Below are positions 1 through 40,883 of a stretch of 40,883 bases of DNA, in pieces. Below the pieces are notes generated by a model, which saw only the letters and a program-made list of their open reading frames with translations, ran no database searches and was not told where the DNA came from. The stretch is taken from NCBI GenBank assembly GCA_945873105.1, contig CAMCBW010000047.1, positions 1 to 40,883 of the forward strand, written 5' to 3'. The position numbers and the translations under genes are program-made. This DNA is from Tangfeifania diversioriginum. GTDB taxonomy: Bacteria; Bacteroidota; Bacteroidia; Bacteroidales; Prolixibacteraceae. How positions within the stretch are numbered: position 1 is the stretch's first letter; every line of letters starts with the position of its first letter.

Positions 1-111
1 TTTAACGCGAAACCTAAACGGAAAAACATGATCCGGAAAAGTTCTGCTTCAAAGCAGCTATCATCCTTTTTTATACCTTTACCAAAAGCAACCAACGCTA
101 AAAAAACATGA
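1..111 (+). other. left-edge segment, possible 3' end of an upstream gene
   Basis: Two readings are open. One frame is open from base 1 to a TGA at 109-111; its stop would overlap the first sulfatase start as ATGA, the same coupling seen between two genes at 2362-2365. Another frame ends at a TGA at 29-31, leaving a 76-base leader. The encoded tail in either frame is too short to identify. No convincing TAnnTTTG promoter is visible before the sulfatase, so an upstream co-transcribed gene is plausible but not shown. Confidence 0.3.
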
Positions 112-1559
112 ACAAACTTCTAAACTATTCACTGGTTCTTGCCGCCATCGCGGTCGCTTTGCCAACATCCGCCGCCCCCAAATCCAAACCAACCAACATC
201 ATCGTGGTCTTCATCGACGACATGGGGTATGGTGATCTGGGCAGTTATGGCGCCACCGGCTATAAAACCCCCAACCTCGACCGTATGGCCGCCCAGGGAG
301 TCCGGTTCACCAACTTTGTCTCAGCCCAGGGCGTTTGCAGCGCCTCGCGCGCCGGCATCATGACCGGCTGCTACCCCAACCGGCTGGGCATCTCCGGGGC
401 ATTGATGCCCGACAGTAAAATCGGATTGAACCCGGAGGAGGAGACCATGGCCGAAATCCTGAAAAAGCAAAACTACAAAACTGCCGCCATCGGGAAGTGG
501 CACCTTGGTCACCTGAAGGAGTTTCTGCCACTGCAGCAAGGCTTCGATGAATACCTGGGCCTCCCCTACTCCAACGACATGTGGCCGGTGGGTTTTGATG
601 GGCTGCCTGCTGCTCCCAATACCAACAAGGCACGCTATCCGGTTCTTCCGCTGATCGAAGGGAATGAAAAAGTCAGGGAGATGAAAACCCTTGAGGACCA
701 GTCTGAACTGACCACCTTGTACACTGAAAGGGCCGTTAAATTCATTACCGAAAACAAGAAAAATCCCTTCTTCATTTACCTGGCCCACTCGATGTGCCAC
801 ATTCCGCTGGCCGTATCCGGTAAGTTCAAGGGAAAGAGCCAGCAGGGATTGTTCGGGGATGTGATCATGGAGATCGACTGGTCGGTGGGCGAAATCATGA
901 AAACCCTCGAGAAAAACGGAATCGAAAAAAATACACTGGTCGTTTTCACCTCGGATAATGGTCCCTGGCTCAACTTCGGCAACCATGCAGGTTCTGCCGG
1001 AGGACTGCGCGAAGGGAAAGGAGGCAGTTTTGAGGGTGGCCAACGGGAGCCCTGCATCATGAAATGGCCCGACCAGATTGCCCCCGGCACCATCTGCAAC
1101 CAGCTGGCCTCCACCATCGACCTGCTGCCAACATTTGCCGAGATTGCCCAGGCTGATCTTCCCAAAAAGAAGATCGACGGAGTCAGCATTCTTCCTTTGT
1201 TGAAAGGGGTGCCCGATGCCCATCCGCGCGAATCGTTCCTCTATTACTATCGGAAAAACAGCCTCGAATGCGTCCGGAAAGGCACCTGGAAACTGGTCTT
1301 TGCCCATCCGGGCCAGACTTACCATGGTTTTGAACCCGGAAAGGATGGATTCCCCGGTAAGACCAATGGAAATTTCAATTTTGAGGAAGGTCTGTACGAC
1401 CTGCGCCGCGACCCGGGAGAACAGTACGATGTAAAGGCATTTTATCCCGAAGTGGTGGCTGAACTTAAAAAGATAGCTGACGAAGCACGGGAGGACCTGG
1501 GAGATGATTTGACCAACAATCCAGGCAAGAACAGGCGCGAACCAGGGAAAGCAAATTAA
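108..1559 (+). CDS. secreted S1-family sulfatase (Cys-type, arylsulfatase A-like)
   Basis: This 483-residue protein is a formylglycine-dependent sulfatase that hydrolyses sulfate esters, most likely on glycans in the periplasm. An N-terminal signal peptide (about residues 1-22) precedes the metal-binding run VVFIDDMGYGDLGSYG. The active-site motif is CSASR with Cys77 as the residue converted to formylglycine; it fits C-x-A-x-R. Further family marks are GKWHLGH near 130 and the metal site TSDNGPW near 285. The length is normal for the family. The next gene starts 8 bases after the stop, so the two are surely co-transcribed. Because the nucleophile is Cys, either an FGE-type or an anSME-type maturase could activate it; neither is encoded here. 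The exact substrate cannot be read from sequence. Confidence 0.93.
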   Translation: MNKLLNYSLVLAAIAVALPTSAAPKSKPTNIIVVFIDDMGYGDLGSYGATGYKTPNLDRMAAQGVRFTNFVSAQGVCSASRAGIMTGCYPNRLGISGALMPDSKIGLNPEEETMAEILKKQNYKTAAIGKWHLGHLKEFLPLQQGFDEYLGLPYSNDMWPVGFDGLPAAPNTNKARYPVLPLIEGNEKVREMKTLEDQSELTTLYTERAVKFITENKKNPFFIYLAHSMCHIPLAVSGKFKGKSQQGLFGDVIMEIDWSVGEIMKTLEKNGIEKNTLVVFTSDNGPWLNFGNHAGSAGGLREGKGGSFEGGQREPCIMKWPDQIAPGTICNQLASTIDLLPTFAEIAQADLPKKKIDGVSILPLLKGVPDAHPRESFLYYYRKNSLECVRKGTWKLVFAHPGQTYHGFEPGKDGFPGKTNGNFNFEEGLYDLRRDPGEQYDVKAFYPEVVAELKKIADEAREDLGDDLTNNPGKNRREPGKAN

Positions 1560-1567
1560 CCGGAAAG

Positions 1568-2365
1568 ATGGCGAACAGCATTAACGCATTGATCCTCACG
1601 ATTGGTACCCTCCTCAGCTTGGGTGCTGCATGGTCAGGTCCCGCGGACCAGTCCGGAGGTACCTCGCTGACGTTTAAAATTCTCAGCTACAATGTGAGAA
1701 ATGGTGTTGGACTCGACAAAGTCACCGATTATGACAGGGTAGCCAATGTAATCAAACGGATAGAAGCAGATGCCATTGCCATCCAGGAGCTGGACAGTGC
1801 CACCTCCCGTAGCAAGGGTGTGGTGGTTCTGACTCAACTAGCGGCAAAAACCGGCATGCATCCAACCTACAGTGCCTCCATTGACTACCAGGGGGGCAAA
1901 TACGGTGTGGGCATGCTGACGAAGGAGAAACCAGTTTCCTGGAAAAAGATTCAGTTACCAGGAAGAGAGGAGCGGCGAAGTCTGTTGCTGGTAGAGTTAA
2001 AGGAGTATGTGGTCTGTTGCACACACTTCTCCCTGACAGGGGAAGACCGGCTGGCTTCGGTGGATCTGATCAACGAAGCCACCAAAGCCTATGCAAAACC
2101 GGTTCTTTTGGCCGGTGACCTGAATGCGGAGCCAGGAACCGCTGTCACAAAGAAACTGGAGGAGCATTGGACGATGCTTTCCAACCCCAGGGAGATGACC
2201 TTCCCTGCCAACGATCCGGATCGGTGCATCGACTATATCCTGATCCGAAAAAAGGCAAACTACCGGATAGCCTCCCTGGAATCAAAGGTGGAAGCTGAGG
2301 CTGTGGCTTCAGACCACCGGCCCTTGTGGGTGAAAATTACCTTGCAAAAGATCAATAAACCATGA
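1568..2365 (+). CDS. secreted endonuclease/exonuclease/phosphatase-family hydrolase
   Basis: The 265-residue product has a signal peptide (about 1-24) and the EEP (DNase I-like) fold signatures. These are YNVRNG near 42, IQELDS near 76 with the metal-binding Glu, GDLNAEP with Asp184 and Asn186, and the C-terminal SDHRPL with catalytic His250. EEP enzymes cleave phosphodiesters or phosphomonoesters in nucleic acids, phosphoinositides or phospho-sugars. Export and position between two sulfatases suggest a glycan- or lipid-linked phosphate ester rather than DNA repair; this is inference. It starts 8 bases after the upstream stop, and its own stop overlaps the next start in an ATGA junction, so translation is probably coupled. 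Confidence 0.85.
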   Translation: MANSINALILTIGTLLSLGAAWSGPADQSGGTSLTFKILSYNVRNGVGLDKVTDYDRVANVIKRIEADAIAIQELDSATSRSKGVVVLTQLAAKTGMHPTYSASIDYQGGKYGVGMLTKEKPVSWKKIQLPGREERRSLLLVELKEYVVCCTHFSLTGEDRLASVDLINEATKAYAKPVLLAGDLNAEPGTAVTKKLEEHWTMLSNPREMTFPANDPDRCIDYILIRKKANYRIASLESKVEAEAVASDHRPLWVKITLQKINKP

Positions 2366-3840
2366 ATGACAAACTAAAGATTTGCCTGGGAGCCGCGGCT
2401 CTGCTAGGCCACCTGCCGGCCAGCAGCCAGACTAGCACGCGGCCCAATATTCTCTTCCTCTTTGCCGACGACCAGCGTGCCGATGCTTTGGGTTGTGCCG
2501 GCAACGGTTACATCAGGACGCCCAACATCGACCAGCTGGCCAATACCGGGGTCAGGTTTTCGAACAGTTATGTGATGGGCGGCCACCACGGCGCCATCAG
2601 TGCCCCCAGCCGGGCCATGCTGATGAGCGGCAAGAGCCTCTTCCATGTCTACGACAAGCTGGAGGGGGTCCAGACCATGCCGGCCTATTTCGCCAAACAT
2701 GGCTATGAGACCTTCGGCACCGGGAAATGGCACAATGGGAAAAGCACCTTTGAAGCCACCTTCCAGAAAGGTAAAAATGTGATGCTGGGAGGTATGGGTG
2801 ACCATTACAAACTCTCCTGCCAGGAGATGGGGAAAGATGGGAAGCTGGCTCCGGCAACTACCAACGGCTTTTCAACGGACCTGTTCGCCGGTGCTGCCAG
2901 GGATTATCTGACGGAATATGCCAACGGGAAGAGAACGAATCCGTTTTTCTGCTACGTGGCCTTTACCGCTCCGCACGACCCCAGATCACCGCGCGCTGAC
3001 TACATCGGCATCTATCCGGATGAAACAATACCGGTACCCGGAAACTTCAAAAACGTACATCCCTTCGCCTACGATCAAATGACGGTGAGGGATGAGCAAC
3101 TGGCTCCCTGGCCCCGGACGCCGGAGATTATCCAGTCCTCCCTGGCAGACTACTATGCGCTCATCTCCCACCTGGATGCAGAAATTGGAACCATCGTAAA
3201 ACTCCTGAAAGAGAAGGGATTGTTCGAAAACACCCTGATCGTTTACGCCGCCGACAACGGACTGGCCATCGGAAGCCATGGCTTGCTGGGCAAACAGAGC
3301 CTCTACGAACACAGCATGAATGTACCGCTGATTATTACCGGTCCGGGTATTCCCCAGGAAAAGGTGTCGGCTGCATTGGTTTACCTGTTCGACCTCTTTC
3401 CGACACTTTGTGCTGCCAGCAAACTGCCTGCCCCCGATGGGGTCGACGGGAAAAACCTCCTCCCAGTGATCACCGGCAAGGCAAACGGGGTCCGTACATC
3501 CCTGTATACGGCCTACCGAAGTACTGTTAGGGCCGTCCGGACCGACGAGTGGAAAATGATCCGCTATCCACAAAGAAATTATACCCAGTTGTTCAACCTG
3601 AAGAAGGATCCGCTGGAGATCAACAACCTGGCTAACCTTCCGGAATACAAGGCAAAGGTGGAGGAGATGATGGCGCTATTGCTGGAAGGGTACAAAGCCA
3701 CGGACGATACTGCGACGCTCTATCCCAAAAAATTCCTTCCGCTGGAATACGATTTCACCAAATTGAAGCAACAGCCCGACCAATGGCAGCCTGAATATAC
3801 CCTGAAAAAATATTTTAAGGGCACGGAGGTTGTGAAATAG
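2362..3840 (+). CDS. secreted S1-family sulfatase, Ser-type active site
   Basis: This 492-residue sulfatase has a signal peptide (about 1-22) and the metal-binding segment LFLFADDQRADALG. The active-site motif is SAPSR with Ser80 where most sulfatases carry Cys. In known biology Ser-type sulfatases are matured only by the radical-SAM enzyme anSME, which works without oxygen; that fits an anaerobic lifestyle. GTGKWHNG near 116 and AADNGLAIGSHGLLGKQ near 300 complete the metal and sulfate site. The overall pattern resembles the iduronate-2-sulfatase/choline-sulfatase branch more than arylsulfatase A. The start overlaps the stop of the EEP gene. The stop codon is TAG, which matters for judging the amber codon near 35721. 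Substrate unknown. Confidence 0.92.
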   Translation: MNDKLKICLGAAALLGHLPASSQTSTRPNILFLFADDQRADALGCAGNGYIRTPNIDQLANTGVRFSNSYVMGGHHGAISAPSRAMLMSGKSLFHVYDKLEGVQTMPAYFAKHGYETFGTGKWHNGKSTFEATFQKGKNVMLGGMGDHYKLSCQEMGKDGKLAPATTNGFSTDLFAGAARDYLTEYANGKRTNPFFCYVAFTAPHDPRSPRADYIGIYPDETIPVPGNFKNVHPFAYDQMTVRDEQLAPWPRTPEIIQSSLADYYALISHLDAEIGTIVKLLKEKGLFENTLIVYAADNGLAIGSHGLLGKQSLYEHSMNVPLIITGPGIPQEKVSAALVYLFDLFPTLCAASKLPAPDGVDGKNLLPVITGKANGVRTSLYTAYRSTVRAVRTDEWKMIRYPQRNYTQLFNLKKDPLEINNLANLPEYKAKVEEMMALLLEGYKATDDTATLYPKKFLPLEYDFTKLKQQPDQWQPEYTLKKYFKGTEVVK

Positions 3841-3862
3841 ATTAAAAACCAATTATTATAGC

Positions 3863-5806
3863 ATGAAAATCTTTTTGTCAATTGTTTGTCTGATTTTGAC
3901 CCTGAATGCGATTTCAAAAGAGTACAAGATCGCCTCTCCGAACGGCCAGATTTCCGTATCGGTATTGGTTGACACCCAGTTAAAATGGTCGGCCACTGTC
4001 GACGGGAATCCCATTTTCACCAACAATGCGATGAGCATGGATCTGGGCACAACAGTACTCGGGGTCAATCCCAAAGTCGTTTCTGCCAAGACAACAGCGG
4101 TCAAAGAGGTGGTATCCACGGTAGTGGCCGTAAAATCGAAAAACATTGCCAATGAATACAACCAGATGACCCTTGTATTCAAACCCAACTACAAGGTGAC
4201 CTTCCGCCTGTTTGACAACGGCATCGCCTACCGCTTCGAAACGACCGTGAAAGAAGAGGTAACGGTGAAGAACGAGGTGGTTGACCTGAATTTTACCGGA
4301 GATTATGGAATCCTTTTCCCGGAGGAGGAGACGCTCTACTCCCATTACGAACGGAACTACCTGGATCTGAAAATAAGTACCCTGAAGGCAGGGAGATTTT
4401 GTTCACTACCCACCCTGGTGAAGGCCGACCGCAATGTCAAAATTGGCATCACGGAAGCGGATCTGTTTGATTATCCTTGTCTTTTCATGGAGGCAACGGG
4501 AGCCAATGGTTTTAAGAGCAAATATCCAAAAGTGATCCTGAAATCGACGCCAAAAGGCGACCGAGATATCCAAAACATCCAGGAGGCCGATTACATCGCA
4601 AGGACCAACGGCACCCGGTCATTTCCCTGGAGGGTCTTCATGATCAGCAAGGAGGATGCACGGCTGGTCGAAAACCAGATGGTCTACCTGCTGTCACGGG
4701 AATCCAAACTGGACGAAACCAGCTGGATCAAGCCCGGTCTGGTGGCCTGGGACTGGTGGAACGAAAACAATGTCTACGGAGTTGATTTCAAGGCAGGGCT
4801 GGATACCAGGACTTACAAGTACTACATCGATTTCGCCGCCAAATACAAGATTCCCTACATCATCCTGGATGAGGGCTGGACCAAAAGCACCACCAACATC
4901 AAGGCATCCAATGACAACCTGAATCTGGAAGAGCTGATCGCCTACGGAAAATCAAAAAATGTGGAAATCATCCTGTGGTGTCTCTGGAATGCCCTCGATG
5001 CGGACATGGATGCCATTCTGGATTTGTATGCCAAATGGGGAGCCAAAGGGATCAAGGTCGATTTCATGGCCCGGTCGGAACAGTACATGGTCAACTTTTA
5101 CGAACGCGCCGCCAAAGCGTGTGCAGACCGCAAGCTGCTGATCGACTTCCACGGGGCATTCAAACCCTCCGGGATGGCCAGGGCCTATCCCAATATCATC
5201 AACCATGAGGGGGTAAAAGGGATGGAGAATTGCAAATGGAGCAAGGAAATTACGCCTGAACACGATGTCACACTATGCTTTACCCGCATGCTGGCAGGGC
5301 CGATGGACTACACGCCTGGGGCGATGATCAATAAAAATGCAAAGGACTATTCCATCAGTTTCTCGAATCCCATGAGTCAGGGTACCCGGTGCCACCAGCT
5401 GGCCATGTATGTCTGCTACGATGCCCCCCTGCAGATGTTGTGCGACAGTCCCTCCAATTACCTCAAGGAGAGCGAGAGCACCTCCTTTGTCAGCAAAATG
5501 CCAACCGTTTGGGACAACACCAGGATTTTGGATGCCAAAGCCGGCGACTACATTGTAACAGCCCGCCAGAAGGAGAACAACTGGTACCTCGGTGCAATGA
5601 CAGACTGGAGTGCCCGTACACTCGAAGTAGACCTCTCTTTTCTTGGGGAAGGAAACTATGAAATTGAGATCATGCAGGATGGCATCAATGCAGATGTCAG
5701 CTGCAATGATTACAAACGGGTGGTTCAGCAAGTTACCAAAAACGACAAGTTGAAGGTCAAAATGGCCAAGGGAGGCGGTTGGGCCGCTATTTGCAGGAAA
5801 ATATAA
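3863..5806 (+). CDS. glycoside hydrolase family 97 (alpha-galactosidase/alpha-glucosidase)
   Basis: The 647-residue protein has a signal peptide (about 1-18), the GH97 N-terminal beta-sandwich (about 20-280), a TIM barrel (about 290-560) and a C-terminal beta domain. Barrel marks include WDWWNENN and YIILDEGW near 330. The segment GIKVDFM places Asp400 where retaining GH97 enzymes have their nucleophile, and INHEGVKG gives Glu449 as a candidate general acid. This arrangement resembles the retaining alpha-galactosidase branch (BtGH97b) rather than the inverting SusB branch, which uses Glu bases; that is motif-level inference. It lies 22 bases after the Ser-type sulfatase and ends the operon. 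It probably trims glycosyl residues exposed once sulfate is removed. Confidence 0.93.
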   Translation: MKIFLSIVCLILTLNAISKEYKIASPNGQISVSVLVDTQLKWSATVDGNPIFTNNAMSMDLGTTVLGVNPKVVSAKTTAVKEVVSTVVAVKSKNIANEYNQMTLVFKPNYKVTFRLFDNGIAYRFETTVKEEVTVKNEVVDLNFTGDYGILFPEEETLYSHYERNYLDLKISTLKAGRFCSLPTLVKADRNVKIGITEADLFDYPCLFMEATGANGFKSKYPKVILKSTPKGDRDIQNIQEADYIARTNGTRSFPWRVFMISKEDARLVENQMVYLLSRESKLDETSWIKPGLVAWDWWNENNVYGVDFKAGLDTRTYKYYIDFAAKYKIPYIILDEGWTKSTTNIKASNDNLNLEELIAYGKSKNVEIILWCLWNALDADMDAILDLYAKWGAKGIKVDFMARSEQYMVNFYERAAKACADRKLLIDFHGAFKPSGMARAYPNIINHEGVKGMENCKWSKEITPEHDVTLCFTRMLAGPMDYTPGAMINKNAKDYSISFSNPMSQGTRCHQLAMYVCYDAPLQMLCDSPSNYLKESESTSFVSKMPTVWDNTRILDAKAGDYIVTARQKENNWYLGAMTDWSARTLEVDLSFLGEGNYEIEIMQDGINADVSCNDYKRVVQQVTKNDKLKVKMAKGGGWAAICRKI

Positions 5807-5837
5807 ATTCGGTAGCCTGTTTATAATTTTACGAATT

Positions 5838-5908
5838 GTCACGCAAAGACGCGAAGAACGCAAAGCTTTTTATTTAATATCTTTGCGTTCTTCGCGTCTT
5901 TGCGTGAC
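5838..5908. repeat. perfect 28-bp inverted repeat (hairpin)
   Basis: Arms at 5838-5865 and 5881-5908 are exact reverse complements around a 15-base AT-rich loop. The arm begins GTCACGCAAAGACGCG. It lies just after the GH97 stop and 26 bases before the Dus start, so it may end the sulfatase operon, though no T-tract follows the right arm. It is built like the inverted repeat at 18599-18671, and both contain CACG..AAG-type words. Confidence 0.9.
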
Positions 5909-5934
5909 ATATTGATATTACAAAAAAGTCTCCT

Positions 5935-6924
5935 ATGCCCAATTTCTGGCAACAACTTCCCAAACCTTTCTTCGCCCTCGCACCCATGGAGGATGTGACG
6001 GATACCGTCTTTCGCGAGGTAGTCGCCGGTATGTCCGATCCTCAATTCCTGCAGGTACTCTATACCGAATTTGCCTCTGTCGATGGGCTCAACCATCCGG
6101 TTGGAAAGAAGAATGTGGGTCACAGGTTGCTGGTAAGTGATTCGGAAAGAGCACTGCTGAAGGAGAAAAACATTAAACTGGTAGTTCAAATCTGGGGGAA
6201 GAACCCTGAACTATTTGCGAAAATTGCCAGGGAGATTACGGCAGAGTACGATTGCGACGGCATCGATGTGAACATGGGGTGTCCGGTGAAGAAGGTGGTG
6301 AAGAACGGCTGCTGTTCTGCCCTGATCGACCAGCCGGAGCTGGCTAAGGAGATCATTTTGGCTACCAAGGAGGCGACCCACCTGCCTGTTTCCGTAAAAA
6401 CAAGAACTGGCATCCGTGCCCACGAAACGGAAAGATGGATCACTACCGTGATGGAGACCAAACCGGCAGCAGTGATCTTGCATGGCCGTACCCAGAAGCA
6501 GCAGTCGGACGGACTGGCCGACTGGGACGAAATCGCCAAAGGTGCTGCAGTGAGGAATCTGGTGAGTCCGGATACCGTCTTTATCGGGAATGGCGATGTT
6601 TCCTCCGTGGCACAGGGGATTGAACTGGCAGCAAAACATGGCCTCGATGGGATCATGGTGGGGAGAGGCATCTTCCACAATCCCTGGTTCTTCCTGCCCA
6701 ACCATCCTGCACCAGAAAAAAAGGAGCGGCTTTCCAGGTTACTGTTTCATACCCAACTGTTTGAAAAGACCTGGGGAAGCAAAAAGAGCATCAATATCCT
6801 CAAGCGTTTCTACAAGATTTACACCAGTGAGTTTACCGATGCCTCCAAACTCAGGGTTCAACTGATGGATGCACGGAGTTATGAAGAGATATATAGGATT
6901 CTCCAATACGAGATGGAAAATTAG
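5935..6924 (+). CDS. dus: tRNA-dihydrouridine synthase
   Basis: This 329-residue FMN enzyme reduces uridine to dihydrouridine in tRNA D-loops. The TIM-barrel signatures are clear. ALAPMEDVTD near 15 is the FMN-binding start, and DVNMGCPVKKV near 113 carries the catalytic Cys region. SVKTRTGI near 155, ILHGRTQKQ near 180, and the phosphate-binding GNGDV and GIMVGRGIFHNP near 215-245 complete the site. It is a housekeeping gene set apart from the preceding secreted-enzyme operon by the 28-bp inverted repeat. Length is typical. Whether it is the DusA, DusB or DusC type cannot be settled by eye. It ends with two consecutive TAG codons. Confidence 0.94.
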   Translation: MPNFWQQLPKPFFALAPMEDVTDTVFREVVAGMSDPQFLQVLYTEFASVDGLNHPVGKKNVGHRLLVSDSERALLKEKNIKLVVQIWGKNPELFAKIAREITAEYDCDGIDVNMGCPVKKVVKNGCCSALIDQPELAKEIILATKEATHLPVSVKTRTGIRAHETERWITTVMETKPAAVILHGRTQKQQSDGLADWDEIAKGAAVRNLVSPDTVFIGNGDVSSVAQGIELAAKHGLDGIMVGRGIFHNPWFFLPNHPAPEKKERLSRLLFHTQLFEKTWGSKKSINILKRFYKIYTSEFTDASKLRVQLMDARSYEEIYRILQYEMEN

Positions 6925-7436
6925 TAGAAATCATTAAAATTGATCGTCAGCAGTTGATTATAACAGTTTTCTACTTATGCAAGGCTGTTGGATCGAATCC
7001 AAATGGAGCTGTTTGGTTCGTTGTTCTGATAAAGATTTATAAAACCTTATTTTTATGAGGCAACCTTAGTAGAAACAGATAGTCAAGAGATTACCTCAAC
7101 CTTATTACCTTATTTGGAGAATTCAATTTACCTGATTTGTTTATTCCGCCCGAGCCCGGGATGCTGGCTACAAGCAGAATTACTACGCGGGCGTGTGTAA
7201 CGTATCATTCCGTTTTCTCTACTAAGGTTGATTGAGAAAATAAGGTTTTCCAACCCGAAAATTTCCACTTATCTGGTAAAGGCAGATTTTGATATGAATA
7301 TTCTATCTTTGAAAAAAGAACAACGCATTCAAAAACTTTACGATATGAAATGAGCATGATCACACAATCACCAATCGGAATGATTATAACCGACATGCGA
7401 ATTCCATTTGGCAATTAAAAAACAAAATAGATACAA
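6925..7436. other. 512-base intergenic gap with an isolated GC-rich patch
   Basis: No credible gene is seen. The gap is AT-rich except for about 55 bases at 7147-7201 (CCGCCCGAGCCCGGG onward). One + frame through the patch reads ARDAGYKQNYYAGV before losing sense, so it may be a remnant of a lost gene or mobile element; I do not recognise it. The right part contains the promoter of the following dehydrogenase. Confidence 0.5.
7304..7311 (+). promoter_or_regulatory. Bacteroidota -7 promoter element
   Basis: TATCTTTG matches TAnnTTTG exactly. No TTTG lies at the usual 19-21 base spacing; the nearest is at 7288-7291. If used, transcription would start near 7316 and leave a leader of about 120 bases for the dehydrogenase-sulfatase pair. 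Confidence 0.5.
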
Positions 7437-8474
7437 ATGAAAGCAATGGCATTGACCGGAATACGGCAGATTGAGATGGTAGAACTTCCCACACCCAAAA
7501 TTGTGGAAGCTACCGATGTACTTATCAGGATGAAGGTGGTCGGCGTTTGCGGCTCGGATGTTCACTACTATACCAATGGAAAGATCGGTAGCCAGGTAGT
7601 TAAGTATCCCTTCCCGGTAGGGCATGAAGGTGCCGGTGAAGTGGTGGCAGTTGGTTCGGCGGTCACCCGTGTCAAACCGGGCGACAGGATCGCCATCGAA
7701 CCCGCGATGCCATGTGGCGTGTGCGACCAGTGCAAAGTTGGCCGGCCACATACCTGCCGCAAATTGAGGTTTCTTGGTTGCCCCGACCAGGCCGATGGCT
7801 GCCTTGCAGAATACATCGTGATGCCGGGAGAGAGCTGTTTCCCTGTGGCAGATCACCTCAGTTATACGGAAGCCGCCATCAGCGAACCGTTGGCCATTGG
7901 ACTCTATGCCGTCAATCAATCCATCCCGCTGAAAGGGGCCACGATTGGGATTCTTGGTTTTGGCCCTATCGGGATGAGTGTTCTCCTGGCCGCCAAAGCC
8001 AAGGGAGGGGCGAATTTTTATGTTACTGACCTGGTTCCCGAACGACTCCAGCTTGCCAGGGAGTGTGGGGCGGTCTATACCGGAAGTCCTGAAAAAACGG
8101 ATGTGGTGGCTGAAGTAAAGGCGAAAGAACCTCTGCTGCTGGATGTTGTCTTCGAATGCTGCGGCAGGCAGGAGGCGATCGACCAGGCCGTCGAGATGCT
8201 CAAGCCGGGAGGTAAACTCATGGTAATCGGCATTCCTGAATTCAGCCGCTGGAGTTTCCCTGTCGACCAGAGCAGACACAAGGAGTTGTGCATCCAAAAC
8301 GTCAGGCGTCAGAACCACTCCCTGGAAGAGACCCTCGAACTGATGGAGAGCGGCAAGATCGATGTCGGCAAGATGCACACCCACCGTTTCCCCTTCTCCC
8401 AAACCAAGGAGGCATTTGATCTCGTAACGGGTTATAAAGATGGAGTGATGAAGGCAATGGTAGATTTTGACTGA
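7437..8474 (+). CDS. zinc-dependent polyol/sorbitol-type dehydrogenase
   Basis: The 345-residue protein is a medium-chain dehydrogenase/reductase that oxidises a sugar alcohol or sugar hydroxyl with NAD(P). Catalytic zinc ligands are Cys38 (VCGSDVHY) and the His63-Glu64 pair in GHEGAGEV. The structural-zinc cysteines Cys93, Cys96, Cys99 and Cys107 are all present. The Rossmann motif GILGFGPIG lies near 170. SDVHYY and the length favour the L-iditol/xylitol dehydrogenase group, which is a family-level judgement. It has its own promoter-like element upstream. A sulfatase starts 8 bases after its stop, so it probably processes a sugar or polyol released by that sulfatase. Confidence 0.9.
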   Translation: MKAMALTGIRQIEMVELPTPKIVEATDVLIRMKVVGVCGSDVHYYTNGKIGSQVVKYPFPVGHEGAGEVVAVGSAVTRVKPGDRIAIEPAMPCGVCDQCKVGRPHTCRKLRFLGCPDQADGCLAEYIVMPGESCFPVADHLSYTEAAISEPLAIGLYAVNQSIPLKGATIGILGFGPIGMSVLLAAKAKGGANFYVTDLVPERLQLARECGAVYTGSPEKTDVVAEVKAKEPLLLDVVFECCGRQEAIDQAVEMLKPGGKLMVIGIPEFSRWSFPVDQSRHKELCIQNVRRQNHSLEETLELMESGKIDVGKMHTHRFPFSQTKEAFDLVTGYKDGVMKAMVDFD

Positions 8475-8482
8475 TACATCCC

Positions 8483-9931
8483 ATGAAAACAATAGCTGCA
8501 CTATTTCTATCCCTGGCGGCCTTCCATGGGTTGGTTGCCAATGCCAAACAAAGGCCCTCTCCCAACCTGGTTTTTGTATTTCCGGATGAGATGCGGGCCC
8601 AGGCGATGGGGTTTTTGGGAGAGGAGAAAGTTCAGACCCCAGTGCTCGACCGTTTCGTAAAAGAGAGCGTCTACTTCTCCAATGCGGTAAGCAACTACCC
8701 GGTATGCTCGCCTACCCGTGCCATGATCTTCAGCGGGCAATATCCGGTTAAGAACAGGGTGATAGGAAATTGTACCAGCGTTTCGGCACAGTTCGGATGC
8801 GAATTGCCTGCGGAGACCCGCTGCTGGTCGGATGTGTTGAAGGAGAAGGGTTATTCACTGGGTTACATCGGTAAATGGCACCTCGACTCCCCCCATGCAC
8901 CGTTTGTCAATACCAGCAACAACGCTGGGAATGTCAAATGGAACGAATGGACTCCACCCTCACGCCGCCATGGATTCGACTATTGGCATGCCTATGGCAC
9001 CTATGATCAACATCTTCGCCCCATGTACTGGGATACGGATGCCCCTCGCGACAGCTTTCAATATTACGATGAATGGGGACCCGAACACGAAGCAGACAGG
9101 GCGATCGATTTCATTAGGAATAAAAACGGGAAACTCCGTAAAAGCGGACAGCCATTTGCCCTGGTGGTCTCCATGAATCCGCCCCACATGGATTACAAGG
9201 CGGTTCCCCAGAAATACAAGGATCTTTACAAGGATCTGCCCATTGAATCGCTGATCAACAAGCCCAGTATCGATGCTGTCGGAACCAAATGGGGCGATCA
9301 CTACCGGAAGAGTGTCAAGGATTATTACGCAGGGATTAGCGGAGTGGACGAGCAGTTTGGCAGGATCCTGAAGGTTTTGGAAGAGGACGGACTGGCAGGG
9401 AATACCCTGGTGGTCTTCACCTCCGACCACGGGGATTGCATGGGCATTCATGGAGAGATTACCAAAAATAACTTGTATGAAGAATCGATGCGGGTTCCCT
9501 TGCTGATCCGGTTTCCCGGCAGGTTGAAACCACATACCGCCGACCTGTTGCTTTCTACTCCGGATCTCTACCCCACCCTGCTGGGATTGATGGGATTTGC
9601 CACCGCGATACCCGAAACAACAGATGGAGAGAACTTTGCCGGTTACCTCATGACCGGGAAGGGAAGGAAACCGGCCTCCCAATGGTACATGAGAATTTCG
9701 GACGGGAATCCGGCCGGGGGATTGCGCGGTGTCAGGACCGACCGGTATACCTTTGTCATTGATCAGGGCAAAGAAAACCAACAGAAGGTGATGCTCTTTG
9801 ACCGCCAAAATGATCCGTATCAATTGAAAAACATCGCGGGGGAAAGCCCTGAACTGGCCAAGGAGTTGACCACCCAACTCAGGGAGTGGCTGATGAAATA
9901 CCAGGATCCCTGGCTAAAGAATATGCCGTAG
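8483..9931 (+). CDS. secreted S1-family sulfatase (Cys-type)
   Basis: The third sulfatase of the window has 482 residues with a signal peptide (about 1-22). Its motif is CSPTR with Cys75 as the formylglycine precursor, the canonical C-x-P-x-R form. The metal-binding start is LVFVFPDEMRAQAMG, with Glu in place of the second Asp of the usual DD pair. GKWHLDSPH near 132 and TSDHGDCMGIHG near 313 form the rest of the site. The layout resembles uncharacterised polysaccharide sulfatases near the iduronate-2-sulfatase group. It is translated directly after the polyol dehydrogenase and ends against a convergent TonB receptor gene with a short hairpin between them. Confidence 0.92.
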   Translation: MKTIAALFLSLAAFHGLVANAKQRPSPNLVFVFPDEMRAQAMGFLGEEKVQTPVLDRFVKESVYFSNAVSNYPVCSPTRAMIFSGQYPVKNRVIGNCTSVSAQFGCELPAETRCWSDVLKEKGYSLGYIGKWHLDSPHAPFVNTSNNAGNVKWNEWTPPSRRHGFDYWHAYGTYDQHLRPMYWDTDAPRDSFQYYDEWGPEHEADRAIDFIRNKNGKLRKSGQPFALVVSMNPPHMDYKAVPQKYKDLYKDLPIESLINKPSIDAVGTKWGDHYRKSVKDYYAGISGVDEQFGRILKVLEEDGLAGNTLVVFTSDHGDCMGIHGEITKNNLYEESMRVPLLIRFPGRLKPHTADLLLSTPDLYPTLLGLMGFATAIPETTDGENFAGYLMTGKGRKPASQWYMRISDGNPAGGLRGVRTDRYTFVIDQGKENQQKVMLFDRQNDPYQLKNIAGESPELAKELTTQLREWLMKYQDPWLKNMP

Positions 9932-9945
9932 AAAAGCAAACTGAC

Positions 9946-9966
9946 GGGGTGACTCTAACTCACCCC
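9946..9966. terminator. hairpin between convergent genes
   Basis: GGGGTGA (9946-9952) pairs with TCACCCC (9960-9966) across a 7-base loop. It sits between the sulfatase stop at 9931 and the convergent receptor stop at 9978. No T-tract follows on either strand, so termination strength is uncertain. Confidence 0.45.
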
Positions 9967-9977
9967 ATAAGTTGCAA

Positions 9978-12212
9978 CTACCGACTGATCGTAAACGGTA
10001 TCTTCAGACTGAAGGCAAGATTCCGCCCCTGATTGAAATAGCCTGCCTCCTTCAAGGTGGAAAGGTGGTCAATGTACTTGATATCGAAAATGTTGTTGAG
10101 CGTCAATCCCAATTCAACCGGCTGGTTGGATACTTTGACCGTGGCACCGATTCCTGTATCAAAAAGGGTATAGCCCGGAGTTGCCTCCTCCTCATGGGCA
10201 AGGTTGCGCTGGTCAAAAGCATGAAAGGCACTGAATTTAAGGTAGCCATTCTCCAACAATCCGAGCTGCTTTCTTTCACCCCTGATTTCCATCCTCAACT
10301 TGTGGGCTGGGATGAGTGGCAGATATTCTCCATCCTCCCGCTTCCCGGTTACTGAGCTGTAGGTGGTCTCAAAATGGAGCCACTCCAACTGTTTGGGGTG
10401 GAGGTGGACCACTGCTTCGCCACCGTAGAGTCCAGCATTGGCCTGCAGGTATTTGTACACCGGAAAACCATCCGCACTTTCAGTCCCGGTAGGCGAAAGG
10501 AAGATGTAGTCATTGATTTTGTTGTAGAATCCGGCCAGATCGAACGAGACATGGTCGATGTGGTAATGCAGGCTAAGGTCACTGCCATAGGCCCGCTGTG
10601 GCAGCAATGCCGCATTTCCCTCCTCGTAGCGGTTCTCGTGCAACCCTTTGGAGGTGAGTTCTGCCAGGTTGGGAGCCCTGAAAGCTGCGGAGAAATTGGC
10701 CCGAAAAAACAGGATGTCCTGCAAGTCGTAGGTGGCACCCAACGATCCGCTGAAACTGTCGTAGGTGTTGGAGACAGCAGGGTGATAAGCTGGATCGGAT
10801 AGGTCTCCATAGGACTCCGTATCGATCAGCCGGTGATCGTACCTGGCGCCGCCCTGTACCTTGAGGGTCTTGAAAAAGTTGTACTGCAACAAGGTAAATC
10901 CCGAGTAATTTTTGGTTACGGCATCCGGAAGCAAAATGGTTTCTCTACCGTGAAGGTTCTCATTGTGTTGGTCAAATCCCTGAAATCCAAGAATGTATTC
11001 ACCATTTTTGGTAGAGGGCAGGTAGAGTTTTGTCTCGTAGGTCAAAGTCGACAAACCCATCTCAATAAATGGATCTCTCCTTTCATCGTAATGAAGCAAG
11101 TTGGCTTTCTGCAGGGCAGCGTTAAATTCAAGTTTGTACTTTCCGAGGTAGAGTTTATTCTGGCTTGAGAGCAGCCGGTTGCCAAAAGTCTGGTACCAGA
11201 TTTCACTCTTCCGGCCTCTTTCATTGATCAATGGAATCACATCCGGCTCCACCAATCCCAGCCTTTGTTCTCCTGCATCAAAGTAGAGCTTAAAGGAACC
11301 GATCTTGCTGGTATAGCCGGCATTCCCCTTGAAGGACCATTCGTTGAACCGAGAGTTGGGCACAAAGGTTCCTCCTCCCTGGAGGTAGTCGGCATTGGTT
11401 TTTCCACCCCCACGGAGTCCCCAGAAAAAATGGCCTGAAGAGCCTTTGACACCCAAATTGGAAACTGCCCCCAGGGAGTTGGAATAGAGTTGGGTATTGA
11501 AATCCCCCTGGATTTGTCCGACAGGAGCCGGTTTTTCCTTCACAAAATCGATCACGCCTCCGATCGCATCGGAGCCGTAAAGCAGGGAGGCAGGCCCTTT
11601 GATGACCTCCACGCTCTCAATGCCAAATTCATCTATCCCCATGGGGTGGTGGTCTGAATATTGGTAATTCTCGAATCTTACCCCATTGCTCAAAACCAGG
11701 ATATCGTTCATGGCCAAACCCCTGATGACTGGTTTTGAGATACCATTCCCCTTTGAAATCATGTCGACACCCGGAATCCTGGTAAGGGATTCGGCGAAAT
11801 TTGGGGTGCCGGAGCTGCTGATTACCCCTGATTTGATCACATCGATTTTTACGGCTGTTTCGTGCTGGGTGGAGTTGTAGCCTCCCACTACCACCACCTC
11901 CTGGGTCTCTATGGGAGATTGCTTCAAGGCAATATTGACTTCCAGCGGAGCACCTGACATGTCCACGCGCTCCAACCTGCTGTTGTAACCCATGTAGGAA
12001 TATTGAATTTTCAGGGTGCCAATCGGAAGACCTTTGAGCAGGTAATGTCCTGTGAGATCGGTTACCGTACCGGTGTGGTGTTCGGGTATGTAGACTACAG
12101 CCCCGATCAATGGCTCTCCCTGCTGGGTCGAAATTACCCCGGAAAGTTCATTTTGACCAAAGAGGGAAACTCCTGAAAATAGCAGGAGTAGGAAGAAATA
12201 TATTTTGCTCAT
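9978..12212 (-). CDS. TonB-dependent outer-membrane receptor, ZnuD-like (probable metal uptake)
   Basis: The start at 12212 is preferred over the longer frame to 12299 because it gives a clean signal peptide (MSKIYFFLLLLFSG), for 744 residues. The order is signal peptide, carboxypeptidase-regulatory-like domain (about 20-105), plug domain, and a 22-strand-type barrel ending in Phe-rich strands. The plug contains KPVIRGLAMNDILVLSNG, DHHPMGID and IEVIKGPASLLYGSDAIGGV-like text; the RGL...DHH...KGPASLLYGS pattern recalls the zinc receptor ZnuD. It is not a SusC glycan receptor: it is shorter and no SusD follows. A His/Cys-rich small protein is encoded just upstream on the same strand, supporting a metal substrate. 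Zinc, copper or another ion cannot be told apart by eye. Confidence 0.88.
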   Translation of the reverse strand: MSKIYFFLLLLFSGVSLFGQNELSGVISTQQGEPLIGAVVYIPEHHTGTVTDLTGHYLLKGLPIGTLKIQYSYMGYNSRLERVDMSGAPLEVNIALKQSPIETQEVVVVGGYNSTQHETAVKIDVIKSGVISSSGTPNFAESLTRIPGVDMISKGNGISKPVIRGLAMNDILVLSNGVRFENYQYSDHHPMGIDEFGIESVEVIKGPASLLYGSDAIGGVIDFVKEKPAPVGQIQGDFNTQLYSNSLGAVSNLGVKGSSGHFFWGLRGGGKTNADYLQGGGTFVPNSRFNEWSFKGNAGYTSKIGSFKLYFDAGEQRLGLVEPDVIPLINERGRKSEIWYQTFGNRLLSSQNKLYLGKYKLEFNAALQKANLLHYDERRDPFIEMGLSTLTYETKLYLPSTKNGEYILGFQGFDQHNENLHGRETILLPDAVTKNYSGFTLLQYNFFKTLKVQGGARYDHRLIDTESYGDLSDPAYHPAVSNTYDSFSGSLGATYDLQDILFFRANFSAAFRAPNLAELTSKGLHENRYEEGNAALLPQRAYGSDLSLHYHIDHVSFDLAGFYNKINDYIFLSPTGTESADGFPVYKYLQANAGLYGGEAVVHLHPKQLEWLHFETTYSSVTGKREDGEYLPLIPAHKLRMEIRGERKQLGLLENGYLKFSAFHAFDQRNLAHEEEATPGYTLFDTGIGATVKVSNQPVELGLTLNNIFDIKYIDHLSTLKEAGYFNQGRNLAFSLKIPFTISR

Positions 12213-12459
12213 CTTTTGATTTTTTTGATCGTACAAAGAATTTATCACATGGACATTCCCGGTAGGGAGGAGTTGAACCATGGATATTTGAAGTGACATT
12301 TACCGTTGGTGAAAATACCCGGCACCTCCCAAAGGGAGAAACTTAGGTGGTACTGCCCGCCAGAAACGGTTTACAGCAACCAACAGCCGTCCGGCAGAAA
12401 GTGCCAGATTATTGCCCGCTGAAATGCGGAATGCAAACTATTGCGTTCGTAAGGGAGTA

Positions 12460-12780
12460 TTAAACCAAACTGAAAACCGGGGGGCCTCGTACAGAGACTA
12501 CCTGCAGGCAGGCGGTGATGAATGGTGCACTGTAATTGATGACAAGCTTCTCAAAAGTGAGGAGAATGGGTGCATTTACAGTGGTCGGTGGCTGATTGGA
12601 AAAGAGCGGAAAATGGAATTCACAAACCGCGCAAGCCTCATGTGATTCGTGCAGGGCAGTACCATCGCAGGCATGAAAATCTACCGCTTCATCATGGTGA
12701 TGATGAAGCTGCACTGAGGTTGGATAGAGGAACAACCAGAGCAGTAGAACGGGCAAAATATTTTTAAAACAAACTTTCAA
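12460..12780 (-). CDS. small His/Cys-rich membrane or exported protein
   Basis: This 106-residue protein is not recognised as a named family. Residues 1-21 form a hydrophobic signal or anchor. The mature part begins with a four-His run (His26-29) and continues with His36, Cys38, His44, His47, Cys50, Cys53 and His56, including a C-x2-C pair. The second half has a hydrophobic segment without metal-type residues. This is what a metal-binding periplasmic peptide would look like; DUF2946-like small proteins are one possible comparison. It lies about 250 bases upstream of the ZnuD-like receptor on the same strand, so a shared role in metal capture or sensing is inferred. Confidence 0.7.
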   Translation of the reverse strand: MKVCFKNILPVLLLWLFLYPTSVQLHHHHDEAVDFHACDGTALHESHEACAVCEFHFPLFSNQPPTTVNAPILLTFEKLVINYSAPFITACLQVVSVRGPPVFSLV

Positions 12781-12813
12781 AGGTGCAACAATGGGTTTCC
12801 TTACTTATAACGT

Positions 12814-12831
12814 ACCCTGAAGCAGCAGGGT
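12814..12831. other. short hairpin between two minus-strand genes
   Basis: ACCCTG (12814-12819) pairs with CAGGGT (12826-12831). It lies immediately after the stop of the membrane-protein gene ending at 12833, upstream of the small His-rich gene. There is no T-tract, so it is at most a weak terminator or mRNA 3'-end stabiliser. Confidence 0.3.
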
Positions 12832-12832
12832 T

Positions 12833-14467
12833 TCACCTCCGACCCAAACTCATGTTCCTGAATGCCGAAATATCGATCAGCCCATTGGTGTCGTTGTCAA
12901 AGGTGATCTGGATACTGTCGCCTGCCATGGTCACCGGCATTTCGTTCGAGATCTGGGATGAGCCGATAAAGATGTTGTTCATTCCGGCTACGGTGAAATA
13001 GTAGAAACTGTTGCCATTTTTGGTATCCGACTGGATACGGTTGACCACCGTCTTCAGCAGCATCTTATTGGTCACATTTTTGGGATTGATTTTATTACCA
13101 GCCATGTTGTAGGCATTCTTGTAAGCCATCAAGGTCTCCACCAGCGTATTGCCCACACCAACAATCGTATAGTCCTCGATGGCTACCATGGCAAACATTT
13201 TCACCAGTCCACCGTTGTCCTTGAGCGTCATCATATAGGTTGGAATGTTGTTGATGTTGTAGGGGATGGGGAGTGAAGAGGTGTAACGCTTCTCCTGTAC
13301 CTTGCCTACGGCCGAATTTTCGGCGGCAAACTCCGTAGCTCCGCTTTGCTTGTACCAGACTGCTTTTTTGGTCCGTGTATCGATCAAGACAAAACCAACC
13401 GTAGCTTCATCGGCTCCTACAGAGGTAAGGCCAGTATACCAATATGACCTATTGTCCTCGCCGTAAACCAGCGAGAGCTTCTGTGTGATCTGCAGTTTAT
13501 TTTCGTTGGAGAAATTCCAGAATCCTTTGACAAAATTGCCCCAGTCGTTGAGCTGCTCCGCTACAAATTGATCGGGCTGAATCCGGTCAATCCATACAGG
13601 TGCCTCATCAATGGAGTATTCTGTGCATTTCCCGGTCTCTGTATTGACGACCACTACCCCAACCGCATCGTCCCCATAGAAGCCAATCTTCTTTTTGTAT
13701 TTGGTAATCACCCAGTAGGGATTGCCCTCGTCGTCAATTTCAAAAGAATAATCGGTTAAACCAGTGTTGTAGAAACCACTGAAGTAGAGGTGCCTTTCCA
13801 AATAGTCGCCGAAGAAGGCCTCCGGCTGGTATTTGATGATGGCCTTTTTCCCGTTGATCTCCTGTACCAGTTTGACATCCCTTTCGTTGCAAGCGTTGAC
13901 CATGACATAACCATTGGTTCCCTCACTGTTTTTGTTCCATTTGAAGAAGCCCGAATGAAGCAATGGCGCTACCCAATAGAGATCATTTTTTACTTTTTGA
14001 ATGTGGAAAGTACCCAACCGTACCTGGCTTCCCAGTGCAGGTTGTGCCCCCAGGACTTTGTCACCCAATAGGTTGGCGAGCGGCTCATCAACCACCCTGA
14101 TCTTCTCGATCGAGATGGGCGCCATATGGGTAGAGAGGTTCTCCCCGATCTCCACCGTGCCGATCAATTCCCTGTAATCGCTCCACCTGAACAAGGACCA
14201 GGAGAGAACGGCAGGTACAACCGTCATGTAGCACAGCAAAGCGATAAAGATCCATTTTGGAACTGCCATGCTCGTCAGCATCTTCAATGCCTGCATCTCA
14301 TTGGTCACCTGGGGGACCATGCGGAGATTTAGGATGACCCAAATCAAAGTCAATGCTCCGATCAGGACTGGAAAACCCGGAAATCCAAAGGCTAAAACCG
14401 GCATCTGGGTATAAATGGCGATCAGAGCTACGATAAGCAGGATGGATATTTGATTGATTCTTTTCAT
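12833..14467 (-). CDS. large membrane-anchored protein with PepSY-like extracytoplasmic segments
   Basis: The 544-residue protein has three predicted membrane helices near residues 7-25, 31-48 and 71-92, followed by a long soluble region of about 450 residues. In that region phrases such as NPYWVITKYKK followed by GVVVVNTETGKCTEY, and again TVGFVLIDTRTKKAVWYKQ, recall the strand pattern of PepSY-type repeats. I cannot name a function. A homologous group of long hypothetical membrane proteins seems likely. It is transcribed alone, away from the convergent small metal-type gene's promoter region, with 270 AT-rich bases separating it from the divergent ATPase. Confidence 0.75.
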   Translation of the reverse strand: MKRINQISILLIVALIAIYTQMPVLAFGFPGFPVLIGALTLIWVILNLRMVPQVTNEMQALKMLTSMAVPKWIFIALLCYMTVVPAVLSWSLFRWSDYRELIGTVEIGENLSTHMAPISIEKIRVVDEPLANLLGDKVLGAQPALGSQVRLGTFHIQKVKNDLYWVAPLLHSGFFKWNKNSEGTNGYVMVNACNERDVKLVQEINGKKAIIKYQPEAFFGDYLERHLYFSGFYNTGLTDYSFEIDDEGNPYWVITKYKKKIGFYGDDAVGVVVVNTETGKCTEYSIDEAPVWIDRIQPDQFVAEQLNDWGNFVKGFWNFSNENKLQITQKLSLVYGEDNRSYWYTGLTSVGADEATVGFVLIDTRTKKAVWYKQSGATEFAAENSAVGKVQEKRYTSSLPIPYNINNIPTYMMTLKDNGGLVKMFAMVAIEDYTIVGVGNTLVETLMAYKNAYNMAGNKINPKNVTNKMLLKTVVNRIQSDTKNGNSFYYFTVAGMNNIFIGSSQISNEMPVTMAGDSIQITFDNDTNGLIDISAFRNMSLGRR

Positions 14468-14637
14468 GGCAATTCGAATTTGTCTGTTGAATTTGTCTGA
14501 TCAAATTTAGTCAAATTAATCTGTATCCATATTGAATTGACATTTGCACCTCACTGTTTTTTGGAAGAGTCCATAGGGCGAAATTGAATAGTCCCAGAAG
14601 TGGGACAAGAACTTGTATCTGCAAAAAAAAAATCAAA

Positions 14638-14736
14638 CTTGCCTTGACTTTCTCATGATATTAAAGCATATTTGCCTTGACTTTCTCATGTAATATAAGT
14701 ATATTTGCCTCGACAATTTCATTAATTTGACAATAT
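14638..14736. repeat. three 33-bp tandem repeats abutting a start codon
   Basis: Units are 14638-14670, 14671-14703 and 14704-14736. The first two share GCCTTGACTTTCTCATG and differ mainly at the 3' end; the third is degenerate (GCCTCGACAATTTCAT). The unit junction at 14701-14708 reads TATATTTG, a match to the Bacteroidota -7 element. A TTGA at 14676-14679 lies about 20 bases before it. The array ends one base before the ATG of the AAA ATPase, so promoter and leader appear to be made of the repeat itself. Confidence 0.85.
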
Positions 14737-14737
14737 A

Positions 14738-16060
14738 ATGATGCAAAGAACTATATATCAGACGCTAATAGAATGGAAAAAATTCCAGCCACATAAGGTC
14801 CTGTTGTTGAGAGGGGCAAGGCAGGTCGGAAAGACTTTTGTTGCAAGGGAACTGGGCAAAACATTCGACTATTTTGTTGAGGTGAACTTCGAGCGGGATA
14901 CTGATACCCAGCTTTTTTTCGATCAAAATTTTGATCCGGAGCGGATCTGCACCAATTTGTCGGCCTATTATGGCATCCCAATTGAAGAAGAAAAAACCCT
15001 GCTCTTTTTCGATGAGATTCAGGCCTGTCCCAAAGCGATACAGGCTCTCCGGTTTTTCTACGAATCGAAACCCAAGCTGCATGTGATGGCTGCCGGCTCA
15101 TTGCTGGAATTTGCTTTGTCTGATCTATCCTCATTCGGAGTGGGAAGAATTCGATCCATTTTTATGCATCCCATGTCTTTTGATGAATTTTTGCTGGCAC
15201 ACAAGGAGGGGCTCTTGGTCGAACTAAAAAAGGGAGCTTCTTCTGCGAACCCGCTGAATCCTGCTTTTCACAACAAGCTGACCGAATACCTGAAAAAATT
15301 CATGGTGACAGGTGGCATGCCCGAAGTGGTTAAAACCTATCTCGATAAGGGTTCAAATATCCCTGCCGTTCAATCTGTTTTGACCGACATTATGGTATCG
15401 CTTTATGATGATTTTGTGAAATATAAAAAGCGCTCTCCAGTACTTCGTCTTAGGGAAGTATTGGATTCAGTTATCCAGCAGGCAGGAGGTAAATACATCT
15501 ATGCCAAAGCAGGAGAACTGATTAACATTGCCCAGGCCAAAGAGGCGGTTGATTTGCTGGAAATGGCAGGTTTGGTGCACAAAGTCTATCACTCTTCTTG
15601 TCAGGGAATTCCTTTGGGAGCTGGTGCTAACCACAAATTGTTCAAGGTTTTGTTCCTGGATACAGGACTCCTGCAACAAAATGCCGGATTGCATCTGGCC
15701 GACATCCTGGTTGCCCGGAATACAGAGATGCTTAACAAAGGGAGAATAGCCGAAATCTTTGCCGGGATGGAAATGATCAAGTATGAGTCACCAGAGAACC
15801 GGCCTCAACTCTATTACTGGCACCGCGAAAAGAGAGGCAGCACTGCAGAGGTGGATTATCTGTTCAATGACCATGGCACTATTAAACCAGTAGAAATAAA
15901 ATCTGGGAGTAGCGGGAAGATGCAAAGTCTGCATCAATTTCTCAATGAAAGGGAGGCAACCAGAGGAATCAGAATCTCCCTGGAAAATTTTGGGACCTAT
16001 GACAAGATTGATGTAATCCCGCTCTATGCAATCTCCAATTTATTTGAAAGCAGGTTGTAA
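14738..16060 (+). CDS. AAA_14/DUF4143-family ATPase
   Basis: The 440-residue protein has the family architecture: an N-terminal AAA ATPase and a C-terminal DUF4143 domain. The Walker A motif is GARQVGKT near 28, and the Walker B motif is LLFFDEIQACP near 91. FGVGRIRSIFMHPMSFDEF near 130 is typical. The C-terminal VDYLF...PVEIKSG resembles the D-ExK core of PD-(D/E)XK nuclease folds, as commonly seen in this family. Cellular role is not established for most members; many are mobile or strain-variable. Two adjacent ATG codons (14738 and 14741) could each be the start. No Shine-Dalgarno is visible because the tandem repeats run up to the start. It converges on the corrinoid activator gene 32 bases downstream. 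Confidence 0.92.
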   Translation: MMQRTIYQTLIEWKKFQPHKVLLLRGARQVGKTFVARELGKTFDYFVEVNFERDTDTQLFFDQNFDPERICTNLSAYYGIPIEEEKTLLFFDEIQACPKAIQALRFFYESKPKLHVMAAGSLLEFALSDLSSFGVGRIRSIFMHPMSFDEFLLAHKEGLLVELKKGASSANPLNPAFHNKLTEYLKKFMVTGGMPEVVKTYLDKGSNIPAVQSVLTDIMVSLYDDFVKYKKRSPVLRLREVLDSVIQQAGGKYIYAKAGELINIAQAKEAVDLLEMAGLVHKVYHSSCQGIPLGAGANHKLFKVLFLDTGLLQQNAGLHLADILVARNTEMLNKGRIAEIFAGMEMIKYESPENRPQLYYWHREKRGSTAEVDYLFNDHGTIKPVEIKSGSSGKMQSLHQFLNEREATRGIRISLENFGTYDKIDVIPLYAISNLFESRL

Positions 16061-16092
16061 CTCACCCGGTCGCAAACGTAATGGAAAGGGGA

Positions 16093-17580
16093 TTATCCCA
16101 GCATCATCTTGCTGATGTAGATATCCTGAAAATCGGGGAAGCCTTCGAGATTCACATGGCTGGTTTTGGTAAGTATTTCGGCAGCCAGCTCCCCTTTGCC
16201 AAACAGAAACATCTTGGCTCCGATCAGGGCGGTATTTCCCATTTTGTGCAATTTATCCTCCGTCGTCTCTACCATTCCAGTCGAAAGGAGATGTTCGGTA
16301 TGGATGTAATTGCCAAACCCTCCGGCAATGTAAACCTTCGAGATCGCTGAAGGATCAATGGACAGGTTTCTTGCCAGGATAGTAATGCCGGCGGCAATGG
16401 CAGCCTTGGCCAGCAGAAACTCATAAATATCTTTTTGGGTCAGGTGGATGGATCCTTCAATCTGCAGGCTATCGGCCCCCGAACTGATCTCGCCGAACAT
16501 TCCAATCAATTCCTGTTTCTGAAGGAGAGCTACCGCATCGATCAGGGCACTGCCACAAATGCCTTTGGGTTCAGTATTCCCGATCACAGAAGAAACCATC
16601 TTGTTGTCTGCCAATCGGATAGAGGAGATAGCCCCGGTAACCGCCCGCATCCCCATCGAGAGGTTGGCCCCCTCGAAGGCCGGACCGGCTGCGGTGGAGG
16701 CACAAATGATCCGATCCCTGTTGCCAACAACAATTTCCCCGTTGGTTCCCAGATCGATCAAAGCGGTAAATTCTTCCTTTTGGTGGAGGCCAGTTGCAGC
16801 GATCCCTGCCAGGATATCACTGCCCACAAAACTTCCTATCGATGGATAAAACTGGACAAGGGTACTTTCGGGCACCTCCCAGTCAAGTTCCGACGCTGAA
16901 AAATTCTGCATTCCAATGTCATCTGTTTGAAAAGGATAACAGGATAGCGGAGTCAGATCCAGGTCGCTGAAAATCCGCTGCATCAACGTGTTTCCGACCA
17001 ATACCACCTTACCAGGAAGTTGTTGGCTACTTTTCAGCATCGACTGAATCATCCGCCCAATGGTTGATCTGATCAGTTGTGTCATTTCTGCTGCATGTCC
17101 ATCCAGTCCAGCCTGGATACGGGAGATCAGGTCTGCGCCAAATTTCACCTGCGGATTGAGGAGGGTCTCCACTGCAAGGATAGCGGCTGTTTTCAAATCT
17201 ACCAGCTGTGTAACAATGGTCGTAGTTCCGAGATCTACAGCTATGCCAACGCCGCTTTCTGCTACAAATTCAAAACTGGACTCGTCGGCCAGGATCAGGT
17301 GATCGAACTGTTCGACCTGTAGGGTGATGGAGGAGGTGCAACGGCTCATGCAGGCCAACCGTCGGTCGGCGGGAAGACGAAGCACCTCCAGTTTCTGCCG
17401 GTGCCGCTCCGAGACATCAATTACACCCTGCAGCAATTGAATCTGGCATTTGCCGCAGCTCCCCTTTCCGCCACAAGGAAACTCCACTCCGTATTCGTGG
17501 AGCAGGTCAATCAGGGGTGTCTGGTCGTTAACGATCAGCTCCTTGCCGAGGGGATGCAGACGGATGGTATGTTGCTTCAT
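16093..17580 (-). CDS. corrinoid-protein reductive activator (2Fe-2S + ASKHA ATPase, RACo/DUF4445 type)
   Basis: The 495-residue protein uses ATP to drive electrons onto inactive Co(II) corrinoid and so reactivates methyltransferases. An N-terminal plant-type 2Fe-2S domain has Cys36, Cys42, Cys45 and Cys77. The C-terminal actin-like (ASKHA) domain shows VDLGTTTIVTQLVDL near 118, DLGTNGEIVVGN near 275, AGPAFEGANLSMGMRAV and IAGGFGNYIH near 440. It is shorter than the roughly 630-residue RACo of acetogens, with a reduced linker region, and it lacks the C-terminal 4Fe-4S cluster of archaeal RamA. It is the last gene of the methyl-transfer locus, separated from the CobW gene by a short hairpin stretch. 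Confidence 0.9.
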   Translation of the reverse strand: MKQHTIRLHPLGKELIVNDQTPLIDLLHEYGVEFPCGGKGSCGKCQIQLLQGVIDVSERHRQKLEVLRLPADRRLACMSRCTSSITLQVEQFDHLILADESSFEFVAESGVGIAVDLGTTTIVTQLVDLKTAAILAVETLLNPQVKFGADLISRIQAGLDGHAAEMTQLIRSTIGRMIQSMLKSSQQLPGKVVLVGNTLMQRIFSDLDLTPLSCYPFQTDDIGMQNFSASELDWEVPESTLVQFYPSIGSFVGSDILAGIAATGLHQKEEFTALIDLGTNGEIVVGNRDRIICASTAAGPAFEGANLSMGMRAVTGAISSIRLADNKMVSSVIGNTEPKGICGSALIDAVALLQKQELIGMFGEISSGADSLQIEGSIHLTQKDIYEFLLAKAAIAAGITILARNLSIDPSAISKVYIAGGFGNYIHTEHLLSTGMVETTEDKLHKMGNTALIGAKMFLFGKGELAAEILTKTSHVNLEGFPDFQDIYISKMMLG

Positions 17581-17590
17581 AATTTCTTAA

Positions 17591-17655
17591 CCACGAAGGG
17601 CACTAAGGATCACACAAAGGACACCAGGTGATGAGAAAAGGGCTGCTTCACCTGG
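17591..17655. repeat. degenerate CACGAAGG-type repeat and adjoining hairpin
   Basis: CCACGAAGGGCACTAAGG at 17591-17608 resembles the left arm of the inverted repeat at 18599-18671. It is followed by an 8-bp stem, CCAGGTGA (17624-17631) with TCACCTGG (17648-17655). It fills the gap between the CobW and activator genes. Confidence 0.65.
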
Positions 17656-17663
17656 CTGTTTGC

Positions 17664-18581
17664 TTAATAAATACTTTCTATCTTAGATCTAAATAACTGA
17701 CTATCAAATCCAACCACTGCATCATAAATAACGACCAACTCATTTTCCGTTCCATAGCTACAACGCTCTGTGGTAGTTCCCGACAAGGTATAATTGAAAA
17801 GCAGCCACTCATTTCCTGCATAAATATAACCTTTTGCCCTAACAATAGATGGCTCCTGACTCAGAAGTTGGGAAAGCATTGCAGGTTCGACAAACTTGTC
17901 TTCCGGAAGTTTTAAACTTAACACTTTGTAATTTTCTTTTCCTTCTGTTTCAGCCATGTAAAATCCCGGGGATGAAATGTGCTGATTCTGAGGGGAAACT
18001 TTGTCATGCCCCCAAAAAAGATCCTCATTTTCATCCCTGGTGACATAAAGCTTACCAGGAAAGTCAGCGGCGAACTGCTCCTTCAAATCGCGGAGTTCCT
18101 CCGCTCTCAACAATTCTGTTTTGGTGAACATCACCCGATCGGATTTTAAAATTTGGGCCTTGAAAATCGGTAGCATCCGTAACCGGGGATGTTTGGTCAT
18201 GGCAATGTCGACCAGACAGACGACTGGCATGAGCTGAAGTTCAGGATACTGCCCAACCAGTTCTGTAATGTGGTCAATTCCTCCGAGCCCGCTTGGTTCG
18301 ATCAGGATGCGGTGGTACCGGTTTTCCCGGACTATTTTATCCAGGTTCTCGCCGAAATAGGCTTTGGCCGAACAGCAGATGCACCCGCCAACTATTTCAT
18401 AAAGGGAACCCCCTGCGGATTTTGATTGAAGGGTCGCTCCGTCAATGGAGATTTTACCGAATTCGTTGATGACGATGGCCCAATGCTCCTGGGGCGGTTT
18501 CCTGTCGAGTAGCTGCAGCATCAGGGTGGTTTTTCCTGCCCCCAGGAATCCTGAAATAATATGCACCGGGATTTTTTTCAT
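17664..18581 (-). CDS. CobW/COG0523-family GTPase (metallochaperone)
   Basis: The start at 18581 is chosen because it begins MKKIPVHIISGFLGAGK; the longer frame to 18602 runs into a repeat arm. The 305-residue product has Walker A GFLGAGKTT at 11-19, the metal-binding CxCC motif (Cys67, Cys69, Cys70 in GGCICCSAK), and LIEPSGLGG near 88. COG0523 proteins use GTP to insert metals such as zinc or cobalt into client enzymes. The C-terminal domain is shortened but present. Lying between MtaB and the activator, it plausibly supplies zinc to the two zinc methyltransferases of the locus, although a corrinoid-related role cannot be excluded. Confidence 0.88.
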   Translation of the reverse strand: MKKIPVHIISGFLGAGKTTLMLQLLDRKPPQEHWAIVINEFGKISIDGATLQSKSAGGSLYEIVGGCICCSAKAYFGENLDKIVRENRYHRILIEPSGLGGIDHITELVGQYPELQLMPVVCLVDIAMTKHPRLRMLPIFKAQILKSDRVMFTKTELLRAEELRDLKEQFAADFPGKLYVTRDENEDLFWGHDKVSPQNQHISSPGFYMAETEGKENYKVLSLKLPEDKFVEPAMLSQLLSQEPSIVRAKGYIYAGNEWLLFNYTLSGTTTERCSYGTENELVVIYDAVVGFDSQLFRSKIESIY

Positions 18582-18598
18582 TGCCAGATAGTTTCCTG

Positions 18599-18671
18599 CC
18601 ACGAAGGCACCAAGTCACTAAGGTATTACTTAGAAGCTTTGTAATACCTTAGTGTCTTGGTGTCTTTGTGG
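18599..18671. repeat. 31-bp near-perfect inverted repeat (hairpin)
   Basis: Arms at 18599-18629 and 18641-18671 surround an 11-base loop. The left arm begins CCACGAAGGCACCAAGTCAC. It lies between the mtaB stop and the CobW start, where it could stabilise or attenuate the downstream part of the transcript. It belongs with the inverted repeat at 5838-5908 as a dispersed intergenic palindrome type. Confidence 0.88.
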
Positions 18672-18682
18672 CATTTTCTCAC

Positions 18683-20059
18683 TTATAATCCATATTCCCC
18701 CAAAATAAACTTACCAGGATCCATCACCGGAAGCATCATCGCAATAAAATCGCTCTCGCTGTCGGGGATGCTGTTCAGATCATCCCGGAACATCGGGAGA
18801 TAGGCTGTTTCCATCTCAGTAAGCTTTAGCTGCCCTGCCTGGTGTGCCTCTTCGATGATATCGAGGGCTGCGAGTGCGCCATTGCGGGCATTGGCCACAT
18901 AGGAGTCACCTTTTATCAGTTCCTTTGAAATCCGAATCACATTTTCAGGCGCTAGGATCAAAGCCTGCGGATCGGTGTAGATATCGGATCCGACCAGCAG
19001 TTGCTGCAATACCTGGCAGTGCATCTTCCCCATGCGGAGTGCCTCATTCATCAGGCGGGCATCGTATTCCAGCTGTTCGAGGTAAGCCGTCGGAGCCATC
19101 CCCGACAGGAGTTTGATGTTCTGCACCGATTCGTTGCTCCAAAGATCGGCACAAGCCGAGGCGATATTCCCGATAGGGCTCAGATGGGCACAAGCTGCCG
19201 TTTTTCCCTCCATCGATATGGGAATGCCGGTAATCGCCTTTAAGAAAGGTCCTTCGTAACCGCAATCCTTGTCTGGACCAACGGCTCCCTCCTCCATGGC
19301 CACGATGGAGCGAACCACCGAGATGACCCTGACCAGGGAGGCAAATACTTTTGGAATGTATTTTTTCTCTGCCAGTACCATCGCGGTGTTGGCAAATCCG
19401 CAGGCCGAATCACCCGCGGCAATTTTGCCCTGCTTGTTGGCAAGTGCAACAATCTTGTGCCAGAGAAATTGCATGTCCCGAACACCCAATACCGAGAGGG
19501 CGAACATCACTCCTTTGAGGTCACACATCATCAGCGCGTCGTCAGAAACCTCCTTACCACCGGTACTTTCGATCGATAGCAGATCACCACCCGCCATCAT
19601 ACCCCGTTCGAACAACTCCATCATTGGCTCGAGGTAGGCAGAGCTGCGTTGTCTGGCCGGCCGTTCGAATTCGCGCAGGTCGTTGGGAGTCAGACGGATT
19701 TCGGAAGCCAAACCATGTTGCTGGTAGTACCTTTCACAAACCTCGTTCATGATCTTCACGATCTCGACCCCAATATCCGGCGTTTTGGTCATCTCCAGGA
19801 GGGTTTCAAATTCCAGGACTACTCCTTTCGAATTCAGGTGAAGTGCACGTTCGAGTGCCCCCTCAGCGATTTCACGGTAGTGGGCATAGACCTCTCCCAG
19901 GGTATGCTGGTTGATGCTCATCATGGGCAGGGTGAAATTGAGTTCTGCATAGACCTGGCCGCCACCGATCACCAATCCCCGACGGGTGGTAACCGGTTTC
20001 GGGGAACGACCAAACATCAGTTCCGACGGCTCAAGGATTGTTAAACTTTTGTACTTCAT
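18683..20059 (-). CDS. mtaB: methanol:corrinoid methyltransferase MtaB-like
   Basis: The 458-residue product is by pattern an MtaB, which moves the methyl group of methanol to the Co(I) corrinoid of MtaC. Family text is strong throughout: GLVIGGGQVYAELNFTLP near 28, LLSIESTGGKEV, AAGDSACGFANTAM, GPDKDCGYEG, ITGIPISMEGKTAACAH and DLWSNESVQ. The three zinc ligands known from Methanosarcina barkeri MtaB are retained as Glu164, Cys220 and Cys266. The start at 20059 is preferred: the longer frame to 20125 would overlap the upstream gene, and the chosen start gives ligand numbering that matches the archaeal enzyme. No in-frame amber is present, as expected for MtaB. The substrate could also be another small methyl donor. 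Confidence 0.9.
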   Translation of the reverse strand: MKYKSLTILEPSELMFGRSPKPVTTRRGLVIGGGQVYAELNFTLPMMSINQHTLGEVYAHYREIAEGALERALHLNSKGVVLEFETLLEMTKTPDIGVEIVKIMNEVCERYYQQHGLASEIRLTPNDLREFERPARQRSSAYLEPMMELFERGMMAGGDLLSIESTGGKEVSDDALMMCDLKGVMFALSVLGVRDMQFLWHKIVALANKQGKIAAGDSACGFANTAMVLAEKKYIPKVFASLVRVISVVRSIVAMEEGAVGPDKDCGYEGPFLKAITGIPISMEGKTAACAHLSPIGNIASACADLWSNESVQNIKLLSGMAPTAYLEQLEYDARLMNEALRMGKMHCQVLQQLLVGSDIYTDPQALILAPENVIRISKELIKGDSYVANARNGALAALDIIEEAHQAGQLKLTEMETAYLPMFRDDLNSIPDSESDFIAMMLPVMDPGKFILGEYGL

Positions 20060-20093
20060 AGTCTGTAGGTTAATGATGGGATTGAAATGGATG

Positions 20094-21119
20094 CTACATG
20101 ATTTCCTGCAATAATTTCGCCTCATTGTACTCCTTCAAGGCTTCAAAAAATGCGGCAATATTTTCGGCAGGGACATGCGGTGGCATATCACAGCCGGAGG
20201 AGAGGACGAAATTGTCAAAGCCGGCAGTTCTGTTGAGCAGATCCGCAATGTAGGACTTTACTTCAGCGGCTGAAAGTGACTTCAGGACACCTACTGGGTC
20301 CACATTCCCCAGGATCAGTTTATCATTCGGACAAGCTTCCAGGGCTTCCACCATATCGATGGCATTGCCAAAATGGTAGGCATTGGCTCCTGTCGACAAC
20401 ATGGCCTTGGTACAGTGTCCGGTGTTGCCGCAATTGTGAAGAATGACCAGAAAACTATCGTCCTGCAATGCATCGACCATCTTTTTGATGTAAGCGGAGG
20501 AGAATTCGCTGCAATCATCGTTGGAGAGCAAACCAGCAGCAGGTTCCGCAACCACAACTCCTGAGCAGCCGATCCGCTTTAACTCGGCACAATAGTTGGT
20601 AATTAATTGGTTACATTTATCGATCAGGCAATGAATCGCCTTCGGTTCCGTGTAGCAGGCCACCATGATCTCGGACATATCGTAGAGCCTTCCCGCCAGG
20701 GAGAAAGGACCTATGACACCGGCAAATACCGGTTTGTTGTGGGTCATTTCCACGGTAAGCCGGTTGGCTTTGAGGTATTCGGGTATTCTTCCCGCGGTCA
20801 GATCCGGAACCTGAAGTGCTTCGATCTCCTCTTCGCTACCGACCAGTCTTCCCTTCAGGTGTGGCATTTCGTCCTCCTGAAATTCTATTGGAACGCCAAA
20901 TGCTTCTGCCTCCAGGGTCAGATCCATGATAACGGTGGTGGCAGCTGTGGGATAGACCTCGTTGAGTTTTCGGATTGCCTGGGCATGTACCGCCCCATCC
21001 TGCACCGCCTCCTTCACACTCCGGCCGATCAGCTCAATCCCGGGATGGGTCATAATGGGAAGGGCAATCCTTTCAGGATGGCTGATTTGATCAGTTACCC
21101 AATCGTGGATGTTTATCAT
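20094..21119 (-). CDS. UroD-family methylcorrinoid methyltransferase (MtaA-like)
   Basis: The 341-residue protein belongs to the uroporphyrinogen-decarboxylase superfamily. It carries the zinc motif of methyltransferases rather than the decarboxylase site: His228-x-Cys230 in ILHNCGNT and Cys310 in SSGCDMPP. Such enzymes (MtaA, MtbA, CmuA C-terminus) take the methyl group from a corrinoid protein and pass it to a thiol or pterin acceptor. In methanogens the acceptor is coenzyme M; in a bacterium tetrahydrofolate or another thiol is more likely, which is inference. It is encoded 34 bases upstream of mtaB and 143 bases after the corrinoid protein gene. Heme biosynthesis is unlikely given this context. 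Confidence 0.88.
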   Translation of the reverse strand: MINIHDWVTDQISHPERIALPIMTHPGIELIGRSVKEAVQDGAVHAQAIRKLNEVYPTAATTVIMDLTLEAEAFGVPIEFQEDEMPHLKGRLVGSEEEIEALQVPDLTAGRIPEYLKANRLTVEMTHNKPVFAGVIGPFSLAGRLYDMSEIMVACYTEPKAIHCLIDKCNQLITNYCAELKRIGCSGVVVAEPAAGLLSNDDCSEFSSAYIKKMVDALQDDSFLVILHNCGNTGHCTKAMLSTGANAYHFGNAIDMVEALEACPNDKLILGNVDPVGVLKSLSAAEVKSYIADLLNRTAGFDNFVLSSGCDMPPHVPAENIAAFFEALKEYNEAKLLQEIM

Positions 21120-21262
21120 GAATAGAATTATTATGTGTCTAATATTTAATTAATTAAGCCTATAATTCCTGCTATAAATATGGCACAAGGAGTCTCCTGC
21201 CCTGAAACAAGGGCTTTTGCAATAGAAGATAAAATAGGAAAACTAGGTCGGAGAACTTAAGA

Positions 21263-21931
21263 TTAAGATGCCAGCTTGTTCAGGTATTCAACTGCCTGCT
21301 GTGGATCCGGGGCATAAAAATCTGCCCCAATGCTCCTGCAGAAATCGGCATTGACTGGTGCGCCGCCAACCAGAACCTTGGTATCTGGAACAATTGCCTT
21401 GACACTTGCTACAATCTCTCCCATATTTACCATGGTGGTGGTAAGCAGGGCGGACAATCCAACCACTGCACCCGGATTATTTTTCAAGGCTTCGACAAAA
21501 CGGTCTGAACCAACATCCACGCCAAGGTCAACGATGGTCCAGCCACCACCTTCCACCATCATGGCGACCAGGTTTTTGCCGATGTCGTGGAGGTCACCTT
21601 TCACAGTACCGATGATAAATGTCCCTTTGGATTTGATCGCACCGGATGCAAAAAATGGTTTCAATTGCACCATGGAAGCACCCATTGCCTTGGCCGACAT
21701 GAGCATCTGTGGTACGAATATTTTATTTTCAGAGAATTTCTTGCCAACATTTCCCATGGCCGGAATAAGGGCATCTTCGAGAATTCGCTGTGGATCGATA
21801 TTCGCTTCAAGGGCTTGCTGGGTCAGTTCGTGCGCGCCATCCATCCCCCGCAATTGAGGCGGATAGGGTGATTTCTGATCAATTTTCCCCATTTCAACGG
21901 CTTCCAAAAGTTTTGCGATTAGCTCACTCAT
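21263..21931 (-). CDS. mtaC: methanol-type corrinoid protein (MtaC-like)
   Basis: This 222-residue protein is the cobamide-carrying shuttle of the locus. An N-terminal four-helix cap (about 1-95) includes IPAMGNVGKKFSENKIFVPQM. The Rossmann-like B12 domain follows, with the DxHxxG motif GDLHDIGKN. His115 would be the lower cobalt ligand. VGLSALLTTTM near 157 and LVGGAPVN near 187 bind the nucleotide tail. It is the first gene of the minus-strand locus, which fits a high need for the carrier. Distinguishing MtaC from MttC or MtbC by sequence alone is not secure; the adjoining MtaB is what supports the methanol assignment. Confidence 0.9.
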   Translation of the reverse strand: MSELIAKLLEAVEMGKIDQKSPYPPQLRGMDGAHELTQQALEANIDPQRILEDALIPAMGNVGKKFSENKIFVPQMLMSAKAMGASMVQLKPFFASGAIKSKGTFIIGTVKGDLHDIGKNLVAMMVEGGGWTIVDLGVDVGSDRFVEALKNNPGAVVGLSALLTTTMVNMGEIVASVKAIVPDTKVLVGGAPVNADFCRSIGADFYAPDPQQAVEYLNKLAS

Positions 21932-22052
21932 AATAATATTGTTTAGTCTATGGTTTGAAAAGCGATTAATTCACTAAGATACAATTTCCTGGCAACTATT
22001 CGCCAAGAAGATCAAAACAAAAATAGTCTACTTGTAACCAAATAGCTACGCC

Positions 22053-22103
22053 AATATTTACTACTTTTGGTGCAATATTCACAATATTTACATTTTTTGT
22101 GCA
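22053..22103. promoter_or_regulatory. pair of direct repeats, candidate AraC operator
   Basis: AATATTTACTACTTTTGGTGCA (22053-22074) and AATATTTACATTTTTTGTGCA (22083-22103) start 30 bases apart, close to three helical turns. They lie just before the AraC start and within the intergenic region shared with the methyl-transfer locus. Tandem sites of this spacing are typical for AraC-type regulators. Confidence 0.6.
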
Positions 22104-22115
22104 TTATTAACCACC

Positions 22116-22985
22116 ATGTCTGCCAAGTACGAACAGATCTGCTTGCGTGAGGATGAATCTTTCTTCACCGGAATTTTTCAAGACAATCTTGAAAAAAGCA
22201 GTTGGCATTACCACAACAATTATGAAATCAGCTTTATCACCGAAGGAACCGGCAAACGTATTGTAGCGGATTCCATCGAAGAGTTTCAACCCGGTGACCT
22301 GGTTTTCATCGGGAGCAACCTTCCACATGTATGGATTGCAGAGAAGGAGCAACGGCTCTTTTCAGGTCGTACCCTGGAAATGGTCTTCCTGCAATTCTCT
22401 GCCAATATTCTGTTTCCACAACTACTTTCACTGCCCGAATTCAGGTATGTCAAAAAGGCGCTGGAGCTATCCGAGAGAGGGATTCAAATCGTCGGTCAGA
22501 CTTTGAATGAGGTAAGTGAGATCATGTTGCAATTACCTTACCTGAAAGGCTTCGACCGGATCAACCATTTCTACCGGCTGATGGACATCATTGGGAAAAG
22601 TGATACAAACATTCCGTTGGCCAGTGAAGAGTACCTGCGGAAGCGGTTCACCCCTGCAAACCGGCGGATCGCCCTGCTCAACGACTATTTGATGACCCAC
22701 TACCGTGAGGAGATTGACCTGAAAAAGCTGGCAGAGCTGGTCAGCATGGCGGAAGGTTCCTTGTGCCGCTTCTTTAAAATGCATGTTGGCACCTCCATCT
22801 TTGATTACCTCAACCAGATCAAGGTGGAGTTTGCCTGTAAACTGCTGATGGACCAGGAGCTGACCATTGTGGATGCATGCCTGGACAGCGGATTCAACAA
22901 CTTGAGCCATTTCAACAAGCAGTTCAGGAAGAACACGGGAGTGACCCCCACGGAGTACCGGAAGAGGTTCAGGGGGTTGATTTAA
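22116..22985 (+). CDS. AraC-family transcriptional regulator
   Basis: The 289-residue protein has an N-terminal cupin-like sensory domain (about 20-120; WHYHNNYEISFITEG, FQPGDLVFIGSNLPHVW) and a C-terminal pair of helix-turn-helix motifs (about 190-285). The second helix pair ends with the family signature DSGFNNLSHFNKQFRKNTG followed by TPTEYRKRF. It is divergently transcribed from the corrinoid methyltransferase genes, with direct repeats in the shared region, so it probably controls them and itself. The inducing ligand is not evident; related cupin-AraC regulators in this phylum often sense sugars, so the link to C1 compounds is by position only. Confidence 0.92.
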   Translation: MSAKYEQICLREDESFFTGIFQDNLEKSSWHYHNNYEISFITEGTGKRIVADSIEEFQPGDLVFIGSNLPHVWIAEKEQRLFSGRTLEMVFLQFSANILFPQLLSLPEFRYVKKALELSERGIQIVGQTLNEVSEIMLQLPYLKGFDRINHFYRLMDIIGKSDTNIPLASEEYLRKRFTPANRRIALLNDYLMTHYREEIDLKKLAELVSMAEGSLCRFFKMHVGTSIFDYLNQIKVEFACKLLMDQELTIVDACLDSGFNNLSHFNKQFRKNTGVTPTEYRKRFRGLI

Positions 22986-22991
22986 AGTAAG

Positions 22992-23053
22992 AACTTTTCC
23001 AAAGTTGAAACTTTTGTTGATAATATCTCAAAAGCATCAACTTTGGAAAAGTT
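22992..23053. terminator. bidirectional hairpin between convergent genes
   Basis: A perfect 17-bp stem, AACTTTTCCAAAGTTGA (22992-23008) with its complement (23037-23053), encloses a second stem CTTTTG (23011-23016) / CAAAAG (23029-23034). It starts 7 bases after the AraC stop and ends 15 bases before the convergent peptidase stop, so it can serve both genes. Confidence 0.75.
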
Positions 23054-23067
23054 ATCGGAAGTTATTA

Positions 23068-25479
23068 TCAATGCTTCAAATACTTCTCGAAGAAGCGGTC
23101 CTGTTCCCACAGCAAGTGCAGGATATTTTCCTTTGCCACGTAGCTGTGCGCTTCCTTGGGTAGCAGTACCATCCGGGCGGGTGCTCCCAACCCTTTCAAT
23201 GCCTGGAAGTATCTTTCTGTCTGCAGGGTGAAGGTGCCCGGATTGTTGTCTGCCTCGCCGTGGACCAGTAACATCGGCGTTTTCATCTTCTCCGCATTCA
23301 TAAATGGAGACATGGCATTGTAGACTTCTGGAGCCTCCCAGAAGTTGCGCTGCTCGCTCTGAAATCCAAATGGGGTCAAGGTACGGTTGTAAGCACCGCT
23401 ACGGGCGATACCACAGGCAAAAAGATTGCAGTGGCTCAGCAGGTTGGCAGTCATAAAAGCCCCATAGGAGTGGCCTCCAACCGCCACCTTTTTACGGTCG
23501 ATGTAGCCGAGCGAATCCACCGCATCGATGGCTGCGGCTGCATTGGCAACCAGCTGGCTGATAAAGCTGTCGTTGGGCTCTGTCTTCCCTTCGCCGATGA
23601 TCGGGAAGGCCGCATCGTCCAATACGGCGTATCCTTTTGTCACCCAATAGACAAATGAACCATAATAGGGAAATGTAAACTCATTGGGATTCAATGCGGA
23701 TTGTCCTGCACTGTTTTTGTCTTTGTATTCTGTCGGGTAAGCCCATATGAGCAGCGGCACTTTCTCCTTTTTAACCTTGTCGTAACCAACCGGCAAATAC
23801 AAGGTTCCGGAAAGTGATACACCATCTTTGCGCTTGTATTTGATCAAACTCTTTTCAACGTTCCGGATGCTTTCAAACGGATTCGGGAAGATGGTCAGGG
23901 CAGTTAGTTTATTTTTTTTCAGGTTGCGCAGGTAGTAGTTGGGAAACTCACTCTTTGACTGCAGCTGCACCAACACATCTCCCTTTTTAACATCCTGGAT
24001 GGAGAAGATTCTTTCCATCTTGTCCGTATAGGCAGATTGATAGATTCTGGTGGTCTTGAGTGTTTTGGTATTGTACTGGTCGATGAAGGGAAACTGTCCG
24101 TCTTTGGTGAACCCATCTCCAATCAGGTAGATGTTCTCCTTTTCAAACAGCAATACATTGCGTCCATAGAGGTTTTTGTGTGTCTCATATTGACCCGGAT
24201 CGGCATAAATATCCTGTGAGTTACGGCTCAACAGTTGCTGTGGTAATTTGGAAGGATCTGAAGGGTTGATCAGACTGGTGCGGACATTGCGGGTATCGTA
24301 CCATTCGTCGAATAGGATGGCCCGGGTATCGTCGCCCCAGATGATTCCGCTGAACCGGTCAATGGTTTTGGTCAGGAGAACGGGAGATGCGGTGAAGGGA
24401 GCTTCCCAAAGGGAAACCGCATCCCGGTACTCCACCTTGTTTTCAGGATTCCCTTCGTCCAGTGCTTCTGCATAATAGAGGGTGGCCGGTTTATCGCTGC
24501 GCCAGTTCATGTATCTTTTCCCCTTTCTGACTGCCATGAAACCCTTGGGCATTACCTCGTTCAACGGAGTTTCGTTGACCACTTTCACCTCTTTTTTCTC
24601 CTTGTCGTAGACCACGCTTCTGGAGGGGAAGCGGTTGAGTGGTACGATGTAGGAGAAGGGCTTTTGAATAGTAGTCACCATCAGATAGTTGCCGTCGGGA
24701 GAATAACTCTCACCGCTGTACATGGCTTTTGCCATGTACAGTTCAGACTTGCCAGCCAGATCCACAAGGTGCAACTCAGAAGTGACGAGTGTCTCAAAAT
24801 TGGCCTCATCTGTCTTGTTTTTCAACATATCCGGATAGGTACGGTTCTGCGCCTTTGATCCTTCACTGTTTGAAATAATCGGTCCGGCAGGAAGGTTCTT
24901 CTTGCTGTCTACAATGGCAGGCCGATTGGCCGGGATCAACCTTACCAGGAGGTGCTGGTTGTCGTTGCACCAGCTGAAAGGTTTGCCCAAATTGGCATTC
25001 AACGGTCCGGCAGAGATTTTGGAGGCTGCGGCTGATTCCACATCCAGCACCCAAAGCTCAATCCCTTTGGCGGTGGTATTGGTAAAGGCAATTTTCTTTT
25101 CATCGACCGACCAGGTTAGGTAGGTGATCTTTGGATTGACCGGCAATCCGCTCACCTGCACCGCATCCTGCTCCAGGATCTTCCTAACCTTCAAGTTGGT
25201 AATGTAGGTAACAGAGCTGGATATATTGGTAACCGGATTGATGCGCAGACCACCCAGTTGCAGCTCCTCCTGATTAAGATCTTCAAGGGTTTTGTAAGTA
25301 TTCTGGTAGGTAAAAACCAAGTTGGTTTTATTCTCATCCATCATCACACCCGGAGCTCTTTGGTAATCCACGAGTTGAAGGATTTCGGAGGATGGTTTTT
25401 GGTAAGTGAGGTTTTCCTGACCATTGGATTGCAAGATGCAAAAAGTCAGCGCAATAAAACTAAGGAGTAATTTTTTCAT
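23068..25479 (-). CDS. secreted S9-family serine peptidase (prolyl oligopeptidase type)
   Basis: This 803-residue exported peptidase has a signal peptide (about 1-20), a long beta-propeller-type N-terminal region (about 30-520) and a C-terminal alpha/beta-hydrolase domain. The catalytic triad is visible: Ser671 in GGHSYGAFM, Asp744 in LLVHGEADNNP and His778 in PKEAHSYV. It is close to the group annotated as glutamyl-type S9 peptidases or uncharacterised S9 family members in Bacteroidota. It likely cleaves short peptides in the periplasm. It is monocistronic, converging on the AraC gene. Confidence 0.93.
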   Translation of the reverse strand: MKKLLLSFIALTFCILQSNGQENLTYQKPSSEILQLVDYQRAPGVMMDENKTNLVFTYQNTYKTLEDLNQEELQLGGLRINPVTNISSSVTYITNLKVRKILEQDAVQVSGLPVNPKITYLTWSVDEKKIAFTNTTAKGIELWVLDVESAAASKISAGPLNANLGKPFSWCNDNQHLLVRLIPANRPAIVDSKKNLPAGPIISNSEGSKAQNRTYPDMLKNKTDEANFETLVTSELHLVDLAGKSELYMAKAMYSGESYSPDGNYLMVTTIQKPFSYIVPLNRFPSRSVVYDKEKKEVKVVNETPLNEVMPKGFMAVRKGKRYMNWRSDKPATLYYAEALDEGNPENKVEYRDAVSLWEAPFTASPVLLTKTIDRFSGIIWGDDTRAILFDEWYDTRNVRTSLINPSDPSKLPQQLLSRNSQDIYADPGQYETHKNLYGRNVLLFEKENIYLIGDGFTKDGQFPFIDQYNTKTLKTTRIYQSAYTDKMERIFSIQDVKKGDVLVQLQSKSEFPNYYLRNLKKNKLTALTIFPNPFESIRNVEKSLIKYKRKDGVSLSGTLYLPVGYDKVKKEKVPLLIWAYPTEYKDKNSAGQSALNPNEFTFPYYGSFVYWVTKGYAVLDDAAFPIIGEGKTEPNDSFISQLVANAAAAIDAVDSLGYIDRKKVAVGGHSYGAFMTANLLSHCNLFACGIARSGAYNRTLTPFGFQSEQRNFWEAPEVYNAMSPFMNAEKMKTPMLLVHGEADNNPGTFTLQTERYFQALKGLGAPARMVLLPKEAHSYVAKENILHLLWEQDRFFEKYLKH

Positions 25480-25600
25480 GATAATTCTTGCATTAACTGG
25501 GTAAAAAACTGCTGCATGATGTGATTTAAAGGAACAACATCCCTAACAAAAGTAATAAGTGTAGGCAATATTCAAGGATGACCGGTGAAATTTATCATAT

Positions 25601-25633
25601 TTTGACAGGTAAATTCAGGAATTCATATCTTTG
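25601..25633 (+). promoter_or_regulatory. Bacteroidota promoter, TTTG-N21-TATCTTTG
   Basis: TTTG (25601-25604) and TATCTTTG (25626-25633) are separated by 21 bases, matching the TTTG-N19-21-TAnnTTTG consensus. The predicted transcription start falls at or within a few bases of the ATG at 25638, implying a leaderless message for the gene that follows. Confidence 0.7.
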
Positions 25634-25637
25634 CACA

Positions 25638-26042
25638 ATGGTGGAGCGAACTGAAAACAGCAAAAGTTATTTTGGAACCCTTGTTTTGATGGTTCTTCTC
25701 TTCCTTTTGGCTAATTCTTTACCAGAAAGGTCCGGCCGAACCGGATCTGCTTCGACTCATTCACCTGCTACCATTGAAATATGCAGGGTTCCCGTGAAGG
25801 CAGTTTCCACGGATGTGGTAGAATTACCTTCCGCCCAAAACAGCTGTTTGACATTGGTTTCACGTCCAGTTTACAATTTGTTCTGCAATACCCTAAAAGT
25901 GGTTATCGACAACAACCATATTTCTCATAAACTGGCATTTCTGTCAAAAGAAGCCCAACAGCTTCGACCCATCCTTCTTGAACGATGGAGCCCTTCCCGT
26001 CTTAGTCGTTCGGATCATGAAGCTCCGGCGGTTTTAAGTTAA
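25638..26042 (+). CDS. hypothetical small membrane-anchored protein
   Basis: The 134-residue product is not recognised. The start at 25638 is chosen because the longer frame (25578) begins upstream of the promoter. A hydrophobic stretch near residues 13-26 (GTLVLMVLLFLLANSLP) looks like an anchor or signal. It is followed by a low-complexity Ser/Thr-rich region and a Cys-containing middle (IEICRVP, NSCLTLV, NLFCNTL). No catalytic motif is visible. A small inverted repeat TTGCGC/GCGCAA (26056-26075) after the stop may mark its end. It is 83 bases upstream of the SecD-like gene and could share its transcript. Being real rather than spurious is supported by the consensus promoter. Confidence 0.55.
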   Translation: MVERTENSKSYFGTLVLMVLLFLLANSLPERSGRTGSASTHSPATIEICRVPVKAVSTDVVELPSAQNSCLTLVSRPVYNLFCNTLKVVIDNNHISHKLAFLSKEAQQLRPILLERWSPSRLSRSDHEAPAVLS

Positions 26043-26125
26043 ATTTCCTTATTACTTGCGCCAATCTATGCGCAAAAATCCATTCAATTAAGGAGTTACA
26101 TTTATTTAACTTAAAAATTATTACC

Positions 26126-26986
26126 ATGAAGCGAGTATTATACATTTTCGTTGCCATTTTCATATTTGGCATATTGCAACCTGCTTTTACCAAAAAAGCG
26201 CCGCAACTTAACAGCATTGTTATCCAGGCAACAGATAGCAAAGTCTCCACCCAGCAATTGGAGTTGTCTGCCAAAATCATTTCCGGCAGATTAACAGATT
26301 TCGGTTCAGAAAAATTTGAAGTGAACATCCTTCCCGAAAAGGGACAAATCGCCATCCATTCAACAAATATCCAGAATCGTAATATTTTGGAGAGGCTCCT
26401 GACACAGAAAGGTGAAATGGCATTTTACGAGACATACGATAGAAACAGTCTTTTCGGATTATTGAAAGGTGATGCCGGATTATTTTCTCTCCTTACCGAG
26501 ACAGATGCCAGTATCTCCCATTCAAAGATCGGATGTATCGCGCAACAAAATGTCAGGGGTGTTCAGACATATCTGGACAAAATGGGAGTGGTCAAAGATT
26601 GTAAATTTGCGTGGGATCAGTCACCTGAAGGTGAAAATGTCTGTCTGTATGCGCTAAAAGTGATTGGAATCAAAGGTTCACTGATTACCGGAACTGACAT
26701 TGAAAGTGTCGAAATCAGTCAGGACAATACTTCAAAGAGTCCAGTGATCTTCATCACCCTGAAACAGGAAGTTGCCAAAGCTTGGGCTGATGCCACCAGT
26801 AGAAACATCAACCATGCGATTGCGATCCTCCTGGACGACAAGGTACTTGCCGCTCCTGTTGTCCGGTCCGTAATGGAGAGCGGGAAATGTAGCATTACAG
26901 GCAACTACACACTATCTGAGGCAAAATACATTGTTGCGCTGGGGAACAATGATGAACTGCCTTTGGAGTTTAAAATCTTGAATTAA
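26126..26986 (+). CDS. stand-alone secreted SecD P1-like domain protein
   Basis: The 286-residue protein starts with a signal peptide (about 1-22) and lacks other membrane helices. Its body resembles the periplasmic P1 domain of SecD. The base part has ISGRLTDFG near 52 and the repeat-like ILERLLTQKGEMAFYETYD near 90. The head part has GTDIESVEISQD, VIFITLKQEVAKAWADAT and IAILLDDKVLAAPVVRS with SITGNYTLSEA. Full SecD has six membrane helices and a conserved transmembrane Asp, all missing here, so it cannot act as the proton-driven motor. It may have been recruited for periplasmic folding or binding; a role is not established. A strong terminator follows. Confidence 0.8.
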   Translation: MKRVLYIFVAIFIFGILQPAFTKKAPQLNSIVIQATDSKVSTQQLELSAKIISGRLTDFGSEKFEVNILPEKGQIAIHSTNIQNRNILERLLTQKGEMAFYETYDRNSLFGLLKGDAGLFSLLTETDASISHSKIGCIAQQNVRGVQTYLDKMGVVKDCKFAWDQSPEGENVCLYALKVIGIKGSLITGTDIESVEISQDNTSKSPVIFITLKQEVAKAWADATSRNINHAIAILLDDKVLAAPVVRSVMESGKCSITGNYTLSEAKYIVALGNNDELPLEFKILN

Positions 26987-27040
26987 AAGGGCTTTTGAAT
27001 AGTTGTAAAAGATTTTACCCATTCATTTTTTGACAAGTTT

Positions 27041-27079
27041 CTGAAGGGGATGACTCTGAGTTACCCCCTTCAGTTTTTT
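27041..27079 (+). terminator. rho-independent terminator
   Basis: CTGAAGGGGATGA and TTACCCCCTTCAG form a 13-bp stem with minor mismatches around CTCTGAG, followed by six T. It lies 55 bases after the SecD-like gene. Confidence 0.85.
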
Positions 27080-27145
27080 GCCCCTTTTTGCAGGAACCAT
27101 TTATTTTCCTACTTTTCAAATGTTTTCTGAACCAATTAAACCGGT

Positions 27146-28393
27146 ATGATCAAAAAAATTGCCGTGGGCCTCTATTTCCAGGTGATCGTCGCCATTATCC
27201 TGGGTATTCTTCTGGGAGTTTACCAACCGACCCTGGCTGAATCGATGAAACCGCTGGGAGATGGTTTCATCCGGCTGGTTAAAATGATGATTGCTCCCAT
27301 CATCTTTGTCACCATCGTAACCGGAATTGCAGGCATGCAGGACACGAAAAAGGTGGGCAGGGTAGGAATCAAGGCCATTCTTTATTTTGAAGTGATCTCG
27401 ACGATGGCCCTGATCATCGGGCTGATTGTTGTGAATCTGTTCCAACCGGGTGTGGGTATGAATGTTGATCCGCATACGCTGGATCAAACCGCTGTTGCGA
27501 AATTTGTGAAACCTGCCCAAGGCCATGGGGTAGTTGATTTCTTCATGAACATCATTCCGGAAAACATTATCGGGGCACTGGCCGAAGGCAATATCCTGCA
27601 GGTACTGCTTTTCTCTGTGCTGTTTGGATTTGCCCTCTCCAAAGTTGGAGACAAGGCGGCACCCTTTTTAAGGGGAATCAAATCACTGGAATCTGGCCTC
27701 TTTGGTGTCATAAAAATCATCATGAAAGTGGCGCCCATCGGCGCTTTTGGTGCCATGAGCTTTACCATCGGGAAATATGGCTTGGGATCCCTTGCGTCGC
27801 TGGGGCAACTGATGCTGGCATTTTATACCACATGCATCCTTTTTGTCTTTTTGATTTTGGGAAGTGTGATGAAATTGACAGGCTTTAGTCTTTGGCGTTT
27901 GCTGAAATACATCAAAGAGGAGATCCTGATTGTTTTGGGAACCTCCTCCTCGGAAGCCGCCCTGCCCGGACTGATGGAAAAGATGGAAAAGGCTGGCTGC
28001 TCCAGATCTGTGGTTGGATTGGTTGTCCCGACTGGTTACTCCTTCAACCTGGATGGTACCTCCATCTACCTTACCATGGCTGCTGTATTTTTGGCACAGG
28101 CGACAGGAACACCGCTTAATCTCTCCCATCAAATCACCTTGCTGCTGGTTCTGCTTGTTACTTCCAAGGGAGCGGCAGGAGTGACAGGCAGCGGATTCAT
28201 TACGCTGGCTGCTGTGCTACCCATTGTGGGCACCGTCCCGGTCGCATCACTTGCCCTGATTTTGGGGATCGACCGTTTCATGAGTGAAGCAAGGGCCATT
28301 ACCAACCTGATCGGGAATGCCGTAGCGACGGTGGTGGTGGCAAAATGGGAAAAGGAGATAGATCCAATCGCGGCGAAGGAGTCAATCGGGTAA
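27146..28393 (+). CDS. dicarboxylate/amino acid:cation symporter (DAACS family, DctA/GltP-like)
   Basis: The 415-residue inner-membrane protein carries the DAACS fold of eight helices and two hairpins. Key marks are [19 protein letters not shown] near 48, the serine-rich hairpin [17 protein letters not shown] near 268, [18 protein letters not shown] near 292 (substrate and cation site), and [16 protein letters not shown] near 342. Such carriers import C4-dicarboxylates, glutamate or aspartate with protons or sodium. [11 protein letters not shown] is common in the DctA branch, so C4-dicarboxylate transport is favoured; glutamate is not excluded. It converges on the LytTR regulator gene. Regulation by that pair is possible, as LytS-type kinases often control carboxylate carriers, but it is only inferred. 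Confidence 0.92.
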
Positions 28394-28424
28394 GTTTTCG
28401 CATTCATTGAAGCCACCCAATTGA

Positions 28425-28460
28425 ATTTTCGATTGTGGATTTTCGATTTTCGATTGTGGA
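28425..28460. repeat. short direct repeat ATTTTCGATTGTGGA
   Basis: Two exact 15-base copies at 28425-28439 and 28446-28460 lie between the convergent transporter and regulator genes, with an extra half unit between them. They do not form a hairpin. Function unknown. Confidence 0.6.
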
Positions 28461-28486
28461 AGAGCGACCCCATTCATGGATAAGAA

Positions 28487-29182
28487 TTATATGGTATTGA
28501 TCACACCAAAGAGTTTCTCTTTGTACTTGATCCCAATGGGGATTTTATGATCCTGTATGAAAATCTGATTGTCTTCAATCTTTAGAATGTGCTTAAAATT
28601 AATAACATATGAATTGTGCACTCTGAAGAACTGGTGAGGCGGCAGTTTTTCCAATAGCTGCTGAAAGGTCATTCTGGCAACAACTCTTTCATTTTTCGTG
28701 ACAATGTTCAGGTAATTCCCTTCACTTTGGATGTACAGAATATCATCCATACAAACTTTCATTTGCTTGTATCCGTCTTTGACGAAAAAATATTTGCCCA
28801 ATAAGTTATCCTGTTGCAGGCTATTCAATTGCATGAGTTTCTTAACCTTGTAGACCGACTTATAAAAACGATCGAACTCAATGGGCTTTAATAAATAATC
28901 TACCGCTTCAAAATTATAACTGTCGATGGCATATTCCGAATAGGCAGTCGTAAATACGATGTGTGGTTTAGTTTGCAACCGCTGCACAAACTGCAGACCG
29001 GAAATACCCGGCATGTTGATATCGAGGAAAATGAGGTCGACAAATTCATCTTTCAAAAAAGCCAATGCATTTTCCGGATTTGTAAACGTCCGGATCAACG
29101 CCAATTCAGGAACCTTCGACGAGTGTATCGAGATCACATCGAGGGCCTTGGGTTCATCATCAACTGCAATGGAGACAATCAT
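28487..29182 (-). CDS. LytTR-family response regulator
   Basis: The 231-residue protein has a receiver domain (about 1-120) and a LytTR DNA-binding domain (about 135-231). The receiver has Asp9-Glu10, phospho-acceptor Asp54 in FLDINMPGISG, Thr in FTTAYSEYAID and Lys in YLLKPIEFDRFY. The DNA-binding part has DDILYIQSEGNYLNIVT and the FFRVHNSYVINF signature. It pairs with the LytS-like kinase encoded upstream on the same strand, 301 bases away. Targets may include the convergent symporter gene, but no operator was identified. Confidence 0.93.
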   Translation of the reverse strand: MIVSIAVDDEPKALDVISIHSSKVPELALIRTFTNPENALAFLKDEFVDLIFLDINMPGISGLQFVQRLQTKPHIVFTTAYSEYAIDSYNFEAVDYLLKPIEFDRFYKSVYKVKKLMQLNSLQQDNLLGKYFFVKDGYKQMKVCMDDILYIQSEGNYLNIVTKNERVVARMTFQQLLEKLPPHQFFRVHNSYVINFKHILKIEDNQIFIQDHKIPIGIKYKEKLFGVINTI

Positions 29183-29483
29183 TTACACTATTTTAGAGAC
29201 TGTTTGAATTTAATTGCACAGAGAATAACTCACCAATTTTATAAAACATATGGTCTATAGAAATTTCTGCCATTATCAGTTTTTATGAGAGAAACCCCGG
29301 AGTTACACAGAGTTGGAAAATCGCAAGCGATTTTCTCTCTGTGTAACTCGTTTTTCCTCAAGTAAGTTTACTGCAAGCGACAACTTCAAAGCTATATTAA
29401 ATCTCATTTTGGCTTATATATTCTCTGTGTAAGAATTTTAAACGGCTTCTTATAGGATATCGTTGATCTGACGATAAAGTAAG
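29183..29483. other. 301-base gap between kinase and regulator genes
   Basis: No gene is seen. It contains the 29300-29349 palindrome and two partial copies of its CACAGAG/CTCTGTGTAA words at about 29217-29223 and 29422-29431. The remaining sequence is AT-rich. Confidence 0.6.
29300..29349. repeat. double inverted repeat (long hairpin)
   Basis: The outer stem GAGTTACACAGAG (29300-29312) pairs with CTCTGTGTAACTC (29337-29349). The inner stem GAAAATCGC (29316-29324) pairs with GCGATTTTC (29327-29335). The layout is nearly continuous. It sits between the kinase and its regulator gene and could reduce read-through. Confidence 0.85.
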
Positions 29484-31994
29484 CTAAAATCCGCTAATCG
29501 AAACAATCACAATAAACTTTTCCTTTGTTTTTGCAATCGAGATCATGTGCCGTTTGGGATAAATATGCTCCAGTCTGCTTTTTACATTCTCAATGCCAAT
29601 TCCGAAGCCCTTTTCTTTGTAATAGGTTTCAAAATCATCATCCAAACTGTTTTCAATGACAAACTGAATGGTATCCTCTTTGGCAGTTACGTCAATCTTT
29701 AACTGTGAAATTTTATTGGGATTAATCCCATGCTTAAAGGCATTTTCAACAAATGGAATAAGCAACATTGGGGCAATCGAATAGCCTTTTTCAGGATCAA
29801 TGTCAATTGAGATTGTAATGTCTTGCTCCACCGCACTTCTGATCGATTGAAGCTTGATGTAATCCTGAATGTAACTTACTTCCCGGTCAAGGAGTATCGA
29901 TTCCTTTTTCATGTCATCGAGCATGAAGCGCATCAGGTTGGCCAATTTTGCGATACACTCTGCTGTTTTGTCACTTCCCTCTTGCAGGGCAAAAGCATAG
30001 AGGGTGTTCAATGTATTGAACAAGAAATGAGGATTTACCTGGGATCTCAATTGAGCCAGTTCAGCCTCCTTCTGCCTGTACAATTTGAATCCGGTAGACT
30101 CATTGAGCTTCAATTGGCCTTTGATGTAATGGTATGAAAAAGCGGGGACGAGCAACAGCGCAAACAGAAGTAAAACGGCTGTGGAGGAACTGCTAAAACC
30201 TACAAGATCCCAAAAACTTGCCTCCAGGCCGATCTTGCGAAATGCCACCAGTGTCTGAATGGTCTCTGTTACAATTGAAGCAAAGAATACACCTGCAAGG
30301 ATAAATATTTGAAGGCGGATAAATCGCACAATTTGCTCCTTTTTGAAATATCTTGGAAATGAGACAAATAGATGGAAGTACAAAATCAAGAGAATTGAAT
30401 AGAACAGCAAAACCGAATTCACTGCAGGTCGCCAATTGTTGCTGGCAAGAAAAATGAAATTTGCCATGAAGAGAACAAGGACATGGAACCCTATTTCAAG
30501 ATTTAAAGCACCGCTCTTGATCAGACTCTTTAAACTGAAATCAGATGTTGCCAATTGTTGAATGTAATACGACACCCAGGAGAGTAGGATTGATACAAAG
30601 TAGCATAAAAATGAGATAGAAATCATATCAATTTTGAGAGTTCCAGCTGCATTCAAGAGCATGAATGCCACAAAAACTACAAAAGGCAGTAAGATAGAAG
30701 CTGCATAATTGAGGTATTTGCCTTGAAAAGCGTAACGTGGAACAGCGCGGTAGGTATGAAATAGAAATGCCCCAATCAATAGAATTATCAACAAGATGGA
30801 CTCGAAACTGAAGTGCTCTTCGGTTAAAAACATGGAAGACAATAAAAAGACGCCCAGGTAAAATCCAATTTTCAGCCATGGTGCAATTCTTATGCTCCTG
30901 GTATTGACCTTCTTGTTGGTGAGTTTTGGCAGAAATCTTATCACCAGGAACAAGGCAAATGATAGAAGTACTATCCAGAAACAAATGAACAGTGCAGCCT
31001 GAAAGATGCTGTGGTTGATTACACTATCGTTGTGGACTTGCCTATTGAGTTCATTGATTTTTTTCACCAAAATGGGTTCATTGAAGTGCGTAGCAAAGAA
31101 ACTTAACAGCGCTTTCTTCTCACTTTGGCTATTTGCCTGACTGAGGTACTTTTTCAACATCTCACTCTTAAAATAGGTAAGGACAATTCCTGAATAGTGC
31201 GTCTCAGCTATTTCAATCAACTGTTTTAATTTACTTTCTGACTTTTGTATTCCTTGTTGATGGATATATTCGGGCAATTTTCTGACAAATTCCCTGTATT
31301 CACTGTACTGAAGTCCCTGAATACTGCCAAAATCTGTCGTTTTTATCAATGATTCAACTCCCCGAACCAAACTATCGGGCAATTGGTTTGGATTGGGATA
31401 TCTGGCAATGATTTTGCTGAATTTCTCGGCAATAATCAAACCTTTTTCTAGTCGGTAGTAAGATGAATCAATTTCTCCGGTCAAGTAGTATTTGTTCAAT
31501 AAACTCACTTTTCGTTCCGTCAGCATATTCAATCCAACCAAAAATTGGGTCACATCATTCGCATAGTTCAATCTCGCCGCCGCATTATTATCCCAAAATT
31601 CTAAAAAAATATCCCGGCGGTAATTATTTCTCCCTGAACCAATTCCTGAATATTTGATGGTTTCATCGAACCAGGTTGCATCCAGTGTCATGGAGATACT
31701 GTCTCCTGCTGTTAAATCCAGGTGTGTGCGTTCATGGCCCAATTGAATCCAATACCGGTTGTACAAAGTATTGGAGGGAATTATTTTGATGAAAAACTGA
31801 CCATTCTCTGCAATTGAAAAATCAATTGTTTTGGTCTCTTCCGCCAATGTCAATGGATTGAACCATTTCTTTTCCAGAAAGGAGGAATTTCGGTACTTGC
31901 AATTTGCAATCTTACCGGAAATGACAATTGGTTTTTGCGCACTTACAACGGTGATAGAAATAAAGGTAAGTAGGATTATCAGAATTGTCTTCAT
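29484..31994 (-). CDS. LytS-like sensor histidine kinase with large extracytoplasmic domain
   Basis: The 836-residue protein begins with a signal peptide (about 1-19). A periplasmic beta-rich then helical region of about 310 residues follows. Next come about eight membrane helices (residues roughly 335-640) and a His_kinase/HATPase core. The phospho-acceptor is His656 in QVNPHFLFNTLNTLYAF; the ATP-binding region includes LLIPFVENAFKHGINP and GFGIGIENVKSRLEHIYP. The N-terminal part (VVSAQKPIVISGKIANC, then TAGDSISMTLDAT) resembles the DUF4369-type lipoprotein domains found in this phylum. It is the cognate kinase of the LytTR regulator downstream. The ligand is unknown. Confidence 0.9.
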   Translation of the reverse strand: MKTILIILLTFISITVVSAQKPIVISGKIANCKYRNSSFLEKKWFNPLTLAEETKTIDFSIAENGQFFIKIIPSNTLYNRYWIQLGHERTHLDLTAGDSISMTLDATWFDETIKYSGIGSGRNNYRRDIFLEFWDNNAAARLNYANDVTQFLVGLNMLTERKVSLLNKYYLTGEIDSSYYRLEKGLIIAEKFSKIIARYPNPNQLPDSLVRGVESLIKTTDFGSIQGLQYSEYREFVRKLPEYIHQQGIQKSESKLKQLIEIAETHYSGIVLTYFKSEMLKKYLSQANSQSEKKALLSFFATHFNEPILVKKINELNRQVHNDSVINHSIFQAALFICFWIVLLSFALFLVIRFLPKLTNKKVNTRSIRIAPWLKIGFYLGVFLLSSMFLTEEHFSFESILLIILLIGAFLFHTYRAVPRYAFQGKYLNYAASILLPFVVFVAFMLLNAAGTLKIDMISISFLCYFVSILLSWVSYYIQQLATSDFSLKSLIKSGALNLEIGFHVLVLFMANFIFLASNNWRPAVNSVLLFYSILLILYFHLFVSFPRYFKKEQIVRFIRLQIFILAGVFFASIVTETIQTLVAFRKIGLEASFWDLVGFSSSSTAVLLLFALLLVPAFSYHYIKGQLKLNESTGFKLYRQKEAELAQLRSQVNPHFLFNTLNTLYAFALQEGSDKTAECIAKLANLMRFMLDDMKKESILLDREVSYIQDYIKLQSIRSAVEQDITISIDIDPEKGYSIAPMLLIPFVENAFKHGINPNKISQLKIDVTAKEDTIQFVIENSLDDDFETYYKEKGFGIGIENVKSRLEHIYPKRHMISIAKTKEKFIVIVSISGF

Positions 31995-32142
31995 CTTGCT
32001 TAAATTTTGCTGGTATGAAATTATCAGCCAAAGTAGAGCATAGGATGAAACAATTAAAAAAAAAGGTGTCGAATAGGTTAAATTAGTTACGGATTGCCCT
32101 CTTGGCGAAAAAAAATTGAAACAGTGGTTCGATCTCCCGTCT

Positions 32143-33690
32143 TTAATTTGCCGTTATCCTCGTTTCCGTAGCATAAGGAATGGTAAAATAGAAGTTGGAG
32201 CCGTTTTCTCCATGGATATTTTTCGGGCTGCTCTTCACCCATATCTTGCCCCCCAACATCTCTACATAGGCCTTTGATATCGAAAGTCCCAATCCTGCTC
32301 CTTCATAATCTCTTGAAAGTGACTCACTAACCTGCCTAAACCGCTCAAATATCATTTTTTGTTGTGCTTTTTCAATGCCAATTCCAGTATCTTTGACATA
32401 AAATTCAAGAAAGTCCCTCTTTTTTACATATCCAAAATCAATATGGCCCCTTTTTGTAAACTTGATGGCATTGTCAAGAAGGTTGGTAAAAATAGTATTG
32501 ACTTTCAAACGATCCGTATAGATCATTGATTTCTTCCCGGAAAGTGCATTTCGGAATGTAATCACGATCTCCCTTTCTGCAATTTTTGTTTTAAAGAGTG
32601 AATAGATTGCCTTGATTTGCTCATTGATATTGGTTTTAGAGAGTAGGACCTCTGGTTGTTGGGCCGTTATTCTTGAAATAGAGACAATATTGTCGATGAT
32701 AGTTAGCATCCGGGCACCACTGTCAGCGATGTGGGTTAAATATTGCTGCTGATCTGCACCACTGAGATTATCTTCCTTTAGCAGTTCTGCAAAGCCCAGA
32801 ATTCCATTCATAGGCGTTCGGATTTCGTGGCTCATGTTGGCTAGAAAGGCGGATTTAAGCCGGTCGCTCTCTTCTGCCTGTTCCTTGGCTTTGTATAGTT
32901 CTCTTTCAATCCTCTTTTGTTCCGTAATATCCTGGACTGTACCGTACAATTCGGTGACATTTCCCTGTTGCCCCATTACGGCACCTCCAAAAATATTTAC
33001 ATTTCTCACAGTACCATCCGGCCGAATAAGTTCAAGCTCATGTTGGTATGACTGCCCTGTTTTCATCGATTTGCTTACCGCATCTTTCAATACAGATCTG
33101 CTCTTCGGGGTATAGAGTAACAAATGCGTTGCAAAACAGGGGGCCTTTTGTTGTGGATCAAGCCCGGCAATTTGGTAGAACTCATCGTTCCAGGTTGCTA
33201 CGTCGGTGTCAATCCGCCAATTCCAAATACCGATGTGTGCCAGTTTCTGCGCATCTTTCAGCATTCTCTCACTTTCCAGCAAGGCCACTTCAGCCTTTGT
33301 ATGCATGATAGCTATTTCATATTCCCGGAGGGCCCTTTTGATGGCAGGAACCAATCGCTCCAACTTGTTTTTAAGTACGTAATCAGTTGCCCCGTTCAGC
33401 ATGGCTTCAATGGCTGCATCTTCTCCAATCGTCCCTGAAACAAAAATGAAAGGAAGCTGGAAATATTTCTCCCTGGCAAACTGCAAGGCCTCATATCCAT
33501 TGTAATTCGGCAGACTAAAATCAGAAAGTATGATTTCAATGTTTTCAGTTTCAAGTTTCTTTTCGAAATCTTCCTTGTTGTCTACCAGAAAATAGCTATG
33601 TCTGATTTCTCCTTCCTCTATCATCGTACGGATTAATTCAGCATCTCTTAAAGAATCTTCGAGGTGCAGTATCCCCAGGCTCTTATTCAT
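32143..33690 (-). CDS. hybrid REC-PAS-histidine kinase
   Basis: The start at 33690 (MNKSLGILHLEDS) is preferred over the longer frame to 33792, which would overlap the upstream kinase gene. The 515-residue protein has a receiver domain (about 5-122; acceptor Asp57 in LSDFSLPNYNG, SGTIGEDAA, YVLKNK) and a PAS domain (about 145-262; WNDEFYQIAGLDP). A HisKA domain with His288 in NMSHEIRTPMNG follows, then HATPase with DTGIGIEKAQQ and GAGLGLSISKAYVEMLGG. Having the receiver at the N-terminus means it is probably phosphorylated by the adjoining kinase and modulates its own kinase. It is soluble and ends 28 bases after the CHASE3 kinase in the same operon. Confidence 0.92.
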   Translation of the reverse strand: MNKSLGILHLEDSLRDAELIRTMIEEGEIRHSYFLVDNKEDFEKKLETENIEIILSDFSLPNYNGYEALQFAREKYFQLPFIFVSGTIGEDAAIEAMLNGATDYVLKNKLERLVPAIKRALREYEIAIMHTKAEVALLESERMLKDAQKLAHIGIWNWRIDTDVATWNDEFYQIAGLDPQQKAPCFATHLLLYTPKSRSVLKDAVSKSMKTGQSYQHELELIRPDGTVRNVNIFGGAVMGQQGNVTELYGTVQDITEQKRIERELYKAKEQAEESDRLKSAFLANMSHEIRTPMNGILGFAELLKEDNLSGADQQQYLTHIADSGARMLTIIDNIVSISRITAQQPEVLLSKTNINEQIKAIYSLFKTKIAEREIVITFRNALSGKKSMIYTDRLKVNTIFTNLLDNAIKFTKRGHIDFGYVKKRDFLEFYVKDTGIGIEKAQQKMIFERFRQVSESLSRDYEGAGLGLSISKAYVEMLGGKIWVKSSPKNIHGENGSNFYFTIPYATETRITAN

Positions 33691-33718
33691 CTTGTAATCA
33701 TTTATTTTTAAATAGTTG

Positions 33719-35203
33719 CTAATTATATGGTAAACTAAAGAAAAATGTAGCCCCTTTATCGACTTCACTTTCTGCCCAGCATTTTCCACCATGCCGCATT
33801 ATAATTCTATTCACATTCGCAAGTCCAATTCCAATCCCTTCAAAATCACTGGATTTATGAAGCCGCTGGAAAACGCAGAACAGTTTGCTGGCATATTCCA
33901 TATCAAATCCGGCTCCATTGTCTTTGATGTAAAATATTACTTCATCCTGCTCAATTTTACCACCAATATCAATTACTGCATTTTCTTTGTTTCGGGAATA
34001 TTTCAAAGCATTGGAGACCAGATTAGTCCAAACCTGCCTGATTAAACCTTCGTCACCTAGGGTATCCGGAAGTTCTGAACTCTTTATTTCAACATTTCTA
34101 CCAACTAAATCCTCCTGGAAAGTTTTAACCACTTGGTTAACCAAATTTTTTGAATTAATAATTATTCGCTGCAATTCGGTCCTGCCTAATCTTGAAAATG
34201 TCAACAATGCATCTATCAGAGCTCCCATTTCGTGAGATGATTCTGAAATGATGTTCAGATATCTAAGTCCAGTTTTGTCGAGTTGAGCTGAATTATTTTT
34301 AATCAGCAAATCTACAAAACCACCGACATGCCTAAGCGGAGCACGCAGATCGTGAGAAACGGTGTAGCTAAATGCTTCCATTTCCTTGTTTGCTTCTTCC
34401 AGTTGGATAGTCCGTTCAATTACTTTCTGCTCCAAAGTTTCATTCAACTCTAAGATCTCCTTTTCTGCAGCGATAAACTCTACAGCCCGTTTTTCTTTCT
34501 CTTTGTTTTGAAATGTAAGTTCTTTGTTGGCAATCAGTAACTCGGCTGCACGTTTTTCCTTCTCTGAATTCTGAAGGAAACTATCGCGGGTGGCTATGAT
34601 TAAAAGAAAAATGGTAGACAACGCCATCAAAATAAACATAACGGCCAAAAACAGGTTGAAGGTTGCCAGATTGTCCATACTATTCTGCCTTCGCTGTAAA
34701 AGAAATATTGTTTCTTCCTTCTGCATAGTATTGATAATATGGCCTATACGTTCGGAGTATTGTTTGCCTAGTTTGGTAGAAACATAAGCGATAGCTGTTT
34801 CCAATCCTTGTTTACTTCTTAATTCAATTGTCTGAACTGAAATATCCAGACGCCTGTTAATATAGTACTTGAGTGAATCTATTAGCCCCTGCTGTGAAGG
34901 ATTATCCTTGGTAAGTTGACTGAGTTGACTGAAGTAACCTAAAGATAATACTTCGGCAGTGTACAAAGGTTCGAGAAATACACTATCGTTTGTTAGCGCA
35001 AAACCCCTCGAAGCGGCTTCCACGTCTTTGGCAAGTGATAACAAGTTACCCGTTAAGTAAATAATCTTCTCAGTACGTTGGACCCGCTGTTCAGAGTCAA
35101 CAAGTTTCTGGTTATTTCTATAAATGAAATAGCAGGTAATCGAGTTGATTGCCAGGATAATGAAAGAGAAGATAAATAGTTTTTGACGAATACTTATTTT
35201 CAT
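33719..35203 (-). CDS. CHASE3-type membrane histidine kinase
   Basis: The 494-residue protein has a first membrane helix (about 10-30), a periplasmic CHASE3-like helical domain (about 35-180; EAASRGFALTNDSVFLEP) and a second helix (about 182-208). A coiled coil follows (about 210-272), then HisKA with His284 in YTVSHDLRAPLRH and HATPase with KDNGAGFDM and GIGIGLANVNRIIMRHGG. The coiled coil contains a single copy of the 21-residue unit ELLIANKELTFQNKEKEKRA found 22 times in the kinase at 36029-38176. The final 223 residues are paralogous to that kinase. It likely forms a phosphorelay with the hybrid protein encoded next. Confidence 0.92.
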   Translation of the reverse strand: MKISIRQKLFIFSFIILAINSITCYFIYRNNQKLVDSEQRVQRTEKIIYLTGNLLSLAKDVEAASRGFALTNDSVFLEPLYTAEVLSLGYFSQLSQLTKDNPSQQGLIDSLKYYINRRLDISVQTIELRSKQGLETAIAYVSTKLGKQYSERIGHIINTMQKEETIFLLQRRQNSMDNLATFNLFLAVMFILMALSTIFLLIIATRDSFLQNSEKEKRAAELLIANKELTFQNKEKEKRAVEFIAAEKEILELNETLEQKVIERTIQLEEANKEMEAFSYTVSHDLRAPLRHVGGFVDLLIKNNSAQLDKTGLRYLNIISESSHEMGALIDALLTFSRLGRTELQRIIINSKNLVNQVVKTFQEDLVGRNVEIKSSELPDTLGDEGLIRQVWTNLVSNALKYSRNKENAVIDIGGKIEQDEVIFYIKDNGAGFDMEYASKLFCVFQRLHKSSDFEGIGIGLANVNRIIMRHGGKCWAESEVDKGATFFFSLPYN

Positions 35204-35459
35204 ACTGTTTACAATTTATTTTATTGCCAGGTGGAATCGAAGATCGGCGAAGCCAATACCCACACAATCGTTCTCTTTTGGTGTGAATAACGTCTCATGG
35301 GTATTTCATTTCAGCATACGTTGCTTAGCGATCCAATTTGTTCTCTTTTTTCTTTCAGTTTTGTCTCCACTTTCTTTCGGAATCAATCACAGGCTCATCA
35401 AGAAATACTATTCTCACTTTTTTATTCGATAACACCGGCACCATCGCGCTTTAATTGCG

Positions 35460-35915
35460 TTAATCTACTTTTCCAATTACAGACGGTTGTTCATTGATGA
35501 CCGCCCAAAATTGACCCAAAGTTTTAATCGCATCAATGAACTGAACAATATCGACCGGTTTAACCACATAAGAATTAGCCCCTAGTTTGTAACTCTCAAC
35601 CAGATCTTTTTCTTCACGCGATGATGTGACCATGATTACCGGAATAAACTTAAATTTAGGATCAGTGCGGATGTGCCTGAGCACTTCTATTCCGTTCATC
35701 CTGGGCATCTTTATATCTAACTAAATTACAGCAGGATTGCCATTTTTAAAGTCAGCAAATTTTCCGCGTTTGTAGAGATAGTCCAATGCCTCTACTCCAT
35801 CTTCTGCCACATCAACTTCATTGGCAAGATTTTTTTCAGTTAGGGCAGCGATGACAAGCTCAACATCTTTTGCGCTATCGTCTACAATTAGAATTCTCTT
35901 TACTTCAGTTTTCAT
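35460..35915 (-). pseudogene. response regulator interrupted by one in-frame amber codon
   Basis: The frame reads continuously for 151 codons except for TAG at codon 65 (35721-35723). Before it are KRILIVDDSAKDVELV and GNPAVI; after it, LDIKMPRMNGIEVL, MVTSSREEKDL, GANSYVVKPVDI. Intact relatives read VILLDIKMP, so a Leu codon (TTG or TTA) has become TAG one residue before the Leu-Asp pair, with the phospho-acceptor at codon 67. It is a single-domain CheY-like regulator (Rcp1 type), normally partnered with kinases of the kind on both sides. A restart at Met70 (35708) would lack the acceptor. Either a recent nonsense mutation or a sequencing error is likely. Confidence 0.85.
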
Positions 35916-36028
35916 GGTTTGAATCTTTTATTTGCATTACTGTTATTTATGTGAATAGTCTGAATTTAGAAGTCAGAAGTTCCCTTCTTCCGACTGCCGA
36001 CTTCCCTTTTCTCTCTTTTCCTTCTTCA

Positions 36029-38176
36029 CTAATCATTCGGTTTACTAAAGAAAAATGTAGCTCCTTTGCCGACTTCACTTTCTGCCCAACATCGTCCACC
36101 ATGCCGCACAATGATTCTATTCACATTGGCAAGCCCAATTCCAATCCCTTCAAAGTCCTTGGCTTTGTGCAGTCGCTGGAAAACCCCGAATAGTTTATCT
36201 GCATACTTCATATCAAATCCGGCGCCGTTGTCACTGACATGAAATATTGCCTCATCATTCTCTATTCTGCCTCCAATATCAATCACAGCTTTTTCTTTGT
36301 TTCGGGAGTATTTTATTGCGTTTGAGATCAAATTAACCCAAACCTGATTGAATAAGGTTTCGTCACCCATTGTATCTGGAAGTTCAGAAATATTTATTTC
36401 AACATTTCTGTCAGCCAATTCGTCGCTGAAAGTTTTAATTACTCTGGTTACCATTCTATTTGAGTCGATTTTTGTTCGTTGCAATTCGGCCCGGCTAAAT
36501 CTTGAAAACGTCAACAATGCATCAATAAGATTCCCCATCTCACAGTAGGACTCTGATATGATGTTCAGATACCTTAATCCTTTTTCGTCGAGTTGATGTG
36601 AATTATTCTTTATCAATAAATCAACAAAACCACCGATATGGCGCAGGGGAGCCCGCAGGTCATGAGAGACAGAATAGCTGAATGCTTCGAGTTCTTTGTT
36701 TGCTGCCTCCTGTTTTTCTTTTTCTTCATTCTGAAAGACAAGTTCCTTGTTAGCAATGACTAACTCTGCAGCACGCTTTTCTTTTTCTTTGTTCTGAAAG
36801 ACAAGTTCTTTGTCAGCAATGATTAGTTCTTCTGCCCGTCTCCCTTTTTCTTTGTTTTGAAAAACAAGTTCTTTGTTGGCAATGATTAACTCATCGGCAC
36901 GCTTTTCTTTTTCCCTATTTTGAAAAGCCAGTTCTTTGTTGGCAATGATTAACTCATCGGCACGTTTTTCCTTCTCCCTGTTTTGAAAGGCAAACTCTTT
37001 GTTGGCAATGATTAACTCATCGGCACGCTTTTCTTTCTCCTCATTTTGAAAAGCAAGTTCCTTGTTGGCAATGCTTAACTCATCGGCACGCTTTTCTTTC
37101 TCCCTGTTTTGAAAAGCAAGTTCATTGTTGGCAATGATCGACTCCTTTGCACGTTTTTCTTTTTCTTCGTTTTGGAAGGCAAGTTCTTTGTTGGCAATAA
37201 TTAACTCATCGGCACGCTTCTCTTTCTCTTTGTTTTGAAAGGCAAGCTTTTTGTTGGCAATGATTAATTCATCGGCACGTATTTCTTTCTCGACATTTTG
37301 AAAGGCAAGTTCTTTGTTGGCAATAATTAACTCATCGGCACGTTTTTCTTTCTCCCTGTTTTGAAAGGCAAGTTCTTTGTTGGCAACGATTAATTCTGCG
37401 GCCCGCTTTTCTTTCTCTTCGTTTTGAAAGGCAAGTTCTTTGTTGGCGATGATCAATTCTGCGGCCCGCTTTTCTTTCTCCTCGTTTTGAAAGACAAGTT
37501 CTTTGTTGGCAATAATTAACTCATCGGCCCGCTTTTCTTTCTCTTTGTTTTGAAAGGCAAGTTCCTTGTTGGCAACGATTAACTCATCGGCCCTTCTTTC
37601 TTTCTCCCGATTCTGATAGGCAAGTTCTTTGTTGGCAACAATTAACTCATCGGCACGTTTTTCCTTCTCTTTGTTTTGAAAGGCAAGCTTTTTGTTGGCT
37701 ACGATTAACTCATCGGCCCGTTTCCCTTTCTCTTTGTTTTGAAAGGCAAGTTCTTTGTTGGCAATGATTAACTCATCCGCCCGCCTCTCTTTCTCCCTGT
37801 TTTGAAAGACAAGCTCTTTGTTGGCGATGATCAATTCTGCCGCGCGCTTCTCTTTCTCCTCATTTTGAAAGATCAATTCCTTGTCGGCTACGATTAACTC
37901 AGCGGCACGCTTCCCTTTTTCGTCATTCTGAATGACCAGTTCCTTGTTGGCAATTTTTAACTCATCGGCTCGCTTTTCTTTCTCCCTGCTTTGAATCAGC
38001 AGCTCCTTGTTGGCAATGATCAGTTCGGCTGCCCGTTTTACCTTTTCCTTGTTTTGAAAGGCAAGCTCCTTGTTGGCGATGATCAATTCTGCAGCAAGAT
38101 TGCCCTTCACATTGCTCCGGACAATGAGCTCCTGGCTGGGAAAGTATGCTTTATCAGAACTATTTTTAATTGCCAT
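36029..38176 (-). CDS. soluble histidine kinase with 22 tandem 21-residue coiled-coil repeats
   Basis: The 715-residue protein has no membrane helix or recognisable sensor domain. After 28 unique residues come 22 exact-length copies of a 21-residue unit (residues 29-490), consensus DELIIANKELAFQNKEKEKR plus A. The kinase core follows: His505 in YSVSHDLRAPLRH, then HATPase with SDNGAGFDM and GIGIGLANVNRIIVRHGGR. The 21-residue period is three heptads and the charge pattern suits a long parallel coiled coil. Repeat copies vary at position 1 (D/A/K/E) and position 15 (K/R/E/D/V). It lies 113 bases upstream of the broken response regulator. Ligand or partner input is unknown. Confidence 0.92.
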   Translation of the reverse strand: MAIKNSSDKAYFPSQELIVRSNVKGNLAAELIIANKELAFQNKEKVKRAAELIIANKELLIQSREKEKRADELKIANKELVIQNDEKGKRAAELIVADKELIFQNEEKEKRAAELIIANKELVFQNREKERRADELIIANKELAFQNKEKGKRADELIVANKKLAFQNKEKEKRADELIVANKELAYQNREKERRADELIVANKELAFQNKEKEKRADELIIANKELVFQNEEKEKRAAELIIANKELAFQNEEKEKRAAELIVANKELAFQNREKEKRADELIIANKELAFQNVEKEIRADELIIANKKLAFQNKEKEKRADELIIANKELAFQNEEKEKRAKESIIANNELAFQNREKEKRADELSIANKELAFQNEEKEKRADELIIANKEFAFQNREKEKRADELIIANKELAFQNREKEKRADELIIANKELVFQNKEKGRRAEELIIADKELVFQNKEKEKRAAELVIANKELVFQNEEKEKQEAANKELEAFSYSVSHDLRAPLRHIGGFVDLLIKNNSHQLDEKGLRYLNIISESYCEMGNLIDALLTFSRFSRAELQRTKIDSNRMVTRVIKTFSDELADRNVEINISELPDTMGDETLFNQVWVNLISNAIKYSRNKEKAVIDIGGRIENDEAIFHVSDNGAGFDMKYADKLFGVFQRLHKAKDFEGIGIGLANVNRIIVRHGGRCWAESEVGKGATFFFSKPND
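36707..38092. repeat. 22 tandem 63-bp coding repeats
   Basis: The DNA behind the repeat domain is 22 x 63 bases without a single indel. Copies differ at many third positions as well as at a few coding positions, so the array is not the product of one very recent amplification. It has no spacers and is not a CRISPR array. Confidence 0.93.
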
Positions 38177-38614
38177 AACAGTTTTTTAACAATCGGTTCG
38201 TACACATACAAAGCCTGGCACAACCTCCATAATTACCTGTTGTACCGGGATGAAAAGTACCCGTTTCGCCGATGAAAACAGTTACAGAATAATGCCAATG
38301 AATTGCATAATTCACACCTATTGTTAAAATGGAAGAGAAGATTGGATGGTTGTGGAAAATAAAATGTTGGATCCGCCTACCCAGGGCATACTGAAGGGTT
38401 TGTTCCCCAGGCAGGATGGAGTTATAATAGTTCCCAGGCAGGAAACCAACAACATCGGCTGGTGAAAAAAATGACCACCCCTAACCGGGTGATCATTAAA
38501 GGGGAGTCAGCTGTTATTCCGGCAGGTGAAAAATGACAAATCACCAAACTGACTGAACCAATCAGTCCAGCCTTTTCCCCTACAAATCATTGGCGTCACA
38601 ATCGCACCGTCTTT
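38177..38614. other. 438-base gap between the repeat kinase and metG
   Basis: No gene is seen. It holds the metG terminator (38465-38495), an 11-base direct repeat CCCAGGCAGGA (38406-38416 and 38433-38443), and presumably the promoter of the minus-strand kinase operon near 38180-38300, where no clear TAnnTTTG was found. Confidence 0.6.
38465..38495 (-). terminator. rho-independent terminator of metG
   Basis: On the minus strand TGATCACCC (38495-38487) pairs with GGGTGGTCA (38480-38472) around GGTTAG, followed by seven T (38471-38465). It is about 120 bases after the metG stop. Confidence 0.85.
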
Positions 38615-40648
38615 TTACTTGATCTCCGCACCGTCGTTGATCTCCTCACCCGGTACCACAAAGACCAGGCGGCCCTCCTTGCTTTCGGCCATCAGGATCA
38701 TCCCCTGCGACTCAATTCCCTTGAGATTTTTGGGAGCAAGGTTCACCAGAATGGAGACCCTTTGACCGATCACTTGTTCCGGTTCGTAATGCTCGGCAAT
38801 GCCCGATACAACGGTTCGCTGGTCGATGCCGGTGTTGATGGTCAGCTTCATCAGCTTCTTGGTCTTGGCTACCTTTTCGGCAGCTACGATGGTACCGGTA
38901 CGAATGTCCATCTTCGCGAAGTCGTCGTATTCGATGTGGGATTTCGCCGGAGCCAGGGTAGCCTGCTCCAGTTCATTCGATTTTTTGGTAGCCAGGAGTT
39001 TGTCGACCTGACGCTGGATGGCATCGTCTTCGATCTTTTCGAAAAGCAGTTCGGGGGTGTTGACAGTATCGCCAGCCACGAGCAGATCCCTCCTGCCCAG
39101 TTCGCTCCACTGCAACTTTTCGAGGTTCAGGAAGAAGCGGAGTTTGTTCATGGTGTAAGGCAGGAACGGTTCGAAAGCGATGGTGAGGTTGGCGGTGATC
39201 TGCAAGCAGATGTGCAGAATGGTTTTCACCCGTTCCGGATCGGTTTTGACCAGGATCCACGGCTCCATGTCTGCTAAGTATTTGTTACCCAACCGGGCCA
39301 TCTCCATTGTCAAGCGCAGGGCTTCCCTGAAATGGAAGGTATCCAATGCCTTCTCGATATCGGATTTGAGCTGAACCAAAGTGGCCAGGGCCTCCTCATC
39401 CCGGAGTTCAAGTTTCCCGGCTACGGGAACCACCCCTCCATAATATTTGTTGGTCAGCACCAGCACCCTGTTGACGAAATTGCCCAGGATGGCCACCAGT
39501 TCGCTGTTGTTGCGCGACTGAAAATCCTTCCAGGTGAAGTCGTTGTCTTTGGTTTCGGGGGCATTGGCGGTAAGGGTATATTTCAGCACATCTTCCTTAC
39601 CAGGAAACTCTTCGAGATATTCGTGCAGCCAGACTGCCCAGTTGCGGGAGGTGGAGATCTTGTCCCCTTCCAGATTCAAAAACTCGTTGGCAGGTACATT
39701 GTCGGGCAGGATATAGGAGCCCTCTGCCTTCAGAATGACCGGGAAGATGATGCAGTGGAATACGATGTTGTCTTTCCCGATGAAATGAAGCAGCCGGGTT
39801 TCAGGATCTTTCCAATATTTTTCCCATTCGGGGGTCAGCTCCTTGGTCGCGGAGATGTAACCAATCGGAGCATCGAACCAAACATAAAGCACTTTTCCAT
39901 CCGCCCCTGCTACAGGAACCGGAATGCCCCAATCGAGGTCACGGGTAACGGCACGAGGATTCAATCCACCATCGATCCATGACTTGCACTGTCCGTAAAC
40001 ATTCGGTTTCCACTCCCTGTGACCCTCCAGAATCCACTCTTTCAGCCAGGGTTCGTATTGATCCAACGGCAGGTACCAGTGTTTGGTCTCTTTCATCACC
40101 GGGACATTGCCGCTAAGCATCGATTTGGGATTGATCAGGTCGGTGGCATTGAGGGAGGTACCGCAGCTTTCGCACTGGTCGCCGTAAGCCTTTTCGAAGC
40201 CACATTTCGGGCATGTACCGGTAATGTAGCGGTCGGCCAGGAATTGGTTGGCCTCTTCGTCAAAGAACTGCTCGGTTGTTTGTTCGGTGAATCCACCCTT
40301 GTCGTAAATGGTTTTGAAGATTTCGGAAGCGGTTTCGTGGTGTACCTTGGCGCTGGTACGGGAGTACACATCGAAGGAGATTCCGAATTTTTCGAAAGAA
40401 TCCTTGATCATTCCGTGGTATTTGTCGACGATCGCCTGCGGGGTGGTTCCCTCCTTCTTGGCTTTGAGGGTGATGGGGACACCATGCTCGTCGGATCCAC
40501 CAATAAAGAGTACCTCCTCCCCTTTCAGACGGAGGTAGCGGGCATAGATATCGGCAGGGACATAAACGCCGGCCAGGTGTCCGATGTGGACTGGACCATT
40601 GGCATAAGGCAGGGCGGAGGTGATCAGGGTTCTCTTAAAATCGCTCAT
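38615..40648 (-). CDS. metG: methionyl-tRNA synthetase
   Basis: The start at 40648 ([18 protein letters not shown]) is preferred over a 10-residue longer frame. The 677-residue enzyme charges tRNA-Met. The class I signature HIGH is in [10 protein letters not shown], and the KMSKS equivalent is KISTS in [10 protein letters not shown]. The zinc-binding connective peptide has CPKCG and CESCG. The anticodon-binding helical domain is followed by a C-terminal EMAP/Trbp111-like tRNA-binding domain ([17 protein letters not shown]). Length and architecture are normal for Bacteroidota. It is monocistronic and ends at a strong terminator. Confidence 0.97.
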
Positions 40649-40734
40649 TTGTCGGTATATTGTAAAGCTAATCTTCAAATAAGGTGCAAAGATAAGTAAT
40701 CGGGTGCATTTTTCGAAAAGGAATCCATCAATAG

Positions 40735-40763
40735 GAGGGTGTCCAAAAAGGGCATCCTCTTTT
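40735..40763 (+). other. hairpin with G-U pairs and T run, possible element end
   Basis: GAGGGTGTCC (40735-40744) pairs as RNA with GGGCATCCTC (40750-40759) around five A, followed by four T. No + strand gene ends here, so an ordinary gene terminator is not expected. GTCC-containing palindromes of this look are found at ends of some Bacteroidota insertion sequences. Confidence 0.4.
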
Positions 40764-40786
40764 CATTTGTTCACTTGCGATATTTA

Positions 40787-40817
40787 GAGGTTGTTTTCTC
40801 AGACAACCTCTTTTTTT
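40787..40817 (+). terminator. rho-independent terminator-like hairpin
   Basis: GAGGTTGT (40787-40794) pairs with ACAACCTC (40803-40810), followed by seven T (40811-40817). It is oriented for + strand transcription, yet the gene to its left (metG) is transcribed away from it. Confidence 0.65.
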
Positions 40818-40834
40818 GTAAAAAAAATACATTA

Positions 40835-40883
40835 TATATTTGTTTATACGATTGATATTTAGTATATTAGATGCATAAACAAT
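40835..40883 (+). promoter_or_regulatory. promoter-like element and possible truncated gene start at the right edge
   Basis: TATATTTG (40835-40842) matches the -7 consensus. An ATG at 40871 opens a frame (M-H-K-Q) cut by the window edge. This could be the start of a gene, perhaps a transposase, but four codons cannot support an identification. Confidence 0.35.

Follow-up and report, generated by a model that had tools for sequence, protein, structure and literature searches.

Corrinoid-dependent methanol use is a known energy route into methane or acetate. The stretch of DNA analysed here (the window; positions 1-40,883 of contig CAMCBW010000047.1, 40,883 nucleotides) comes from Tangfeifania diversioriginum (Bacteroidota; Prolixibacteraceae; GCA_945873105.1; G000 among our genomes) and encodes the same methanol-type first step in a genome in which FTHFS and ACS were not found. 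Where, then, would the methyl group come from, and which compound would receive it? Our best explanation, to which we give about an even chance, is a corrinoid methyl-transfer operon leading from methanol, or a close donor, to homocysteine, with both substrate and acceptor predicted.

Gene content of the locus

Five genes on the - strand, spanning 16093-21931, encode a corrinoid protein, a URO-D-family methyltransferase, MtaB, a CobW-type GTPase and a RACo/Ram activase, with an AraC gene divergent to them. Their strand and the gaps between them point to a single operon, which holds no methionine, sulfur or selenium gene. Domain and motif searches placed all five features of the original prediction where it had located them and recovered every motif it named; the GTPase gene, which lies between mtaB and the activase gene in the same direction, had been overlooked. 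The module had been called complete and MtaABC-type: a three-component corrinoid methyltransferase with its activase does exist in this Bacteroidota genome, but the implied orthology is unsupported by curated models and by the MtaB tree. The window also encodes three sulfatases and one GH97.

The first gene of the putative operon (21263..21931, - strand) encodes an MtaC-like protein of 222 aa (PF02310, PF02607), the predicted methyl carrier, in which GDLHDIG begins at residue 112 and supplies His115 as the lower-ligand histidine of the DxHxxG motif. Its best solved relative is 1y80 (E 3e-48), presumably from Moorella. The top NCBIfam model is that of glycine-betaine MtgC (188 of 370 bits, below the cut-off), ahead of the curated MtaC models, whose thresholds are not reached (109 of 450 and 105 of 420 bits), a ranking that counts against a methanol-to-homocysteine function.

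The activase (16093..17580, - strand) combines an N-terminal 2Fe-2S domain with an ASKHA ATPase in the Fer2, Raco_middle (140 bits) and RACo_C_ter (201 bits) architecture of RACo/Ram proteins (PF14574, PF17651, PF00111), matches 3zyy with E 9e-66, falls below the cut-off of the AcsV model (301 of 800 bits) and would reactivate the corrinoid protein reductively. The CobW/COG0523 G3E GTPase (17664..18602, - strand; PF02492, 114 bits) carries GFLGAGKT at residue 18 and GCICC at residue 73 and, as a CxCC G3E GTPase beside corrinoid methyltransferase genes, is a candidate member of COG0523 subfamily 13; it may serve as zinc insertase for both zinc methyltransferases. The arrangement resembles that of Methanosarcina, where COG0523 genes adjoin mtaA/mtaB (PMC2770081).

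The URO-D-family protein

The MtaA-like protein encoded at 20094..21119 (- strand; PF01208, 191 bits) is a candidate methyl-corrinoid:thiol methyltransferase. Its scores against the MtaA/CmuA subfamily (129 bits, cut-off 235) and the curated MtaA model (109 of 400 bits) fall short, while its zinc motif, H228-x-C230 with C310, aligns with the HxC...C of the M. mazei methylcobalamin:CoM methyltransferase 4ay7, which is also the top fold match of the predicted structure (pLDDT 93.6; TM 0.86, 21% identity). According to PMC10418091, His-Cys-Cys marks S-methyltransferases within the URO-D superfamily.

Two other assignments were rejected. The gene is not HemE, for which the genome offers a higher-scoring candidate (335 vs 191 bits) that adjoins HemN-like and HemL-like genes (named by eye). 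Nor is it the operon's universal MT2: of the 40 named loci in the MtaB clade to which the window belongs, some of them truncated at contig ends, only 6 have an orthologue in cis, and a search of 19 relatives gave a single orthologue in trans (480 bits; the others reach at most 133 bits).

MtaB and the methyl donor

MtaB (18683..20125, - strand) matches PF12176 with 525 bits and the solved structure 2i2x_A with E 2e-85, and it has the MtaB fold with Glu, Cys and Cys zinc ligands. In the long reading these are E186, C242 and C288; the Glu164, Cys220 and Cys266 reported originally are the same residues, counted from the internal Met23. Translation probably begins at the internal Met at 20059, because the longer frame runs into the URO-D gene. 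All 98 aligned MtaB rows share the three ligands, and 60 alignment columns are invariant across them, M. barkeri included.

These features are consistent with methanol as the donor. The curated NCBIfam cut-off is not reached (411 of 720 bits), and the protein has 37% identity with its M. barkeri counterpart and falls in a separate clade, in a tree whose distant rows are M. barkeri (the single characterised MtaB included) and G426, both on long branches. Clade-specific changes adjoin the zinc ligands in the 98-row alignment and, together with the low identity, imply that the donor may not be methanol. Phylogeny had been suggested as a check on the substrate: the window protein does not cluster with a family of other substrate, but the tree contained no such family.

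Distribution and conservation

MtaB genes are rare, occurring in 5 of 395 genomes of a phylum sample, and a plasmid collection contained no relative of the window protein. The gene is not unique to this genome, as 58 tree rows bear Bacteroidota titles; Draconibacterium aestuarii, Sunxiuqinia indica and Labilibacter sediminis (record titles) carry the genes. Named genomes were represented by the best 80 of 530 matches, ranked by likeness to the window. Across the 40 named loci of its own clade, some of which end at a contig edge, MtaC lies within 3 kb of MtaB in 30, a divergent AraC gene (match at least 55%) within 4 kb in 26, CobW (at least 35%) within 3 kb in 17 and Ram (at least 60%) within 5 kb in 16. 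Among 81 of the 121 listed MtaB neighbours, the commonest family is URO-D (7 of 81), and there is no other clear partner family.

Which compound accepts the methyl group?

Tetrahydrofolate, one of the two acceptors offered by the original prediction, is disfavoured by the gene content. The genome and each of 19 relatives encode exactly two Pterin_bind (PF00809) proteins, one FolP-sized and one MetH-sized, so that no free-standing Pterin_bind methyltransferase was found in any of the 20 genomes. Neither FTHFS (formyl-THF synthetase) nor ACS (CdhC/ACS) was found in the window's own genome, the sole genome searched for them. The methylene-THF reductase that the prediction had also proposed looking for is present, as MetF, which occurs as well in 11 of 14 control genomes.

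The other proposed acceptor, a thiol, agrees better with the data, since the URO-D protein has His-Cys-Cys ligands and a fold whose nearest solved relative is the CoM methyltransferase 4ay7. Coenzyme M itself had not been expected, and ComA (PF02679), the sole CoM-synthesis gene sought, is missing here and in 7 of the 8 relatives examined.

Several relatives suggest that the acceptor is a sulfur compound, probably homocysteine (yielding methionine), unlike the folate of acetogens. In locus L073, whose domains were checked as were those of L097, the gene order is MtaB-MtaC-HcyMT-MetHact, where HcyMT is a stand-alone PF02574 homocysteine methyltransferase and MetHact a MetH-activation-like (PF02965-like) protein; L097 reads HcyMT-MtaC-MtaB-MetHact, and L248 has an MtaB remnant followed by MtaC-HcyMT-MetHact. 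In L045, L067 and L104, HcyMT is in the locus without adjoining MtaB. T. diversioriginum carries a stand-alone HcyMT outside the window (G000:C44:36969-37799), followed by a PF02965-like MetHact gene recognised with a home-made profile, whose Pfam match was shown for profile members in other genomes. The genome thus has a stand-alone PF02574 protein and separate corrinoid and reactivation proteins, as expected of a split methionine synthase, and lacks a separate PF00809 folate subunit.

Stand-alone HcyMT occurs in 16 of the 20 MtaB genomes searched. Draconibacterium aestuarii combines MtaC-MtaB-CobW genes with a HcyMT cluster; in Sunxiuqinia indica and Labilibacter sediminis, by contrast, no stand-alone HcyMT was found. 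In a 393-genome sample of the order it is found in 11 of 17 MtaB genomes vs 22 of 376 others (Fisher p 2e-9; 10 of 16, p 2e-8, without the window's own genome), an association that may stem from shared lineage or ecology, since stand-alone HcyMT also stands beside URO-D proteins without MtaB. Other observations weigh against homocysteine. Of the 80 named loci (the best 80 of 530 matches), only 5 encode HcyMT themselves, among them L045, L067 and L104, where it does not adjoin MtaB. Four of the 20 genomes lack stand-alone HcyMT; three of these (G402, G409 and G410) also lack an orthologue of the cis URO-D protein, so neither enzyme would explain the acceptor there. Mutual replacement of URO-D and HcyMT was likewise rejected, as both are present in the window genome and in 5 of 6 cis-URO-D relatives, and neither in three relatives. 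All 20 genomes encode a MetH-sized protein with PF02574 and PF00809 (broken in one), and the corrinoid system is therefore not needed for methionine synthesis.

A proposed mechanism and its rivals

In the mechanism that we favour, MtaB, with its Glu, Cys and Cys zinc site, would bind methanol, or a small donor close to it, and methylate Co(I) of the MtaC-like protein, from which the methyl group would pass to a zinc-bound thiolate. The thiol would be methylated by the URO-D protein of the operon, by the stand-alone HcyMT at C44, or by both. With homocysteine as the most likely thiol, the net reaction would be methanol + homocysteine -> methionine + water, and the system would amount to a split methionine synthase in which MtaB has replaced the folate module. 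The RACo/Ram protein, using ATP and its 2Fe-2S cluster, and the PF02965-like protein at C44 would restore inactive Co(II), the CobW-type GTPase would load zinc and the AraC protein would switch the operon.

The donor could instead be another small O-methyl compound, such as a sugar bearing an O-methyl group or a compound released when glycans are broken down, with chemistry and thiol acceptor unchanged. This is unlikely in our estimate, although the separate MtaB clade with its residues next to the ligands speaks for it, as do the regulators (cupin-type AraC, or GntR/LacI-like in some relatives), the sugar kinase, rhamnosidases, sulfatases and further URO-D genes near MtaB in some relatives, and the sulfatases and GH97 of the window. 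Bacteroidia are rich in sugar genes generally, and the zinc ligands and 60 invariant columns are shared with M. barkeri. The diversity of MtaB neighbour families, with the commonest at 7 of 81 scanned, is a further weak point, and a literature search on O-methyl sugars and corrinoid demethylation yielded nothing fitting. A methanol:THF system is quite unlikely. THF would then receive the methyl group from MtaB and MtaC, with the URO-D protein or an unrecognised enzyme as catalyst; methyl-THF would be oxidised by MetF, and its carbon would end up in serine, glycine and purines. Such a system would agree with the use of THF by the bacterial systems described in PMC13391211 and PMC10418091 and with the presence of MetF; it is opposed by the folate gene content set out above, by the thiol-type His-Cys-Cys site and by the smaller size, 29.7 kDa, given for the THF-using Moorella MT2 in PMC13391211.

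Still within thiol chemistry, the acceptor could be sulfide, methanethiol, an externally acquired CoM-like thiol or, on the model of type 1 mlp gene clusters, selenide. Relatives of the URO-D protein with His-Cys-Cys sites act on CoM (4ay7) and on selenide (PMC10418091), and the three operon-bearing relatives without HcyMT and URO-D orthologue would be compatible with such a thiol. We regard it as improbable, given the near absence of ComA, an operon devoid of selenium and sulfur genes, and one URO-D gene there vs two or three in type 1 clusters.

Comparison with known systems

The locus shares with methanogen MtaABC (M. barkeri 2i2x, M. mazei 4ay7) a PF12176 MT1 with Glu-Cys-Cys zinc, a DxHxxG corrinoid protein, a URO-D-family MT2 with a His-Cys-Cys site and a Ram-type activase. 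It differs in the clade and 37% identity of its MtaB, in an MT2 that is 21% identical to 4ay7 and under the MtaA cut-offs, in the lack of ComA and in the lack of an MT2 orthologue at most related loci. With the acetogen methanol:THF systems of Moorella and Acetobacterium it has in common a bacterial MtaB/MtaC pair and a corrinoid protein nearest to 1y80 in the PDB, whereas a Pterin_bind THF methyltransferase, FTHFS and ACS were not found and the window MT2 is a larger URO-D protein.

The split methionine synthase and MtgBCDE of marine Alphaproteobacteria, as far as the consulted sections describe them (PMC5764234, PMC12478193), likewise have a separate PF02574 protein, a separate corrinoid protein and a DUF4445/Ram-like activase, and link the methyl group of a demethylated compound with methionine synthesis. 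There a PF00809 subunit is essential and glycine betaine is the donor (MtgB), whereas the window system has an MtaB donor module and no PF00809 subunit. The folate-independent methionine synthases MesA, MesB and MesC are also predicted to transfer methyl groups from a corrinoid protein to homocysteine, but they are MetE-like, with MtrA or CoFeSP as their predicted methyl source (PMC7857596), whereas PF02574 or URO-D enzymes would be fed by MtaC here. Type 1 mlp gene clusters also combine a His-Cys-Cys URO-D protein, a corrinoid protein and Ram without a THF methyltransferase; they hold Mlp2 and Mlp3 together, with MtaB not described among their parts in the section consulted (PMC10418091), whereas the window has one URO-D gene with MtaB and no Mlp2/Mlp3 pair.

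More broadly, and tentatively, at somewhat under an even chance, anaerobic Bacteroidota may carry methanol-fed, split MetH-like methionine synthases in which MtaB replaces the folate module and methyl groups of methanol, for example from pectin, bypass folate on their way to methionine. In the version found in the window operon, Ram and a URO-D thiol methyltransferase would be encoded in cis, with the homocysteine unit supplied in trans. Searches of the open PMC library for MtaB together with homocysteine, with Bacteroidetes/Bacteroidales or with split methionine synthase showed no title that deals with such a pairing. Should the proposal be correct, methanol would serve in anoxic habitats as an assimilatory source of the methyl groups of methionine and SAM; to annotate these genes as "methylotrophy" would exaggerate their part in energy metabolism; and the MetH, MtgBCDE and MtaB systems would count as modules that can replace one another.

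Regulation

The divergent gene (22116..22985, + strand) encodes an AraC-family protein with a cupin-type sensor domain (PF12833, PF07883), the presumptive regulator of the operon. No Rfam element was found in the whole window. The 184-bp intergenic region between the divergent genes (21932..22115) has one Bacteroidota-type -7-like box per strand.

Proposed operon and gene starts

The module is genuine and conserved, and belongs with the known three-component corrinoid methyltransferases as a variant form. Its genes run on the minus strand from 21931 to 16093 and encode, in order, a corrinoid protein (222 aa), a URO-D-family protein (341 aa), MtaB (480 aa for the long reading and 458 aa if it begins at an internal Met), a CobW-type GTPase (312 aa) and a RACo/Ram activase (495 aa), with the AraC gene (22116-22985, plus strand) divergent from the run. 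The genes are separated in turn by 143, 34 (measured to MtaB's internal Met), 80 and 83 bases, and we infer a single operon of five genes. The long MtaB reading overlaps the URO-D gene by 32 bases; the zinc-ligand numbers of the original prediction, 164, 220 and 266, exactly match MtaB numbered from the internal start. The genes named in that prediction are all present, but it left the GTPase gene unmentioned. Chance matches are not an issue, as Pfam scores far exceed the cut-offs (525 bits versus 25 for MtaB). The window is the entire contig C47 of a 5.36 Mb genome whose reported completeness is 100% and reported contamination 2.93%.

Relationship to known MtaABC systems

Scores against the curated equivalog models fell below the cut-offs for MtaB (411 against 720 bits), MtaA (109 against 400) and MtaC (109 against 450 and 105 against 420). 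The top curated model for the corrinoid protein, glycine-betaine MtgC, was also under its cut-off (188 against 370 bits), and its closest PDB match is 1y80, annotated there as a predicted cobalamin-binding protein and presumably the corrinoid protein that Moorella induces on methanol. Most of the window MtaB aligns with Methanosarcina barkeri 2i2x_A (E 2e-85, 37% identity). A tree of 98 rows separates M. barkeri and G426, a genome of the same order, from the other 96 MtaB rows with 100/100 support and long branches, and places the window MtaB in a starred group of 45 rows comprising itself, 40 named Bacteroidota rows and four rows of the same order. All three zinc ligands are invariant in 98 of 98 rows, as are 60 alignment columns, and 25 columns (one a terminal gap) are specific to the large MtaB clade, some adjoining the zinc ligands. 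The catalytic core is thus conserved, and the substrate pocket may be conserved or altered. Methanol is the proposed methyl donor, and methylated sugars are another possibility.

The G426 locus (L261, contig C25) carries a second MtaB type within the order, 49% identical to that of M. barkeri, in the gene run MtaC, MtaB, Ram-like, DUF1638. In the phylum sample, two distant genomes (L015, L018) have MtaB and MtaC adjoining a longer URO-D protein of 382-388 aa. Bacterial mtaB genes and their expression have already been reported from peat (PMC10805028).

Folate, coenzyme M and the URO-D-family protein

The original prediction had proposed tetrahydrofolate (THF) or a thiol as methyl acceptor. The MtaA of acetogens is of the Pterin_bind type. 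That of Moorella, a 29.7 kDa protein, passes the methyl group to THF (PMC13391211). Each of 20 genomes (our own and 19 relatives) has exactly two PF00809 proteins, a FolP-sized one of 286-329 aa and a MetH-sized one of 1093-1247 aa (488 aa in a single genome), so a Pterin_bind-type THF methyltransferase is missing from all 20. Our own genome encodes MetF, with no FTHFS and no CdhC/ACS found in it, and THF is disfavoured. ComA occurs in one of nine genomes searched, our own being without it; the ComA-family protein (283 bits) of an operon-bearing relative, Sunxiuqinia indica (L137, G402:C11), is no proof of coenzyme M (CoM), because PF02679 also matches in Bacillus subtilis.

A thiol is favoured by the URO-D active site and by linkage to stand-alone homocysteine methyltransferases (HcyMT, PF02574). 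The URO-D model (pLDDT 93.6) is nearest in fold to the methylcobalamin:CoM methyltransferase of M. mazei (4ay7, TM 0.86, 21% identity), followed by uroporphyrinogen decarboxylases. Two of the latter outscore 4ay7 in a single-sequence search, while a profile of seven orthologues places 4ay7 narrowly first (E 1.8e-15 versus 2.5e-15 for 3cyv). H228, C230 and C310 line up with the HxC...C of 4ay7, not with 3cyv. His-Cys-Cys marks the S- and Se-methyltransferases of the superfamily; in its O-methyltransferases the Cys positions are taken by carboxylates or other residues (PMC10418091). HemE identity was rejected, a better HemE-type match existing elsewhere in the genome (335 versus 191 bits). A cis orthologue occurs in 6 of 40 named clade loci, and a trans orthologue (480 bits) in one of 19 relatives lacking a cis copy, set in a second cluster of corrinoid protein, URO-D and a PF02965-like, MetH-activation-like protein.

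Our genome holds 16 URO-D matches, several of which, by eye, adjoin glycoside-hydrolase-like and oxidoreductase-like genes in three contexts (L019, L020, L022); the protein on contig C77 is without the His-Cys-Cys pattern. URO-D proteins with a C-terminal extension occur at L170:3024-4409, L070:9579-10949, L065:12470-13825 and L216:7071-8690; all have the first zinc His replaced (F-x-C versus H-x-C), and the extension is thioredoxin-like in L170 and L070.

Homocysteine as candidate acceptor

Homocysteine is the best acceptor candidate, a reading we hold with moderate confidence. Gene order is MtaB, MtaC, HcyMT, PF02965-like protein in one relative (L073) and HcyMT, MtaC, MtaB, PF02965-like protein in another (L097). 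Pfam scores for these two loci are 240 and 234 bits (PF02574) and 33 and 45 bits (PF02965). A third locus (L248, G784) has a 98-residue MtaB remnant followed by MtaC, HcyMT and the PF02965-like protein, and in L067 the latter set lies on the strand opposite MtaB, some kilobases off. Among the 80 named loci (the best 80 of 530 matches), HcyMT occurs in five, not adjoining MtaB in three of these, and the PF02965-like protein in 19. MetH-type matches are present in all 20 genomes (own plus 19 relatives) and HcyMT in 16, the stand-alone-type profile separating the two cleanly (at least 423 versus at most 154 bits); our own copy (C44:36969-37799) is directly followed by a PF02965-like gene. Such a gene is adjacent or one gene off in 12 of 16 HcyMT loci read (15 plus L172), and an MtaC-like gene shares the gene run in three.

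Within the order, 17 of 393 genomes have MtaB (two as remnant or weak matches), 33 have HcyMT and 11 have both (Fisher p 2e-9; 2e-8 without our own), where coverage of the same 393 genomes by the two scans is inferred from their matching size and handles, and one scan scored at most six candidates per genome. Considering lineage to family level only, 9 of 12 MtaB families are shared with HcyMT (p ~5e-8, based on a count of 116 families from the labels). Many HcyMTs adjoin URO-D proteins rather than MtaB, which counts against the link to MtaB, and the shared occurrence may therefore be a habit of lineage. Also counting against homocysteine, G402, G409 and G410 carry operon genes without a URO-D orthologue or HcyMT, MetH can make methionine anyway, and HcyMT stands apart from MtaB in three of its five named loci.

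Six loci (L172, L215, L216, L217, L218, L219) combine one or more URO-D proteins with HcyMT, mostly with a PF02965-like protein, in stretches read without MtaB, and three also have a CobW-like protein; they appear to be additional split methionine synthases that draw on other methyl donors.

Proposed mechanism and precedents

With homocysteine as acceptor, the methyl group would pass from MtaB to MtaC and on to a zinc thiolate, the corrinoid being reactivated by Ram or the PF02965-like protein. The CobW-type GTPase may act as zinc inserter, a role we propose because COG0523 genes co-localise with mtaA and mtaB (PMC2770081). In Phaeobacter, which has a split MetH, methionine synthesis relies on a DUF4445/Ram-like protein, and DUF1638 is important there too (PMC5764234); in Ruegeria a corrinoid protein is common to split methionine synthase and glycine betaine demethylation (PMC12478193). 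These systems are clear precedents for such modules; searches of an open-access library listed no title on MtaB as donor module for homocysteine.

Other genes of the window

A 544-aa protein (12833-14467, minus strand) has no Pfam or NCBIfam match, and by eye a similar 544-aa protein lies close to the module in five loci (L027, L028, L029, L063, L088). Three sulfatases and a GH97 glycosidase, all in the same direction, form a glycan-degradation set at 108-9931.
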